64,000 nt of DNA, taken from NCBI GenBank assembly GCA_016219965.1, contig JACRJM010000007.1, positions 62,001-126,000 on the forward strand, read 5' to 3'. How positions within the stretch are numbered: the stretch's first letter is position 1; every line of letters begins with the position of its first letter. The notes beneath the pieces were generated by a model. That model was given only the letters and a program-made list of their open reading frames with translations. It did no database searches and was not told the DNA's origin. The translations under genes were made by a program, and so were the position numbers. Shown here piece by piece: positions 1 to 64,000 of this stretch. Origin of the DNA: Candidatus Schekmanbacteria bacterium (GTDB lineage: Bacteria; Schekmanbacteria; GWA2-38-11; J061).

Positions 1-2
1 AA

Positions 3-1502
3 CTAAGGGCAAATTCAAAACTTAAATCCTCTGAGTATTCGGTTCCTGTTCTTGGTCTTATCTTCCTTCGTTATGCTGACTACAAGTTCACTGCTGTTGA
101 GGAGGAGATAAAGAAGCATCAACCTGCAGGAAGCCGCAGGGCAATTTCAAAGACAGACTTTCAAGAAAAGGGAGTGATGTTTCTTCCTGAAATTTCCCGC
201 TTTTCAACTTTGCTGAAACTCCCGGAAGGCGAAAACATAGGCAAGGCAATAAATGACGCCATGAAAGCGATTGAAGAGCAGAATGAAGAATTAAAGGATG
301 TGCTTCCTAAAACCTACAACCGCCTTGAAAATGATGTCCTCGTTGCTCTGCTTAAACAATTTTCAAGTATAGCGATGGACATGGAAGGCGATGTCTTCGG
401 GAAAATCTATGAATACTTCCTTGGCAAGTTTGCAATGAGCGAAGGGCAGCGTGGTGGAGAGTTCTTTACTCCTATATCTCTTGTTAAACTCATTGTAGAT
501 GTCATTGAGCCCTACCACGGAAGAATTTATGACCCTGCCTGCGGTTCAGGTGGCATGTTTGTCCAAAGCGCAAAGTTCGTAGAACGGCACAAAAAGAGAC
601 CAAGTTCAGAAATCATGGTCTATGGTCAAGAAAAGACCGCAGAAACTGTTCGGCTATGCAGGATGAACCTTGCCGTGCACGGTCTGTCAGGAGACATCAG
701 ACAGGGAAACACATACTACGAAGACCTGCATAACTCCTTCGGGAAGTTCGATTTCGTTATGGCAAATCCTCCTTTCAATGTGAATGGAATTGACAAGGAG
801 AAGATAAGCAAGGACAAAAGATTCTCTTACGGAATACCAAAACCAGACAACGGCAACTATCTCTGGATTGAGATATTCCTGAGCGCCCTGAATGATAACG
901 GCAGGGCAGGTTTCGTAATGGCTAACTCGGCAAGCGATGCAAGGCAGTCTGAGCTTGAGATACGGCAGAATATGATTGAAGGAAATACTGTTGATGTGAT
1001 GATTTCCATAGGTTCAAACTTCTTTTACACAGTTACGCTGCCCTGCACTCTCTGGTTCTTTGACAAAGGCAAAGTAAAGACAGACCGCAAATATAAAGTT
1101 CTTTTTATAGATGCCCGCCACATCTTTAACCAGATAGACCGTGCCCACAGGGATTTCCTGCCAGAGCAGATTGAGTTTATATCTAACATTGTTAGGCTCT
1201 ATCGGGGAGAAGGTGTTGAAACGGACAACGGAAGCCAAAAGCTTATGAAAGAGAACTTTCCCAAGGGGAAGTATCAGGACATTGCAGGGCTTTGCAAGGT
1301 TGTTCCCATTAAAGAAATAAAAGAACATGGCTACTCGCTTAATCCCGGACGGCATGTAGGGTTTACTGAGAAAGAAGCGGATGATTTTGATTTCTATGAG
1401 AGGCTTGAGGAGCTAAACGAAGAATTGGAGTTGTTGAATGTTGAGGCGAGAGAGTTAGAGGAAAGGATAGCAAATAACCTACTTGAATTGTTGGAAAAAT
1501 AA
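3..1502 (+). CDS. hsdM: Type I restriction-modification methyltransferase subunit HsdM (5' partial)
   Basis: Methylation subunit of a type I restriction-modification complex; with HsdS it transfers a methyl group from S-adenosylmethionine to adenine in the target site. The frame is already open at the window edge and reads an HsdM-type N-terminal helical domain ([17 protein letters not shown]), so the GTG/ATG at 174-179 are internal and the true start lies outside the window. Motif I is [10 protein letters not shown] (about 531-560) and the catalytic N6-adenine motif is NPPF (about 766-777). A charged coiled C-terminus of about 45 residues precedes the stop. hsdS begins 2 nt later, so the genes are co-transcribed. 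Confidence 0.96.
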
Positions 1503-1504
1503 CA

Positions 1505-2776
1505 TTGAATAAAATGGAAAAAATACGTTCAACTTTAAGTGATGCATGTTTTCTGGTTACTGATGGCACGCATGATACTCCCAAAACTTTGGAGAGCGGT
1601 ATTCCATTTATAAAAGCAAAGGAAATAGTTGGTGAAATTATCGACTTTGAAAATTGTGAATATATTAGTTATGAAGACCATTTAAAAGTAATTGCTCGCT
1701 CGAAACCAGAGAAAGGAGATACTCTATTTGCTCATATAGGTGCTTCATTAGGTGAAGCTGCCTTTATAAAAACAAACATAGAATTTAGTATAAAAAACAT
1801 CGCATTATTTAAACCAAACTCTTCTAAAATTGATAACAGATATTTATTCTATTATATTATTAGCCCAAAATTTCAAGGCGAAATAAAAAGCCGCCGAACT
1901 GGTTCGGCACAGCCTTTCGTTAGCCTTGAATTCTTAAGGAATCATCCAATTGAGTATCATCATAATGTTAATACCCAACGCAAAATTGCTACTATCCTTT
2001 CTGTCTATGATGACCTAATTGAGAACAACCACCGTCGCATCAAGATTCTGGAAAAAATGGCGCAGATGATTTATCGGGAGTGGTTTGTCAACTTCTGCTT
2101 CCCAGGGCATGAGAAGGTGAAGATGGTCAAGTCAGAAATGGGAATGATACCCGAGGGGTGGGAGGTTGTTAATTTCAGTGAACTCTATATGACGAGTTCG
2201 GGAGGGACACCAAGTAGAAAAGTTGCAGGGTATTACGGAGGAGCTCATCCGTGGATTAAAACTCGCGAGTTAAATGATGGATTCATACTGGAAACAGAAG
2301 AAACAATTACAGATTTTGGAATGCAAAAATCATCGGCAAAGCTATTCCCTGAAAACACGGTAATTTTGGCAATCTACGGAGCAACAATTGGCAAGCTCGG
2401 AATTCTATCCATGCCGGCTGCCACTAATCAAGCATGCGTTGCCATCTTGCCAAAAGAAGTAGAATTTGGTCGAGCTTTTGCTTTTTTATTTCTGCGAGAA
2501 AACCGAGATAAACTGATTGGACTTGGGCAGGGCGCTGCACAACAGAATATCAGCCAAGTGGTATTAAAAAATTTTCCTACACTACGTCCACCGGTAATTT
2601 TAATGCAAGAGTTGTCAGTAATGGTAGAACCACTACTTGATAATGTTAGAAACCTGCAACAAAGAAATGCCAACCTCCGTCGCACTCGTGACCTTCTTTT
2701 ACCTAAACTCATCAGTGGTGAGATTGATGTTGAGGACTTAGATATTAACTCAGGTATCAACAATGGACATACCTAA
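1505..2776 (+). CDS. hsdS: Type I restriction-modification specificity subunit HsdS
   Basis: DNA-recognition subunit of the type I system. It has two target-recognition domains (about residues 1-155 and 215-375), each followed by a conserved helical spacer. The central one contains QRKIATILSVYDDLIENN (about 158-175) and the C-terminal one LRRTRDLLLPKLISGEID. The annotated start is TTG at 1505, 2 nt after hsdM; ATG at 1514 is an equally good alternative. The two TRDs differ in sequence, implying a bipartite asymmetric target. The last 14 nt overlap a small HEPN-like ORF. The reading frame looks intact at 423 aa, a normal length. Confidence 0.95.
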   Translation: MNKMEKIRSTLSDACFLVTDGTHDTPKTLESGIPFIKAKEIVGEIIDFENCEYISYEDHLKVIARSKPEKGDTLFAHIGASLGEAAFIKTNIEFSIKNIALFKPNSSKIDNRYLFYYIISPKFQGEIKSRRTGSAQPFVSLEFLRNHPIEYHHNVNTQRKIATILSVYDDLIENNHRRIKILEKMAQMIYREWFVNFCFPGHEKVKMVKSEMGMIPEGWEVVNFSELYMTSSGGTPSRKVAGYYGGAHPWIKTRELNDGFILETEETITDFGMQKSSAKLFPENTVILAIYGATIGKLGILSMPAATNQACVAILPKEVEFGRAFAFLFLRENRDKLIGLGQGAAQQNISQVVLKNFPTLRPPVILMQELSVMVEPLLDNVRNLQQRNANLRRTRDLLLPKLISGEIDVEDLDINSGINNGHT

Positions 2777-2927
2777 TACTGTAAGAAATAATATCTTCCA
2801 TGGAGGGAAATTCCCCTTTGTGCCTGAAAGAGATGAACAACTTATTTACAGTTCACTTATTATCATTGACGACTGTATTGAATCCGTATCAAAACTCAAA
2901 AAACATTTCTTAGAGACTGCTGAATGA
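2763..2927 (+). CDS. 54-aa HEPN-like mini-ORF between hsdS and hsdR
   Basis: A short ORF starting at ATG 2763 inside the end of hsdS and stopping at TGA 2925-2927, which overlaps the hsdR ATG as ATGA, so the three genes are translationally coupled. Residues 8-13 read RNNIFH, the RX4H signature of HEPN ribonuclease/toxin domains, followed by HGGKFPF and a second helix (DEQLIYSSLIIIDDCIES). This looks like the C-terminal half of a HEPN-fold protein. It may be a truncated remnant or a minimal subunit. The motif is visible; the HEPN assignment rests on pattern recognition only. Confidence 0.6.
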   Translation: MDIPNTVRNNIFHGGKFPFVPERDEQLIYSSLIIIDDCIESVSKLKKHFLETAE

Positions 2928-5900
2928 CCTATTATAGCGAAGATGAACTTATAGAACAGCCCACCATAGAGTTATTTCAATCACTCGGATATGATTACAA
3001 ATACTGCTACAATGAGACCTTCGGAGACAACGGAACTCTGGGAAGAGACACGCCATCCGAAGTTGTTATAGTTGAAAGACTCAAAGAAGCACTTGTCAAA
3101 TTAAATCATTCTGCCACTCCTGAGACTATAGCCCTTGCCATCGAAGAGTTAACCCGTGACAGAAGAGCTATGAATCCAGCCCATGTCAACAGGGAAATTT
3201 ACAGGATGCTGCGGGACGGGGTTAAGGTCTCAATGCGAAATGCGGATGGAAGCGAAGAAGTGGAAATAATCAAAGTTATAGATTTCAAAAATCATGGCAA
3301 CAATGATTTCTTACTTACTTCTCAGCTCTGGGTGACAGGAGAAATGTATAAGAGGCGGGCTGACCTTGTGGGGTTCGTAAATGGTCTTCCTCTCATATTC
3401 ATAGAGTTAAAAGCTGTTCACAAGAAGCTTGAAAATGCTTTCAAAGACAACCTTACGGACTATAAAGACACCATACCACAGCTTTTCTGGTACAACGCTT
3501 TTATCATTATTTCAAATGGAGCAGAAAGCAGGATAGGTTCGATTTCGGCTGATTATGAGCACTTCAGTGAATGGAAGAAGATTAACAGCGAAGGAGAGGA
3601 AGGTATAGTCTCTCTTGAAACTATAATCAAAGGAACCTGCAATAAAATAAAGTTCATAGACTTATTGGAAAACTTTGTCCTCTATCAGGACACAGGTGGT
3701 GCACTCATCAAAGTAATTGCTAAGAACCATCAATACCTCGGCGTAAACAACGCTATCGAGTCCTTCGGGAAAATAAAAGAACAAGAGGGAAGGCTGGGAG
3801 TATTTTGGCACACACAGGGAAGTGGGAAGAGCTTTTCCATGATATTCTTCTCCCAGAAGATATTGAGGAAGTTTGAAGGAAATTATACCTTCCTGATTGT
3901 CACCGACAGAAAAGAGCTTGACAATCAGATTTACAAGAACTTTGCAAACTGCGGAGCTGTTACTGAGCAGGAAGTTCATGCCGAAAGCGGAAAACACCTT
4001 GAACAACTCCTGAAGGAGAACCACCGGAACATCTTCACTCTCATTCATAAGTTCGGCGATATAAATGAGAAAGTATCAGACCGCTCAGACATCATTGTCA
4101 TCACCGATGAAGCACACAGAAGCCAGTATGACCTTCTCGCCATGAACATGAGGAAAGCCCTGCCCAATGCTGCCTTTATAGCATTTACAGGAACGCCTCT
4201 CATGGTAGGCGAGGAGCTTACAAAGAAAACCTTTGGCGACTATATCAGCATTTATAATTTCAAGCAGTCAGTTGATGATAACGCAACAGTCCCACTCTAC
4301 TACGAAAATCGGATTCCCGAAGTTCAGTTAAAAAATGAAGACCTGAACGATGACCTCCAGAAGATTATCGAGGAGGCAATGCTCGATGACGAGCAAGAAG
4401 AAAAGCTTCAGAGGGAATTTGCACGACAATACCACATTATCACAAGAGATGACCGCCTTAATAAGATTGCTGAGGACATAGTCGGGCACTTTGCAAACAG
4501 GGGATATCAGGGGAAGGCAATGGTTGTATCCATTGATAAGCCTACGGCAGTCAAAATGTATGACAAGGTGCAGAAATACTGGGGAAAGTATATTGAGGAG
4601 CTTAAAACAAAAGCCAATGGGATGAAAAGTGGCAGGGAACTGATTGAAAAGAAAATAAGGTACATGGAAGAGACCGACATGGCTGTCGTGGTAAGCAGCG
4701 AGCAGAACGAGATAGAGAAATTTCGAAAGCTCAAGCTGGACATAAAGAAACACCGTGAACGGATGGTTAAAGAAGACCTTGCTGAGAAGTTTAAAGACCC
4801 TGATAACCCTTTCAGAATTGTATTTGTTTGCGCCATGTGGATGACAGGTTTTGATGTGCAATCATTGTCCACCATCTACCTTGATAAGCCCATGAAAAAT
4901 CACACGCTCATGCAAACTATTGCCCGGGCAAACAGAGTGTTTAGAAATAAGACAAATGGTCTAATAGTGGATTACATTGGCATATTCAGGGAACTCCAGA
5001 AAGCCCTTGCCATCTATGGTTCAGGAGCTGGTGGAGGAATCAGGACTGGTGATACCCCAATAAAACCTAAAGATGAGCTTATCAAAGAACTTGAGCAGGC
5101 GCTTGCTGATACGGAGCAGTTCCTTAAAGAGCGTGGGATAGATAGTGAAAAGATAATCAAGGCAAATAAACTTGAAAAGATAAAACTCTTAGTTGATGCG
5201 GTGGATGCAATACTGATAAATGATGAATCAAAAAACAGATATCTCTTTCTTGCTGGTGTAGTGAAAAAGTTTTTCAAGGCAATTCTTCCGGACACGAAAG
5301 CCAATAAGTTTTATGAGAGATGTGCTTTGCTTAATGCAATTGCTGAAAAGATACGCTCAATGACAGAAGAAACAGATATCTCAGTCGTTACAGGCAAGAT
5401 CGAAAAAATTCTGGATGACTCCATAGAAGCTGAAGGGTATGTGATAGAACAACTTTATGAAGATGATGGCGAACCTTACAGAATTGACCTTTCAAAGATT
5501 GATTTGGAAGCTCTCAGGAAAAAATTTGCCAAAGAGCATAAGCATATCCAAGTTGAAATATTGAAGTGGAAAATTAATTCCAAACTAACAAAGATGGTGC
5601 GGTTAAATAAAACAAGAATTGATTTTCTTGAGAAATTCCAGAGTCTTTTAGATGAATACAATTCAGGTGCTGTAAATATAGAAAGTTTCTTTGATGAACT
5701 GCTTGAATTCGCACAGAATCTTAATGAAGAGGATAAGCGTGGTATTGCTGAAAGCCTATCTGAAGAGGAGCTTGCAGTCTTCGACCTCCTTAAAAAGCCT
5801 GACATCAATAAAAAGGAAAGCCAACAGGTAAAATCAGCCTGCAAAGAACTCCTTGAAAAACTTAAAGAAGAAAAACTTGTCCTCGACTGGAGAAAGAAAC

Positions 5901-6067
5901 AACAGACTCGCGCCCAGGTGCTTTTTACAATAGAAACTGTTCTTGATAATATGCTTCCTGAAAGCTACTCGAAGGATATATTCGGAAAAATATGCACATC
6001 AACATACCAGCATATTTACGATTCCTATTATGGAGCCGGTAAAAGCATCTATGACCTGCACATATAA
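2924..6067 (+). CDS. hsdR: Type I restriction endonuclease subunit HsdR
   Basis: Motor and nuclease subunit of the type I complex; it translocates DNA using ATP and cleaves unmethylated DNA at a distance. The N-terminal PD-(D/E)xK nuclease shows D147 followed by E161-L-K163. The superfamily 2 helicase core has Walker A GSGKS (about 299-303), a DEAH box (ITDEAHRSQ, D395-H398) and motif III FTGTPL, with the helicase C-terminal motif TIARANRVFR after it. A long helical C-terminus carries the HsdM-contacting region. At 1047 aa it is full length with no interruptions. It overlaps the HEPN-like ORF by 4 nt. Confidence 0.97.
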   Translation: MTYYSEDELIEQPTIELFQSLGYDYKYCYNETFGDNGTLGRDTPSEVVIVERLKEALVKLNHSATPETIALAIEELTRDRRAMNPAHVNREIYRMLRDGVKVSMRNADGSEEVEIIKVIDFKNHGNNDFLLTSQLWVTGEMYKRRADLVGFVNGLPLIFIELKAVHKKLENAFKDNLTDYKDTIPQLFWYNAFIIISNGAESRIGSISADYEHFSEWKKINSEGEEGIVSLETIIKGTCNKIKFIDLLENFVLYQDTGGALIKVIAKNHQYLGVNNAIESFGKIKEQEGRLGVFWHTQGSGKSFSMIFFSQKILRKFEGNYTFLIVTDRKELDNQIYKNFANCGAVTEQEVHAESGKHLEQLLKENHRNIFTLIHKFGDINEKVSDRSDIIVITDEAHRSQYDLLAMNMRKALPNAAFIAFTGTPLMVGEELTKKTFGDYISIYNFKQSVDDNATVPLYYENRIPEVQLKNEDLNDDLQKIIEEAMLDDEQEEKLQREFARQYHIITRDDRLNKIAEDIVGHFANRGYQGKAMVVSIDKPTAVKMYDKVQKYWGKYIEELKTKANGMKSGRELIEKKIRYMEETDMAVVVSSEQNEIEKFRKLKLDIKKHRERMVKEDLAEKFKDPDNPFRIVFVCAMWMTGFDVQSLSTIYLDKPMKNHTLMQTIARANRVFRNKTNGLIVDYIGIFRELQKALAIYGSGAGGGIRTGDTPIKPKDELIKELEQALADTEQFLKERGIDSEKIIKANKLEKIKLLVDAVDAILINDESKNRYLFLAGVVKKFFKAILPDTKANKFYERCALLNAIAEKIRSMTEETDISVVTGKIEKILDDSIEAEGYVIEQLYEDDGEPYRIDLSKIDLEALRKKFAKEHKHIQVEILKWKINSKLTKMVRLNKTRIDFLEKFQSLLDEYNSGAVNIESFFDELLEFAQNLNEEDKRGIAESLSEEELAVFDLLKKPDINKKESQQVKSACKELLEKLKEEKLVLDWRKKQQTRAQVLFTIETVLDNMLPESYSKDIFGKICTSTYQHIYDSYYGAGKSIYDLHI

Positions 6068-6328
6068 TATTGAATTCCTCCGCTGAAAATTGAGCCACCC
6101 TTGTGAAAGATATCTCTTATTTCATCTGTGTATCAATGACTGCTCCTAAATTGTGCGCATCTCAGTTTGACGCCCCCTGATTTGAGCCGCCTTCAGTCGC
6201 TTGATGATTTCTTATAAATCAACCCTGCAAATCAAGGATTGACAATGAAATTATAAACCTATTAGAATCATTGCAAATGAATTAAATGTAACTTTCTTCA
6301 AGAATATTAAACTCTAAGAACTATCTAT
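6068..6328. other. Intergenic debris: IS-like motifs and HTH-like fragment
   Basis: No intact gene. Two TTGAGCC(A/G)CC motifs occur at 6090-6100 and 6181-6191, with the string GTGCGCATCTCAGTTTGACG between them. From memory such strings occur at the ends of IS21-type (istA/istB) elements, but no transposase frame remains. Further right, about 6256-6318 reads PIRIIANELNVTFF then a stop, reminiscent of the recognition-helix end of an XRE-type HTH. A candidate promoter (TTGACA 6239-6244, 18 nt, TAGAAT 6263-6268) faces the gene at 6329. Confidence 0.35.
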
Positions 6329-7045
6329 ATGGAAGACGCTAGGAGATTTTTAAGATATGTACTACCAGGTCTGGTTTTCTTAATAGAGGTCTTTTCCTAT
6401 CTACTAATATCTGCAAGTACTGAATTTGTTAAATTTCTAAAAGATATCGCAGTAAATATTAGCTTCCCGATATCAATATTTTTAGCTTCTGGTGGTATCG
6501 GGTTTATATTAGGAATTTTCTATCGTACTTTATATAAAAGTAGAATGTTTGATTCATTAGTAGTTAATCATCATAGTCAATTAAGTGATTCTATAAGTAG
6601 AGGTTGGCTAAAATTACAAAATCGAGAAAATAAGCAAGAATTTAAAATAAATGAACTTTCTCGAAATGGTGCATGGCGTATCCAAGCGGTAATTTGGCAC
6701 GAAAGAAGAAACTCTAATGAAATAATTAAATCTGCAGATTCACTTACTGATAGATTGGGTGACATATCTCATGGACTAGGGACCGCTTTAATCGGTGCAA
6801 TTATAGCAGTTCCTGTTTGGATAGTTGCTCATTATGCACTTACTCAAAATTATAATTTTGTTTTTTATATAACACTTGCAATATCTTTCTTAGTTGTTAT
6901 TTGTAACTTGATAAATTATATAGGGACTGTAAGAGATTTTGAAAGTGTGGTGGATATTATTTCAACTGATTTACTGAAAAATGAGTATATTAAAAATGGG
7001 AATCAACCTCTTATTATAGATTGTATTTTACGTGAGTTAAGATAG
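6329..7045 (+). CDS. Unknown four-helix membrane protein
   Basis: A 238-aa protein I do not recognise. Hydrophobic segments lie at about residues 9-30, 42-66, 150-172 and 177-201, arranged as two hairpins. They are separated by a hydrophilic domain of about 80 residues (68-149) containing the HERRNSNE and SLTDRLGDISHG stretches, and a short soluble tail follows. No catalytic motif stands out. It is monocistronic, follows the restriction operon by 261 nt of debris, and is more A/T-rich than hsdR, suggesting separate acquisition. Its position suggests a defence accessory, but nothing in the sequence proves this. Confidence 0.7.
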   Translation: MEDARRFLRYVLPGLVFLIEVFSYLLISASTEFVKFLKDIAVNISFPISIFLASGGIGFILGIFYRTLYKSRMFDSLVVNHHSQLSDSISRGWLKLQNRENKQEFKINELSRNGAWRIQAVIWHERRNSNEIIKSADSLTDRLGDISHGLGTALIGAIIAVPVWIVAHYALTQNYNFVFYITLAISFLVVICNLINYIGTVRDFESVVDIISTDLLKNEYIKNGNQPLIIDCILRELR

Positions 7046-7365
7046 TTTTTTTAATAATGTTATTTTAAATCAAATTGAAAGTTTCATGGCTGCAATCCCT
7101 TCTTTACGGAAATACAGCTATTCAAAAATCTCCCTTATAAAACCACTTGATGATTGAAGCGAAATGTACACACTCCCATGCTGTTATTTTTCTTCCTCTG
7201 TACGAAATGTCCTGAACACAAACCTGTCCATCATATAGTTTTTTAATGAGGTTAAAAAACCATTTTAAGATTGCAATAATATAATACGCTTTTTATTGCT
7301 ATATTTATATTATTTTATATTATAATATTACAATTACAAACTGATATCTTGGATTGGAGAGATTT
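7046..7365. other. Intergenic region with first copy of a 22-bp repeat
   Basis: No gene of useful length. It contains the left copy of a 22-bp direct repeat (7210-7231). Read on the minus strand, the frame through that repeat gives MDRFVFRTFRTEEEK and a stop at 7184-7186, an alternative C-terminus for the yhaM-like gene at 7892-8845. The right half is very A/T-rich; TTGCTA (7296-7301), 16 nt, TATTAT (7318-7323) is a possible promoter for the ORF6N gene, though such matches are easy by chance here. Confidence 0.6.
7210..7231. repeat. 22-bp direct repeat, left copy
   Basis: Exact 22-bp match (begins TCCTGAACACAAACC, ends TGTCCAT) to 7918-7939, 708 bp away in the same orientation. Bases on either side of the two copies do not match, so the repeat is sharply bounded. 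It looks like an attachment site or a duplication made when the ORF6N segment was inserted. Confidence 0.9.
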
Positions 7366-7878
7366 ATGAAAGCACTTATTCCAATAGAAGTAATAGAAAA
7401 AAAGATATTATTGATTCGTGGCCAAAAGGTTATACTTGATTGGGATTTAGCAGAGTTATATGACGTAGAAATACGAGTGTTAAACCAAGCTGTTCAGAGA
7501 AACATTGTCCGTTTTCCATATGATTTTATGTTTCAGCTCACTAAAGAAGAAAACAGCTTTCTAAGATCACAATTTGTGACCTTAAAAAGAGGACGCGGAC
7601 AACACAGAAAATATTTGCCCTACGCTTTTACCGAACAGGGCGTCGCGATGCTCTCAAGTGTGTTGAACAGCGAACGGGCGGTACAGGTCAATATCACTAT
7701 CATGAGGGCTTTTGTAAAACTGCGAGAAATAATCGGTACCCATAAAGAGCTTGCAAAAAAGCTGGATGAAATGGAAAAGAAATATGACGCACAATTCAGG
7801 ATTGTCTTTGACGCCATACGACAGCTTATAGCGGCACCGGAAATAAGGAAAAGAAAAATCGGGTTCAGAAAAGAATAA
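7366..7878 (+). CDS. ORF6N/KilA-N-type DNA-binding domain protein
   Basis: A 170-aa protein with an N-terminal ORF6N domain (residues about 1-85: [18 protein letters not shown], then [17 protein letters not shown] and the [15 protein letters not shown] segment), a short linker and a helical C-terminus ([15 protein letters not shown]). ORF6N proteins are DNA-binding factors common in phages and mobile islands; the bacterial target is unknown. ATG 7366 is preferred over TTG 7354 because GGAGAG at 7356-7361 lies just upstream. The gene sits alone between two copies of a 22-bp repeat, so it is probably a mobile cassette or the residue of one. It converges on the yhaM-like gene. Confidence 0.9.
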
Positions 7879-7891
7879 AGTCAAATCCGTC

Positions 7892-8845
7892 TCAACTATT
7901 ATCGCTGCCTGAATTATTCCTGAACACAAACCTGTCCATTGCCGGCCAATACTGTGTCCAGCGCGGATCATTGGAATCAGGCTTTGAATCAATCCAGTCT
8001 TTGAATGACCACAGTTTGGCATCGAGGTTGTCGGCATAATGAAGTGCAAGCGCCTCAATCGTCATAGGTCTCACAGGTGAGCCGAATTCAAGCTCCCCGT
8101 GGTGGCTAAGGATTATGTGTTTTAACTGAACAGCAATCTCATAAGGAAAATCAGAAAACTGCTTCAGTTTATCTTCGAGCATGCCTATCCCAATGGTAAT
8201 ATGGCCAAGAAGCCTTCCCTCATCAGTGTAATTAACTGCAAGAGCACTCTTGAGTTCTCTTAGTTTACCTACATCATGGAGCAGTGCACTCGTTAAAAGA
8301 ATGTCCCTGTCAAGCGGGTATTGTCCGCTGAGATAACTGCATGTCCTGCAGACGGCAAGCGTGTGTTCAGCGAGACCGCCGCTGTATGAATGATGAATGG
8401 ACCTTGCTGCCGGATGCTTCAGAAATTTTTCTCTGAAATTTGGCTCAGAAAAGAATGAGAAAGCAAGAAGTTTTAGATGCTCATTAGTGACAGATTCGAT
8501 AATAGTGTCAATCTCAGCAGACAACAGATCACTTCCCACGGAACCAACCTTGATGAAAAGGCTTGGATCTATGTCCTCGTCTTTTACAATCTCAACATTG
8601 CTAAGTGTAATCTGAAGTTTATCATTATATTTTCCTACTGTTCCCTTTATCCTGCAAACACCGTCAACCTTTATATGGTCATAGGAAGGCTTGTATTCCC
8701 AGGCTATTGCGGGCATCTCTCCTGTTTTGTCGCAGAGCACAACTCTGAGATATGGTTCTCCATTTTTTTTATGAAAAACCTGTTTCCATTTCACTGCAAA
8801 GGAACTCTCAACAGAAGTCCCATCTTTAAGCTCTTCGATTGTCAT
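7892..8845 (-). CDS. YhaM-like 3'-5' exoribonuclease (OB fold + HD domain)
   Basis: A 317-aa protein with an N-terminal OB-fold nucleic-acid-binding domain (about 10-95) and an HD phosphohydrolase domain (about 150-300: SYSGGLAEHTLAV, LLTSALLHDVGKLREL with the HD pair, then HHGELEFGSP). This is the YhaM/Cbf1 architecture of 3'-5' exonucleases acting on RNA or single-stranded DNA. It lies 13 nt downstream of the DUF4321 gene, probably in one transcript. The last eight residues (after MDRFVFR) differ from those encoded at the other copy of the 22-bp repeat, which suggests the 3' end was replaced by an insertion. Confidence 0.88.
   Translation of the reverse strand: MTIEELKDGTSVESSFAVKWKQVFHKKNGEPYLRVVLCDKTGEMPAIAWEYKPSYDHIKVDGVCRIKGTVGKYNDKLQITLSNVEIVKDEDIDPSLFIKVGSVGSDLLSAEIDTIIESVTNEHLKLLAFSFFSEPNFREKFLKHPAARSIHHSYSGGLAEHTLAVCRTCSYLSGQYPLDRDILLTSALLHDVGKLRELKSALAVNYTDEGRLLGHITIGIGMLEDKLKQFSDFPYEIAVQLKHIILSHHGELEFGSPVRPMTIEALALHYADNLDAKLWSFKDWIDSKPDSNDPRWTQYWPAMDRFVFRNNSGSDNS
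7918..7939. repeat. 22-bp direct repeat, right copy (inside yhaM-like 3' end)
   Basis: Second copy of the repeat at 7210-7231. It lies within the yhaM-like coding sequence and encodes its MDRFVFR segment; the stop codon lies about 24 nt further on. Location at the 3' end of a conserved gene is typical of integrase attachment sites, where the coding end is restored by the incoming copy. Confidence 0.9.
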
Positions 8846-8858
8846 TATTTCAAATCCC

Positions 8859-9122
8859 CTATTTCCCTATCCATTTGTACAGAAAAATCCCCAGGAAAAA
8901 ACCTCCAGCAGTTCCGATATTTACTAGAAATTTGAATCCCACCTCAAACTCGAAAAACTTAAGATTAAGCTTTGTTGTCCCTAATGTAACGTTAAACCCG
9001 GTTGAAAATATCTTAGACACAACATCACTTGGAATGAGAAGAAAAAGATCAGAAACTATATTCCCCACAAGCATACCAAGAATAATCAGAACCAGAAACA
9101 ATATAAGATTTGATCCTTGCAT
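8859..9122 (-). CDS. DUF4321-type small membrane protein
   Basis: An 87-aa protein with two hydrophobic segments: residues 5-28 (LILFLVLIILGMLVGNIVSD) and 66-85 (FLVNIGTAGGFFLGIFLYKW). Between them is a patch (NVTLGTTKLNLKFFEFEVGF) that matches the DUF4321 pattern of a short amphipathic strand region before the second helix. Function is unknown. A good ribosome site, CAGGAGA, lies 6 nt before the ATG. It is first in a likely two-gene unit with the yhaM-like gene and is divergent from the radical-SAM operon. Confidence 0.75.
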   Translation of the reverse strand: MQGSNLILFLVLIILGMLVGNIVSDLFLLIPSDVVSKIFSTGFNVTLGTTKLNLKFFEFEVGFKFLVNIGTAGGFFLGIFLYKWIGK

Positions 9123-9157
9123 TTATATCTCCTGTTATTTTCTTAATAGCCGTTTTC

Positions 9158-9184
9158 TTGACATTGAATGACTAATAAAATAAT
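9158..9184 (+). promoter_or_regulatory. Candidate sigma70-type promoter for the 9226 operon
   Basis: Perfect -35 box TTGACA at 9158-9163. The best -10 is AATAAT (9179-9184) after a short 15-nt spacer; TAATAG (9181-9186) gives a 17-nt spacer but matches less well. The start codon is about 40 nt downstream. It lies in the only divergent gap between the yhaM/DUF4321 pair and the radical-SAM operon. Confidence 0.5.
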
Positions 9185-9225
9185 AGAGCAACAACAAAAA
9201 AACTTTTTATAACTATAGAACGATA

Positions 9226-10374
9226 ATGGATCCTCTTTCAATCAAAATAGAGCTTTATTGCAATGGCGTTAAGCTTGATGAAGGCATAAGCCTGGAAACC
9301 AAGAAATGCATCATCCCGACGCGCGTTTACACCAACAAACGTGCTTCCCTTTCTAATGGGAAATGCTTCAAACTTAATATTAACGGCTATAACACCATCG
9401 CTAACCTAGCTGTGCGTGAATCATTTGCAAGCAACTCTCCCTATACCTTTTTTGAACGCGATGGGAAAGGATATATTGCAGGGAAAGGATTTGAAATCCA
9501 GGCAGAACCGATAAAATCCCCGGAATGGACAGAAATAGAGATATCGGCAGGGAAGAAAGTTGTCCATATCATGCAGCAGCACAGCACGCATATTCTTGGA
9601 ACAGCACTTTCAAATTTTTGCACTTACAAAATTGAAGGCAAAGGATGTAAGTTTTGTGCCCTTGATGCAGGACATAACTATGTTTTCAAAAAACCTGAAG
9701 AAATAAGGGAGGTGCTCACAGCCCTCAAAGAAAAAGGAATACTTGGAAAAGACATTCTGGAGATAAATATTAATTCAGGAGTTATGGAGAATGAAGAAGT
9801 ATCTGCTGAGAGCTATTTAGAAGCCATAAAAACAATGAAAGAAGTCTCTAACCTTCCTGTATATGCCCAGCTCTGTCCGGTTGACGGGAAGATGATAGAA
9901 AGACTTCATGATGCAGGTCTTGATTCTATAAGCTTTAATATAGAGATTTATGATGAAACAATAAGAAAAGAAATATGTCCCGGCAAAGGAGAAATCCCGG
10001 TTAGCCGCTATCTTGAATCACTTTCAATGGCATCATCAATATTCGGAAAGAACCAGACCAGCTCATGGCTTATAGTCGGGCTGGAATCTCCTGAAAGCAG
10101 TATAAAGGGAATGGAAGAAATAGCAAAGGCAGGCGCAATCCCTCACCTCACAGTATTCAGACCGCTTGAAGGAACAGAGCTTGCCAAAATTGCACCACCG
10201 GATCCGCAAAAAATAATCAGAATATATAAAGAGCTTCCCCGCGTGCTTAACCAATACGGGTTAAACCCGCTTGAGACCAGATCAGGATGCACCAAATGTA
10301 ACGGATGTTCGGCAACTCTTGAAGCTATCATGCAGGACGTTCCGGCGGCGCTTATTAATGAGTGCGCAAACTAA
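9226..10374 (+). CDS. Radical SAM protein with Cx8Cx2C cluster motif
   Basis: A 382-aa protein. An N-terminal domain of about 125 residues precedes a radical-SAM TIM-barrel core whose cluster motif is C132-x8-C141-x2-C144 (FCTYKIEGKGCKFCAL) rather than the usual Cx3Cx2C. The same spacing is seen, from memory, in the MSMEG_0568-like group. Later strands contain EININSGVMENEE and ISFNIEIYDETIRKEICPGK. The C-terminus has CTKCNGC, possibly an additional metal site. It would cleave S-adenosylmethionine reductively; the substrate is unknown. It leads an operon with a GT9 and a HemF-like gene, overlapping the next gene by 17 nt. Confidence 0.85.
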   Translation: MDPLSIKIELYCNGVKLDEGISLETKKCIIPTRVYTNKRASLSNGKCFKLNINGYNTIANLAVRESFASNSPYTFFERDGKGYIAGKGFEIQAEPIKSPEWTEIEISAGKKVVHIMQQHSTHILGTALSNFCTYKIEGKGCKFCALDAGHNYVFKKPEEIREVLTALKEKGILGKDILEININSGVMENEEVSAESYLEAIKTMKEVSNLPVYAQLCPVDGKMIERLHDAGLDSISFNIEIYDETIRKEICPGKGEIPVSRYLESLSMASSIFGKNQTSSWLIVGLESPESSIKGMEEIAKAGAIPHLTVFRPLEGTELAKIAPPDPQKIIRIYKELPRVLNQYGLNPLETRSGCTKCNGCSATLEAIMQDVPAALINECAN

Positions 10375-11404
10375 TATAAAAAAAGTCCTTATAATATTCC
10401 CCGGCTCATTAGGCGACTTCATCGCATTTCTTTTGCCTCTAAAAGCCATCAGGGATAAATTCCAGTCATCACACATTGAGCTTATATGCAATTCAGATTT
10501 TTCTGAAATAGCAAAAAAAGGCTCCAGACCTGACCGTGTTTCATCAATCTCGCAAGCGGGAATATCAGGACTTTTTATAAATCTCCCGCAATGTAATCAA
10601 AAATTCAAAGATTACCTTAGTGGGTTTGATCTTATAATTTCATATCTCGATGATGAAGAAGGAACCTTTTCAGGCAATCTCAGAAATCTCTCCTCCGGAA
10701 CTGTAATATCAACAAAGGGCAATATCAGAAAATTAATGAAAAACAATTTATACTCTCACTATTTCTCTCCGCTTCGACCATTAGGAATCAAGCCGTCTTT
10801 ATCAAATGACCATCTTATATTCGCTGAAAATGAAATTCTAAAGGGAAAATCTTTTCTAAATGATTTAGGCTATTGTGATACGGATAAAATATTTCTTATC
10901 CATCCCGGCAGCGGTTCTTCAGTAAAAAACTGGAAGATAGAAAACTATTTACAGCTTGCTGACAAGATAAGAAAGTCCTGTGGATTTAAACCACTCTTCA
11001 TAATTGGTCCTGCAGAGGAATATTTGATAGAACCGATTGGCTATAAGCACCCGGTTATAGAGAATGTTAATCTTCTCACTCTTTCTTCTGTAATGGCAAC
11101 GGTTTCAGCTAATGAAGGAGCTTTCATTGGGAATGATTCAGGGATCAGCCACCTTGCGGCAGCAGTTGGATTAAAATGCTACATGATATTTGGACCTACT
11201 GATCCGGAGCTATGGGCACCGCCATTTAACAACGTGACAATAATAAGGAACAACACTTCAAGGTGTAATGGCTGTCTTCCAGGAAATATTGTTGACTGTA
11301 GAGCTAGAGAATGTTTAGACAGTATTCAACCTGAATATGTTTTAAAAATTATAAAAACATCAGCAATAATATTGAAGGAGCAAGGAAATGAATATCTTAC
11401 CTAA
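10358..11404 (+). CDS. Glycosyltransferase family 9 (ADP-heptose:LPS heptosyltransferase-like)
   Basis: A 348-aa GT9/GT-B protein. N-terminal VLIIFPGSLGDFIAFLLPLK is the family's first Rossmann strand and Gly-rich loop. The C-terminal nucleotide-sugar domain contains FLIHPGSGSSVKNW, FIGNDSGISHLAAAVG and FGPTDPELWAPP. GT9 enzymes usually add ADP-heptose to lipopolysaccharide core; the acceptor here is not known. The upstream in-frame ATG at 10271 would lie deep inside the radical-SAM gene, so ATG 10358 (overlap 17 nt) is preferred. C-terminal cysteines (CNGCLPG...CRARECL) follow the usual GT9 pattern. Confidence 0.9.
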   Translation: MSAQTNIKKVLIIFPGSLGDFIAFLLPLKAIRDKFQSSHIELICNSDFSEIAKKGSRPDRVSSISQAGISGLFINLPQCNQKFKDYLSGFDLIISYLDDEEGTFSGNLRNLSSGTVISTKGNIRKLMKNNLYSHYFSPLRPLGIKPSLSNDHLIFAENEILKGKSFLNDLGYCDTDKIFLIHPGSGSSVKNWKIENYLQLADKIRKSCGFKPLFIIGPAEEYLIEPIGYKHPVIENVNLLTLSSVMATVSANEGAFIGNDSGISHLAAAVGLKCYMIFGPTDPELWAPPFNNVTIIRNNTSRCNGCLPGNIVDCRARECLDSIQPEYVLKIIKTSAIILKEQGNEYLT

Positions 11405-12146
11405 ATTTGATGACTACATGACAAGGACAAAGAAGAAAGCACTTAAGAACTTTACTTCCATGGAGCTGAACCCTCTTGTTCAAACTCAGACATGGAATGT
11501 CGCAGATGGGTTCATGGAAGTGAACACTATACGGGGTAAGATTTTCGAGAAAATGGGAATAAGCGACTCACGCTTTGAAACTATTATCCCGCGTTACAAT
11601 GAAAAAACAACTGTTAGGGTATTTGAAATATGTTCGCATACTTTTAACCCTGAAGTCCCGGTAGGGACATTGAGTCTGAGATTCCTTAAAAGAAAAACCG
11701 GAAGACTTATGGGACATACAGACCTTTCGCCATTTCTTGAATCAAAAAAAGAAAGGGAACTTTTCGTTAATGCAATGAAGTCTCTTTGCAGGAAATACAG
11801 AAAGGACTATGAAGAGCTTAACAGCAATCTCAAAAATCTTTTTCATTCTGTTTACCGGAACAAGCAGCGGGGAGGCGGGCTTGGGATTGCTTTCGACCTT
11901 AATGAAAAAGATTTTCCCCTGTTATGTGAAACAGGCGAAACTTTCATAAAGATATATTCAAAGATCATTGACAGAACAAAGGGATTAAAAATCAACAAGA
12001 AAGACCGTGAAGCAGTGCTTGCTGCCCGCGCTCAGTGGGTGGAGTTTAACCTCGTAGAGGATAAAGGTTTTATTGCAGGAATCAAGATCGGAATTCCACC
12101 GGAGGCAATGATGGTCCAAACTCTTCCACCTCTTGTGAAGTTTTAA
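11388..12146 (+). CDS. Divergent aerobic coproporphyrinogen oxidase (HemF)-like protein
   Basis: A 252-aa protein. Order and spacing of motifs follow HemF: GKIFEKMGIS (50-59), HTFNPEVPVGTLSLRF (84-99), GHTDLSPF (109-116), NKQRGGGLGIAFDLNEKDF (158-176), WVEFNLVEDKGFIAGIKIG (217-235) and LPPLVKF at the C-terminus. It is shorter than typical HemF (about 300). Against E. coli HemF recalled from memory, the HPHNP and SHANVRF histidines and the KHR histidine appear replaced (here HTFNP, GTLSLRF, VYR). It may therefore be a paralogue with another substrate or an inactive protein. GGAG at 11377-11380 is a good ribosome site. It ends the operon, overlapping the GT9 gene by 17 nt. Confidence 0.82.
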   Translation: MNILPKFDDYMTRTKKKALKNFTSMELNPLVQTQTWNVADGFMEVNTIRGKIFEKMGISDSRFETIIPRYNEKTTVRVFEICSHTFNPEVPVGTLSLRFLKRKTGRLMGHTDLSPFLESKKERELFVNAMKSLCRKYRKDYEELNSNLKNLFHSVYRNKQRGGGLGIAFDLNEKDFPLLCETGETFIKIYSKIIDRTKGLKINKKDREAVLAARAQWVEFNLVEDKGFIAGIKIGIPPEAMMVQTLPPLVKF

Positions 12147-12162
12147 AATCAACCATGGGCCA

Positions 12163-13440
12163 TTAATGCCTGAAAAAACTCTTTGTCCCCTTTGCCTCAA
12201 TTGCTCCTGCAATCCTGGAAAGTGCGTGGATATATGTTGCTGTCCTGAGGTCTATCTTCTTTAACCCTGAAATTTCCGAGATTTTTCTATATTCTTTTGT
12301 GATCATATCCTCAAGGGTTGTATTGACACGCTTTTCAGTCCAGTAAAAACCCGCCCTGTTCTGAACCCATTCAAAGTAGCTTACAGTAGCTCCGCCGGAG
12401 TTTGCCAGAATATCGGGAATGACATGGATTCCCATAGTGGATAGGATATCATCTGCCTCAGCTGTCACCGGTCCGTTTGCAACTTCAACTATGGTCCTCG
12501 CCCTTACCTTGGAAACATTGGCGCCAACAATCTGGTTTTCCATGGCAGCAGGTATCAGTATGTCAACGTCTAGGGATAAAAGCTCTTCATTGCTTATCTT
12601 TTCATGTCTTACTATGTGACATACAGAGCCTTCGCAATATACAAACTCAAGCTTCCGTGTTTCTTCCTTGAATTTCTTTACATCATCAGGCACGAGACCG
12701 TCACCTGAGAATATTCCTCCCTTTGAATCGCTAATGGCTACAATTTTATATCCTTCATCATAAAGGAGCTTCGCTACATAGTAGCCCGCATTTCCAAACC
12801 CCTGCACTGCAACGGTAGTATCCTCCGGTCTTTTCCCCTCCCTCTTCATCATCTCATTAATTACATAATAAGCTCCCCTCCCCGTCGCTTCTTCCCTTCC
12901 TGCACTGCCGCCAAGTTCGAGAGGTTTTCCTGTAATTACACAGGGTGACTGAATACGTCTTATTATATTATACTGGTCAGCCATCCACCCCATTATCATG
13001 GCATTAGTGTACATGTCAGGAGCAAGTATATCTTTGTCAGGACCTATGGAATCTGCAATCGCGTCAATATATCCTCTGCTCAGTCTTTCAAGCTCAAATT
13101 TGGAAAGTGTTTTAGGGTCAACGATTATCGCTCCCTTTGCACCTCCAAAAGGAAGTCCAAGGGCAGCACATTTAAAGGTCATCCAGAATGCAAGGGCTCT
13201 TACCTCATCGAGGCTGGCCCTTGGATGATATCTTACTCCTCCTTTTCCGGGACCTCTTGTGTCATCATAAATCACCCTGAATCCATTAAAGACCTTTAAT
13301 GACCCGTCATCCATCCGCACAGGGATGGAAACATCAAGAGTTGATTTGGGATATGTAAGTTTCTCTATAACATCATCGCTGACTTCTATGTACTGTAAAG
13401 CCTTGGACAATCTCTTACGAGCTTCTTCGAAGATATTCAT
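12163..13440 (-). CDS. gdhA: Glu/Leu/Phe/Val dehydrogenase (glutamate dehydrogenase)
   Basis: A 425-aa dehydrogenase that interconverts glutamate with 2-oxoglutarate and ammonia using NAD(P). The dimerisation/substrate domain has GPGKGGVRYHP (K66) and PFGGAKGAIIVDP with the catalytic lysine K102; APDMYT carries the catalytic aspartate. The Rossmann domain begins at VAVQGFGNAGYYVA (about 210-223). The length matches hexameric bacterial GdhA. GAAGAGGG lies upstream of the ATG. It starts 30 nt after the membrane-protein gene at 13471-15384 on the same strand, so it may be read from the same transcript. Confidence 0.96.
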   Translation of the reverse strand: MNIFEEARKRLSKALQYIEVSDDVIEKLTYPKSTLDVSIPVRMDDGSLKVFNGFRVIYDDTRGPGKGGVRYHPRASLDEVRALAFWMTFKCAALGLPFGGAKGAIIVDPKTLSKFELERLSRGYIDAIADSIGPDKDILAPDMYTNAMIMGWMADQYNIIRRIQSPCVITGKPLELGGSAGREEATGRGAYYVINEMMKREGKRPEDTTVAVQGFGNAGYYVAKLLYDEGYKIVAISDSKGGIFSGDGLVPDDVKKFKEETRKLEFVYCEGSVCHIVRHEKISNEELLSLDVDILIPAAMENQIVGANVSKVRARTIVEVANGPVTAEADDILSTMGIHVIPDILANSGGATVSYFEWVQNRAGFYWTEKRVNTTLEDMITKEYRKISEISGLKKIDLRTATYIHALSRIAGAIEAKGTKSFFRH

Positions 13441-13470
13441 AGTATGCCCTCTTCATGATAAGATTAATGA

Positions 13471-15384
13471 TTAATAGGCATTAAATATTTCAATTTCTTT
13501 AGGAACATTCTTTATTTTAATAAAGCCGACAGGATCATCATCTACAGGAGCCATTTCAACAGACCTTGGAGGAAATGTTTTGAGCGTTTCAAGCCAGTGG
13601 TATTTGATTATTACATCATTCCCTTCCGGCAAATCTGAAAGTTTGATATGGTTATATGTAGCTTTTACATTCCCTTTTCCGGAAATAAAAAAGTCAGGCT
13701 TTCGGTCAACTTCATAAATATAAAATTTTTCAACCCTGTCCAAAAGGAAAATGTTGTCATTAAACTTGCTGAAATAATCCCGAGAATAAGGTGTAAAACA
13801 TATTATCCACTTGATGTTGTATTGGTCAATTTTCTTCATTAATTCTTCTTCATTATATTTTTCAAGATACTTCCCACAGAAAAACCCTTCCTGGAAACTC
13901 GCATAATGATGTATCATAAAATACTGCGGGATAGGGCCACCGATGAACTCCCGTCCTGTTAACTGCGGAAACATTCCGGGAATATGGCTCCCCCAGTAGG
14001 CATGCCGCGATTGCCAGCAGGAATCTTCAAGCATTATCCTTCCTTCATTGGTTGTATTATTTTTGATCCAGTCAATAAGTTCAAAAGCCGCCGGAGGAAT
14101 GTCATTATGCGGAAGTTCTTCAAATGAATATTCAACACCATTGTTTCCTGCCAGGCTTAATCTGTCATATTTTATTATTCTTTCATTTCTGTGAGATGGC
14201 AGAAGAATTTTCATGGCATGTAATGCATTAACAGGGAATAAACATATCAGAAGGAATATGCATGTGATTGAAGATATGATCTTTTGTTTCATCATAATCC
14301 CATTGCCAAATATTGAAGTTATATAGACAGAGGCTGGAATCAGAAGAAAAAGATTCATTTCAAACTCGTAACGCCAGGGATTCTGCAAAAAAGTCAAAGA
14401 AGAATAGGAACCAAAAAAAACATAGATGAAAAGTATAATAGAATTAATAGCGAGCGGATAAAAAAGCGGAGATTTCTCTTTTTTCCAGACAACAAAACCT
14501 CCAACTGCCGCAAAAAGTATAGCAAGCCTTAAATACCTGTGAATCCCGCCTCCTAAAAGATAAGCATCAATAAAAAGGAACGGGTTCTTTTCTCCAAAAA
14601 ACCATCCAATAGATGAGAGGTTGTTCATTTTGTAAAACCTTATAAAGGGAATAATCCATGGACTGTTGACAAGAAGTATGAATACAAGGCAAGAGAAAAG
14701 TCCAAGATGCTGTTTTAAACTCATTTTTTTAAATGACAATCCATAAATGACAACTGCTCCAACTGCGATATTTATAGGCGCAAGGATATGTACACAAAGG
14801 GCAATACCGCCGATGAGACCGCAAAGCATTATATATCTGTATGCTCCTGTCCGGACATACCTGTAAAAGAGCGACAGTATGAGCAGGGTAAGATAGGAAA
14901 CAAATATAAATGCGAACTGTCCTGCGAGGTTGAATCTGAAAGACGGATAAGACCACCAATAGCAAGTCCCAAAAAGAAATCCGGCAACAGCACCCCAGCC
15001 TTTCAGGCCGAAATTATAGAGTGACCAGAGGAATATAAGAGGTGCAAGTAAATAGATCGATAGAACATAAATATTATAAACGAGCGCAGAAGATGCAAAT
15101 GAAAAAATAAGGCACACGATCTCGGCCGCTTTAGCATCTGCATCAAAGACTGTGTTCCTTGGTTCTCCTGAATTAAAATAAGGATCATATCCCCATAAAC
15201 TGAAGCTGTCCCTGAAAAAAGCTTTTGTTGGCTCCACATGAGCATAATGAATAGTGTAATCATCATTCAGGATTGGGAATCCGGACTTAAGATTAACATG
15301 GGAATAAAAACCTGCAACAGACAGGATATGAAAAATATAAATCAGAATTATAGAAAATAGTATTCTTTTTGTACCTGTATTCAA
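13471..15384 (-). CDS. Large multipass membrane protein, PTPS-related/GT-C-like
   Basis: A 637-aa protein with about a dozen hydrophobic segments in the first 400 residues, then a soluble domain of about 200 residues. The first extracytoplasmic loop (FPILNDDYTIHYAHVE, then WGYDPYFNSGEP) carries an acidic pair, as in GT-C enzymes and the membrane 6-pyruvoyl-tetrahydropterin-synthase-related family. It probably transfers sugar from a polyprenyl-phosphate donor. The start is TTG at 15384, overlapping the TGA of the GT2 gene as TTGA. That coupling suggests the GT2 makes its lipid-linked donor (inference). Confidence 0.75.
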   Translation of the reverse strand: MNTGTKRILFSIILIYIFHILSVAGFYSHVNLKSGFPILNDDYTIHYAHVEPTKAFFRDSFSLWGYDPYFNSGEPRNTVFDADAKAAEIVCLIFSFASSALVYNIYVLSIYLLAPLIFLWSLYNFGLKGWGAVAGFLFGTCYWWSYPSFRFNLAGQFAFIFVSYLTLLILSLFYRYVRTGAYRYIMLCGLIGGIALCVHILAPINIAVGAVVIYGLSFKKMSLKQHLGLFSCLVFILLVNSPWIIPFIRFYKMNNLSSIGWFFGEKNPFLFIDAYLLGGGIHRYLRLAILFAAVGGFVVWKKEKSPLFYPLAINSIILFIYVFFGSYSSLTFLQNPWRYEFEMNLFLLIPASVYITSIFGNGIMMKQKIISSITCIFLLICLFPVNALHAMKILLPSHRNERIIKYDRLSLAGNNGVEYSFEELPHNDIPPAAFELIDWIKNNTTNEGRIMLEDSCWQSRHAYWGSHIPGMFPQLTGREFIGGPIPQYFMIHHYASFQEGFFCGKYLEKYNEEELMKKIDQYNIKWIICFTPYSRDYFSKFNDNIFLLDRVEKFYIYEVDRKPDFFISGKGNVKATYNHIKLSDLPEGNDVIIKYHWLETLKTFPPRSVEMAPVDDDPVGFIKIKNVPKEIEIFNAY

Positions 15385-16073
15385 CTAAGCCTTTTCCTCA
15401 GCTTATACAATTCATGGAAAGCTTTAAAAATCACCCTCGGGTTTGCACCTGTCTGAGTTCCCCATTGCCTTGGATAATGGTTAACTCCGACCTCTTTCAT
15501 GGTATAACCCTTCTTCTTCGCGCCGATATGGATCTCTGCATTTATAAAGGCTCCGTTCGACTCCATTTTCACGTTATCTATGACTTCTTTTCTGAATATT
15601 TTGAAAGCACAGTTTAAATCCCTTATTTTCAATCCAAAAAGTATCCTCACCAGAGTCTTAAAGCTCCACGCATTGAGTCGCCGCATGAAATTGTCCCGCC
15701 TTTTGATCCTGTACCCTGCAACTATGTCAAAATCCTTAGTATAAGGGACCAGCTTAGTTAGCTCTGTTATGTCAAACTGGTTGTCACCATCGGTAAAAAA
15801 AAGATATTGCTTCCGGCTATTTTCAAAGCCCGTCCTTAAAGCCGCACCATAGCCCTTATTGGTTCCGTGCCGTATAACTCTTACATTAGGAATTTCTTTT
15901 GCAAGTTTTTCAGCTATCTCGGCAGTTCTGTCTGCTGAGCCGTCGTCAACAACAATTATCTCATAGTCGGACGATATTGAAGGAAGAAACTGACTTGCAT
16001 CGCGAACCAGTTTTTCAACATTGCTTTCTTCATTGTAACAGGGGAAAGAAACTGAAATTGATATTTTTTCCAT
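15381..16073 (-). CDS. GT2 glycosyltransferase, polyprenyl-phosphate sugar synthase-like
   Basis: A 230-aa DPM1-like GT-A enzyme. It begins with SVSFPCYNEESNVEKLV; then come EIIVVDDGSADRTAEI (about 38-53), the donor/metal motif FFTDGDNQFD (about 92-101), and DLNCAFKIFRKEVID (about 157-171). There are no C-terminal membrane helices. It likely makes polyprenyl-phosphate-hexose on the cytoplasmic face. It is followed by a TTGA-coupled membrane GT-C-like gene, a classic donor-synthase/transferase pairing. Closely related in layout to the GT2 genes at 26717 and 50834. Confidence 0.9.
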   Translation of the reverse strand: MEKISISVSFPCYNEESNVEKLVRDASQFLPSISSDYEIIVVDDGSADRTAEIAEKLAKEIPNVRVIRHGTNKGYGAALRTGFENSRKQYLFFTDGDNQFDITELTKLVPYTKDFDIVAGYRIKRRDNFMRRLNAWSFKTLVRILFGLKIRDLNCAFKIFRKEVIDNVKMESNGAFINAEIHIGAKKKGYTMKEVGVNHYPRQWGTQTGANPRVIFKAFHELYKLRKRLS

Positions 16074-16091
16074 AATAATGTTTATATATCT

Positions 16092-17240
16092 CTACTTTAC
16101 AAGTAAACGGTAGAGAAATCCTTTTTTTAAAGAAATAGCACCGTCAGGACAAACTTCGTGACAGCAGTAGCATTTTATACATATATCGTAATTAATATCA
16201 GGATACCCATCAGGCATGCTGATAGCTTTTGGAACGCAGGACTCATAACAGGTACCGCATTTAGTACATTTCTTATAATCAACAACAGGTTTTGCAGTAG
16301 TTTTTTCCCTGAAAGTATTAATTATAAAATGCATCACAGGTTTACGGGAAACATCCTCCACCAGAACCTCAAAATCTTTAACTTTGAATTTTTCGACTTG
16401 TTCGCCAACTATATTTATTTTCTTCGGATCTGCAATCCCCACCCCTTGCTCCTCGCCGTACTTGCATGTGAGCAGTAGATAAGGGTCTTTATCACATATC
16501 TGACATGCAACTGAATCAAGAGCTACGGCGTCGGTGCTTGCAATTATTGCACCTATCTGACGAGGATTGCCGCTTCCGGGTCCATTCCCATCCATCCCCA
16601 CAACAGCATCCATAATGCTCAATGCCGGTCTTACAGCCTGGTATAAATCTACAACCATCTGGGAAAACTCGGGACGATGAGGAACACGCATATGATACTG
16701 CCCTTTTAATAATCCCGGCACAGTGCCAAACATATTTTTCACAGCACCAGTTATCAGAGCAAGCCCGTGAGTTTTAAGTTTGCACAGGTTGATTATTGAA
16801 TCACATTTTTGAAGCTCGCCGGTAACAGTAAACTTTTTAAACACCTTTCCTGCCGGGTTCTCTATTTCAACCCTCGATGCATTGAAATGTACAAGTTCTA
16901 CATTCAGCTTATTCACTACGTCTAAAATCCCCGTCGCCTCACATACCTTTTTGAACTTTTCAAAATTATTATTACCCTCTACTGCGGGGCTGTCTCCAAC
17001 AACTGGAACTCCGCCTGCTTCACGGACAAGCTTAACAACAGCAGAAAGCACTGTTGGATGAGTGGTTACCGCATTCTCCGGAAGCTTGCCAGAAAGGAGG
17101 TTTGGTTTTATCAATACCCTTGAACATGGTGATACAAAAGATTTAATTCCACCGACAAGATCTACAGCCGTTTTAACCGCATTAAATACTTTTTCTTCAT
17201 TATATTCATCACAGCTTATTAACGATACCGTGGAAGTCAT
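16092..17240 (-). CDS. DUF362 domain protein with C-terminal 2[4Fe-4S] ferredoxin
   Basis: A 382-aa protein. The N-terminal DUF362 domain (about 1-290) shows VLIKPNLLSG, AVTTHPTVLSAVVKLV, VVGDSPAVEG, INLCKLKTHGLALITGAVKN and MDGNGPGSGNPR. The C-terminus has two CxxCxxCxxxC sets: CTKCGTCYESC and CIKCYCCHEVC. These proteins are presumed iron-sulphur/redox proteins of unknown substrate, common in anaerobes. It is first in the minus-strand run toward gdhA. An AAAGGAGT lies unusually far (16 nt) from the ATG at 17240. Confidence 0.9.
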   Translation of the reverse strand: MTSTVSLISCDEYNEEKVFNAVKTAVDLVGGIKSFVSPCSRVLIKPNLLSGKLPENAVTTHPTVLSAVVKLVREAGGVPVVGDSPAVEGNNNFEKFKKVCEATGILDVVNKLNVELVHFNASRVEIENPAGKVFKKFTVTGELQKCDSIINLCKLKTHGLALITGAVKNMFGTVPGLLKGQYHMRVPHRPEFSQMVVDLYQAVRPALSIMDAVVGMDGNGPGSGNPRQIGAIIASTDAVALDSVACQICDKDPYLLLTCKYGEEQGVGIADPKKINIVGEQVEKFKVKDFEVLVEDVSRKPVMHFIINTFREKTTAKPVVDYKKCTKCGTCYESCVPKAISMPDGYPDINYDICIKCYCCHEVCPDGAISLKKGFLYRLLVK

Positions 17241-17344
17241 AAGTTATTTTTTCTTACTCCTTTAATTGATTTTAACTTATTATAATAACAATATTTTTTT
17301 AAATTGTATAATAAAACAATATTAATTTATCAATAGAGCACCAT

Positions 17345-18406
17345 ATGGATAAAATCTACGAGCTAAAAGACAAAGTATTTCTTCTTGACCCGTCATCCCA
17401 TATGAATGGCCTTATAGCAGAAAGGCTCAAAGTCATAGTCAGAGAAATTTCCAAGTTATATCCTGACTGTTCCATTCTGCTTGGAGGCAGCATGGCCTAC
17501 GGAGAAGGGAAAATAAAAATATCAGAAGATGGGACCCATACGGTTGCAAGCGATGCAGATATATTCCTTGTTTTCCCGTCACTGTTTAAGTGCCTTGCGG
17601 CAAGAAAAGATGCAAGACTCTTATCAATATCAGGCCTGGAAGGAGCCCTCAAATCAGTCGAATTCGTAGTAGCCTGGGAAGGAGCCTTAAAACTAAATCT
17701 TACCACAATTGCTGGAGAGCCTCTCAAGGAAAGCAGCTCAATTGTTAATACACTCAATTCTCTTCATGCACCCGAACCAATAAATAATTTGAAGCGCGCA
17801 TACAAGTTTCTGATCAAGGCAGTAAGTATGGAAAGCGGAAGTGAAGAATTTTACAGAAAATCTGTAATACAGGCTTTTCAGGCACTCCTGCTAGCAAATG
17901 AAAGAAAATTCGGTTACAATGAATGGAAAAACTTTTACAGCCTCAAATACTGCATACAAAAAGCGGAAAATTATTCACATATCCTGGACAAACAGCTTGC
18001 AGTTTTTGTTCAAAATGCCATCAGCTGCCAGCTTTCCGGCAGAGAGGTAAATTTCAGCAGTCCTGTTGAACAATACCGGCTCATCAGTGAACTTCTCAGG
18101 ATAGTGAGGGATAAAGTATCTATCAGTTTCAAACTTAATGACTATCTAAGGTTTATGGCATATCATTTTCAAAGGAAACAGTTCATAAATCCGTTTACCA
18201 ATTCAACGATACTTTTTTTTGAAACTGCAGATAAAATTTTAGAGCTCTTTGATAAGCAAAATATATCAGAAAATGAAGCTTTAGATTATTTTCTAAAACT
18301 TACAGGTGAAAAACTCGACCCTGCAGTTGGTGTTAATAAAATTATAAAAAAAATGGCTGATGTGCTGATGGTTTATGATAAGGCATATTTACATAAAGTA
18401 TCATAA
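17345..18406 (+). CDS. Predicted nucleotidyltransferase-fold protein
   Basis: A 353-aa protein. Residues 45-76 carry the pol-beta-type nucleotidyltransferase signature: LLGGSMAYGEG (GGS at 47-49), then SDADIFLVF (D70 and D72 as the metal-binding pair). A third acidic residue is less clear (SVEFVVAW, about 107-114). The rest is helical (about 150-350), like the helical partner domains of such enzymes. The substrate cannot be predicted: it could modify a tRNA, a small molecule or a protein. It is monocistronic, divergent from the DUF362 gene and upstream of the glycan-island promoter. Confidence 0.65.
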   Translation: MDKIYELKDKVFLLDPSSHMNGLIAERLKVIVREISKLYPDCSILLGGSMAYGEGKIKISEDGTHTVASDADIFLVFPSLFKCLAARKDARLLSISGLEGALKSVEFVVAWEGALKLNLTTIAGEPLKESSSIVNTLNSLHAPEPINNLKRAYKFLIKAVSMESGSEEFYRKSVIQAFQALLLANERKFGYNEWKNFYSLKYCIQKAENYSHILDKQLAVFVQNAISCQLSGREVNFSSPVEQYRLISELLRIVRDKVSISFKLNDYLRFMAYHFQRKQFINPFTNSTILFFETADKILELFDKQNISENEALDYFLKLTGEKLDPAVGVNKIIKKMADVLMVYDKAYLHKVS

Positions 18407-18428
18407 CAACCTTAAAGTTGAGATAAAT

Positions 18429-18455
18429 TTGACACCCCTATTGTTTTAATATAAT
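18429..18455 (+). promoter_or_regulatory. Strong candidate promoter of the first glycan-island transcript
   Basis: Perfect boxes on both sides: TTGACA at 18429-18434 and TATAAT at 18450-18455, with a short 15-nt spacer. It lies in the 120-nt gap between the nucleotidyltransferase-fold gene and the DegT gene at 18527, leaving a leader of about 65 nt. It would drive the run 18527-22954. Confidence 0.6.
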
Positions 18456-18526
18456 TTAAAAAATGTTAGTAACTTAAGTTTAATACCGAATATTTGCGCG
18501 GTTTTTAATTTTAAATCCTATTATTT

Positions 18527-19735
18527 ATGAGAAAAATAACAGTTGGTAGTGCAATAATCTCTGACAGAGCTAAAGCATTGGTTAATCAGGCCTTAGACTC
18601 AAATAGAATATCTAGCGGCAAATTTGTTTCTGAGTTTGAAAAGTTATTTGCAAAGTATCATGGAGTAAGAAATGCGATATCTGTCAGTACAGGCTCTGAT
18701 GCAGATACATTGGCGTTGGTTGCATGCGGCGGTTATCCCACGAAAAGAGAAAGTGAGATAATAATACCGGCATTGACATTTGTTTCTTGTGCCAATTCTG
18801 TCTTGCATGCAGGATTTATTCCAAGATTCGTAGATATAGATCCTCTAACTTATCAGATCGATCCTTCTGAAATTGAAAAAGCCTTATCTTCCGATTCGAG
18901 CAAGGTGAAGGGGATAATGCCTGTCCACCTTTTTGGACGTCCGGCTAATATGGATCCAATAAAGGAAATAGCAAAGAAATATAATCTTTTTATTGTAGAA
19001 GATGCTGCTGAAGCTCATGGAGCAGAATATAAAGGAGCTAAAGTAGGAACAATAGGGGATGCAGGAGCCTTTAGTTTTTATGTTGCCCATATAATTACTA
19101 CAGGTGAAGGAGGGGCAGTAATAACTAACAATAATGAATATGCAGGAATCCTTAGGTCTCTCAGAGCTCATGGAAGGGCGTGTAAATGTGAAAAATGCGT
19201 TCTGAATATTGATTCATCTTATTGTCCATTAAGATTTGAATATGGAGAGGGAATAGATACGAGATTTTTCTTTGAACGGATAGGTTATTCAAGTAAAATG
19301 AATGAGCTTGAAGCTGCGTTAGGAATAGCTGATATTGAGAAACTAGACGAAATAATAAACAAGCGAAGGAGTAATTTGTTCTATTTGAATAAAGAACTTT
19401 CAAAATATAAAGACTTTTTCCAATTCTTTGAAGAAATGCCAAACGAAAGAATTAGTCCTCTTGTCTATCCATTAGTAATTCGTCCAGAAGCATCCTTCAC
19501 CAGAAAAGACATAACTGATTTTCTTGAAAGAAAAGGGATTGAGACCAGGCCAATGTTTGGCTCTATCCCAACGCAACAGCCCGCTTACAAGTTTATTGGA
19601 CACCGAGAGGGAGACTTTAAGAATTCAGAATTTATAGGTAAGAATGGGTTTTACATAGGTACACATCAGGGGCTAAACCAGGAAGATCTGGATTATATTT
19701 TAACGGTGTTTGAAGATTTTATTAAAAAACATTGA
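18527..19735 (+). CDS. DegT-family sugar 3-dehydratase-like PLP enzyme with His188 and a Cys cluster
   Basis: A 402-aa DegT/DnrJ/EryC1 protein. It has the fold's marks: STGSDADTLAL, IIPALTFVSCANSVLHAG, EDAAEAHG (D159). The lysine that binds PLP in aminotransferases is histidine: FSFYVAHIITTGEGGA, H188. His at this place defines the 3-dehydratases ColD and RfbH/E1. After it comes a cluster C219-x-C221-x2-C224-x8-C233, like the iron-sulphur region of RfbH/E1 (CDP-4-keto-6-deoxyglucose 3-dehydrase). It therefore probably removes the C3 hydroxyl of a nucleotide sugar, using an Fe-S cluster. No E3-type reductase gene is visible nearby. Confidence 0.85.
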   Translation: MRKITVGSAIISDRAKALVNQALDSNRISSGKFVSEFEKLFAKYHGVRNAISVSTGSDADTLALVACGGYPTKRESEIIIPALTFVSCANSVLHAGFIPRFVDIDPLTYQIDPSEIEKALSSDSSKVKGIMPVHLFGRPANMDPIKEIAKKYNLFIVEDAAEAHGAEYKGAKVGTIGDAGAFSFYVAHIITTGEGGAVITNNNEYAGILRSLRAHGRACKCEKCVLNIDSSYCPLRFEYGEGIDTRFFFERIGYSSKMNELEAALGIADIEKLDEIINKRRSNLFYLNKELSKYKDFFQFFEEMPNERISPLVYPLVIRPEASFTRKDITDFLERKGIETRPMFGSIPTQQPAYKFIGHREGDFKNSEFIGKNGFYIGTHQGLNQEDLDYILTVFEDFIKKH

Positions 19736-20481
19736 GCATATCTAAGGAATACGATTTGCAGGAAAGCGAAGTAAAGAAAACTCTCGTCGTTATTCCCACT
19801 TATAACGAAAGAGAAAACATTGCAAAACTTACCGAGCAATTATTAGAAATTTCATCTGATATTTCTATTCTGATCGTTGACGATGACTCTCCTGATGGTA
19901 CCGGGAAAATTGCAGATGAACTAACTTCAGCTTCCACAAGAATAAAAGCAATTCACAGAAAAGGGAAAGGTGGAAGAGGTTCTGCATGTGTTGAAGGATT
20001 TAAATACGCTCTCGCTAATGATTTTGATTATGTATTTGAAATGGATGCTGACTTTTCCCATAACCCGCAGGAAATTCCCCTGTTCTTTGACAAGATAAAG
20101 TCCTATGACATGGTAATCGGGTCAAGATATCTTAAAGGGAGCAAGATAGTTGACTGGACTCTTGCCAGAAGAGTCTTTAGCAAAATAGCAAATTTTTACG
20201 CCCGAACCATATTAGGAATACCGATTTCTGATTATACAAATGGATATAGGATTTATAAGAAAAAGGTCATAAGTAACCTAGACTTTGAAAAGATAACATC
20301 AAAGGGATATATCGTTCTCAGCGAAATGGCATACCAGGTATATAGAAAAGGCTTCAGGATAGGAGAGGTCCCTACTCTATTTGTTAACAGAAAAAGAGGA
20401 CAATCAAATCTGTCTTTTCAAGAGATTTATACTGCTTTTACAGGTGTTCTGAAAGTCAAGTTTAGATATCTTTCGTCTTAA
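19732..20481 (+). CDS. GT2 polyprenol-monophosphomannose-synthase-like
   Basis: A 249-aa GT-A protein with TLVVIPTYNERENIAKL, ILIVDDDSPDGTGKIAD (with the DDDSPDGT signature of DPM1-type enzymes), FEMDADFSHNPQEIP and GSRYLKGSKIVDW. It likely makes polyprenyl-phosphate-mannose or another hexose. The start is TTG 19732, overlapping the preceding TGA as TTGA, so it is translated by coupling to the DegT gene. An SGNH hydrolase and a GT-C protein follow in the same run. Confidence 0.9.
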   Translation: MSISKEYDLQESEVKKTLVVIPTYNERENIAKLTEQLLEISSDISILIVDDDSPDGTGKIADELTSASTRIKAIHRKGKGGRGSACVEGFKYALANDFDYVFEMDADFSHNPQEIPLFFDKIKSYDMVIGSRYLKGSKIVDWTLARRVFSKIANFYARTILGIPISDYTNGYRIYKKKVISNLDFEKITSKGYIVLSEMAYQVYRKGFRIGEVPTLFVNRKRGQSNLSFQEIYTAFTGVLKVKFRYLSS

Positions 20482-20499
20482 TCCAGATATGTTTCTTTA

Positions 20500-21504
20500 A
20501 TGAAAAAAGAAAATCTTAAAACTTTTTTCCAGAATATTACCCTCCTTTTTGCAAGTATAATTTTAATTCTATTAGTAATTGAGATCTTCATAAGAGCAAC
20601 AGGCTATAGAGATAGATATGAAGCAGATGAAAAAAAAGCTCTCCAGTGGCAGTATGACACCAAGAAGACTCACAATTCTTTAGGATTCCGGGATTATGAA
20701 TACTCCGTTGAAAAACCCAAAGGTGTTTTTAGAATATTTGTGCTGGGTGATTCGTACTCCTATGGACAGGGTCTCGATATGACGGAAACATATTCAAAGG
20801 TTTTGGAAAAAACATTAAATGATAAATATCCTTCAAAACATTTCGAGGTGATAAACTCAAGTTTCCTGGGTTTAGATACGGAAAGAGAATTCCAAAGGTT
20901 AAAAAATGAAGGGATAAGGCTTTCGCCTGACATGGTAATACTTGGTTACTGCCTGAATGATCCTTCTCACGATTCAGGAATGACCCAATGGCATGAAGAG
21001 GAGAAAAAAGAAAAGCTTAAATTGCTGTTTAACAATAAAAGATTGCTCGATATCTCAGATCTTTATTGGTTTTTGAAAATGAAGGTAGACGAGTTATTAA
21101 GCAAGGATATATTCACACGCTCCTTTTTAAAAGTATATGATAAAGATTCCATGGTTTGGAAAGATTTTGAAAACTCATTTAATAATATCTGTAATTTGAC
21201 CAGAGAAAAAGATATTCCATTGTTAGTAGTTATTTTCCCTTATTTCTATCAGTTAAACGAGAATTATCCTTTTTCCAAGGCACATTCACAGGTAATAAAA
21301 TTATGTGAGGAAAATGGAGTGAAGGAATTAGATCTGTTTAATTCCTACAAAGGTATTCCTGATAAATCTCTTTGGGTAAAGACTACTGCACCCACAAACA
21401 CTCATCCCAATGCAAAAGCCCATCAGATAGCCGCATCTGAGATATTTAATGAAATCAGCAAAGATCCTTATTTTAGAATCAATAACTATTTAAAACTTAA
21501 TTAA
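20500..21504 (+). CDS. SGNH/GDSL-type hydrolase with N-terminal membrane anchor
   Basis: A 334-aa protein with a hydrophobic segment at about residues 13-31 and a periplasmic SGNH domain. Block I is FVLGDSYSYGQG (GDS serine nucleophile), block III is GYCLNDPSHD with the catalytic asparagine, and the C-terminal block is TNTHPNAKAH with the histidine; the usual aspartate before it is not evident. Such enzymes add or remove acyl groups on glycans. It lies 18 nt after a GT2 and ends 1 nt before a GT-C gene. Confidence 0.82.
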   Translation: MKKENLKTFFQNITLLFASIILILLVIEIFIRATGYRDRYEADEKKALQWQYDTKKTHNSLGFRDYEYSVEKPKGVFRIFVLGDSYSYGQGLDMTETYSKVLEKTLNDKYPSKHFEVINSSFLGLDTEREFQRLKNEGIRLSPDMVILGYCLNDPSHDSGMTQWHEEEKKEKLKLLFNNKRLLDISDLYWFLKMKVDELLSKDIFTRSFLKVYDKDSMVWKDFENSFNNICNLTREKDIPLLVVIFPYFYQLNENYPFSKAHSQVIKLCEENGVKELDLFNSYKGIPDKSLWVKTTAPTNTHPNAKAHQIAASEIFNEISKDPYFRINNYLKLN

Positions 21505-21505
21505 T

Positions 21506-22954
21506 GTGAAAAAAAAGTTTATTGTCTTTTTTGGTTTTACATTCCTGCTATCGCGAATACCATTTCTGAATATGGGTTTTGGAAGCGACATTGATTCATG
21601 GGTCTATGCTGATACTGGTTTTGCAATATTTAAAACAGGAAAATATTTCGCATCAAGAGGAATTGGATTCCCTATATATGAATTCCTGCTTGCCCTGCTT
21701 CAGAAAATAAATGAAACAATAGGAATATCTGATTGGCTTTTTACCAATGGCCTTTCTATGATTACATCTATTGCTTGTCTTATTTTATTCTACAAAATAC
21801 TTACAAAATGGGAAGTAGAACACAGAGAGCTTCTGCTTATTGCCTTTACTTTCATGCCTGTCGTCTGGAAAAACAGCATCAATACAATGGACTATATGTT
21901 GTCCCTCATGTTTATACTTTTCTCGCAATACCTGATACTCCAGGGGAAGTTTCCATTAAGCGCAATAGCACTGGGATTAGCCGTTGGATCACGTCCAACG
22001 AATGGAGTTATGCTTTTGCCATTGCTTTATCTTATATGGAAAGAGAATAAAAAAGAGATACCCAGATTTATAATAGTTTTTTTTATTACTTCATTTTTAT
22101 TTTTTATCCCATTCCTTTATAGCTATAAACTATTCTCTCCCGAGGAGTACAAGAATTACATGTATCCTCCTTCAACATTTACAATGAACCTGTCAAAAAT
22201 AGGATACAGAATATTTTATGAGTTTATAGGCATTGATGCAGCAATATTTCTTTTAATTCTCATCCCTTTTTCAAAGGAAAAGTTGAAAGTTTATTTTGAA
22301 GCTGCGAAAGAAAAAAACAAGGTAGTAGTTTTTTCCACTATTACAATTTTGGTCTTTCTTGCATTATTCATAAAATATCCCTTTCAGCCAGAATATCTGA
22401 TTCCTTTGCTCCCATCAGCTTTTATCCTTTCAGGAATATTTTTTAAAAAAAGGAATTTAATAATTCTAAGTTTGCTCGTTATTTTGAATGGTTTTCTAAT
22501 TATTCCTGGAGTTGATTTTATTTTTAATAGCAACGGAGAGGTAAGCATAAAGCCGGTACCTGTTAGCAAGGGAACATTGATAACAGACATTGAAAAGAGA
22601 AATAATATTCTAGAGTTCAGAAAGCTTCTTCCTAACCTCGATTTCAAAGAACATTCAATAGTAATCTGGCATGAATATCAACCTGTATATGTCTACTTTA
22701 ACAGAAATGAAATATTTGAAACTGGGACTTATTTTAATTCAAAGCGGCATTTAATCTGTTTGGATTATGTTTTCGATCCAAAAAAAGATATCTATATGAC
22801 TCATCTTGTTCCGGACGAGCTGCGTGGTTTATTAACTGACCATAATATATATTATATTCCATGTGCTGTAAGAGTAATCAGAGGCAAGTCAAATATTGAA
22901 CTATTGAAATATAATCCAATTTTATTAAGCAAACTAAAATCCATGGATTATTAG
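21506..22954 (+). CDS. GT-C-type membrane glycosyltransferase (ArnT/PMT-like)
   Basis: A 482-aa polytopic protein with roughly eight to ten membrane segments and a soluble C-terminal domain of about 130 residues. The first loop holds GFGSDIDSWVYADTGFAI, an acidic motif typical of GT-C enzymes, and ALGLAVGSRPTNGVMLLPLL is the usual mid-protein signature after the fifth helix. It probably uses a polyprenyl-phosphate sugar. Start GTG 21506, directly after the SGNH gene. It converges with the SGNH gene at 22970 across a 15-nt gap. Confidence 0.8.
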   Translation: MKKKFIVFFGFTFLLSRIPFLNMGFGSDIDSWVYADTGFAIFKTGKYFASRGIGFPIYEFLLALLQKINETIGISDWLFTNGLSMITSIACLILFYKILTKWEVEHRELLLIAFTFMPVVWKNSINTMDYMLSLMFILFSQYLILQGKFPLSAIALGLAVGSRPTNGVMLLPLLYLIWKENKKEIPRFIIVFFITSFLFFIPFLYSYKLFSPEEYKNYMYPPSTFTMNLSKIGYRIFYEFIGIDAAIFLLILIPFSKEKLKVYFEAAKEKNKVVVFSTITILVFLALFIKYPFQPEYLIPLLPSAFILSGIFFKKRNLIILSLLVILNGFLIIPGVDFIFNSNGEVSIKPVPVSKGTLITDIEKRNNILEFRKLLPNLDFKEHSIVIWHEYQPVYVYFNRNEIFETGTYFNSKRHLICLDYVFDPKKDIYMTHLVPDELRGLLTDHNIYYIPCAVRVIRGKSNIELLKYNPILLSKLKSMDY

Positions 22955-22969
22955 ATTAAAGAAAAGAAT

Positions 22970-23986
22970 TCATTTGTGGCTAAGAATTGTTTTAGCAATT
23001 TCATTAGCTATCAGTTTTTCTCCCAAGAGATTGGGGTGAATCAAGTCTTTCCGGGGGTAAGGGTTGTCAAAAAGCTTTTCCCCTTTTTTTCCATTAAAGA
23101 GTTTTACAATATCAATTAATGGAACTTGTGACTCGACAGATACGGTTTTCACAATTTCATTGTAAAGGACATGATCCTTTAAAAAATTCTCCAAATAACT
23201 ATGAATCTGATCTTCAGTTTCTCCTGAGGGTTCATTGAGTATATAAACTTTTATACTGTGGCTTCTTGCAATCTTTATCATAGATTCAAGATTATTTTTG
23301 AAATCTGAAGGAGAAACTCTTCGAACTGACTTTACTTCTGAATTATCATTTCTTACCAACATCTTTTTTACGGAAGTAATGGCCTTATTTAAGGCCTGAT
23401 AAACTCTAAACTTATTAAGCAGGGTATCTATATAATAAAAATAGATGTTTACTTTCTGGTATTTGTCCGGAATCTGATGAGTGGTTCTTATGTCATTCCA
23501 CCCATAAGATATTATAATAATGTCAGGATTTAACCCTAACACTCTTTTCTCGAGAAGTTGTAATCCCTGGTAAGAACTATAATCAGGAATTCCCGCATTA
23601 ATAACTTCATATTTTTCTTTAGGGGAAGAACTATTTAAAATCTTCTCGAGTTCATCAGGATAAGATGTCCATTTTATTTCAAAACCAAACGTGCAAGAAT
23701 TACCCATACAGACAATGCGGGTTTTCATGGGATCTTTTTGTAATGTGAATTCCTTACCCCTGAAACCAAAGGAATTGACTCTGACAGAACCATCTTCGCT
23801 AATAAAGTTTGGTTTTAATTTATATAATAAATAAGGATCTCTTTCCCATCTTGGGTTATCATAAGTCCAGCTTGGATAGTAATGAAACCCTGAATACCTT
23901 AAAGCAAATTCTGTTACAGAAAAAAGCAAAAAAAAAGGTATTAAAGAAAATACTATTGTTTTTTTTATTCCTAGGGATGGCTTCAT
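22970..23986 (-). CDS. SGNH-type hydrolase with GNS variant, membrane-anchored
   Basis: A 338-aa protein from ATG 23986 (TTG 23992 would add two residues). N-terminal hydrophobic segment at about 9-25, then a periplasmic SGNH domain: block I is VCMGNSCTFGFE (GNS in place of GDS), block III is SYGWNDIRTTHQ, and the last block is DLIHPNLLGEKLIANE with the Asp-x-x-His pair. It resembles the proteins at 20500 and 55077 in plan. Probable role: deacetylase or acyl esterase for an exported glycan. It lies 29 nt after a methyltransferase on the same strand. Confidence 0.82.
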   Translation of the reverse strand: MKPSLGIKKTIVFSLIPFFLLFSVTEFALRYSGFHYYPSWTYDNPRWERDPYLLYKLKPNFISEDGSVRVNSFGFRGKEFTLQKDPMKTRIVCMGNSCTFGFEIKWTSYPDELEKILNSSSPKEKYEVINAGIPDYSSYQGLQLLEKRVLGLNPDIIIISYGWNDIRTTHQIPDKYQKVNIYFYYIDTLLNKFRVYQALNKAITSVKKMLVRNDNSEVKSVRRVSPSDFKNNLESMIKIARSHSIKVYILNEPSGETEDQIHSYLENFLKDHVLYNEIVKTVSVESQVPLIDIVKLFNGKKGEKLFDNPYPRKDLIHPNLLGEKLIANEIAKTILSHK

Positions 23987-24015
23987 TTTCAATATTTAAA
24001 TGCTATTAGATTACT

Positions 24016-24750
24016 TTACTTTTTTTCTTTTTGTCCTACCGCAATTATTGTCTGAGTATAAATACCATCAGCACTTCCTGTTTCAATGAGCATATATAAT
24101 TTTATTATTATCAGAATTATCTTCCAGAGCAAAAATCTAATGAATGATTTGATCCCATGGGGTACCGGCCCCATCGCATAGAAGCTGACATTTTCATACC
24201 CAGTTGCCCTTAATACCTGGCTTAAACTACTTTTTGTAAATGCAACGCTGTGGGTAAAATCATAATATCTGAATCTACTTCCAAATGGTGATTCTGCATT
24301 AGGGGTTTGAATTATAACTTTTCCTCCAGGCTTTAAAGCGTCAAATACCAAATCTAACAGTTCCATAATACTTTCTTTAGGATAATGTTCTATCAGGTCT
24401 TTTATAATTACAACGTCATAGGCATTTTGTTTGCCCTTCAAATAAATTATATTATCACTACATTCTACATCCGTTAGCCCAAGATTTTTTGCAACCTGGA
24501 TCTGTTCCGGGCTTATGTCTATCCCTGAAGTATTTTCATAACCAAGCTTCTTAAGAAAATAGACAAAACTACCACTGCCGCAACCAATATCAATGATGCT
24601 TGCATGTTTATTATCCGGAAGAAGTTTAGAATAATGCTTCCCCCATGAAGGGAACTGTTGTTTCTCTATTTTCTTAATATTTGCTTCACCAAAAATATGG
24701 GCAATATTGCTTGAAACATAAGTCGAATACAGCTTATCTCTGTAGCTCAT
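24016..24750 (-). CDS. Class I SAM-dependent methyltransferase
   Basis: A 244-aa methyltransferase of the UbiE/type 11-12 kind. Motif I is IDIGCGSGSFVYFLKKLG; then GIDISPEQIQVAKNLG, the acidic-loop region DVVIIKDLIEHYPKES, and VIIQTPNAESPFGSRFRYYD with the pattern of sugar or lipid methylases in polysaccharide clusters. A hydrophobic stretch near the C-terminus (about 207-225) may associate it with the membrane. AAAGGAAC precedes the ATG. It heads the pair with the SGNH gene at 22970 and is divergent from 24869. Confidence 0.88.
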   Translation of the reverse strand: MSYRDKLYSTYVSSNIAHIFGEANIKKIEKQQFPSWGKHYSKLLPDNKHASIIDIGCGSGSFVYFLKKLGYENTSGIDISPEQIQVAKNLGLTDVECSDNIIYLKGKQNAYDVVIIKDLIEHYPKESIMELLDLVFDALKPGGKVIIQTPNAESPFGSRFRYYDFTHSVAFTKSSLSQVLRATGYENVSFYAMGPVPHGIKSFIRFLLWKIILIIIKLYMLIETGSADGIYTQTIIAVGQKEKK

Positions 24751-24812
24751 ATTGTTCCTTTAATGGTATGGCGTTTTTAGTTTAGTTTTCATGATATGCG
24801 ATTTGAGTTTGC

Positions 24813-24840
24813 TTTACAAGACTCCAGCATATAATATAAT
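24813..24840 (+). promoter_or_regulatory. Candidate promoter for 24869-31793 run
   Basis: TTTACA at 24813-24818, 16 nt, TATAAT at 24835-24840 (a second TATAAT overlaps at 24830-24835). The start codon is 28 nt downstream, so the leader would be about 20 nt and has no clear ribosome-binding site. It sits in the divergent gap 24751-24868. Confidence 0.55.
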
Positions 24841-24868
24841 TTTGTTTAGCTTTAAAAACTTTGATTAA

Positions 24869-26692
24869 ATGAACAACCCCCAAGCAAAGCTTCGAGGAAT
24901 TTTATTGATTAACAAAACAAATCTTACAATACTGATTTTAGTAATTTGTGTCAGCCTGATCTTTGGGCTCCCCCATTTGTTAATTCCGGCTTTTCTTGGC
25001 CAGGAAAGCTCTTCTTATACCCCTTTAGTTGCCGGGTTAGAAAGTGTGTGCGGCATTACTCATGATGAATCTCTTTTTTATGCGGCACAGTTAAAAGAGA
25101 TTTTTGATGGGAAACCTTTTTTTTCTGATGTTGATTTGTATGAATACAGGAATACGCCAAATCCTTTTTCTACATTTCCTTATTTTCTCCTGGGGAATTT
25201 TGCAAAGCTTCTTGGCTCTGTTCAAAGACTTTTTATTTTTGCTGATTTTATCTTTCCACCTTTAATATTCTTATTCAGTTATATTTTCCTCCTGTCTCTG
25301 ACAGAAGAAGCTTTAGTGTCTATTTTCGGCAGTATGCTCTTAGTCTTCGGGTTGGATATGTTAAGATCTGTTTCAGCGATTGTAAAAGCCTGGTCAGGTT
25401 ATCAATATGCGTTTTGGAACTTTCCGCCAAACAATCCTCTTTCTCTCTCAAGATTCATAAATCCTGAATTCTCTTTGCCATTTTTCCTTTTAGCCCTGTT
25501 TTCCTTTCACCGCTGTATAAAAGAGAAATCTTTGTTTTACTCAATATTATCCGGAATTCTGCTGGGAATGCTCTTCCATTCATATATATATTTCTGGACA
25601 TTCTTTCTTGCCGGTATTTCTATTCTGTTTTTGTTTTATTTGTTTAAAAAAGATTTTTTGAGAATTAAGCTTATTCTTCTTGTAATTGGCATAGGGGTTT
25701 TGATTTCTATTCCTTATTTCATGAGGCAGATTGAATTCAGCAAATTTGTCAACCATGATGATATACTATCAAGGTATGGACTTGTAAAAGGAAGGTTTGT
25801 TGAATGGCATTCAACTATAGAATGCCTTATTGCTATCTTTTTGTTGTTTATCTATAAAAAAGTAAAAGATGATGATTTCCTTTTTCTTTTTTCTTTTATG
25901 GTTGGGGGAATAATATGCATTAACAGTCAGATTATAACCGGAAGCACAATTCAAAACCATCATTGGTTATTCTTAACAATCCAGCCATTCTTTATTTTTA
26001 TTTTATCATTTTTGATAAGCCGGTTTGCCAAAAAACAAAAAGAATCACATTTCCGCAGAAAAATGAATTTTAGTTTAATTTTAAAATTTCTGATTGTTTT
26101 TTTGCTAGTTTCAGGGTTAGTGAAACAGACTGTTTATGCTTCAAGAACTTACAGCACATACACCTTGACTAATGAAGAAAGTGAACTTTTTACATGGCTT
26201 AAGGAGAACAGTAAAAGAGACGATGTTGTGCTGTCTTTAAACAGAAGGATAAACGATTTAATACCTGTATATACTTACAATAAAATATTCTTACCCAATG
26301 GAATATTAACCTTTGCTTCAGATGAGGAAATCATTAGAAGACTTATAATCTCTTTTAAATTATATGGGACTGATGAGGCTTATTTAAAAGAAAATCTATC
26401 AAAGGATGAATGGGGCTTTCACTTGTTTCATGTAAAATATGCAAAGGTTTTTTATGGGGAAAGAGAAGTCTTTCCTGATAAAGTATTAAACGATATTCTT
26501 GTGAAATACAGATCATTATCGTCAAGCAGTATGTATGGCGATTTTAGAAAAAATAGACTTGATTACATATATCTGGGAACTTTTGAAAAAGGGATAAGCG
26601 GCAATATTTTTGGAGACAACCTGGCATTGAAGGAAGTTTTCAATAAAAACGGGAATCGCCTCTATAAAGTAATGTTCCCGCAGAAACAATAA
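24869..26692 (+). CDS. Large GT-C-like membrane protein
   Basis: A 607-aa polytopic protein with about ten to twelve hydrophobic segments and a soluble C-terminal part of about 170 residues (beginning YTLTNEESELFTWLKEN). The first loop contains CGITHDESLFYAAQLKEI, an acidic residue placed as in GT-C enzymes, then PNPFSTFPYFLLG. The C-terminal FTWLKENSKRDDVVLSLN pattern is common in GT-C proteins of polysaccharide loci. No exact family recognised. It is followed 24 nt later by a GT2 that could supply its donor. Confidence 0.7.
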   Translation: MNNPQAKLRGILLINKTNLTILILVICVSLIFGLPHLLIPAFLGQESSSYTPLVAGLESVCGITHDESLFYAAQLKEIFDGKPFFSDVDLYEYRNTPNPFSTFPYFLLGNFAKLLGSVQRLFIFADFIFPPLIFLFSYIFLLSLTEEALVSIFGSMLLVFGLDMLRSVSAIVKAWSGYQYAFWNFPPNNPLSLSRFINPEFSLPFFLLALFSFHRCIKEKSLFYSILSGILLGMLFHSYIYFWTFFLAGISILFLFYLFKKDFLRIKLILLVIGIGVLISIPYFMRQIEFSKFVNHDDILSRYGLVKGRFVEWHSTIECLIAIFLLFIYKKVKDDDFLFLFSFMVGGIICINSQIITGSTIQNHHWLFLTIQPFFIFILSFLISRFAKKQKESHFRRKMNFSLILKFLIVFLLVSGLVKQTVYASRTYSTYTLTNEESELFTWLKENSKRDDVVLSLNRRINDLIPVYTYNKIFLPNGILTFASDEEIIRRLIISFKLYGTDEAYLKENLSKDEWGFHLFHVKYAKVFYGEREVFPDKVLNDILVKYRSLSSSSMYGDFRKNRLDYIYLGTFEKGISGNIFGDNLALKEVFNKNGNRLYKVMFPQKQ

Positions 26693-26716
26693 TAACAATT
26701 TTTCAGAGAATATTAC

Positions 26717-27451
26717 ATGACAGAAGATAAAATTTATCTATCAGTTGTAGCTCCAGCCTTTAATGAAGAAGAAAGTATAGAAAAAGTCGTAAGGTATTGG
26801 AGTAGAATTTTAAATGAAAACAGCATAAAAGGTGAAATTGTTATAACTGATGATGGAAGCAGTGACAGGACTAAGGAAATTCTTCTTAAGCTTAAAGAGG
26901 AACTTAAGAACCTTGTGATAGTTCCTCATAAGAATAATCTTGGCTACGGGAAAGCCCTTGCTGATGCTATTGAACATTCAAAAGGAGAGTATGTGGTATC
27001 TCTGGATTCTGACGGTCAATTTGACTTAAAAGAATATCCATCCCTTTTAAATGAAATGGAGAGGGGTGCATTTGATATTGTTACAGGGTTCAGATTTAAG
27101 AAAAAAGATACCTTCTTACGCACATTTGCAAATGGCGGATTAAATTTTATTGTTAAGGTTTTAATGGGAGTTAAATTTAAGGATGCAAACTGTGCATTCA
27201 AGCTTTATAAGGGTAACGTTATCAGAAGTATAAATATTGAGTCAAAGGGATTTCCAACTCCTACAGAAATATTGGTAAAAGCAAAGAATTCCGGATACAG
27301 CATTGGTGAAACAGGAATAACCCACCATGAAAGAGAAGGCGGAGAGACAAAACTAAAGGCATTAAAGGCAATCTATCAAATAACTCTTTTTTTATTTTAT
27401 TTAAAGTTTAAGATTTTTTTGCTCAGAGCAAAGGTAATAAATTCTCTATAG
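26717..27451 (+). CDS. GT2 glycosyltransferase, polyprenyl-phosphate sugar synthase-like
   Basis: A 244-aa GT-A enzyme: SVVAPAFNEEESIEKVV, EIVITDDGSSDRTKEIL, SLDSDGQFDLKEYP and DANCAFKLYKGNVIRS. This is the same plan as the GT2 at 15381, with a C-terminal hydrophobic patch (IYQITLFLFYLKFKIFLL, about 217-234) that may hold it at the membrane. Probable product: polyprenyl-phosphate sugar for the adjacent GT-C. It lies 12 nt before the first sugar nucleotidyltransferase. Confidence 0.88.
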   Translation: MTEDKIYLSVVAPAFNEEESIEKVVRYWSRILNENSIKGEIVITDDGSSDRTKEILLKLKEELKNLVIVPHKNNLGYGKALADAIEHSKGEYVVSLDSDGQFDLKEYPSLLNEMERGAFDIVTGFRFKKKDTFLRTFANGGLNFIVKVLMGVKFKDANCAFKLYKGNVIRSINIESKGFPTPTEILVKAKNSGYSIGETGITHHEREGGETKLKALKAIYQITLFLFYLKFKIFLLRAKVINSL

Positions 27452-27463
27452 GATCAAATAAGT

Positions 27464-28423
27464 GTGGGAACCAATCAAAAAATTGTTGGAGTGATTTTAG
27501 CTGCCGGCAGGGGAAATAGGATGGGTCCCTTAGGCTTAAACATTCCAAAGCCGCTTTTGCCGGTCGGGAATAAACCGGTAATTCATTACCATGTTCAATA
27601 TCTGAAGGAATTGGGGATAGATGAGATAATAGTTGTTGTAGGTTATTTAAAGGAAAAGATTATTGAGTCTCTCGGAGACGGAGAGAAATTTGGAGTAAAG
27701 ATAAGATATATTAATCAGGAAAAGGCTTTAGGAATTGCTCATGCAGTATTGCAACTTGAGGGAATAATCAGTAGCCCCTTTGTTCTTATCCTGGGCGATA
27801 TATTTTTTATTCCAAAGAATTTTACTGATATAATTAAAAATTTTATAGGTAAAAGAGCCGGCGGCATAATCGCAACTATAAAAGAGGATTCTCCGGAAAA
27901 GATAAGAAATAATTTTTCTGTCATGTTAGGTAGTGCCGGAAATGTAATAAGGGTAATTGAAAAACCCATCAAGGTTCAGAACAACTTAAAAGGATGCGGC
28001 ATCTATTGTTTTGGTCTTTCATTTTTTGACGCCCTTAGGAGGACTCCGCGGACCGCAATGAGAGATGAATATGAGATCACCAGTGCATTGCAAATCTTAA
28101 TTGATGATCATTATCCTGTTTATTCAATCGATATTCTTAAGTGGGAATCAAACCTCACATATCCGGAAGATATTTTAAAATGCAACCTGGAATGGCTCAG
28201 ATATTCGGGAATTGCTTCATTGGTTGGTAATGGCTTAAAAATTCATCCTGATGCCAGAATAGTGAATTCTGTTATAGGAGATTATGTAGTGATATCTAAA
28301 CCGATTAATATAGTAAATTCCATTGTCTTCTCTCATACAGAAATTGATGATGATAAAGATTTAATTAATACTGTTTTAGCTGATAATAAGGTAATACGAT
28401 GTAACGATGTAAAATGTTGTTAA
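27464..28423 (+). CDS. Sugar-1-phosphate nucleotidyltransferase (first of a tandem pair)
   Basis: A 319-aa RmlA/GlmU-type nucleotidyltransferase: VILAAGRGNRMGPLG (nucleotide loop), IPKPLLPVGNKPVIH, ILGDIFFIP with the metal aspartate, and IEKPIKVQNNLKGCGIYCF. The C-terminal 60 residues (KIHPDARIVNSVIGDYVVIS) look like the start of a left-handed beta-helix. It activates a sugar phosphate for the glycosyltransferases. GTG start, AGGA upstream. Its sequence RRTPRTAMRDEYEIT recurs exactly in the next gene, indicating duplication. Confidence 0.88.
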   Translation: MGTNQKIVGVILAAGRGNRMGPLGLNIPKPLLPVGNKPVIHYHVQYLKELGIDEIIVVVGYLKEKIIESLGDGEKFGVKIRYINQEKALGIAHAVLQLEGIISSPFVLILGDIFFIPKNFTDIIKNFIGKRAGGIIATIKEDSPEKIRNNFSVMLGSAGNVIRVIEKPIKVQNNLKGCGIYCFGLSFFDALRRTPRTAMRDEYEITSALQILIDDHYPVYSIDILKWESNLTYPEDILKCNLEWLRYSGIASLVGNGLKIHPDARIVNSVIGDYVVISKPINIVNSIVFSHTEIDDDKDLINTVLADNKVIRCNDVKCC

Positions 28424-28454
28424 TGTGAAAAAATATAATGTTAAAGGTGAATAG

Positions 28455-29417
28455 ATGAACTGGGATGGACAGGGAGTAATATTAGCTGCAGGGGTCGGCG
28501 AGAGGGTTAAATCAACCGGACTGCCTAAGTTGAGACCAATGCTGCCAATCGGGAATAAGCCTATAATGCAGCACCAGATTGAGAGCATGAAAAAACTCGG
28601 CATAAATGATATTATCATAGTTGTTGGATATCAGAAGGATCAGATCATTGATTTCTTTAAAGACGGCAGCCAGTTAGGAGTTAAAATAAAATATATAGAG
28701 CAGGAAAAACTTTTGGGGATAGCCCATGCAGTCGGGCAGCTTGAGCCTTATATAAAAAAGCCTTTTATATTATTTCTGGGAGATGTCTTTTTCTATCCTA
28801 AAAACTGGGAATCTCTAATAGATATTTTTGAAAAGCAGAATGCAACGTCTGTTTTAGCAGTTAAAAAAGACACTAATCCAAAATTCAAAGGTCTCCATTT
28901 CGCAGTGCTTCTCCATGATAGCGGGTTAGTAAGAAGGGTTATTGAAAAGCCAAGACACACGGTAAGCCCTTTAAAAGGATGCGGTATATATGTTTTTAGT
29001 ATGTCAATTTTTGATGCAATAAGAAGAACTCCAAGAACTGCGATGAGAGATGAATATGAAATTACGGATTCGATTCAGATATTGATAGATGATGGTTATC
29101 CAATCTACAGCGCCGAAGCAGTAGATTGGTATGTGAATGTATCAAGCCCTTCTGACCTGCTGCTTTGCAATCTGAAATATCTGGCACAAAACAAGGTTCA
29201 GAATATAATCGGAGAGGGGACAATGGTCTGCCCTGATTCTATTATAGAAAATTCAGTGATTGGTAATAATGTAGTTATTGAAAAATCTCTTAATATAAGA
29301 GAGTCAATAGTTTTTGATGATGTTAAATTAACTGAAATCAAGGAGTATAATAAAGTGATTATTATCCCTAATGGAGAAATCCCCTGTCAGATAGATGAAA
29401 GCAGGTTATATGAGTAA
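28455..29417 (+). CDS. Sugar-1-phosphate nucleotidyltransferase (second of a tandem pair)
   Basis: A 320-aa paralogue of the preceding gene: ILAAGVGERVKSTGLPKL, RPMLPIGNKPIMQHQI, FLGDVFFYP, then RRTPRTAMRDEYEIT and ILIDDGYPIYS. The C-terminal beta-helix start is VCPDSIIENSVIGNNVVI. The signature lysine of KPLLP is arginine here (RPMLP), which may change substrate preference. AAAGGTGA lies upstream of the ATG. The next gene begins inside its last codons. Whether the two make different nucleotide sugars or a hetero-oligomer is unknown. Confidence 0.87.
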   Translation: MNWDGQGVILAAGVGERVKSTGLPKLRPMLPIGNKPIMQHQIESMKKLGINDIIIVVGYQKDQIIDFFKDGSQLGVKIKYIEQEKLLGIAHAVGQLEPYIKKPFILFLGDVFFYPKNWESLIDIFEKQNATSVLAVKKDTNPKFKGLHFAVLLHDSGLVRRVIEKPRHTVSPLKGCGIYVFSMSIFDAIRRTPRTAMRDEYEITDSIQILIDDGYPIYSAEAVDWYVNVSSPSDLLLCNLKYLAQNKVQNIIGEGTMVCPDSIIENSVIGNNVVIEKSLNIRESIVFDDVKLTEIKEYNKVIIIPNGEIPCQIDESRLYE

Positions 29418-30801
29418 GGTCTTGTTAATATCACCACCCTGGTGGGACGTATACGGAAAAGTGAATATAAAAAATGTACCATGGGGGAGTCCTCCTACAG
29501 GGCTTGCATGTATTGCAAGCTATTTAGAAAAACATGGAATAAGTGTGCGATTAGTTGACTCCACCTTTTGCCCAAGAGGATGGGAGGAAGTCAAAGATAT
29601 TATAAAGAAGGAAAATCCAGATTTTGTTGGTATTACTTCTACAACCCCGGAGATTATAAATGCCCAGAAGGTAGCTAAGATTGTAAAAGAGAATAATCCC
29701 AATGCAAAAGTTGTCCTAGGTGGGATTCATGCTTCCGCTCTTCCAGAAGAGACTGTATCCAATGAGTATATAGATATAGTCGCTATAGGAGAAGGTGAAG
29801 AGACAATGCTGGAGATCACAGAGGGGAAGCGACTCGATGAAATCAGAGGGATATGTTACAAACAAAATGGAAAGATTCTGAAGACTCCTCCGCGACCTTT
29901 AATTGAAGATTTAGACAGCCTACCCTTCCCCCGTTACGATAAGCTTCCGGTCGAAAGATACGGGAATATGTTTCTTGGCCGATCCATGGGGATAATGAGC
30001 GGCAGGGGATGCCCCTTTCATTGCTCATATTGTTCTGATTATATTGTCCACGGCAGACGTTTTAGGACTCTCAGCGTTAAAAATGTCGTCGACCAGGTTG
30101 AGAATTTAAGGGACACTTATAATGTCAGTTCAATATCTTTTTGGGATGATAATTTTACAGTTAGTCCCAAAAGGGTCTATGAAATCTCTGAAGAGATTAT
30201 AAAAAGAAAACTCAATATAAGATGGTTCTGTATGTCAAGGGTTGATACAGTCTCATATGAGCTGCTTAAAAAGATGAAGGAATCCGGATGTATAATGATT
30301 GGCTTGGGAATCGAATCAGGAGATCAAAAGATACTCGATGGTGTTGGAAAAGGTATTACAATTGAAGGAGTAAAAAGAACTGTAGCATGGTGTAATGAGA
30401 TAGGAATATCCGTGGTAGGATATTTTTTACTTGGACTTCCTTACGATACAGAGGAATCCATGGATAAAACCTTAGCTTTATCCAGAGGATTAAATCTCGA
30501 TGTTGCAATCTTTTCGCTTCTAATTCCTTTCCCTGGGACAGATGTATGGGAAATGGCAAAGGAAGGGAAAGTTCTTAAATGTTTGGCAAAAGATTGGTCA
30601 GAATTTAAGAGATATGGAGACCCGATAATAGAACTTGAACATGTTTCAAAAGAGGTTTTAAAAAAATATCAAAAGAAAGCAATAAAGGGATTCTATCTAA
30701 GACCCAAGTATTTCTGGCATATTTTGAAAAAGACCAAAACCAGGGAAGATTTCATCAGAAACTTCAAAATGGCCATTTCTTTACTGGGATTCATCAAGTA
30801 A
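29410..30801 (+). CDS. B12-binding radical SAM protein
   Basis: A 463-aa protein from ATG 29410 (ATG 29395 is also possible). N-terminal cobalamin-binding Rossmann domain (about 1-135: VLLISPPWWDVYG, PPTGLACIASYLEKHG, VVLGGIHASALPEE), then a radical-SAM core with C201-x3-C205-x2-C208 (GRGCPFHCSYCSDY), ISFWDDNFTVSPKRVYE and MIGLGIESGDQKILDGVGKG. This class performs methylations and rearrangements on unactivated carbons in glycan, lipid and hopanoid pathways. The DxH motif for cobalt ligation is not evident. It overlaps the nucleotidyltransferase by 8 nt, so it likely acts in the same sugar pathway. Confidence 0.92.
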   Translation: MSKVLLISPPWWDVYGKVNIKNVPWGSPPTGLACIASYLEKHGISVRLVDSTFCPRGWEEVKDIIKKENPDFVGITSTTPEIINAQKVAKIVKENNPNAKVVLGGIHASALPEETVSNEYIDIVAIGEGEETMLEITEGKRLDEIRGICYKQNGKILKTPPRPLIEDLDSLPFPRYDKLPVERYGNMFLGRSMGIMSGRGCPFHCSYCSDYIVHGRRFRTLSVKNVVDQVENLRDTYNVSSISFWDDNFTVSPKRVYEISEEIIKRKLNIRWFCMSRVDTVSYELLKKMKESGCIMIGLGIESGDQKILDGVGKGITIEGVKRTVAWCNEIGISVVGYFLLGLPYDTEESMDKTLALSRGLNLDVAIFSLLIPFPGTDVWEMAKEGKVLKCLAKDWSEFKRYGDPIIELEHVSKEVLKKYQKKAIKGFYLRPKYFWHILKKTKTREDFIRNFKMAISLLGFIK

Positions 30802-30857
30802 CTTATGAGCAACATAATGGGTTATGGCTTAACATCTGATAATTTTTAGCAAACAAA

Positions 30858-31793
30858 ATGGGAAAATATAAAAGAGCATTAGTAACAGGAGGAGCTGGTT
30901 TTATAGGCTCTAATATTTCAAAAGCACTACTTGCGCAAGGTCTTAAGGTTACAATAATCGATAACCTGTCAATGGGAAAAGCAGAGAATATCCCAGAGGG
31001 AGCAACTTTTATAAAAGGAGATATTCTCGATGAAAGTTTACTAAAAGAGATAATCCCTTCTGTTGATATAATTTTTCACGAGGCAGCCAAGGTCAGTATC
31101 AGAGAATCTGTAAAACAGTTTTACGATGATGCAAATAATAATTTAATGGGCACATTGAATTTATTGAAGAGCTGCTGTAACAGTTCGGTCAAGAAGTTTG
31201 TCTATGCTTCCTCAATGGCAGTTTATGCTGATAGTGAAACCTGCATTCCAATAAATGAAGATTATATCAAGGAACCTATTTCCCCTTATGGAATTTCAAA
31301 ACTTGCTTCAGAAAAGTATTGCCTTAATATAGCAAACGAGATCGGTATGGATTGCATCATACTAAGGTACTTCAATACGTACGGGCAAGGCCAGACTTTA
31401 ACACCCTATGTAGGCGTTATCACCATTTTTATAAATAATATTCTCCATGGCAAACCACCTATAATATTTGGAAGCGGAAACCAGAAGCGAGACTTCATTT
31501 ATGTTGGAGATGTTGTACAAGCTAATTTGAAAGCAATGGAATGGAGCGGGTCTAAAGGAATATTCAATATAGGCACAGGAGAGCCAAAATCCGTTAATGA
31601 AATTGCCGGAATTCTGTGTAAAAAAATGAACCCCGATCTAAAACCAGTTTATGAGCAGGAAAAGCAGGGAGAATTAAAAAATTCCATCGCAGATCTGACA
31701 AAGGCAAAGAAAGATCTTGGATATTATCCATCAGAAAAGTTTGAGGAAAAAATAGATGAGGTCATTACCTGGTGGAAAAATAAAAAAACATGA
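30858..31793 (+). CDS. NAD-dependent epimerase/dehydratase (UDP-glucose 4-epimerase-like)
   Basis: A 311-aa extended short-chain dehydrogenase. The nucleotide-binding loop is VTGGAGFIGSN (TGGAGFIG, residues 10-17). Catalytic residues are present: S118/S119 in YASSMAVYAD and Y144-x3-K148 in SPYGISKLASEKY. The substrate region has LRYFNTYGQGQ and FGSGNQKRDFIYVGDVV. It probably epimerises or dehydrates a nucleotide sugar. Its TGA overlaps the ATG of the broken GT2 start at 31790. Confidence 0.93.
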   Translation: MGKYKRALVTGGAGFIGSNISKALLAQGLKVTIIDNLSMGKAENIPEGATFIKGDILDESLLKEIIPSVDIIFHEAAKVSIRESVKQFYDDANNNLMGTLNLLKSCCNSSVKKFVYASSMAVYADSETCIPINEDYIKEPISPYGISKLASEKYCLNIANEIGMDCIILRYFNTYGQGQTLTPYVGVITIFINNILHGKPPIIFGSGNQKRDFIYVGDVVQANLKAMEWSGSKGIFNIGTGEPKSVNEIAGILCKKMNPDLKPVYEQEKQGELKNSIADLTKAKKDLGYYPSEKFEEKIDEVITWWKNKKT

Positions 31794-31849
31794 ATCTTAT
31801 AGTCCAGATCCCATGCTTTAATGAAGAAAACCCCTTCCCGTTACACTAA
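31790..31849 (+). pseudogene. Truncated and frameshifted GT2 N-terminus
   Basis: ATG 31790 (overlapping the epimerase stop as ATGA) opens MNLIVQIPCFNEEN, the canonical GT2 N-terminus, then stops at 31847-31849. Restoring one base in the AAAACCCC run at about 31827-31834 gives ENTLPVTLRHAMS, which continues the GT2 pattern seen at 59618 (MTKLIIQIPCLNEEE, then SLPVTLSALP). The match ends where the GT-C gene at 31858 begins. This is a fossil of a deleted donor synthase, once coupled to the epimerase. Confidence 0.75.
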
Positions 31850-31857
31850 GACATGCA

Positions 31858-33612
31858 ATGTCTGAATTTAATTCTTCTCCATCCCCTAATGAGAGTTTAA
31901 ATTATTTCTTTTTAAAGCACTCCAAAAAATTTCTAATTCTAATCATTCTCTCAAATTTCATTGTAAAAATGATATATAGCTTGGCTCCACTGCATGTAAT
32001 CCTCACCCATGTGACTTTTGATGACACATTCTACTTTCTTAAAATTGCAAGAAATATAGCATTAAACCATAAGATTTCCTTTGATGGAATAGAGATGACG
32101 AATGGTTTCCAGCCTTTATGGGAGATACTTCTTGTTCCTATTATGTTTTTTGTAAATAATCGTGAAATTGCTCTTTCTTTGTCATTATCTCTTTCCTCGC
32201 TTCTTAGCATGGGGACATTACTTTTTTTATATAAAATCGTAAAGACTCTCTACTCCGACACTGCAGCTTTTTTTGCAGTTATTATTTGGGGGACAAATAT
32301 AGAATTAATAAGGATGGAAACATCTGGTATGGAGTTCAGCCTCAGCTGCGTGATGCTATCATGGATTATATATTTTTATGTAACGCGGTTTAAATTAAAC
32401 AAGAATCCCAGAGGACGTGATTATTCTCTATTAGGCCTTCTTACAGGATTCGTTATTCTTGCGCGGACAGATGCTATTTTTATTACATTCTCTTTTTTCA
32501 TATTAATATGTTTTGCAAAGAAAGATCGCATCAAATCTTTATTGAGGTTTTCTGTTTTCACCTCAATCATTTTACTTCCATATTTTGCATGGAACATCAT
32601 TTATTTCGGAAAATTAATGCCTATAAGTGGAGCTGTGAAGGAGTGGATGTCAAACTTAATCATTACACAAACTTACAATGGTTATTTTAGCTTGAGTTAC
32701 ATTAAGAATTTTATTTTTTATCAGGCTTGGCAAGGGTTTTTAAGTGTCACATGGATTTTCAATAGTTATTTCACACCATTCAGGGAATATCTTCCTTTCC
32801 TTGAAAGGAATTTTGAAATAAAAGTCGCATTACTTTTAGTCTTATTCATATTATTTATCATAATCTACTCTATAGTTTCCTACAGAGAAAAGTCTGCGCT
32901 TTTAAAGAGCTTAAATTATTTATCCCCAATATTTTTATTCATTTTGTTCCATTATACTTACTATCATTTTTATAGCTTCTGGGAATCCATGAGTACTTAC
33001 TACGCTGTTGAATATTTGGTCGCCATTATTATTATCTCAATGTCTTTGGATTTCTTTTTCACTGAAATAATTAAAAAAGCAATAAGTAATGAAACCATAT
33101 TCAAGGGAGTAACGTTTTCTTTAATATTTTTCATGACAATATATTTATATATTCTATTAGGAAATTATGGAGTTAAAAATAAATTAAGAACCGGCGACAG
33201 TTTAAAAGCTCCTGCTATAACCTGGCCTGCAGATGAGATGCTTGAAGCAGCAAAGTGGATAAATGCAAATGTTGAAAAAGGTACCAGAGTTGGCTGCTGG
33301 GATGCAGGTATTATTGGTTACTTTACTGATTGTCATGTGATTTGCCTAGATGGATTAGTCAATGATTTCGAATTACTTAAGTTCAAAAAAAATGGGAAAT
33401 TTGATAAATATATAAAAGAGAAGAATATTGCCTATATTGCTCAATTTTTTAATGAAGATGAGTTGAATAATCCAATCCCCTTCAGACGGGCTTATACTGA
33501 AATTATGGAGTTTAATAAAATAAGATATTCAGATTATTTCAGCTCATCAATCAGCTTAATCTATCGTAAAGAATCAGGCTTCAGAGATTTCTACGTCTAT
33601 AAATTGAGATAA
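31858..33612 (+). CDS. GT-C-type membrane glycosyltransferase
   Basis: A 584-aa polytopic protein with roughly ten to eleven helices. The first loop has the acidic pair in VTFDDTFYFLKIARNIALN, then TNGFQPLWEILLVP, both hallmarks of the GT39/DUF-type GT-C group; GFVILARTDAIFITFSFF is the mid-protein signature. The soluble end carries AAKWINANVEKGTRVGCWDA and IGYFTDCHVICLDGLVND, a motif shared with the proteins at 41825 (FDIGAIKYFSNHNIVDLGGL). Converges on 33616 with a 3-nt gap. ATG 31858 is in a fossil GT2 region. Confidence 0.82.
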   Translation: MSEFNSSPSPNESLNYFFLKHSKKFLILIILSNFIVKMIYSLAPLHVILTHVTFDDTFYFLKIARNIALNHKISFDGIEMTNGFQPLWEILLVPIMFFVNNREIALSLSLSLSSLLSMGTLLFLYKIVKTLYSDTAAFFAVIIWGTNIELIRMETSGMEFSLSCVMLSWIIYFYVTRFKLNKNPRGRDYSLLGLLTGFVILARTDAIFITFSFFILICFAKKDRIKSLLRFSVFTSIILLPYFAWNIIYFGKLMPISGAVKEWMSNLIITQTYNGYFSLSYIKNFIFYQAWQGFLSVTWIFNSYFTPFREYLPFLERNFEIKVALLLVLFILFIIIYSIVSYREKSALLKSLNYLSPIFLFILFHYTYYHFYSFWESMSTYYAVEYLVAIIIISMSLDFFFTEIIKKAISNETIFKGVTFSLIFFMTIYLYILLGNYGVKNKLRTGDSLKAPAITWPADEMLEAAKWINANVEKGTRVGCWDAGIIGYFTDCHVICLDGLVNDFELLKFKKNGKFDKYIKEKNIAYIAQFFNEDELNNPIPFRRAYTEIMEFNKIRYSDYFSSSISLIYRKESGFRDFYVYKLR

Positions 33613-33615
33613 AAT

Positions 33616-35640
33616 CTACTGTATATAACCAAGTGCCTTTAACTTTTTAAGCATGTTCTCGTCCGCTGTTGAAGTAACTTTGTTAGATTTTGTGCTTAAA
33701 GGTCCTTCATAGGTGTTGATATAATTGAGAGGATTTTTACTAATGAAGCTGGATTTAAAAGCATCTATAATTGTTTTTCCATCCATATCTTTCCCGACAG
33801 GCAACCCCATTGAATATAATATAGTTGGGGTTATATCCAATGTAGTTGGAGCGATGCTTTCAAAGTTGAGAATAAAAAAACATTTTTTTACTAATAATGG
33901 TGTGTTATCGCCAAAAATTGTTTTTGCTGTTTTTTTCAAAACCCTTGCTATTTTAATATCCAAAGCCGGAAATATAAATTTACTTTTTATATTTTTACCG
34001 CTCATCAAAATTATACCTTCATTTGCATGTTCACCTGAAGTATCATCAATGCTTAAAATGTCAGTCAATGGAAATGTTTCACCTGCAATTTTTATATGAG
34101 TTTTATAAAATTCTTTTAGTGCTTCATCATTTGAATAAGCAAATAGATCTATTTTTGAGTCCTCCCAGCGTTTTTCTTTCATATCTTTTCCACTGATTAC
34201 CTTTGAAAAGATATTTTCGCCATTCTCTAAAATTTTTAAATCAGCCAAGGCCTTCATTATTTCGGATTTAATTCTTTCTTCATCTTCACCTGGGTTTACT
34301 ATACCAGTAGTTTCTCTTCCCTTAAGGTTAAGGCAAACCCCTTTTATCTGGTAATTCTTTTCTATCCCTGCACTGAAGGCTTTTGCTTCTGAGAAATCTA
34401 TTTCCTGAAAATTATTTTTAAATGACAAAAAACCTGTTATGTCTAAAATTTTATCAACATCAACAGCAACATGGGGGAAAGTCTGCGCCTGAGCACCGTG
34501 ATCTGATAGAATTATCAACATAGTATTATCATCAATATTTTTTGTTAAATCTCCAATCATCTTATCTACTTCAATATAATGGTACTCAATCACTTCCCCA
34601 TATTTCTTAACATCGCTGTCATTCATCCCCCATATTTTATAATCATATTTTTGAGGTTCCATATATTTCCAAAAATAGTGCTGAACAGCGTCTGTGCTGT
34701 GTGTATATACACCTAAAAAATCTGTCGGGGTTTTCCCTCTCATATAAGATGTTGCTGCGCTCAGCTTTCTTACATCATTCAGTAATTCTTCTTTCACATG
34801 AAAAAGATTGTCCTCAGTTTTTTGAGTTATAAATTTTTTATTCATCTCATCTATATCTTTTTGAATTTCTGACGGATAAGTTTTATCCTTTTCATCTGCT
34901 GTTAACCGGCTTATGACATAACCATTAACTTTTTCTGGCGGAAAAGTAACATACCAATCAATCAAACCTACGGTTTTTTTATTTTCAGAAAGGATATTCC
35001 ATATTGCTTTAACCTTCCTGTGGTAACTTTTTACAGGGACAGATTCATAAGTTCCTGGTTCGCGTACAGTGTGATCAAATACGCCATGTTTTTCTGCAAC
35101 TTTTCCTGTGGCAATAGATGTCCAAACAAGAGGAGAAGTCGCTCTTTCTGCACAGCGTAGTTGTCCCCAGTAGCTCTGGTTAAGTAGCTCCCTAAAAGCA
35201 GGAAGTTCTCCTTTTTCAACTAAAGGAATTAGTACATTCCATGTTGCACCATCAAGACCTATTAAAAATACTTTTGTAGTTTTCGGATCGATATTTGAGT
35301 CTTTGTGAAAACTCATACCCTGATTTATTAAGATAACGCTGAGAACAAAAACAATGAGGCAGAGCAACATAAGAAATAAGGGGATTTTTTTAATTGCTAC
35401 AGGCCTAGTCTCTTTTCCCGGATTTGAAAGAGATCTAAAATATTTTGCAAAAATAATATGGATTATAATTCCGCAAAACGTGAATATAAAACAATAGAGA
35501 GAGATTATATAAATTGAAATTATTGTTTTGTAATACGGGAGTAGAATAGCATCATAAGCATTGATATATGAAATACTGCCCCTGACCCCAAAAAAAAGCC
35601 CGGCTAAGAAAAATAGTAATACAAGTATTAGATTAACCAT
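33616..35640 (-). CDS. Membrane-anchored alkaline-phosphatase-superfamily phosphodiesterase
   Basis: A 674-aa protein. Three hydrophobic segments at about 2-19, 41-65 and 86-106, then an extracytoplasmic type I phosphodiesterase/nucleotide pyrophosphatase domain. Metal-binding D130 is in VFLIGLDGATWN; the nucleophile is T174 in SPLVWTSIATGK; further metal ligands are in GVYTHSTDAVQHYFW and ILSDHGAQAQT. It may hydrolyse or transfer a phospho-group on a lipid-linked glycan. It ends in KKLKALGYIQ, a C-terminal motif shared with 46126. It is the last gene of a minus-strand run. Confidence 0.85.
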   Translation of the reverse strand: MVNLILVLLFFLAGLFFGVRGSISYINAYDAILLPYYKTIISIYIISLYCFIFTFCGIIIHIIFAKYFRSLSNPGKETRPVAIKKIPLFLMLLCLIVFVLSVILINQGMSFHKDSNIDPKTTKVFLIGLDGATWNVLIPLVEKGELPAFRELLNQSYWGQLRCAERATSPLVWTSIATGKVAEKHGVFDHTVREPGTYESVPVKSYHRKVKAIWNILSENKKTVGLIDWYVTFPPEKVNGYVISRLTADEKDKTYPSEIQKDIDEMNKKFITQKTEDNLFHVKEELLNDVRKLSAATSYMRGKTPTDFLGVYTHSTDAVQHYFWKYMEPQKYDYKIWGMNDSDVKKYGEVIEYHYIEVDKMIGDLTKNIDDNTMLIILSDHGAQAQTFPHVAVDVDKILDITGFLSFKNNFQEIDFSEAKAFSAGIEKNYQIKGVCLNLKGRETTGIVNPGEDEERIKSEIMKALADLKILENGENIFSKVISGKDMKEKRWEDSKIDLFAYSNDEALKEFYKTHIKIAGETFPLTDILSIDDTSGEHANEGIILMSGKNIKSKFIFPALDIKIARVLKKTAKTIFGDNTPLLVKKCFFILNFESIAPTTLDITPTILYSMGLPVGKDMDGKTIIDAFKSSFISKNPLNYINTYEGPLSTKSNKVTSTADENMLKKLKALGYIQ

Positions 35641-35646
35641 AAATTA

Positions 35647-37269
35647 TTAATTGATTACTGCCTTTTCAGTCTTTAAATCTCCCCAAAACTCTGTTACGAA
35701 TATATTTCTCGGCAAAGGTTTGTGGTCATATTTAGTGTTTAAATCATAAAATAAAACATAATTTCCAATTTGCTTTTTAAAATATTTAACACCATCTTTT
35801 TTTAACATAGATTCGAAACTATTCAGATATGTTTCTCGAATGCTATAAATATAAAAAGGATTTTTTAAGGACATTACATAATCAAAGTATTGTGGATATT
35901 TGTCCCTTCCCCAAAGCGGATAAATTATTATGGATTCGTTAGCTCTAAAAGTTATTTCATAAGCCAACCAGAAACTCGCATACCCTCCTTGTAGATTAAT
36001 TGATTTCAAATAGTTTATCAAGGGTTCCTTGTCGTCATGGAAATGTTTTACTGATAGATTTCTGTTAATAAGCTTAAATTCTTTATAATAGAAATTATAT
36101 TTTTCAATACCTAAACTCAATAAAATAATTGATAAAGTTACAATAGCAATCCATTTGTATTTTTTCTTTAGCTCAAAATAAAATATGCTTATAATAACTG
36201 GCAGAGAAGTATATATTGGTAGTAAAAGTCTTGTCCTTAGCTGTATGTCTGGATTGACTGGAGTAAGTATAAAAATAATTGGGACAAAGATGAATTGAAG
36301 GATAATTATAAACTCTTTTGAAACAGTGTTGTCGCTACCGACAAACAGGGACTTAAAATCTTTCCTGAAAAAATAAAAGCAAAAGGCAATTGATACAAAA
36401 ATAAGAAACAGATAAATATTCTCAAGAGATTGAATAAAGAAACTCTGTTTTTCCAGATACCCTGTCATGTAGGTAAAAAGCTTAAAAAACACAGGAATCT
36501 TTAAGGCAATCTGCCCTAAAGAAACATTCAAAGTTGAAGCTGTAATCGTATAGCTATTGTCAAATAACCTATAATAAAAAACTGGAGAAGCGCCAATCAG
36601 GAAGCCAAAGAAATAAAAAAGATAAGATGTTTTTAAATTTGATAAAAAATATTTTACATTATTAAATTTATATCTGCTGATAAGATATATGAACATTGGA
36701 ATGATGTAGTAAAAGATCATTTCATCTGTCCAATAGCAAAACCCCGTATAGATACCTAATAGAGTTATGTAATATTTCTTATTTTCTTCATTAGCTTCTG
36801 TGTATTTTAGGCAAAGAAAGAAAAATAGAGTTCCTAAAAAAAGATTGCCAATATGACTTCCTGCCTTTGAACTCCACATATTTAAGGCTGATGGTGCGCT
36901 TGCTGACAACAAAGCTGATAAGAAAGCTGTCTTTTTATCAAAAAGCATCTTTACAAGAAAATATTGGGATATAATAAAAAGAATGAAAAGAAGAAGAGGT
37001 GCAAGTTTTAAGGCAAATGGGTTGACTCCAAGTATGAGAAAAAAGAAAGATGCTATAAAAGCCTCAAAACTTCCCCAATATGCTTGTCCATAAAAGTATA
37101 TCGGGAAAGAACCTTGAAGGATATGCTTTGCCATAAGCCCCACAATCCCTTCATCTCCTGAGAAGGACCATGTAGGGTTTAGCAGGATAGGAATTTTAAG
37201 TATTAAAGCTATAATAAGGATAACAGTAATAGACGAGAGATCAGATAATTTGGAATAAGCGGATCTCAA
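35647..37269 (-). CDS. GT-C-type membrane glycosyltransferase (GT39-like)
   Basis: A 540-aa polytopic protein, roughly ten helices. The GT39-like first loop is SFSGDEGIVGLMAKHILQ, then FPIYFYGQAYWGSFEAF, a pattern I recognise in many bacterial dolichyl-phosphate-mannosyltransferase-like proteins. The donor is likely a polyprenyl-phosphate hexose. The start is TTG 37269, overlapping the upstream TGA as TTGA. The C-terminus (about 400-540) is soluble and includes YFDYVMSLKNPFYIYSIRE. Confidence 0.83.
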   Translation of the reverse strand: MRSAYSKLSDLSSITVILIIALILKIPILLNPTWSFSGDEGIVGLMAKHILQGSFPIYFYGQAYWGSFEAFIASFFFLILGVNPFALKLAPLLLFILFIISQYFLVKMLFDKKTAFLSALLSASAPSALNMWSSKAGSHIGNLFLGTLFFFLCLKYTEANEENKKYYITLLGIYTGFCYWTDEMIFYYIIPMFIYLISRYKFNNVKYFLSNLKTSYLFYFFGFLIGASPVFYYRLFDNSYTITASTLNVSLGQIALKIPVFFKLFTYMTGYLEKQSFFIQSLENIYLFLIFVSIAFCFYFFRKDFKSLFVGSDNTVSKEFIIILQFIFVPIIFILTPVNPDIQLRTRLLLPIYTSLPVIISIFYFELKKKYKWIAIVTLSIILLSLGIEKYNFYYKEFKLINRNLSVKHFHDDKEPLINYLKSINLQGGYASFWLAYEITFRANESIIIYPLWGRDKYPQYFDYVMSLKNPFYIYSIRETYLNSFESMLKKDGVKYFKKQIGNYVLFYDLNTKYDHKPLPRNIFVTEFWGDLKTEKAVIN

Positions 37270-38963
37270 TAAGTTACTCCGGCAGATAACGGGATAAGTT
37301 CAAATCTTTGTGTTTTTTCATTCTTACGATACAAATAATAACTCATGGAAGGAAAGTCATTCATCAATTCTATGTTTTTCCTGCCAAGATCCCTTGCGTA
37401 TATAACATCAGTATCTAATTCCGGTGAGTTATACTGGAATCCTATACTGTAATTAGTCGCCGATGTATCAATAAAAACCACTGCATTATGAATTTTAAGT
37501 TTTTCTACTGATTCATACAATTTTTTATCTACTCCAAAATAGTCAGAATATTCATTAAGAAGTTTTGGCAAAGAAAAGCTAATCATAAAAATAATGCTAA
37601 TTGAGATTATTAACATTATGGCAATTTCACAAGATTCTTTGCATATATAACTTTTTTCAGCCATTTTCTCAGGGATGCATAAAACTCCTCTTGCTGTCAG
37701 CAATACAAGAAAGGGCATAGAAGAATATAAGAATCTCGGACCGAAGGTCATATAGGGGAAATAATAAAAAAAATAGAATATTAAAAGAGAGATTGAACTT
37801 AAAATAAAAAGTTTATCCCAGTGATTTCTTTTATTTTTCAAAAAGAAAAATATAAATATAAATGTTAAGGATGGGATAGGCCATTCAAAGAGATATTTAT
37901 TTATGGCATAAAGGTTATTGAGAGTATTAAAAAATCCCTTGAGCGGAGTATGCTTTAAACCCTCAGAAGGGATTTCAACAAATCCAAAGAGATTGCTTTT
38001 ATTTTCATAGACATTGTAGCCAAACAGCAGAGGGTTTCCGTTAGTTAAATAATTATAAGTCAAAAGAACAAAAAACATCAGTGAAAATCCCAGAGCAATT
38101 GATATGAAGGCTTTCCAAAAGTTTTTATCTCTCAGAAAAATGTACAATAAATACACCATAAAGGGAAATCCTATAGCAACAACTTCCAGCGGTCTGATAT
38201 TCAGGGCAATTCCCAGAGCGAGTCCCGAAATAAATGCAGGGATAGGAGAAGAAGTTTTTATCATCTTAATAAAATACAGTACAAAAAGCAGGATAAAAAA
38301 CATGGTTGATGCATGGTTCATATACTCTGAGGACATGAAGATTAGAAAGGGAGAAGCAGTGAAAAGAAGAAGGCTTAAGTTTGATGTTTTCAAATCATAA
38401 ACTTCTTTGCCTATTTTATAAAGAACAATTGCTGAAATAGCCCCGAAAATTGGATTAATTAACCATGGAGCATTGAACAAAAGTCCAAGCATCAAGAAAA
38501 AGGAATGGGCCGGTGGATACTGCGAATACCATTTATTATTATCTATTATATAAAGGAAACGGAAAAAATCCTTATGAACTGGAGGTGATGTATATAAGTT
38601 GCCGGATAAAAATATTTTAGCCTGAAACAATTGGCAAATACTATCCTGAATATGGGGAATATGCTCAAAAATCAATAAAGAGATTAGGTTACTGGAAAGG
38701 AAAATAATGACTATTGACACAAGTATGATGTAACGAGATTGAAAATATTCTTTTAGAATCTTTGAAAGAAATAATGGATATTTATCTTTTGGGAACTTTG
38801 AAAGTACTATAAATAATAAAACAAGAGCAGTAGAGCCAAGAACAAATTGCTTAGGAGTTCTTTCCATCCATGAGTAAAGGTAGCTTTTATCCTTTGATAG
38901 GAAAATGCTGAATGGAAAAATAGATATAATAAAAATACAAAACGAAATCCCTTTTGTAATCAT
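37266..38963 (-). CDS. GT-C-type membrane glycosyltransferase
   Basis: A 565-aa polytopic protein with about twelve helices. The first loop has HIPHIQDSICQLFQAKIF, with aspartate in the GT-C position, and WYSQYPPAHSFFLMLGLLF; GLALGIALNIRPLEVVAIG follows mid-protein. The C-terminal soluble part is short (about 480-565) and contains VVFIDTSATNYSIGFQYN. It overlaps the next gene by 4 nt (TTGA) and follows the spermidine-synthase-like gene by 16 nt, so 41394-33616 is one minus-strand unit. Confidence 0.82.
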   Translation of the reverse strand: MITKGISFCIFIISIFPFSIFLSKDKSYLYSWMERTPKQFVLGSTALVLLFIVLSKFPKDKYPLFLSKILKEYFQSRYIILVSIVIIFLSSNLISLLIFEHIPHIQDSICQLFQAKIFLSGNLYTSPPVHKDFFRFLYIIDNNKWYSQYPPAHSFFLMLGLLFNAPWLINPIFGAISAIVLYKIGKEVYDLKTSNLSLLLFTASPFLIFMSSEYMNHASTMFFILLFVLYFIKMIKTSSPIPAFISGLALGIALNIRPLEVVAIGFPFMVYLLYIFLRDKNFWKAFISIALGFSLMFFVLLTYNYLTNGNPLLFGYNVYENKSNLFGFVEIPSEGLKHTPLKGFFNTLNNLYAINKYLFEWPIPSLTFIFIFFFLKNKRNHWDKLFILSSISLLIFYFFYYFPYMTFGPRFLYSSMPFLVLLTARGVLCIPEKMAEKSYICKESCEIAIMLIISISIIFMISFSLPKLLNEYSDYFGVDKKLYESVEKLKIHNAVVFIDTSATNYSIGFQYNSPELDTDVIYARDLGRKNIELMNDFPSMSYYLYRKNEKTQRFELIPLSAGVTY

Positions 38964-38979
38964 TTTTTAAATATTAGGC

Positions 38980-41394
38980 TTAGGTTGGCTGAGATTTATA
39001 AAATCTTACTAATAAGATTGAAATAACGTATGTAACTGCACCAAAGATTAACGCTAAAGAAAAGCCATAAATAATTGCAACTGTCGTTGATAAAATGGTT
39101 GCAAGAACTGAAGTAGCTCCGTTAATCCCCCATACCCACGGTATGATTTCAGGAGAATCATTTTCTAATAGTTTTATCCCTAAAGGGAATGGCATTCCCA
39201 TAAAAAATCCTAAGGGAGCTAATAATCCAACAGTTATGATTATTTTATAGAGTATATCTATCCCCAGGAAATATCCCATTATTTTAGGAAGTATGAATAT
39301 GTAAAGCAATACTATCAGCACTACTGACATCAGAATTATTTGTAGTTTATTTTTGATGGCTATTTTATTAAAATATTCTGTTGAGAAGCTTCCCAAACTG
39401 CTAAAAAGAAGAAGGGAAAAAAGAAAAACTGAAAAAGAGTATAAAGGGTGTCCGAGAAAGAGTATAAACTGCTGAATCAGGGAGATTTCAATCATCATGA
39501 ATCCCAAACCTAAACAGGCAAAATACAAGAGTAGCCTTACCTTCCCTTTGAATTTTTTTATTTCATTCTTCTTAAAAAGCAGAAGCGGTCCAAATATAAA
39601 TATTATGGATAGAATAGTAATAATGATTAACAGTGTCCCAAGAACCGTAACAGCTCTCAAATGAATTGACATCATCCCCTGAGATAAATTTAACTTATAA
39701 AAGTTTTTGATTTTTAGCATATGGAAGAAAAATGGCCTGTCATCTGTTGGCGGAGATATGTCAATGGGAAATGAGTCAAAAAAACTATTCAAATTCTTAG
39801 CATAAATAAGATTTTTAAAACTTTCTTCATTGCAAGTTCTCGGCGTATAGACTATTTCAAATCCTAATTTACTACAAAGGTCTTCAATTACATTTATTTC
39901 TTCATCTCCAAATGCTGATTTTTTCATTATAAATGTGGCTACACCATCAGGGACTCCTTCGAAGTTCATAAAATGGGATTTTTTAACAACCATTATATGT
40001 TTTGATGGATCTTTAACACCTGCATCCTCTAAAGTTTTCAGTCCTAAGGAAACTAACCTAAGAGTTTCTCCCGGTAGTCCGGTGAAAAACCACCTTGACA
40101 TGGTTAAAACACCATTTTCTGCAAGATGGTCATAATAAGAAGCAAAAGCCTCTTTGGTGTAAAGATTATTTTCAGTTAATATAAAGGCGCCTGCAGAGAT
40201 TGCAGCCCATGAATCCACAAGGGACAATTGTATTAAATCGTAATTGTCCTGGCTTCTTGAAATATAACTTCTCCCTTCATCTTTTATTATTTCTACTTCT
40301 TTTCTGTTATAAAGATTACCAGTAAACTCCTTATATCTGTTTTTTACGACATCAATAATATTAGGATTAATTTCAACACCTGTTATTTTCTTTGATCCAA
40401 AAGAGAAAGCAGTTAAGACGTCTCTTCCCCCACCTGGTCCTATTATTAAAACCTTTGGATTTTGTTTTAAGTAATACGCTAAAGCCGTTATATCATAAGA
40501 AAGGAATTTAATTTTTTCAATGTCTCCATCAAACTCAACAATTGGAGTCCCCGCAGAGGCATCCTGTTCTATCCACATCTCTTTTGGTTTAAAACCTTTA
40601 AACGTATTGCTCAGTCCCCAGCCAAAAGGCTTGTTAGTTTCTCCTTCAAAAGGAAAAGATGAGTACACAGTTATCCTTGCAAGTGGATTCCACTTCTCAT
40701 AGATGTAACCATATTCTTTATAGGCTTTTGTATATTTAATCTTGAGAGGGTTTTCAATAATACCATAGATTAAAAAACTGATAGAAAAAACAGTTAGTCC
40801 TATGGATAACAAAAATAACCTTTTATTATCTGATGCAGAGCAGAAAAACACAGAAGCAATAGATCCCAAGAGGGCTACAAAAATAATCGCGTTGGGAGCA
40901 CTAATGTATGAAAGAATTGGTATTAATGATATGCATCCTAGGCTTGCCCCTAAAAGGTCAGAGAAATAAAGCTTGCTTATATGCTTGAAGTTGGAGGCAA
41001 AAGTCAAAGATACAATTAAACCGCTTATGAAAAAGGGAATGGAAATTATAAAGTAGATTATTAAAAACATAAAAAAAGTCTTTGTGTCGAATTTCAAAGA
41101 AAAAGGCAAGTTGATATAAACTATGAAGGATATTAAAAGCGATACAGGAAACATAAGGGATGATAAAGCTAAAAATTCTGGTGTTCTCTCATTGATTAAA
41201 CGGTCTTTTAAGATATATATAATAATTCCACTGCAACTCATTCCAAAGAGTGCCAAGGATATAGCCATGAAGGCAAAATGATACCACATTGTAACGGAGA
41301 AGATTCTGCTTAAAGTTACTTCTAAGAAAAGAGTTGAAAAACAGATAAGGAAAATCCCGAAAAGTATTTTTTTAAGGGGCTTTTCAGTATTCAT
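38980..41394 (-). CDS. Membrane-embedded spermidine-synthase-like protein (paralogue 1)
   Basis: An 804-aa protein. N-terminal block of about six helices (10-215), then a spermidine-synthase-type Rossmann domain (about 230-540), then about six to seven helices to the end. The SAM-binding-type loop is VLIIGPGGGRDVLTAF (315-330), followed by the acidic E341 in GVEINPN and IKDEGRSYI. The DP-x-GP active-site segment of soluble SpeE is absent; the region reads LVDSWAAISAGAFILTENNLY. It may be a membrane aminopropyl- or methyl-transferase for a lipid or glycan. First in a minus-strand run. Confidence 0.8.
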   Translation of the reverse strand: MNTEKPLKKILFGIFLICFSTLFLEVTLSRIFSVTMWYHFAFMAISLALFGMSCSGIIIYILKDRLINERTPEFLALSSLMFPVSLLISFIVYINLPFSLKFDTKTFFMFLIIYFIISIPFFISGLIVSLTFASNFKHISKLYFSDLLGASLGCISLIPILSYISAPNAIIFVALLGSIASVFFCSASDNKRLFLLSIGLTVFSISFLIYGIIENPLKIKYTKAYKEYGYIYEKWNPLARITVYSSFPFEGETNKPFGWGLSNTFKGFKPKEMWIEQDASAGTPIVEFDGDIEKIKFLSYDITALAYYLKQNPKVLIIGPGGGRDVLTAFSFGSKKITGVEINPNIIDVVKNRYKEFTGNLYNRKEVEIIKDEGRSYISRSQDNYDLIQLSLVDSWAAISAGAFILTENNLYTKEAFASYYDHLAENGVLTMSRWFFTGLPGETLRLVSLGLKTLEDAGVKDPSKHIMVVKKSHFMNFEGVPDGVATFIMKKSAFGDEEINVIEDLCSKLGFEIVYTPRTCNEESFKNLIYAKNLNSFFDSFPIDISPPTDDRPFFFHMLKIKNFYKLNLSQGMMSIHLRAVTVLGTLLIIITILSIIFIFGPLLLFKKNEIKKFKGKVRLLLYFACLGLGFMMIEISLIQQFILFLGHPLYSFSVFLFSLLLFSSLGSFSTEYFNKIAIKNKLQIILMSVVLIVLLYIFILPKIMGYFLGIDILYKIIITVGLLAPLGFFMGMPFPLGIKLLENDSPEIIPWVWGINGATSVLATILSTTVAIIYGFSLALIFGAVTYVISILLVRFYKSQPT

Positions 41395-41824
41395 TTATTC
41401 TGGTATTTCTTTTCAAATTGTAAGTTACCTTCTTTTATGTTAGATTTTTAACATAAATGGACGTTCGTTTATTCATAATGAATTTTTCTACTTTAATTTT
41501 GTTATCCTTTTATCTGTTGCCTATATATTTATTCATTTTCATACACGGAGAACGCAATTAGATTTTATCATAAAGAAATTATAAATCATAGAAATAATCC
41601 AAATGTCCTTGTATTTATCTTACCAAAAACATTTTTTTTCCTGTTAGCTATCATCTACGATATATCTGGTTTTTTAAGAGTCCTAACAAATTGAATCACT
41701 TTATTAATTTGACAAAAACCAAGAGGATTTTTAGAAAAATAATAATTGATGAACAGACCAAAGAAGGTCTAAAAACCCTTGCTTATATCCAGTAAAAATA
41801 TTTATCATACAATTGGTTCTTATA
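41395..41824. other. Intergenic region with coding debris
   Basis: Divergent gap of 430 nt without a credible gene. An uninterrupted plus-strand frame of 57 codons at 41521-41691, ending at TGA 41692-41694, reads FILPKTFFFLLAIIYDISGF in its second half, a membrane-helix-like tail. A neighbouring frame reads TKTKRIFRKIIIDEQTKEGL up to a stop near 41796. Neither has a start codon or ribosome site in a sensible place; they may be the decayed 3' end of a membrane or GT gene. TTGACA occurs at 41709-41714 but without a good -10. Confidence 0.4.
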
Positions 41825-43438
41825 ATGAATACCTATAAAAAATATCTCTTAATTTTATGCTGCCAAATTATTATTCTGTTTGTTTTCATATATAAAACGG
41901 ATTTATATGAAAATGCAGGCTTCCCTCTTGATGACGCATGGATTCATCAAAGCATTGCAAAAAATTTAGGAGAGCACTTTGAACTTTCATTTAACCGGGG
42001 GGAATTAACAACCGGTTCAACCAGTTTACTGTGGACAGTTATCCTTGCTCTAAACTTTGCATTTTTTAAAGTAAATCCTGTGTATTATACATTAGCAATT
42101 AACATCCTACTATATTTCCTCACAGGGTTTTTTCTATATAAATTACTTAAAGAAGAAACAGATGAGTTAACTACATGTATCATTGTAATTCTATTTTCAA
42201 TTACCGGTAATGTACTTTTTTTTATGCTCTCCGGAATGGAAGTATTTTTATTTTATTTTCTTTCAATTGCTTCAATTTATTTTTTTTCAGAGAAAAAATA
42301 TATTATCACCGGTTTATTTTGTGGGTTCTTAGCATTAACCAGACCTGAAGGATTAGGTCTCTTTCTCATCTTAACAATAATAGGAATATACAACCTAATT
42401 AATAAAAAAGAAGAGAAAGGAATAATATTTTTAATTATACTCCCTGCAATTTTTTTTGGCATATCTGCGTCTATAAATTATTATATAAGCGGCAGTTTTC
42501 TCCAGAGTACATTTATTGGGAGGAGATGGCTCTATGAATTGCATGATAAATCTTTTTATTTGGATTTAAACAGGGCATGGGAATTTATATGTGCATGGTA
42601 TTTCAGGATAAAGCAATATACCTTTGGAATCAATGAATCAGGAAGTTTGCTGAAAAACTTATTTATAAATGGAGAAAATTATCTTCTTTTTTTCTTCCTT
42701 CTGATCGGATTTTCAGGAATTATAAAAGACGGATTATTCAGCAAAGGGTCTAAAAAAAAAGGAAGTATCTTTCTTCTATTCATATGGTCTTTAGGATTAA
42801 ACTTATTATATATTATTTTTCTTCCTGCTTTGGGGCATGCAGGCAGATACCAGCCCCTAAATTACCTTCTCCTGTCCCTATCTATGATTTTGGGAGCCAA
42901 ATTTACAATTGAATGGCTTATTAAGAAGCGGAAAATTCATACAGCAGCAATGTCATTTGTATCCTTAATATTAACGTTTATTTTTTTGAATAACTCTTTA
43001 TTCTGGTCAGACGTAACAAAGGTTAGCATATTCCATATCAACAATACTCACAGGGAAATGGCATTATATTTAAAAAAATATATTCCCGCAGATGAAAAGG
43101 TTGCAGCCTTTGATATAGGTGCCATTAAATATTTTTCGAATCATAATATCGTTGACCTCGGAGGATTGATAGATAGATGCTTTATACCCTATCTATTATC
43201 AGGAAATCCAGCTCCATATCTGAAGAGCAAGGGTGTTAAATATATTGTACTGCCCTACCTGTATAACGAGAAAACAGAAATAGGTTGGAGATTAGGCCTT
43301 TTCAAAGAAAGTAGTAAAATTAAATTAATAAAAATGAAAGAGTTTGGAACAACAAAGGAGATCTGGGAATCAGGAATAGATGCTCTATATCATGCTGATC
43401 CAAAACAAGTGTTATTAAAAATAGAATATTCTAATTAG
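41825..43438 (+). CDS. GT-C-type membrane glycosyltransferase
   Basis: A 537-aa polytopic protein with about ten helices. The first loop has the acidic pair in FPLDDAWIHQSIAKNL and the TTGSTSLLWTVIL segment; GFLALTRPEGLGLFLIL is the mid-protein signature. The soluble end holds EKVAAFDIGAIKYFSN and HNIVDLGGL, shared in plan with 31858. ATG 41825 is preferred over TTG 41813. It is a single-gene unit enclosed between the two spermidine-synthase-like genes and overlaps the second one tail-to-tail by 8 nt. Confidence 0.82.
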   Translation: MNTYKKYLLILCCQIIILFVFIYKTDLYENAGFPLDDAWIHQSIAKNLGEHFELSFNRGELTTGSTSLLWTVILALNFAFFKVNPVYYTLAINILLYFLTGFFLYKLLKEETDELTTCIIVILFSITGNVLFFMLSGMEVFLFYFLSIASIYFFSEKKYIITGLFCGFLALTRPEGLGLFLILTIIGIYNLINKKEEKGIIFLIILPAIFFGISASINYYISGSFLQSTFIGRRWLYELHDKSFYLDLNRAWEFICAWYFRIKQYTFGINESGSLLKNLFINGENYLLFFFLLIGFSGIIKDGLFSKGSKKKGSIFLLFIWSLGLNLLYIIFLPALGHAGRYQPLNYLLLSLSMILGAKFTIEWLIKKRKIHTAAMSFVSLILTFIFLNNSLFWSDVTKVSIFHINNTHREMALYLKKYIPADEKVAAFDIGAIKYFSNHNIVDLGGLIDRCFIPYLLSGNPAPYLKSKGVKYIVLPYLYNEKTEIGWRLGLFKESSKIKLIKMKEFGTTKEIWESGIDALYHADPKQVLLKIEYSN

Positions 43439-45836
43439 CTCTCAAAATATTTTTACTGAACAACAACATTCCTGCCATTCCCAAAAGATAAATTATAGCC
43501 GCTATGTAAAAAACTGCATTGAATCCAAGGTTCATTGCTATAAAAGGCGCAAGAATTGCACCGATTACTGATGCACTTGCATTGATTCCCCAAGCCCAGG
43601 GAACAAAGTCATCATATTTTTTGCCAACTATTTTTAGACCTGTTGGGAATGGGATTCCCATTAAAAACCCCGAAGGGAACAGAACCAAAGCTGTTATTAA
43701 AGAGCGCACTAAAAATGAATAACTAAGGAAGGTATTAAATATTTTCCCAAGAAAAAGTATATAACCTAAAATAAATATAGAAAGCAAAACTATAGGAATT
43801 ATTATTAACGACTTGCAAATCTCAAATTTTTTAGAATACAGGCTCCCTACGCCTGAGGCTATAAGAAGGATAAGAAGTGTAATAGCAATAGAAAAAGATG
43901 GATGACCTAAAAACAAAATAGCTTTTTGCAGAAAAGCAATTTCTATAAACATATATCCTGCGCCTAATCCCAGAAAATAGATAATTATAGAGATATTGTC
44001 TTTAATTTGGAGCCCATCCTTTTTTAAAATATATAAAGGGAGAAGGATAAAGAGCAATGTAAGCATAGTTAAGACCGCCAGCATTCTTAAGAAAGTGTTA
44101 AAGATTGGGGTATGAGAACCCCATTTGTCTTGAACAAAGAAAAAGGGAGATGTATCTGAAACCGGCGAAATATTTTTTGGATAAGATTTAATAAATTCTT
44201 CTGATTTTCCTACAGACCAATCTTTATAATAGCGGAGATAATCATTTTCTATAGTCGAGTGTGGTTTATATAGAACTTTATTTTCACTAAAAAAAGATTT
44301 AGGATATTCTCCACCCCAAAGCTTATAAAATAAAGGGAAATATATCCCATACATCTCCTTCGTGAAATGGCTTTCCACCATATCAATTTCATCATTTGTG
44401 AATGGAGTATTTTTAATCATTATATTGACAAATCCACAGCTTTCAGAAACGATTAGATGTCCTTCCGGATTATTGATTCCTAAGTCTTTTAATACATCGA
44501 ATGCCATAACGAACAGGCGGATTCCTGCACCCCAATTAGGGTATGTGATAGAAATAACTCCATTATCTTTTAGATGGGCGAAATAATTTCTTAAAGCTTC
44601 TGTAGTATACAAGTAACTTTCAGATAGGTTCTGAGTCCCGCCAAAAGAAGCAATATATGTATCAACTCCGGTTAATTGAATTATGTCATATTTTTCTCTG
44701 GAAAGTTTTGTAAAATGTCTTCCTTCAGCATGAAATATATTAACGTTATTTCTTTCATAAGGACGTCCTGCAAAATCCTTAAAATTGTTTTTGACAATTT
44801 CTATCATCCGTTTGTTAATCTCAACTCCCGTTATTTTCTTTGATTTAAAATGTAACGCAGTTGCAACATCAGGACCTCCTCCTATGCCAATAATTAAAAC
44901 TTCCGGTTCATTTTTTATCCAGTAAGGAATCCCAAGTATGGTCTGATCTGTGAAATCTGCTTTATCAAAATCTTTATTAAAGTTAAGGATAATTGAAGGG
45001 GCATCGCCATCTTGAAAAACCATCTTATACGCTATTTTTTCAGGTAAATAGATATAGTCATCTTTCAAATATGCAACGTCAACTCGAGCTATTGGATCCC
45101 ATTTCTGATATTCATGTTTTCTCTCAGGATGAAATCTATTCATCTGTTTTAGTTCTTTTGTTACAATAGGAACAATTTTATCGTAGAAAATTGAATTTTG
45201 CATAGTGAGGGCCACTACTATCGTGTAAATAGCAATGAGCAGAGAATATTTTTTGGAAAGCTTAAATGAAAATATCAGTGCGACAAGGCTTGCAGTTATA
45301 GAGACAATGAATAAATTAGTTTCTCCGCTAAAATCCGTCAAAGTTTTTAAAATTACAACGCTTCCAATTCCTGAGCCAACAAGGTTTACAAAGTAAAGCT
45401 TATTAATTTCTTTTACCCATAGTGACAGTATCAGGGATACACAAAGCCCGGCAAAAAAGAATGGAAGTCCGAGGATAACTGAAAGAAAAGTAAGCAATCC
45501 AAAACTTTCATGACTGCTTACCTGGTTAAAAATAGGGATAGCAGCAAAAAACAAAAGTATACTCAAAGAAAATCCAATCGAGCTACCTACAAGACTTTCG
45601 AACACTCTTTTTCTAAAAAAAGAATGAAATACAGAAATACACGCCCCGCTTGCACCAAAACCAAGCAACGCCAGGCTTATAACAAAATAGACAGATAACG
45701 GCCATAGAAGTATTGAAGCAATTCTTGTCTGTAATATTTCTAATGTTAAAGTAGCTACTGAGAGAAGAAAGAGTCCTAAATACAGGGATATATCTGCCTT
45801 GAATTGTCTGTCCTTAATATTTTCCATAGTTTCCAT
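43431..45836 (-). CDS. Membrane-embedded spermidine-synthase-like protein (paralogue 2)
   Basis: An 801-aa paralogue of the protein at 38980: about six N-terminal helices, a spermidine-synthase-type domain with VLIIGIGGGPDVATAL, GVEINKRMIEIVKN and FHAEGRHFTKL, then about six to seven helices. The equivalent of the catalytic segment reads LTGVDTYIASFGGTQNLSES, again without DP-x-GP. Related phrases occur at the same places in both proteins (for example MGIPFPTGLKI here and MGMPFPLGIKL in the first). Start ATG 45836; ATG 45827 is an alternative with GGAAACT just upstream. Confidence 0.8.
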   Translation of the reverse strand: METMENIKDRQFKADISLYLGLFLLSVATLTLEILQTRIASILLWPLSVYFVISLALLGFGASGACISVFHSFFRKRVFESLVGSSIGFSLSILLFFAAIPIFNQVSSHESFGLLTFLSVILGLPFFFAGLCVSLILSLWVKEINKLYFVNLVGSGIGSVVILKTLTDFSGETNLFIVSITASLVALIFSFKLSKKYSLLIAIYTIVVALTMQNSIFYDKIVPIVTKELKQMNRFHPERKHEYQKWDPIARVDVAYLKDDYIYLPEKIAYKMVFQDGDAPSIILNFNKDFDKADFTDQTILGIPYWIKNEPEVLIIGIGGGPDVATALHFKSKKITGVEINKRMIEIVKNNFKDFAGRPYERNNVNIFHAEGRHFTKLSREKYDIIQLTGVDTYIASFGGTQNLSESYLYTTEALRNYFAHLKDNGVISITYPNWGAGIRLFVMAFDVLKDLGINNPEGHLIVSESCGFVNIMIKNTPFTNDEIDMVESHFTKEMYGIYFPLFYKLWGGEYPKSFFSENKVLYKPHSTIENDYLRYYKDWSVGKSEEFIKSYPKNISPVSDTSPFFFVQDKWGSHTPIFNTFLRMLAVLTMLTLLFILLPLYILKKDGLQIKDNISIIIYFLGLGAGYMFIEIAFLQKAILFLGHPSFSIAITLLILLIASGVGSLYSKKFEICKSLIIIPIVLLSIFILGYILFLGKIFNTFLSYSFLVRSLITALVLFPSGFLMGIPFPTGLKIVGKKYDDFVPWAWGINASASVIGAILAPFIAMNLGFNAVFYIAAIIYLLGMAGMLLFSKNILRAN

Positions 45837-46125
45837 ATATTTTAAAGTTTTATTTTTTTCAGCACCCCGCTTTCACACGCCACCACCTATTCATAAGTGG
45901 TTTAGGCTGATTAATTAGAATTATAATAGTCCAAACATCAACTATTTTAACAAAGATCGTTTTTCAATTCTTTCTCTTCTTCTAACCCCAAGAAGTTACA
46001 AAGTAATTGTAAAAGTCTAGAGAATTTGTCCTGCAAGTAGTTGTTTACTCATTTAAAAAAAGCCTTCCAAATATCACTGCGATAGTATATCAATATTAAT
46101 AATAAATAATATCTTTTTTATCCAT
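45837..46125. promoter_or_regulatory. Divergent intergenic region, possible promoter
   Basis: 289 nt between divergent genes. TATAAT at 45922-45927 is a perfect -10 with TTTAGG at 45901-45906 as a weak -35 (15-nt spacer); it would give a leader of about 190 nt for 46126. A small inverted repeat (ACCAC 45882-45886, GTGGT 45897-45901) is too weak to call. No ORF stands out. Confidence 0.3.
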
Positions 46126-47967
46126 ATGAAGAAAAAAATATTACTTCCGGCCTATTTGGGACTTATAATCTCATTTGGCATTGCAATTATACTTTTGCTT
46201 GTTCGTTTCATGCAAGGTAATTTGGGTAAACCTTTTAATCTCTTATCAAACTACCACTCTGTTCTCCCCAAATCTTTAATAACCGGATTCAGAGTTTATC
46301 TTGGTTATAATGGTCAATTGTTAGAAAGAATATTCCCTTCAAATGGGATATTTCAATATTTCCTATTTGTCATTTCAACTTTATCAGCTTTTACATTAAT
46401 TGGGTTTCTTGTGGGAATTATACTTGGATTAGTTTATTCCATTATTTGCATTTTAACAGGGATACGCGGGAAACAAAAGTTATCTTCAATGAACTTTGAG
46501 TGTAAGAGTTTTTGGCTAATCCTTGTTTTGCTTTTTTCTATTAACTTATCTACAGGCTTCTTACAATCAAGGAATGAGGGATTAAACATCATACTCATTT
46601 CCATTGATACACTTAGAGATGACCACTTAGGATGTTACGGATATTCAAGGAATACTACTCCGAATATAGATCGGTTAGCTGGAAAAAGTATTATTTTTAA
46701 AAATGTGTTTGCTGCTGCTCCCTGGACACTTCCATCACACGTATCAATTATGACCTCCCTTTATCCCAGCCTGCACAGGGTATCAGGAGCCAAAGACAGA
46801 ATCGATGATACACGGGTTACAATTGCTGAAGCACTCATAAGAAATCAATATACGACAGCAGGAGTAATAAGTGTGTCATGGCTTAAATCTTTCTTCGGAT
46901 TTAATCGAGGATTTCAGGAATACATAGAAGATTATGAAAGTAAAGCTACTCCGAATCCAACAGCAGAATCGATAACTAAAAAAGCTATTTTACTTCTTGA
47001 AGAACTTAAACAAAGCGAAAAGTTCTTTTTATTTATCCATTATTTTGACGTTCATGCAACATATGATCCTCCGTCCCCATATGACAAAATATTCAGCCCT
47101 GAATTCAGTTCAAAAAAAACTGATATTTCAAGAGATGATTTAATACAAGAATCTTTGAGACTCAGATCCCCAAAGGAGACGATTTCCAGGGAAGACCTGG
47201 AACGTATAATAGCACTATACGATGGAGAAATAGGATATGTTGACTCTCAAATCGGAGTTCTCCTGAACACTTTGGATTCTATGGGTTTGCTCAATAAAAC
47301 TGCGATAATCTTAACTTCCGATCATGGAGAAGAATTTAAAGAACATGGTTCAATGAGCCATGGGGCTTCTCTATATGACGAAGTTCTAAAAGTCCCTCTC
47401 ATTTTATACAATCCTAAAAATACAAAAGGAATTAAGGTCCAGGAACCTGTGAGTACAATTGATATCGCTCCAACTATTTTATCAATTTCAGGATCACCAA
47501 TTGAAAAAGAATTCCAAGGGATTGATCTAATGAATATCGTTAAGAATAACATGAATAATCAACCACATGAAGATAGGGCTCTGTATAGCGAAGTTAATAT
47601 TGTCGAGAATGAAAAAGTAGCAATCAAGGCTATTCGAAAAAAAAATAACAAGCTGATTAAATCCTATTTAAAAGCAGATGAAATTCAAGATGCAATCAGG
47701 AAGACTGGAAATAAAGGAGAATTCTTTCCACGGCCTCTTATTGGTGAAGAGTTTTATGATTTAAATGCTGACAAAAGTGAACAAAAGAATTTGGTCAATT
47801 TAAAAGAATATATGGGTGATTATTTAGAAATGAAAAGTCAGCTTACTGATTGGACAAAAAACATGGATATGGCAGCCTCTTTATTGCCTTGGTCTGCAAA
47901 AAAAGAAACCGTCAAACTGGATAAAAAGGGTTTAAATGAATTACGGTCCTTAGGCTATATAAAATAG
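46126..47967 (+). CDS. Membrane-anchored sulfatase-like protein with Thr nucleophile
   Basis: A 613-aa protein with four or so N-terminal helices (7-27, 75-110, 129-143) and a sulfatase/alkaline-phosphatase-superfamily domain. Metal ligands: D161 in ILISIDTLRDDHLG and TSDHGEEFKEHG. The nucleophile position is T201 in APWTLPSHVSIMTS, where true sulfatases have the formylglycine Cys/Ser of C/S-x-P-x-R; Thr is the nucleophile in phosphoethanolamine and phosphoglycerol transferases. It therefore more likely moves a phospho-group. It ends ELRSLGYIK. Single-gene unit between divergent and convergent neighbours. Confidence 0.87.
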   Translation: MKKKILLPAYLGLIISFGIAIILLLVRFMQGNLGKPFNLLSNYHSVLPKSLITGFRVYLGYNGQLLERIFPSNGIFQYFLFVISTLSAFTLIGFLVGIILGLVYSIICILTGIRGKQKLSSMNFECKSFWLILVLLFSINLSTGFLQSRNEGLNIILISIDTLRDDHLGCYGYSRNTTPNIDRLAGKSIIFKNVFAAAPWTLPSHVSIMTSLYPSLHRVSGAKDRIDDTRVTIAEALIRNQYTTAGVISVSWLKSFFGFNRGFQEYIEDYESKATPNPTAESITKKAILLLEELKQSEKFFLFIHYFDVHATYDPPSPYDKIFSPEFSSKKTDISRDDLIQESLRLRSPKETISREDLERIIALYDGEIGYVDSQIGVLLNTLDSMGLLNKTAIILTSDHGEEFKEHGSMSHGASLYDEVLKVPLILYNPKNTKGIKVQEPVSTIDIAPTILSISGSPIEKEFQGIDLMNIVKNNMNNQPHEDRALYSEVNIVENEKVAIKAIRKKNNKLIKSYLKADEIQDAIRKTGNKGEFFPRPLIGEEFYDLNADKSEQKNLVNLKEYMGDYLEMKSQLTDWTKNMDMAASLLPWSAKKETVKLDKKGLNELRSLGYIK

Positions 47968-48010
47968 TTAAGACGGTCTGTGTTGTTTCTTTAATAGATA
48001 AAAAAGTTTT

Positions 48011-48745
48011 CTAATCAGTTTTTCTCGCAATGCAAAGCAACGATATTCCGAAAGGAAAATTGAATTTTCTTAGATAATAAGATTCGAATTTAAGGATATA
48101 ATAGAGGATATTGTTTAATAAGTTATTAGTAGGTTTTATATCAGACTCCTTTTCCGATTTTGAAATTCTTTGAATCAATCTAATAACCAAAGCCGGGAAA
48201 AACAAAAAGAAATCAAGATATGATATTTTTTCTATTTCAAACCCTGCCCTTGTCAAAATATCTTTCAATTCATTTTTCCTATATCTTCGTATCCCATGTA
48301 CTACAAGGTCATGCTTACCAAACAGGATTTTAAAAGCAGGAACCCTTATCAAAACTCTTCCGTTCTTTTTGCAAGCAGCATAAAATTGTTTTATCGCTCT
48401 TTCATCATCTTTAACCCCGCTGTGATATAGAACTTCAAAAGATGTTACAAGATCAAAGCTTGCGTTTTTAAACGGGAGAAATTCAATTGAAGAATTGCAT
48501 ATCCTTTTATGGTTTCTTTCCTTTGAATACTTCAAGGCTTCTTCTGAAAAATCTACGCCAAAAGTTTTCCCGAATTTGCTCAGTTTTGTAAGGTTAATTC
48601 CGGTCCCGCATCCCGCATCCAGGATATTCAAGTTATTATCCTTGTAATATTGATCCAGAAGAGATTCTGTAATTACCCACATTCCTTTATACCACCAGTG
48701 ATTTTCTTCCTGCTGGTAGATCAATCTGTAATGGTCTTTTTCCAT
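48011..48745 (-). CDS. Class I SAM-dependent methyltransferase
   Basis: A 244-aa methyltransferase: YQQEENHWWYKGMWVI near the N-terminus is typical of SAM methylases in polysaccharide loci; motif I is ILDAGCGTGINLTKLSKFG, then GVDFSEEALKYSKERN and LVTSFEVLYHSGVKDDERA. A hydrophobic patch at about 178-190 (FFLFFPALVIRLI) may contact the membrane. It is the last gene of the minus-strand run that starts at 51556 and lies 4 nt after the DegT gene. Acceptor unknown. Confidence 0.9.
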   Translation of the reverse strand: MEKDHYRLIYQQEENHWWYKGMWVITESLLDQYYKDNNLNILDAGCGTGINLTKLSKFGKTFGVDFSEEALKYSKERNHKRICNSSIEFLPFKNASFDLVTSFEVLYHSGVKDDERAIKQFYAACKKNGRVLIRVPAFKILFGKHDLVVHGIRRYRKNELKDILTRAGFEIEKISYLDFFLFFPALVIRLIQRISKSEKESDIKPTNNLLNNILYYILKFESYYLRKFNFPFGISLLCIARKTD

Positions 48746-48749
48746 TTGT

Positions 48750-49841
48750 TTATTTAAAGAATTTTTTTATGGAAGTGCAGATATATTCTATTTCTTTATC
48801 TCTTAATTCCGGGAAAAGAGGCAGGGAAAGAATCTCTTTTGAAAATTGTTCGCAGGTTCTGAAATCGCCTTTTTTATATCTGAGATCAGAATATCCTCTC
48901 TGTAAGTGCGCTGGGATAGGATAATGGATAGCTGTTCCTATACCTTTTGCGTACAGGTAATCTTTTAACTTATCTCTTCTCTCTGTCCTAACAACATATA
49001 GATGATATACATGCCTGCTATCTTTATCTTCTTTTGGTGTTAATATAAAGTCTTTAAGCTGCTCGCTATATGATTTTGCAATCTTTCTTCTTCCATTATT
49101 CCACCTGTCTAAATGCTTCAGTTTAATCCTTAATATGGCAGCTTGTATTTCATCTAACCTGCTATTGTACCCTTTAATAATGTGGGTAAATCTAGCGGTT
49201 TCCCCATAATTTCTAAGTAATTTAAGTTTCTGAAATAATTTTTCATTATTAGTAACTATCATACCACCATCTCCATAAGCGCCTAAATTCTTGGTGGGAT
49301 AAAAGCTAAAACATCCAATATCTCCGAATGGAACTTTTACTCCTTTATATTCTGTTCCGTGAGACTGGGCACAATCTTCGATTACCTGAAGATTATACTT
49401 TTTAGCAATATTAATGATATGAGGCATCTGACAAGACTGGCCATAAAGGTGAACAGGAATAATAGCCCGAGTTTTATCAGAAATTTTTTTTTCAATCTTT
49501 GATGTATCTATTGTATAGAATTCATTTATATCAACAAATACAGGAACTGCTCCTGCTGCAGAAATAGCCGCAATCGTAGGTATAGCGGTGTTCGGAACTG
49601 TAATAACCTCATCTCCTCTTTTAATACCACTGGCAAGTAAGGCAAGAAATAAAGCATCAGTTCCAGATGCAACCCCTATCCCGTATTTTTTCCCGATATA
49701 ATCTGCAAACTCTTTTTCAAAGGCTTCAACATTTTGTCCTAAAATAAACCAGCCGCTTTTGAAGACATTTCTTAGGACTTTGCTAAGTTTGGGTTCTATT
49801 GATTCATATTGTCTTTCAAGATTATTGAAGGGAATTTTCAT
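48750..49841 (-). CDS. DegT/DnrJ/EryC1 sugar aminotransferase
   Basis: A 363-aa PLP aminotransferase from ATG 49841; the longer frame to 49883 would overlap the epimerase. N-terminal IPFNNLERQYESIEPKL, PLP-site residues in EDCAQSHGTEYKG, and the Schiff-base lysine K184 in FSFYPTKNLGAYGDGG. It resembles FdtB/QdtB-type 3-amino sugar transaminases, which use glutamate to aminate a keto sugar. It contrasts with the DegT protein at 18527, where this lysine is His. It starts 4 nt after the epimerase gene. Confidence 0.92.
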   Translation of the reverse strand: MKIPFNNLERQYESIEPKLSKVLRNVFKSGWFILGQNVEAFEKEFADYIGKKYGIGVASGTDALFLALLASGIKRGDEVITVPNTAIPTIAAISAAGAVPVFVDINEFYTIDTSKIEKKISDKTRAIIPVHLYGQSCQMPHIINIAKKYNLQVIEDCAQSHGTEYKGVKVPFGDIGCFSFYPTKNLGAYGDGGMIVTNNEKLFQKLKLLRNYGETARFTHIIKGYNSRLDEIQAAILRIKLKHLDRWNNGRRKIAKSYSEQLKDFILTPKEDKDSRHVYHLYVVRTERRDKLKDYLYAKGIGTAIHYPIPAHLQRGYSDLRYKKGDFRTCEQFSKEILSLPLFPELRDKEIEYICTSIKKFFK

Positions 49842-49845
49842 GTTA

Positions 49846-50844
49846 TTACCAGTAATGCTTCTTGTATTTCCTGTAATATTCAATTGTTCTGCTTAATCCT
49901 TCTTCAAGAGATATTTTAGGTTTCCAGGAAAGGGTTTTAGTAATCTTGCTAAAATCAGCGTAATAATCACCTATCTCTATTGCCTTTATTTCTTTAGGAT
50001 ATGGGATACACTTTACCCGTCCTGTCCCGGCAATTTTGACTATCATCTCAGCTATCTCTTTGACTGATACCGGGATCCCGCTCCCTAAATTAAAAATCTC
50101 TCCATCAGCCTTGTCTGAAGCAGCAGCAAGTAACATTGCTTCAACTACATCATCAACATAATTAAAATCTCTTTTCTGAGCGCCCGGCTCATATATGGTT
50201 ATGTCCTGATTATCGATTGCAAGCCTGATAAACCAGTTCAGGAACCCTTGTTTACTGTGTTTCATCATATGTCTTTGACCATACGTATTGGTTAGGCGGA
50301 GGGACACCGCTCTTAATCCGTAAATTTTATGGTAAAGGATGTGATAAGCTTCGCCTGCTGTATTATTTATCCCGTTCACATCAGTAGGTATTAATGGATG
50401 ATTTTCATCTACCGGCAGGTAGAGCGCTTTACCATATTGACCCCTTGTACCGGCAAAAAGGATTTTGACATCAAGATTGTTTTTTAAGCATGCATCGAGA
50501 ATCGATAACTGGCTAACACAATTTACCTGAAGGTCTGTGAAAGGGTCTCTCATGCTGTCTATATGGCTCAAGGTTCCAGCTAAATTGAAAATTATGTCTT
50601 GCTCTCTAACGAGATAATTCATCCCGTAGCTGTCCCGGATATCAGCTATGTTTACCTTTACCCTGTCTTCAATACCATTGATGTTGAATATATTCCCGCC
50701 ATAGTCCGGGATTAGGGAATCTACAAGAAGGACATCGGACCCGAATTCCACAAGGCGGTGGGCAAGAGTACTTCCTATGAAACCCAATCCTCCCGTAATC
50801 ATTATTTTTTTTCGAGCGTAAAATTCTTTGAGATTATCTTCCAC
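49846..50844 (-). CDS. Epimerase/dehydratase-like SDR without the Tyr-x3-Lys pair
   Basis: A 332-aa extended SDR. Nucleotide-binding loop ITGGLGFIGS (16-25), FAGTRGQYG (130-138) in the Ser/Thr position, RLTNTYGQRHMMK and RDFNYVDDVVEAML. In the catalytic helix the usual YxxxK is NGINN (N157 and N161), followed by TAGEAYH, so both catalytic residues are absent. It may still bind NAD and a sugar nucleotide and work by an altered mechanism. GTG start 50844 with AAGGGGAG upstream. Overlaps the preceding GT2 by 11 nt. Confidence 0.85.
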   Translation of the reverse strand: MEDNLKEFYARKKIMITGGLGFIGSTLAHRLVEFGSDVLLVDSLIPDYGGNIFNINGIEDRVKVNIADIRDSYGMNYLVREQDIIFNLAGTLSHIDSMRDPFTDLQVNCVSQLSILDACLKNNLDVKILFAGTRGQYGKALYLPVDENHPLIPTDVNGINNTAGEAYHILYHKIYGLRAVSLRLTNTYGQRHMMKHSKQGFLNWFIRLAIDNQDITIYEPGAQKRDFNYVDDVVEAMLLAAASDKADGEIFNLGSGIPVSVKEIAEMIVKIAGTGRVKCIPYPKEIKAIEIGDYYADFSKITKTLSWKPKISLEEGLSRTIEYYRKYKKHYW

Positions 50845-51556
50845 TTGTGCTCCCCTTTAGAACAACCAGTTTCCACCATAACTGCAATACGTTAATACCA
50901 ACATTAAATATTCTTCTGAAATTAAAAAATTGGGATTTACCATAAGCTCTGAAATAGTGATTTACAGGTACTTCGGCAAATTGAAAACCAGCATCCTGTA
51001 TCTTCTTAACCATTTCAAGGCATATGACCCCGCTGTCATAAGTAAGCTTTATTTTATCGAATACATTCCTTCTTATAAGCCGGAAATCGCAGTCCACATC
51101 ACGTATTTTCAATCCAAACATCACTTTCATCATGTAATGATATAATCTGCCAATAATCTTTCTGTGAAGGGGATCTGACCTCTCTATTTTGTAACCATTT
51201 ACAACATCAATTCCGTTTTTCATTGCATTATATAATAGTTCGAGTTCAGTTACATCATACTGGAAGTCCCCGTCTGTATAAAATATCATATCTTTAGATG
51301 CAGCTGTAAATCCTGAACGAAGCGCTCCTCCATATCCTCTGTTCTTTTCATGCAGAATTACTTTCAATTTGCTGTATTTCAGTTTTAATTCATCAAGTAT
51401 ATTCCGGCTATGATCCGAGCTCCCATCATCTACAACTATAATCTCATAATCGTCAGTGAGTTTCCTGCAGGTCTCATCCATAAGAATAACCATGCTTCCA
51501 ATAGTTCCACCATCATTGTAGCATGGACAAAAAGCAGTAATACTAAGATTCTTCAT
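50834..51556 (-). CDS. GT2 glycosyltransferase, polyprenyl-phosphate sugar synthase-like
   Basis: A 240-aa DPM1-like GT-A enzyme: TAFCPCYNDGGTIGSMV, EIIVVDDGSSDHSRNIL, FYTDGDFQYDVTELELL and IRDVDCDFRLIRRNVF. It has no C-terminal membrane helices. AGGGGAA lies upstream of the ATG. First in the unit 51556-48011 (GT2, SDR, aminotransferase, methyltransferase), which looks like a pathway for one amino-sugar polyprenyl phosphate. Confidence 0.9.
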   Translation of the reverse strand: MKNLSITAFCPCYNDGGTIGSMVILMDETCRKLTDDYEIIVVDDGSSDHSRNILDELKLKYSKLKVILHEKNRGYGGALRSGFTAASKDMIFYTDGDFQYDVTELELLYNAMKNGIDVVNGYKIERSDPLHRKIIGRLYHYMMKVMFGLKIRDVDCDFRLIRRNVFDKIKLTYDSGVICLEMVKKIQDAGFQFAEVPVNHYFRAYGKSQFFNFRRIFNVGINVLQLWWKLVVLKGSTSGR

Positions 51557-51673
51557 TTAGATTCCCCTAAAATCTATTTTAAGGATTTTAGCATTTCTTC
51601 TCATGATATAAGAAATTTCTTTTCTCGATATCTGTATCTGATTTATCTTTCGGGAAATAACCTTTTTTAACAA

Positions 51674-53431
51674 TTATGATTTTTTGAATATAAAAATCTT
51701 CGGGTGATCAAAAACCTTAAATAATAATTCTGCCTGAGCCTCATCAATAACCTTTCCAAGAAGATTTGGATTTGAATCAAATGTCTTTATTAATCTGTAG
51801 CCAAGAGCTTCTGAAAATAAATCCTTGTAGAGGTTGTATTGGGCTGGTGCCAGTTTGGATGCAAGTCTGTTAGTATAGTTTTTATAATACCATTCACTTA
51901 CTATTATATAATCAGCACCCAATAATCTGTCCTTGATATGATTTTTTATATATTCCTGGTCCCTATTATCCGTGTATTCCCATAGTATTTTCTCATTATA
52001 TATAGGTTTTTTTGACTTCTCAACACCTACTAATCCTCTATTAGAACCAAGTGGTACAGTGTAATGATACTGGTTTTCTAAAACAATTACTGAATTAGGC
52101 TTAACATTTTCATATATCCAGTCAGATGCCTGAATCCTCGTATCAGGCGCTGAATAAATATTAGCATAAGACAAAGAGTAAAAAGAAACAGATAAACTAA
52201 CAAGAATTATAGTTAAGGCAGAAAAGTATTTTATGGTTTTATTCCTTGCTCCTGAATTTATATCTACTAGAAACCGTGCCCCAAGGATGATAACAAACGG
52301 GATTAGCGGAAGAATATATCGCATTGTCGTCACTTTCCAGCTTCCAACAATCAGGAAGAAAGGAATTACGAATGCCAATAAAAACTTATCACTCTTTTCT
52401 CTTTTTTTTATGGAGTAAATTATCCCGATACCAGAAACAAGTTCTAATGCAAAGCCCATCCCAAAGAATAAAACATTGTTAATATCGTACCAGTATGGGA
52501 CATTCCCATTATATGAAAACCTCCAATCATTCCAGTCATAGGCTTTATTTTGATAAAAAGAAAAAAAGTTGCCAAGAACTGTTACTGATTCATCCAATCC
52601 CCAGTAGTTTTTGAAATCTAAAACAGAATACGGATTTAAAAAAAGGTATACTGAAACTGTAATTATACTTAAACCGATAAATTCTTTAGAAAATATTTTT
52701 CCTAAATTGCTTCTGCACGAGAATTTCCTTTCTGCCAGCAAATGAGCTATAAACAACGGCAAAAAAAGTATCATTCCGGTCAGTTTCACGGAGAGAGCCA
52801 AACCTAAAGAAACACCTGCCAATATATAATATTTGAAATATTTTTTCTGGAAAATATCAGTAGCCCACATCATGGTAAGAAGCATAAAGAAAATCAGCAT
52901 TGTATCAACAGTGAAAAAATGAGATGCCTGGATGAACCCTACTGTTAAAGCAAAAAACAGAGCTGATAGAATCCCGACTCTAAAGTTGTAAAGTTTTTTA
53001 CCCAAAACGAATGTTAGATAAATTGAAATGCTTCCAAAGAATGCAGAAATAGTTCTGCCGATAATAAAAAGCTCCGGCATATATATTTTCCCAGAAGTCT
53101 CCTCATAGCTATAAAAAGCTTTCAGATAATCTGCAAATTCACTGTAGTGAAATGTTGTCGTTTGCGCAATGTTCCCGTGAAAAAGGTAAGTGATTTTAAA
53201 GTAAATCCATTTCACAAAAAGAAAAATATAAAGAGTTACTGTCCCATAGGAAGAAAATTCCGGGTTTATCGAATTATTAGAGAATATATTATATTCCAGC
53301 CTCAGGGCCTGCCTTATTACAAACAAATGCTCATCCGCATGAAAGGTGTAAGGCAATCCCCATTCTAAACCATAAAATCTAAGACAAGTCCCAAATAGAA
53401 TTATTACCAGAAGGGAGTAGTTATTTACCAT
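51674..53431 (-). CDS. GT-C-type membrane glycosyltransferase (GT39-like)
   Basis: A 585-aa polytopic protein with about ten helices. The first loop is YTFHADEHLFVIRQALRL, with the acidic HADE motif of GT39/ArnT-like proteins, and SYGTVTLYIFLFVKW follows; VSLGLALSVKLTGMILFLPL is the mid-protein signature. The soluble C-terminus is long (about 420-585) and includes ASDWIYENVKPNSVIVLEN. It overlaps the upstream GT-C by 7 nt, so the two are read as one unit with the SGNH gene at 55077. Confidence 0.85.
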   Translation of the reverse strand: MVNNYSLLVIILFGTCLRFYGLEWGLPYTFHADEHLFVIRQALRLEYNIFSNNSINPEFSSYGTVTLYIFLFVKWIYFKITYLFHGNIAQTTTFHYSEFADYLKAFYSYEETSGKIYMPELFIIGRTISAFFGSISIYLTFVLGKKLYNFRVGILSALFFALTVGFIQASHFFTVDTMLIFFMLLTMMWATDIFQKKYFKYYILAGVSLGLALSVKLTGMILFLPLFIAHLLAERKFSCRSNLGKIFSKEFIGLSIITVSVYLFLNPYSVLDFKNYWGLDESVTVLGNFFSFYQNKAYDWNDWRFSYNGNVPYWYDINNVLFFGMGFALELVSGIGIIYSIKKREKSDKFLLAFVIPFFLIVGSWKVTTMRYILPLIPFVIILGARFLVDINSGARNKTIKYFSALTIILVSLSVSFYSLSYANIYSAPDTRIQASDWIYENVKPNSVIVLENQYHYTVPLGSNRGLVGVEKSKKPIYNEKILWEYTDNRDQEYIKNHIKDRLLGADYIIVSEWYYKNYTNRLASKLAPAQYNLYKDLFSEALGYRLIKTFDSNPNLLGKVIDEAQAELLFKVFDHPKIFIFKKS

Positions 53432-55080
53432 ATTGGAGTTGGCGACACGGTAGTAAAATCTTTAGTCAGTTTTATTATTATGTGGATATTATTGAATATC
53501 AGGAATGCAAATATTATAAGAAATATCGACCTTATCCAAAGTCTTGTCCTTGAAACAAATATTAATGTAGCGATAATTAACGGCAATATTATAAGCATCA
53601 AGTGCTTTGTTTGCCTCCAGTCAGTAAGAGAGAAAATTATACCGCCAATAATAAACCATAATCCCAAAATTGCTTTTTTTTCATTAATTTTAAAAATGCT
53701 ATAGATAGTCAAAGGCAAAGCTACAATCAGGAACGGAAAACCGAGATGGTCACCAAACTCTTTCCATAATCCTACGATTGAAGGATATTCTAAATTCTTC
53801 GCATCATTAACTATCTGAGAGCTAGTCACCCTGACATCGTTTAGAGAAAATCTTTGGACTAAATGATAGGTGATCTGATCTTCAATGAATGCCTTGGGAT
53901 TTACAAGGAAACCATATGTCCAAAATATCAATATTCCCAGAATAAAGCCCTGTATCATCCTGTCATATAGAGGTGATGTTAGTTTTGCAAACAAATTGCC
54001 TCTTTCATTAAGGATTCTCATTAAAGCAACAGCCAAGATGAATATTACCATTTTTTGATCCATTAACGCTGCAAAACAACCTGATAAAAACAGCAAAACC
54101 TCAAATAATTTACCCTGTTTTTCATTTACGTTATTATGCATGTACAGATAGATCATTATTAATAAACAAAAGGTATCTACCGCCATATATCCGCCGTAAG
54201 ATAACCTTACAAATACTTCTGGAATCGTGAAAAAAATAATTGGTCCAATTACAGAAAAGAAAAATGATTGCGTCAGTGTGTAAAGCAAATAAAATAAAAT
54301 TATCAGGCTCAAACTGCTAAAGAAGATATTGGGCATCCTCGTTGCGAGCAAATGAGGTTCAGCATAGAATTTATGCAAGTCGTTGCGCCAATTTTTAAAA
54401 ACCATTTCTTTAGTGTTTTTCTCCTCGAGTTCCTTTTCAGCAGATATGGCTGACTGATAGTAGTAGGATAACCCATCTAATTGATCTAAAAACAAGGAAG
54501 TATAACCTATATAAAGATGAAGCATTAAAGGGTGAGCAAAGTAATAAACAGTCCCTCTGTTAGTTACCATATAAGGTTTCATATGGTGCATGATACCGTA
54601 AGCAGTACCTTGCGTTTCCATATCCTGATCCTCTAAAGGAGGAACATATCTCGTGGCACCCATGTATAGAATTGAATATATAACAATTGAAATAATTAGA
54701 ATAAAAACAAGGTGCTTGGATTGGATCTTTCGCTTTAATATATCTTCAGTTCTTTTAGGTAATAAAATCCCTATGTTGCTAACAAGGAATAAATAAATCA
54801 GCATGTTGGTTGAAGATATTCTTATTTGAGAAATGTAAAAAAAAACACACCCGGAAATCAATATTAGAGAAGATATGCAAACAGTGAGAAAGATAATAAG
54901 TATTAAATCATTCGTTTTTTCCTTAAAGAAAACAGCCCAGCAATATCCCGGAATAATAAAAATCATCAGACCTATTAAAATTGAAAAAGCCGACTTGGGA
55001 ATGAAGTGGATAAAATAGTGAAGGTAATAGACAAGAAAAATAAGGTTGCAGGCAATAAACAATTTTAATTTCTTTATCAT
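53425..55080 (-). CDS. Large GT-C-like membrane protein
   Basis: A 551-aa polytopic protein with about twelve helices. The loop PPLEDQDMETQGTAYGIM carries several acidic residues in the GT-C position, then TNRGTVYYFAHPLMLHLYIG. No exact family recognised. The C-terminus is a run of helices with no large soluble domain. ATGA overlap with the upstream SGNH hydrolase and a 7-nt overlap with the next GT-C gene imply strict co-translation and a joint function. Confidence 0.75.
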   Translation of the reverse strand: MIKKLKLFIACNLIFLVYYLHYFIHFIPKSAFSILIGLMIFIIPGYCWAVFFKEKTNDLILIIFLTVCISSLILISGCVFFYISQIRISSTNMLIYLFLVSNIGILLPKRTEDILKRKIQSKHLVFILIISIVIYSILYMGATRYVPPLEDQDMETQGTAYGIMHHMKPYMVTNRGTVYYFAHPLMLHLYIGYTSLFLDQLDGLSYYYQSAISAEKELEEKNTKEMVFKNWRNDLHKFYAEPHLLATRMPNIFFSSLSLIILFYLLYTLTQSFFFSVIGPIIFFTIPEVFVRLSYGGYMAVDTFCLLIMIYLYMHNNVNEKQGKLFEVLLFLSGCFAALMDQKMVIFILAVALMRILNERGNLFAKLTSPLYDRMIQGFILGILIFWTYGFLVNPKAFIEDQITYHLVQRFSLNDVRVTSSQIVNDAKNLEYPSIVGLWKEFGDHLGFPFLIVALPLTIYSIFKINEKKAILGLWFIIGGIIFSLTDWRQTKHLMLIILPLIIATLIFVSRTRLWIRSIFLIIFAFLIFNNIHIIIKLTKDFTTVSPTPIW

Positions 55081-56168
55081 TTTTCCTTAAAGTAATTTTC
55101 GATTATACTGTTGGCTATATTCTCTCCAATAAACATTGCACCTATGTCATTGAAATGCACATAATCATCGAAATACTCCAGGGACTGAGGCATAATCTTA
55201 TCAAAATCTACAAGTGGGATATTCTCTTCCTCTGCTAATTCTTTCGCAGCATTGTTATATTTTGTTCTTGCATCTAAAACACCTTGATAAGTCAGCGTAG
55301 GAGTAAAATACAAAAGCGCTTTGAACATTTCAGGATTTTTTTTAAGATTAGTATCGTTTAATGGTATTACAAATGTTGAAAGAATGACCTTTATATTCCT
55401 TGATTTAGCGATATCTATCATGCTTTTTAAATTTCTTTCAAAAGCCTTAACTCCTTCAATAGAAACTGTATCAAATCTTTTCAGCTCAGGAAAGGAAGAA
55501 TCCTGATTCTTTGGAAGATATTTTAAAATAAGGTTTCTTAGCTTAGTATAAAACCTAAAATTGTCTAAAAAAGGACGTCCTATATAAATTGGTTCCCGAT
55601 ATCTCCAGTGAGAATAATCACTTTTAAAATTAGGCATCCTGTTTGGTTTAAAATCATTATATCCATGGTAGATGAATATTAAATCAGGAGATAAATCCAA
55701 AAGCCGTAATTCTATATCTATAAGGCTTTCCGCTGTAGTATAACCTGGAACGCCTGCATTAATGACTTCAAACTTCTTACCGGATATTTTTTTGTTTAAT
55801 ACATCCTCCAGTAACTGAGGAAAAGTGGTTTTATCTGAGGATGACCCGATACCAAAAACTGTTGAACCGCCTATACAGACGATACGAAATGTACCCGGAG
55901 TTTTTATTATTTTAAAATCCTTACCGCGGTATCCTAATGAATTTATATTTATATTACGCGGTCTAAAAGCTGTATTAGGTTTAAGTATAATAGGAATGTA
56001 GGGATGAGTGTCGTATATTACATCAGGGAAATCTGCAACGTAATGCCTGTTCTTAATATAATCAATGATTCTTGCTGCCGATTCTAAAGAAACAAAAAAA
56101 AGAATTATTACAACGAATGAGAATAAAACTTTTTTTTCCAGAGAAATATCTTTTTTATTACTTTGCAT
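55077..56168 (-). CDS. SGNH-type hydrolase with GGST motif, membrane-anchored
   Basis: A 363-aa protein from ATG 56168 (TTG 56186 is an alternative). Hydrophobic segment at about 15-31, then an SGNH domain: block I is IVCIGGSTVFGIGSS (GGS serine), block III is YHGYNDFKPNRMP, and the last block has YFDDYVHFNDIGAMF with Asp-x-x-His. Probably acts on an exported glycan as an esterase or deacetylase. First gene of a minus-strand unit with two GT-C proteins; overlaps the next gene as ATGA. Confidence 0.83.
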   Translation of the reverse strand: MQSNKKDISLEKKVLFSFVVIILFFVSLESAARIIDYIKNRHYVADFPDVIYDTHPYIPIILKPNTAFRPRNININSLGYRGKDFKIIKTPGTFRIVCIGGSTVFGIGSSSDKTTFPQLLEDVLNKKISGKKFEVINAGVPGYTTAESLIDIELRLLDLSPDLIFIYHGYNDFKPNRMPNFKSDYSHWRYREPIYIGRPFLDNFRFYTKLRNLILKYLPKNQDSSFPELKRFDTVSIEGVKAFERNLKSMIDIAKSRNIKVILSTFVIPLNDTNLKKNPEMFKALLYFTPTLTYQGVLDARTKYNNAAKELAEEENIPLVDFDKIMPQSLEYFDDYVHFNDIGAMFIGENIANSIIENYFKEK

Positions 56169-56420
56169 TTTATTCCCGGGATACAAATCCTATTTTAACG
56201 AGATTGCATATCTCCCATAACAAAGCTTTTATTGTAAGTAAATTCAAAATCCATAAGCTGATATTTTCAGATTGTACTTAAATTTATTGCTGTTGCTATC
56301 CCATTAATTCATAATCATAAATAAATTGAGAGTATTATAACTCTTGCTACAGTTAATTTTATATGGCTACGATTATCGTAAAGTCGATTAACAAAAAAAA
56401 TGTTTTAATTTTTTAAACAA
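56169..56420. other. Divergent intergenic region
   Basis: A 252-nt A/T-rich gap. I see no gene, hairpin or well-spaced promoter. Imperfect inverted repeat GAG...CTC around 56327-56342 encloses TATTATAA but lacks a -35 at a normal distance. Confidence 0.4.
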
Positions 56421-58199
56421 ATGGAAAATAATAATTTAAACAAAACGAACATATATTATAAAAATTCTTTTATAAAAGTTATTCTATTTATAATTATAAT
56501 CTTTGCTATTTCACCAATATTTAAAGATTTTTCAAATATCAGTACTAAAGAAGACTACTTAATCTGCTTTTCCTACGAATACTACAGTATTAAGTCTATA
56601 TTGGAATTTCATGAGTTCCCATTATGGTCACCATACTTTAATGGAGGTTATCCAATATTCGCTCACCCTGAAGCATCTGCTGCTAATCCATGGTTATTCC
56701 TTTTTTTATGTTTTGATGAAGTAAAGGGAATCAAAATTTCTATAATATTATCAGCGCTTATTGGGGCTTTCGGAATGTTTTATCTGACAAAATCAGTACT
56801 TAAGTTCAATAATGCCAGCGCTTTTTTTTCTTCCCTACTTTTTACTTTAAGCGGCTTCAACATAACCATTTTAACTGAATATTGGTCACAGACTATTTAT
56901 TTCTATTATTTTTTACCACTAATTCTTGCAACTTTTATAAAATCCAAAGAAGATAAAAAATTTCTAATCATTACCTCGCTTCTAACGCTCCCTATTTTAG
57001 TCTGCGGAGCCCTGTCTTTCGTAATATTATGTTTATTTTTATTTCTATTTTCTGTTTTTGATGCTTTTTCAAAAAGTGATAGTAAAGTTCAGTTCAAATT
57101 AACCCTTCTAAAAAATCTTTTAATAGTTCTAACGCTGACAAGCGCAATCGGAATGTTCAAGATCCTGCCGATGGTGCAGCTTCTTGCAAGGAATATCAGG
57201 GCAATTGATAATTATTCAATGCTTGATAAGTTTTGCATTGATTTTAAAATATTATTTGACCAATTAATTAATCCTCTAAATATTCTCCCTGCTTATCCAA
57301 GCATATACTTTGGCTATATACCAATTCTATTCTGCCTCTTATCTCTCGTTTTTTATACCAAACAATTATGGCGAATTTTCTTTGTACTTTTTATTTTTAT
57401 AATTCTAACGCTTGGCTCCAAAAGTCCAATTAACATATTAAAATTGTTATGGCATCTACCCTTCTATCATTCAATATTGGATATTAAAGAATATTCCTAT
57501 CCTGTAATATCATTTCTGATAAGCCTTCTATCAGGAAAATTTCTACAGATAACAGATGATAAAAAGAGGCTTAAAGTTTTAAAAGCAGTAGTAATATCAG
57601 CAGCTCTTTTGAGCGTAGGAGAACTTCTATTTATCTACCAGTCATCATTCACAGATATTTTTAATGCCAAAAAGCCTGAAGTGACATCAAACAAGTTATT
57701 TTATCAGGTCAGAGTTATCCCCCAAAATAATTACAATATGAGGGCATTCCTCCAATACAAAAATTTATTCAATAATGTTGGAACTCTAAATTGGGAATCT
57801 GACATTCCTTTACCAATAAATGCAGAACCAAAGTTTATGCAGGATTCAGGTAATAATTTTAACCTGATCCCCAATCCACGTTATAAAGGTGAAGCTTATT
57901 TTCTCAATCCTGAAAATAAAGCAGCAATCACCAAAATAACAAGCAATTTAATTACAGTAAAAATCAACGCTAATTCTCCTGATAAACTTATTATCAATCA
58001 AAATGCATTTCCGGGATGGAGATGCAGCTCAGGCGAAATAAAGCCTTATAATAATCTGCTATCCGTTGATATTTCAAAAGAAGGAAGTCACGAGGTCATT
58101 TTTAAATTCATGCCACGCTCGTTTTATTTAGGGCTATTAATTAGCGCGATTTCTTTTGTAATTTCTATGCTATATCTTTTTTGGTTTTCCCGAGTTTAG
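56421..58199 (+). CDS. YfhO-like membrane protein
   Basis: A 592-aa polytopic protein with about twelve to thirteen helices and a periplasmic C-terminal domain before a last helix. Recognisable YfhO-type features: FHEFPLWSPYFNGGYPIF followed by AHPEASAANPWLF in the first loop, and a beta-rich C-terminal part with LIINQNAFPGWRCSSGEI before the last helix. YfhO proteins are GT-C-like and modify lipoteichoic acid or other polymers in Gram-positives; the acceptor here is unknown. First gene of the last plus-strand run. Confidence 0.83.
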   Translation: MENNNLNKTNIYYKNSFIKVILFIIIIFAISPIFKDFSNISTKEDYLICFSYEYYSIKSILEFHEFPLWSPYFNGGYPIFAHPEASAANPWLFLFLCFDEVKGIKISIILSALIGAFGMFYLTKSVLKFNNASAFFSSLLFTLSGFNITILTEYWSQTIYFYYFLPLILATFIKSKEDKKFLIITSLLTLPILVCGALSFVILCLFLFLFSVFDAFSKSDSKVQFKLTLLKNLLIVLTLTSAIGMFKILPMVQLLARNIRAIDNYSMLDKFCIDFKILFDQLINPLNILPAYPSIYFGYIPILFCLLSLVFYTKQLWRIFFVLFIFIILTLGSKSPINILKLLWHLPFYHSILDIKEYSYPVISFLISLLSGKFLQITDDKKRLKVLKAVVISAALLSVGELLFIYQSSFTDIFNAKKPEVTSNKLFYQVRVIPQNNYNMRAFLQYKNLFNNVGTLNWESDIPLPINAEPKFMQDSGNNFNLIPNPRYKGEAYFLNPENKAAITKITSNLITVKINANSPDKLIINQNAFPGWRCSSGEIKPYNNLLSVDISKEGSHEVIFKFMPRSFYLGLLISAISFVISMLYLFWFSRV

Positions 58200-58295
58200 T
58201 ATGGTATATACTTTCACAGTCGATAATTTAAATAAATTAATATGCATTTCCCCAACTTTTCAAAACAAACAACATAACATAGAGCTATAGTCATT

Positions 58296-59429
58296 ATGAA
58301 AATCGGAATAAATGCTCTCTATTCCATGAGTGGCGGATATGGCGGAATGCAAGTTTATTTTGAAAATCTTACCAAATCACTATTAGAAATTGATAGAAAA
58401 AATACATACATTTTTTTCTGTAATGCTCAAAACTACAGGGAATTAAATTTTGAGGAACATAACGCCAGCAAAGTGTTCTGCCGTGCATCGAGAGGGTTGA
58501 GTTTATCAAAAACCTTATGGGAGCAATTTGTCCTTCCGCTTCAGACTATTGCTTATGGGATAGATATCCTTTTTTCACCTGCCTATATTGCACCAGTTTT
58601 GATAAGTTGCAAATCTGTCGTAACCATTCACTGCACAAAATACATCAAGCACCCTGAGGATTTCGACTCAACTGGTCTTTTTGTTCTGAAAACATTTATT
58701 CCTCTCTCAGCAAGAAAAAGCGACAAGATCATAACTGTTTCTAACTGTACAAAATCCGAAGTTATAGATAGTTATAAAGTTCCCCCGGGAAAGGTGGCTG
58801 TAATTCCATATGCTGCGGCAAGCCATTTCAATCCTTCAGGCAATATGGCTGAGTTTCTCAATGAAAAATATGGGATTAGCGGTAAATATATCCTTTCAGT
58901 GGCAAGCACCAAACCTCATAAAAATGTTCAGGGGCTTATTGAAGCTTATATAAAGCTGAAAGAAGAAAGAGGAATAGAGCATAAACTTGTTTTAGTTGGC
59001 GATAAGAGACCCCTTTTAAAGCATAACTGGTTCAGTAAATATTCTAACTGGCAGGATCATATCCTTTTTACGGGTATTATCCCCAATAATGAGCTCCCTC
59101 CGCTTTACAGCAATGCAGATGCCTTTGTTTTCGTCTCAAAATACGAGTCCTTTGGGATACCTATAATTGAGGCCATGTCATGCGGTACCCCGGTGGTTAC
59201 TTCAACATCGTATGCCATGCCGGAAGTAGCGGCGGGCTGTGCTCTACTTGCAGACCCTGATAATACTAATGACATTGCAGAAAAAATTTATGAACTCTTA
59301 ACAAAAGAAGACTTAAAAACTAAGCTCGTGGAGACAGGGAAAAAACATGCCGGCACGTTCTCATGGAAGAGAACGGCAGAGATGACATTGAAGGTCTTTG
59401 AGGAAATATGCAATGTGAAGCAATATTAA
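58296..59429 (+). CDS. Glycosyltransferase family 4 (GT-B)
   Basis: A 377-aa GT-B enzyme. N-terminal INALYSMSGGYGGMQVYFEN (glycine-rich acceptor loop), then TVSNCTKSEVIDSYKVPPGK at the domain boundary, ILSVASTKPHKNVQGLI, and the donor-binding EX7E motif in SKYESFGIPIIEAMSCGTPV, with VTSTSYAMPEVAAGCALL after it. It transfers a sugar from a nucleotide donor on the cytoplasmic side. Monocistronic or weakly linked (188-nt gap to the next gene). Confidence 0.93.
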   Translation: MKIGINALYSMSGGYGGMQVYFENLTKSLLEIDRKNTYIFFCNAQNYRELNFEEHNASKVFCRASRGLSLSKTLWEQFVLPLQTIAYGIDILFSPAYIAPVLISCKSVVTIHCTKYIKHPEDFDSTGLFVLKTFIPLSARKSDKIITVSNCTKSEVIDSYKVPPGKVAVIPYAAASHFNPSGNMAEFLNEKYGISGKYILSVASTKPHKNVQGLIEAYIKLKEERGIEHKLVLVGDKRPLLKHNWFSKYSNWQDHILFTGIIPNNELPPLYSNADAFVFVSKYESFGIPIIEAMSCGTPVVTSTSYAMPEVAAGCALLADPDNTNDIAEKIYELLTKEDLKTKLVETGKKHAGTFSWKRTAEMTLKVFEEICNVKQY

Positions 59430-59617
59430 GAACTATTCTCCACTATTCTCATTAATGCTCATAAAATCCAACTGTACAAAGGAGAGAATTAACATTTTCA
59501 AATACAAGCCTGAAATTATAAAAGCTATAGTACACAATGAATATTAGCGAAAAGACTGTAAATTTTGTATCTTATGGCTATAATAGATAGATAAATTACG
59601 GAACACCTAAATATTCA
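59430..59617. promoter_or_regulatory. Intergenic gap with weak promoter-like site
   Basis: TATAAT at 59579-59584 with a poor -35 (CTGTAA, 59556-59561, 17-nt spacer). Transcription would begin about 25 nt before the ATG at 59618. Nothing else visible. Confidence 0.3.
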
Positions 59618-60598
59618 ATGACAAAACTTATTATACAGATCCCCTGCCTCAATGAGGAAGAATCACTTCCTGTAACCCTATCCGCGCTCCCAACAAAAAT
59701 CGAAGGAATAGATAAAATTGAAATTCTCATTATAGACGACGGCAGTATTGATAAAACAGCAGATGTAGCGAAAAAATATGGAGCCCATCACATTATACGA
59801 TTCGCAAGGCACAAGGGGCTTTCAGAGGCATTTATGGCAGGAATGGATACTGCGCTGAAACTCGGAGCTGATATAATTGTAAATACCGATGCTGATAACC
59901 AGTATTGTGCTGACGACATAGGAAAACTTATCAGACCTATAATGGAAGGGAAAGCTGAAATAGTAGTCGGGGACAGACAAATAACCAAGGTTGAGCATTT
60001 CTCAGGAACAAAAAAATTGCTTCAAAAACTTGGAAGCTGGGTCGTGAGGCAGTTATCCGGGACTTCAATTCCTGATACTACAAGCGGGTTCAGGGCATTC
60101 TCCCGGGAAGCTGCACTGAAACTAAACGTACTCTCCCGTTTTACTTATACTCTGGAAACCATAATTCAAGCCGGGAAAAAAAATATAGCCATCTGCCATG
60201 TCCCGGTAAGAATAAATCCAACAACCAGAAACTCAAGGCTCTTTAGCAGTATATGGAGTTATATTAAGAGGTCACTTTCCACGATATTGAGAATTTATAC
60301 TATCTATGAACCGCTGAAAATATTCATGTATATAGGCGGTTCAGTGTTCCTGGCAGGTCTTATATTATTAGGGAGATTCCTCTATTTTTATTTCTTTAAC
60401 ATCAGACCATACGGACATATTCAATCAGTCATCATAGCAGGAGTACTTCTGATAATAGGGTTATTAATAGGAGCCATAGGTATTCTCGCAGACCTGATAT
60501 CAGCTAACAGGAAACTCATAGAAGAATCCCTCTATAGAATCAAGAAAATAGAGCTCCAGCACACCGGAGACAGGGAGCGCCCGGGGAAGGATAAATGA
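59618..60598 (+). CDS. GT2 glycosyltransferase with two C-terminal helices (GtrB/DPM-like)
   Basis: A 326-aa protein: IIQIPCLNEEESLPVTL, EILIIDDGSIDKTADVAKK, VNTDADNQYCADDIGKL and GDRQITKVEHF, with DTTSGFRAFSREAALKLN further on. Two hydrophobic segments at about 233-259 and 272-298 give the GtrB-type topology, making polyprenyl-phosphate sugar at the membrane. The N-terminus is the best in-window relative of the fossil at 31790. Overlaps the following GT4 as ATGA. Confidence 0.92.
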   Translation: MTKLIIQIPCLNEEESLPVTLSALPTKIEGIDKIEILIIDDGSIDKTADVAKKYGAHHIIRFARHKGLSEAFMAGMDTALKLGADIIVNTDADNQYCADDIGKLIRPIMEGKAEIVVGDRQITKVEHFSGTKKLLQKLGSWVVRQLSGTSIPDTTSGFRAFSREAALKLNVLSRFTYTLETIIQAGKKNIAICHVPVRINPTTRNSRLFSSIWSYIKRSLSTILRIYTIYEPLKIFMYIGGSVFLAGLILLGRFLYFYFFNIRPYGHIQSVIIAGVLLIIGLLIGAIGILADLISANRKLIEESLYRIKKIELQHTGDRERPGKDK

Positions 60599-61722
60599 GA
60601 ATAGCTTTGATAGGTCCATCCTATCCTTTCAGAGGCGGTATATCGTTAAATACTACACTTCTTTACAGGGCTCTTAAGTTAAAAAATGATCTGTTATTCA
60701 TATCTTTTAAAAGACAGTACCCAAAAATCCTATTCCCGGGGGAATCTGACAGAGAGCCTGATTTTACTTTCATACAGGAAAAAGATGCAAAACCGCTTTT
60801 AGATTCAATGAACCCTTTCTCATGGTTTGCGACAGCCTTTAAGTGCAGTCGCTTCAAGCCTGATGTAACTATCATACCCTGGTGGGTTGTCTTCTGGTTC
60901 CCGCATTTTATAACTATTATTTATATAATGCGTCTTTTCTCAAAGACAAAAATCATGATAATATGCCACAATCTCTTTGAACATGAAAAAAACTCTATAA
61001 AAAAAGCTCTCTCTCTTGCCATCCTCAGGAAGGCTGACTATATTGTCGTCCATTCCTCTGAAGAGAAAAAAAAGATTGAATCGCTGAATATGAAAGCAAA
61101 GGTTTCAAGACTCTGGCTCCCGGTTTTTGAATATGAGCCATGGCACATAACAAAAGAGGTTGCCAGAAAAGAACTTGGATTTGAGAGAGAAAAGAAACTA
61201 TTGCTCTATTTTGGAATCATTCGTCCCTATAAAGGGCTTAATCATCTGTTAAAAGCAATTGCAACAGTCAAAGGAAGATTTGATTTGACTCTTATGATTG
61301 TCGGAGAATTCTGGACAGGAAAAGAAGAGTTTGAAAAGGAAGTGGATACACTTGGCATAAAGCAGAACATTCATGTTGTTGACCACTTCATTCCAAGTGA
61401 TAAGATAGGAGTGTATATGGCAGCAGCGGATGCCGTAGTGTTTCCCTATATATCTGCAACCGGAAGCGGAGCCCTCCAGATAGCTATTTCATGCGGAAAA
61501 TCCGTAATTACCACAAATGTGGGATGTTTTCCTGATATTGTGAAAAATGGGATAAATGGTTTAATAGTTGAAGCCGGAGACTCTCAAGACCTTGCTGATA
61601 AGATAATAAAATTTTATAAAGACGATATGGAAAAGGTCTTTGCCAATAAGATAACAGATCTATCACAAGAGCTTTCCTTAGAAGCGATAGGAAATGCAAT
61701 TGATAACATCATCAAAGCTTAA
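60595..61722 (+). CDS. Glycosyltransferase family 4 (GT-B)
   Basis: A 375-aa GT-B enzyme: IGPSYPFRGGISLNTTLL (N-terminal loop), TIIPWWVVFWFPHFITII, LLLYFGIIRPYKGLNHLL and MIVGEFWTGKEEFEKEV, then VVFPYISATGSGALQIAISC in the donor site region with GKSVITTNVGCFPDIV. It acts on the cytoplasmic face with a nucleotide-sugar donor. GGGGAAGGA precedes the ATG, which overlaps the GT2 stop (ATGA). It is followed by a methyltransferase 27 nt later. Confidence 0.92.
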   Translation: MRIALIGPSYPFRGGISLNTTLLYRALKLKNDLLFISFKRQYPKILFPGESDREPDFTFIQEKDAKPLLDSMNPFSWFATAFKCSRFKPDVTIIPWWVVFWFPHFITIIYIMRLFSKTKIMIICHNLFEHEKNSIKKALSLAILRKADYIVVHSSEEKKKIESLNMKAKVSRLWLPVFEYEPWHITKEVARKELGFEREKKLLLYFGIIRPYKGLNHLLKAIATVKGRFDLTLMIVGEFWTGKEEFEKEVDTLGIKQNIHVVDHFIPSDKIGVYMAAADAVVFPYISATGSGALQIAISCGKSVITTNVGCFPDIVKNGINGLIVEAGDSQDLADKIIKFYKDDMEKVFANKITDLSQELSLEAIGNAIDNIIKA

Positions 61723-61749
61723 GAAAAAATTTTTACACAGGAAAATCAT

Positions 61750-62460
61750 ATGAAGGGTGGTAAAAAACTTAGCATTCCGAGACGTTTATACAAGTTTGTT
61801 AAATACAGAATTCTTAAACTGCTTTTTTTCAGAAAATCGCAACCAACACTCCATAAAATAAGAGGTAGGTACATGGCCGTTCTTCCTGAGGTATTTCACC
61901 CGGGATTATATACCACAAGTCCTCATTTGGCAGACATGATAAATAGCTTGGGTATCAGGGAAAATGACAGGGTGCTCGATCTTGGCACAGGCTCAGGGAT
62001 AGGTGCAGTTTTTTCTGCGCAGTTCACAAAACATGTTGTAGCAGTTGACATCAATCCCAATGCAGTAAGATGTGCAAAAATCAATGCACTCATTAACGGT
62101 TATGAAGAAAGGATTTCTGTTAGGTTGGGAAACCTGTTTGAACCAGTAAGAGATGAGGTATTCGACCTGATTTTTTTCAATCCTCCTTTTTATCTTGGAA
62201 AGCCCAAAAACTGGCACGAAACTGCTTTTAAAGGAGGGGATTATCCTGACCATATATGTCATACTTTTTTAAGAGATGCACCCAAACATCTTGCATCTGA
62301 TGGAAAGATTCATATTTTATGGTCATCTATTGCAGATTACCCCGGACTTGATGAAGAGATAAAAGAGAATGGATTAGAAACTGCAAAAATTACCCTAAAG
62401 GACACCATCACTGAGGTAATCCAGATTTATGAGCTCAGACACCAGAAAAAACAAAAATAG
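61750..62460 (+). CDS. Class I methyltransferase, PrmC/HemK-like
   Basis: A 236-aa protein with a basic N-terminus (about 1-30), RVLDLGTGSGIGAVFSAQF (motif I, 75-85 core), VVAVDINPNAVRCAKINAL and the catalytic NPPF (144-147), then FYLGKPKNWHETAFKGGDYP. The NPP(F/Y) motif marks N-methyltransferases acting on amide or amino nitrogen. HemK/PrmC targets release factors; here, at the end of a glycosyltransferase run, an amino-sugar acceptor is also possible. GGAAA precedes the ATG. Confidence 0.85.
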   Translation: MKGGKKLSIPRRLYKFVKYRILKLLFFRKSQPTLHKIRGRYMAVLPEVFHPGLYTTSPHLADMINSLGIRENDRVLDLGTGSGIGAVFSAQFTKHVVAVDINPNAVRCAKINALINGYEERISVRLGNLFEPVRDEVFDLIFFNPPFYLGKPKNWHETAFKGGDYPDHICHTFLRDAPKHLASDGKIHILWSSIADYPGLDEEIKENGLETAKITLKDTITEVIQIYELRHQKKQK

Positions 62461-62522
62461 TGATTAGATCAACCGCCAAAATTGATTTTACGCGCGTCCA
62501 ATTATAAAAAAATAATCTTTTC

Positions 62523-62551
62523 TTGAAATAATTAAAAGGTAAAGATAATGT
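62523..62551 (+). promoter_or_regulatory. Candidate promoter before the radical-SAM pair
   Basis: TTGAAA at 62523-62528 with GATAAT (62544-62549) after 15 nt or TAATGT (62546-62551) after 17 nt. It lies in the 128-nt gap before 62589, the only gap near the radical-SAM genes. Confidence 0.35.
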
Positions 62552-62588
62552 TAATGTATTGGTTACATAGACTAATTTACTCAGAAAG

Positions 62589-63536
62589 ATGCAAATTATG
62601 AGAACACATAATAATCCCATTGAAGATTATATTAAAAAGATATCCCAGAATAAATACTGGGTCTACTTCAATTATAAATTCAGGAAAAAGGTAAATCTTT
62701 TAACTCTTCTGATAGAATTCACTCCTATTTGTAATCTAAAATGCAGGATGTGTACATTAGACCATTCTCAAAAAGGATTTATGGATCCTTTGCTTTTAGA
62801 AGAAATAGTAAAACAGATTTCTGATGATTCTAAATATAATATCGACAATATTTCTTTATGGCAGGGAGGAGAGACACTACTACACCCCAAATTTGGTTTA
62901 ATGCTTGATATTTTAGCAAAGGCAAAAAAAAGAAGTAAAGTATTTCCAAAAATAGCTTTGCTTACAAATGCAACAGTTTTAGATGAAAAGAAAACTGATA
63001 TAATTTTAACAAGTGATGCAGTTGATTTAATGCTTTTCAGCGTTGATGGAGGAACCAAAGAATCATTTGAAGATTTAAGAGTCGGAGCAAAATGGGATGA
63101 AGTCTTAAATAATATAAATCATTTTTTAAAACAAAATAGGGATTTGAAGAAAAATATCCGTACAGGAATAATAAGCATAATAAAGCCCGGATTACAATTA
63201 TCAGAAGAATTTAAAAAGTTAGTAAACAGTGTTGATGAATATATGCCCAGGAGTATGCACAGTTGGGATGGGTCAGAAGAGCTTGGGATAGAAACAGATG
63301 CCTGCAAGGAAGAAAAATATGGTCTCTGCTATTTTGTTTTAAGAGAGCTGGTTGTCCATTGGGATGGTAACGTAAGTCCATGCTGTATAGACTTAAATAA
63401 ACGAGGTATTTTAGGTAATCTAAATAACAATTCACTCTATGAGATCTATCATTCAGCTAATAGAAAATTTATGATTGATAAGATGCAAAAAAAATTACGG
63501 AAAGAGATTGAGCTGTGCAAAAAATGCAATCTTTAA
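62589..63536 (+). CDS. Radical SAM protein with SPASM-like C-terminus
   Basis: A 315-aa radical-SAM enzyme. Cluster motif C48-x3-C52-x2-C55 (TPICNLKCRMCTLDHS). The core includes ISLWQGGETLLHP and MLFSVDGGTKESFEDLR. The C-terminus has a SPASM-type set of cysteines (LCYFVLRELVVHWDGNVSPC, CIDLNKRGILGNL, then LCKKCNL), expected to bind extra Fe-S clusters. SPASM proteins modify peptides or sugars. ATG 62598 is an alternative start. The next radical-SAM gene overlaps it by 13 nt, so they are co-translated. Confidence 0.9.
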   Translation: MQIMRTHNNPIEDYIKKISQNKYWVYFNYKFRKKVNLLTLLIEFTPICNLKCRMCTLDHSQKGFMDPLLLEEIVKQISDDSKYNIDNISLWQGGETLLHPKFGLMLDILAKAKKRSKVFPKIALLTNATVLDEKKTDIILTSDAVDLMLFSVDGGTKESFEDLRVGAKWDEVLNNINHFLKQNRDLKKNIRTGIISIIKPGLQLSEEFKKLVNSVDEYMPRSMHSWDGSEELGIETDACKEEKYGLCYFVLRELVVHWDGNVSPCCIDLNKRGILGNLNNNSLYEIYHSANRKFMIDKMQKKLRKEIELCKKCNL

Positions 63537-64000
63537 TTGATCCCCTCTTTATAGAACTAACAAATCATTGTAATTTCAAATGTACTTTTTGTCCCGACGA
63601 CGTCATGAAACGTAAGAGAGGATACATGGATTTTGGCCTCATTGAAAAAATCTTCCATGATATTAAAAAAACCAATTTAGTTAGCTATGTAATACCATCT
63701 TTAATGGGAGAGCCATTACTTCATCCACAATTTTTCGACTTCCTGGATTTAGCAAAAAAAAATAACATAAAAGTCCATTTAATTACTAACGGTAGTTTAA
63801 TTACTTCTAATGAAAAGATTGAGAAGCTTTTTTCTTCAACTATTTTTGAATTAGTTTTGAGCTATCAAACGCCCTGGGAAGATATGTTTTATTTGAGAAA
63901 AGCCGGAAATCTTAAATTGGATACTTATAGGGAAACATTGATTAATATTATCTGTAAAAAGTTTGAGATGAAGGCAAGTACAGCTATAGAGTTACATTTT
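63524..64000 (+). CDS. Radical SAM protein (3' partial)
   Basis: Starts at ATG 63524, inside the last codons of the preceding gene, and is still open at the window's right edge after 159 codons. Cluster motif C16-x3-C20-x2-C23 (TNHCNFKCTFCPDDVMKRKR), then PSLMGEPLLHPQFFDFLDL and KVHLITNGSLITSNEKIE, the strand-and-loop pattern of the same family as the preceding gene. The pair probably arose by duplication and acts on one substrate. The C-terminal domain lies outside the window. Confidence 0.9.
   Translation, partial: MQSLIDPLFIELTNHCNFKCTFCPDDVMKRKRGYMDFGLIEKIFHDIKKTNLVSYVIPSLMGEPLLHPQFFDFLDLAKKNNIKVHLITNGSLITSNEKIEKLFSSTIFELVLSYQTPWEDMFYLRKAGNLKLDTYRETLINIICKKFEMKASTAIELHF

Follow-up and report, generated by a model that had tools for sequence, protein, structure and literature searches.

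What do two large membrane proteins with a spermidine synthase (SpeE)-like domain do on either side of a GT-C gene? The question is raised by a 64,000-nucleotide stretch of Candidatus Schekmanbacteria DNA (the window), for which an earlier note had described two paralogues with a helices-Rossmann-helices layout and had proposed that they form a membrane pair adding aminopropyl or methyl groups to a lipid-linked glycan, while the GT-C enzyme transfers it. Both genes, protein A (38980..41394, minus strand, 804 aa) and protein B (43431..45836, minus strand, 801 aa), are intact ORFs, and their products are end-to-end paralogues with 31% identity (E 6e-114). ORF, Pfam, AlphaFold2 and Foldseek analyses indicate that A is composed of an N-terminal unit of seven transmembrane (TM) helices (residues 4-214, 40753..41385), a soluble SpeE-fold domain (residues 215-574, 39673..40752) and a C-terminal 7-TM unit (residues 575-797, 39004..39672). 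B shares this architecture, with the corresponding parts at residues 16-214 (45195..45791), 215-576 (44109..45194) and 577-800 (43437..44108), all of them, as in A, on the minus strand.

The Pfam Spermine_synth match covers only the middle of each protein, at residues 302-432 of A (E 5e-10) and 302-429 of B (E 1.5e-8), each exceeding the curated threshold, and B shows in addition weak, sub-threshold generic methyltransferase matches at the same position. AlphaFold2 predicted for A and B alike seven long helices, a Rossmann-type domain and seven further long helices (A: pLDDT 91.7, pTM 0.93, from a 79-sequence alignment; B: pLDDT 88.5, pTM 0.92, from a 56-sequence alignment). The N-terminal TM helices of A span residues 4-35, 38-61, 71-94, 104-134, 136-163, 166-188 and 191-214, and hydropathy of the 79-sequence alignment also delimits this unit. 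The top matches listed by Foldseek against the PDB were spermidine-synthase-type throughout for both proteins, including 1uir and 1inl, with 1uir on top (E 6.9e-8 for A and 3.3e-7 for B); these searches are dominated by the SpeE domain and hence uninformative on the fold of the TM bundle. An internal repeat of the N- and C-terminal TM units gained no support from profile alignment, in which the hhalign score was no better than that of column-shuffled controls, although the PRK03612 TM profile matches both TM units of a relative in this genome (see below). Full-length alignment, Pfam and AlphaFold2 bear out the layout described before, and the proteins are indeed membrane spermidine-synthase-like: the SpeE fold is membrane-embedded, and the close relatives are uncharacterised. 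No bacterial study of a 7TM/SpeE-fold/7TM architecture was found in the open-access literature (subscription papers excepted).

The residues of the active site bear on the kind of group that may be transferred. In characterised aminopropyltransferases the D/E of the motif hhhhGGG(D/E)G(G/A), which marks binding of decarboxylated SAM (dcSAM), is highly conserved (PMC11107197). The alignment of relatives places a GxGGGRD motif here in A, which reads GPGGGRD (residues 319-325, 40420..40440, minus strand), and sequence comparison places GIGGGPD in B (residues 317-323, 44868..44888, minus strand). Position 322, the D/E site, is occupied by G in 72, A in 5, S in 1 and T in 1 of the 79 aligned sequences, and by an acidic residue in none. 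The DP-x-GP segment of SpeE is missing from both paralogues, as had been noticed from the sequence (A = VDSWAAISAGAFILTENNLYT, B = VDTYIASFGGTQNLSESYLYT), and the first Asp (D394) is all that is retained of the D-x-x-DP-x-GP gate. The gate is replaced by a D394...T413 segment in A (40156..40215, minus strand; 79-sequence alignment) and by a D392...T411 segment in B (44604..44663, minus strand; sequence comparison). D394, the catalytic-type Asp, is conserved in 75/79 sequences and G402 and T413 in all 79; the ribose-binding acid E341 is E in 73 and D in 5 more, R375 is invariant (79/79) and D278 is also retained. B differs from the family in having Leu for H39 and Asn for R434. Thus A and B resemble SpeE (PF01564) in their Rossmann-type fold with an N-terminal beta region and in keeping the catalytic-type Asp and the ribose-binding acid, but they lack the GGG(D/E)G acid and the DP-x-GP loop and carry 7+7 TM helices. 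They score 39.6 (A) and 34.9 (B) bits against the cut-off of 260 bits of the SpeE NCBIfam equivalog.

A related combination is known from NHMT, a fungal 7TM methyltransferase that has lost the D/E of GGG(D/E)G (I322). NHMT joins 7 TM helices to a SpdS-like domain, resides in the ER and methylates the N-terminal histidine of secreted LPMOs, for which its 7TM part is required (PMC10349129); because NHMT does so, SAM-based methyl transfer by a SpeE fold is established. A and B likewise have 7 TM helices ahead of a SpdS-like domain and a non-acidic residue at the dcSAM position, and an action directed to the outside would be a further likeness, since NHMT works from the ER and its substrates are secreted (PMC10349129). 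NHMT, compared here with A and B by description, differs in being fungal and in having no second 7-TM unit; according to its authors, its 7TM sequence is found only in fungi (PMC10349129). Judged by these residues, methyl transfer from SAM is a better fit for A and B than aminopropyl transfer is.

It is quite improbable that A and B are membrane aminopropyltransferases that move an aminopropyl group from dcSAM to a polyamine or a lipid-linked glycan. Their fold is that of spermidine synthase, and their genome encodes a SpeD homologue (L149:8411-8884; C4:452530-452865) while no soluble SpeE was found in it. However, the GGG(D/E)G acid is missing in 79/79 relatives and the DP-x-GP loop is lost, where a genome lacks SpeE, its SpeD homologue is often an ornithine or arginine decarboxylase (PMC10407285), and the predicted topology (see below) sets the domain outside. 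The proposal of aminopropyl or methyl addition is plausible in its methyl half, on an envelope substrate, and unsupported in its aminopropyl half. The argument that dcSAM is absent cannot be used against aminopropyl transfer, since SpeD is present and dcSAM may exist. The SpeD of this genome, which has no polyamine genes beside it, may be either a neofunctionalised decarboxylase or a partner of a membrane SpeE-like protein.

The gene between A and B (41813, or 41825, to 43438, plus strand) encodes a GT-C-like membrane protein with no Pfam match and a weak match to NF047440. A GT-C gene is indeed flanked by both paralogues. The coordinated strand order attributed to the three genes did not hold: the GT-C gene diverges from A across a 418-bp gap and converges with B, the ends of these last two overlapping by 8 bp. 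Being divergent and convergent, the three are unable to share one transcript and do not form an operon. On the minus strand, A opens a tight run of genes (gaps of 16, -4 and 6 bp), in which it is directly followed by a PMT_2 (GT-C) gene (37266..38963), a second PMT_2 (GT-C) gene (35647..37269) and, at the end, the gene of a membrane type I phosphodiesterase of the alkaline-phosphatase superfamily (33616..35640), the three being assigned by Pfam. At least six GT-C-type genes (at 31858, 35647, 37266, 41813, 51674 and 56421) lie in this 64-kb glycan island; a GT-C neighbour is thus to be expected and means little alone. The island also holds a membrane sulfatase/phosphoethanolamine-transferase-like gene (46126-47967), divergent from B, whose product is a second enzyme of the alkaline-phosphatase superfamily, and a B12-binding radical SAM gene (29395-30801), possibly a second route to methylated sugars.

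Comparison with relatives separated the arrangement of A from that of B. Candidatus Schekmanbacteria GWA2_38_11, of the same order (G003/L037 = L052), has an A orthologue with 78% identity and keeps in order the divergent GT-C gene (65%), A, a downstream GT-C gene (72%, homologous to 35647) and the phosphodiesterase gene (61%). A homologue of the 37266 gene is missing at this locus, and a different PMT_2 gene stands at the place of B; B could nonetheless be encoded at another site of that genome, whose assembly is ~70% complete. No A/B-family member was found in two other close relatives (G001, 97% complete, and G002, 99% complete), and no B orthologue among the 60 relatives searched, the best match having 34% identity. 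Two Schekmanbacteria genera share the link of A to GT-C genes, and what is conserved is a divergent GT-C gene, A, a GT-C gene and a phosphodiesterase gene, rather than A-GT-C-B.

The family to which both proteins belong is large. One conserved peptide pattern, searched in 84,980 species genomes, retrieved at least 582 relatives, and the best 80 of these come from Acidobacteriota, Chloroflexota, Cyanobacteriota/Melainabacteria, Bacteroidota, Pseudomonadota, Myxococcota, Planctomycetota, many candidate phyla and Nitrososphaerota. The members from Nitrososphaerota, ammonia-oxidising archaea (L114, L116 and L126), form one tight clade. A quick LG+G4 tree of 89 members shows two large halves that set A and B apart with 99% SH-aLRT support; A is joined by its orthologue and by a protein from Poribacteria, and B, a divergent member of the other half, is on a long branch that was flagged by a program warning. 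On this tree A and B appear as separately inherited members of anciently separated family halves. The tree rules out that they are a recent tandem duplicate, the exact placement of B being unsure owing to its long branch.

These data leave it very improbable that A and B are a membrane pair working with the intervening GT-C gene. Their adjacency in this genome would suit such a pair, but they stand on opposite sides of the well-supported split, their strands are divergent and convergent with respect to the GT-C gene, B has no orthologue in the 60 relatives, and in GWA2_38_11 another GT-C gene lies beside A and its GT-C neighbour where B would be expected. We consider the pair, and with it the A-GT-C-B system put forward in the earlier note, largely refuted.

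The genome of the window encodes a third full-length copy of the A/B family (L007:7196-9655), next to a GT-C gene of YfhO type. It also encodes two SpeE-like membrane proteins of a different build (L009:6017-9019 and L008:7445-9808). The first of these two, a 1000-aa protein, matches the model of fused MFS/spermidine synthases (NF037959) with 144 bits; neither A nor B matches this model at E 0.01. Fused MFS/spermidine synthases resemble A and B in joining a TM bundle to a SpeE-like domain and differ in the order, which is TM-TM-SpeE. The gene of the 1000-aa protein is followed by three large GT-C-like membrane genes (L009:6017-14816, C15), the first of which (L009:9032-10984) has TPR repeats. 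The other protein (787 aa, TM-SpeE-TM) is encoded directly after a radical-SAM-like gene (L008:6529-9808, C10), and both of its TM parts match the TM profile of PRK03612 (NF002956), which also weakly matches the C-terminal TM units of some distant A/B-family members. PRK03612 proteins share with A and B the order of 7 TM helices and then a SpeE domain, with the same positive-inside pattern, but they have canonical GGGDG and DPD motifs and no C-terminal TM unit; A is not listed among the matches of the model and B reaches 31.1 of the 472 bits of its cut-off. We also detected, in Deltaproteobacteria bacterium OFTM73 (L098:6734-12430), a fused MFS/SpeE-like gene (961 aa) that adjoins a full-length A/B-family member, with a second A/B-family-like gene closer to the start of the locus.

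A check of co-occurrence with GT-C genes had been proposed in the earlier note, and its outcome does not make GT-C linkage the rule. No general neighbour of A/B-family genes was found among ~78 loci (flanks up to 10 kb). A GT-C gene is directly adjacent in ~5 of them, namely L052 (the A orthologue), L083 (YfhO), L084 (GT87), and L098 and L118 (both scored by eye); L061 has a further adjacent GT-C gene, TMEM260-like. Adjacent positions are richer in GT-C genes than distant ones (6/136 vs 2/513, p 0.0015, partly scored by eye and with the orthologue of A included). A GT-C enzyme as obligatory partner of the family was rejected, since most loci have none, and it is this outcome that the earlier note had named as refuting its proposal.

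The commonest specific neighbour is a protein-L-isoaspartate O-methyltransferase (PCMT) gene, often on the same strand and overlapping or a few bases apart. Where the N-terminus is readable, the adjacent PCMTs carry a signal peptide, a lipobox or a membrane anchor in 15/15 cases (14 plus L192, the PCMT beside the A/B-family gene of G048; that of L121 is alike by eye), vs 6/23 with a signal or anchor among PCMTs elsewhere in 60 relatives (Fisher p 4e-6). Exported PCMTs adjoining a membrane SpeE-like gene were found at L106:4321-5064, L122:11137-11943, L128:4254-4985, L129:6648-7370, L131:9042-9998, L041:9266-10006, L164-L172 and L192, and in one candidate phylum a PCMT is adjacent at 7/10 A/B-family loci. 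The PCMT-linked members placed on the tree all belong to B's half of the family, no such link being seen in the half of A, and neither of the two PCMTs encoded in the window's own genome has a signal. Being exported, the adjacent PCMTs would need an extracytoplasmic supply of SAM; for exported isoaspartate methyltransferases, no description of a SAM source was found in the open-access literature.

The side of the membrane on which the SpeE-fold domain lies was predicted from hydropathy and charge averaged over 79 sequences, which indicate 7 TM helices before the domain and 7 after it, with the K/R-rich short loops all on one side. With loops delimited by the AlphaFold2 helices, the mean K+R content per sequence is 17.7 in loops predicted inside vs 5.1 in those predicted outside, and the positive-inside rule (inside K+R > outside) is obeyed in 79/79 sequences (A 23:5, B 21:5). 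By this bias the N- and C-termini would lie in the cytoplasm and the domain across the membrane from them; the two TM units, taken independently, yield the same outward orientation. The domain of A and B is thus predicted outside the cytoplasm, on the same outer face as the GT-C active sites. The exported PCMTs beside members of B's half of the family are a second indication of this placement. The same positive-inside pattern over 7 TM helices is seen in PRK03612-type proteins, whose GGGDG motif is canonical, so either they also face outward or the rule misleads for the superfamily.

Were the topology prediction wrong, A and B would be cytoplasm-facing SAM methyltransferases acting on a cytoplasmic or inner-leaflet substrate, e.g. 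a polyprenyl-linked sugar. SAM is synthesised in the cytoplasm, and such enzymes would have no supply problem. We regard this alternative as unlikely, given that the positive-inside rule favours an outward domain in every one of the 79 sequences and from both TM units independently, and that the PCMT partners are exported.

The explanation that we prefer, with about an even chance of being right, is that A and B are outward-facing methyltransferases that use SAM, and not dcSAM, on an envelope substrate, in the case of A probably a glycan or lipid-linked sugar. The outward SpeE-fold domain would bind SAM rather than dcSAM and methylate envelope molecules on the outer face. Computation gave, for both proteins, the architecture and fold, the absent dcSAM acid, the retained catalytic-type Asp and the positive-inside topology; the SAM co-substrate, the methyl transfer and the substrate class are what we infer. 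GT-C enzymes and membrane phosphodiesterases of the alkaline-phosphatase superfamily act at the outer face, and the neighbours of A presumably do so at this locus, which is why the substrate suggested for A is a glycan or lipid-linked sugar produced by the GT-C and phosphodiesterase genes next to it. It is the neighbourhood, in a region crowded with glycan genes, that suggests this assignment; B has no substrate indication beyond its glycan-island setting.

With the domain outside the cytoplasm, SAM must get to the outer face, and to our knowledge these bacteria have no established SAM pool beyond the cytoplasm. The TM bundle of A and B may, speculatively, be the route across the membrane. The TM region of the fused MFS/spermidine synthase of this genome (L009:6017-9019) matches MFS_1 (E 1e-8), and both faces of the bundle carry invariant polar and Pro/Trp residues (R30, E636, Y143, P752, W753 and N758), which together make the TM part a candidate SAM path. 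In plants, SAM for the methylation of glycans in the Golgi lumen can be supplied by the GoSAMTs, SAM transporters that belong to the major facilitator superfamily (PMC9946043). The GoSAMTs and the Golgi-lumen pectin methyltransferases are likened to A and B by logic, not sequence: where glycans are methylated beyond a membrane, SAM has to be carried through it, but in the eukaryotic Golgi transporter and enzyme are separate (PMC9946043). A self-supplying extracytoplasmic methylation, in which the 14-TM bundle moves SAM and the SpeE-fold domain, often together with an exported PCMT, methylates envelope glycans or proteins, is a tentative possibility.

The same observations could be read in another way, with A and B being primarily MFS-like transporters that export SAM, a SAM-derived or a polyamine-like compound, the SpeE-fold domain serving for binding or delivery, and the exported PCMT and other envelope methyltransferases using the exported product. 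The 14 TM helices, the residues invariant on both faces, the MFS_1 match of the related fused protein and the example of the plant GoSAMTs (PMC9946043) are consistent with this, as is the operon-like link to an exported PCMT, which must need SAM outside. It is nevertheless unlikely: the catalytic Asp and the remaining active-site pattern are retained, which would be needless in a mere binding domain, and the Pfam search gave no direct sequence link of the TM parts of A and B to MFS families.

Returning to outward methyltransferases, the family-level picture, that of a large, misannotation-prone membrane family linked to exported PCMTs in many lineages, is of more interest than the local locus. 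It would correct the label 'spermidine synthase', as given by the Pfam match alone, in hundreds of genomes. Exported isoaspartate methyltransferases occur in many bacteria, though SAM is made in the cytoplasm, and the A/B family, which is very widespread, has a predicted outward SAM-type domain and adjoins exported PCMTs, is a concrete candidate for their SAM source. If the self-supplying reading is true, the family would be a bacterial counterpart of the plant Golgi SAM transporters and lumenal methyltransferases.
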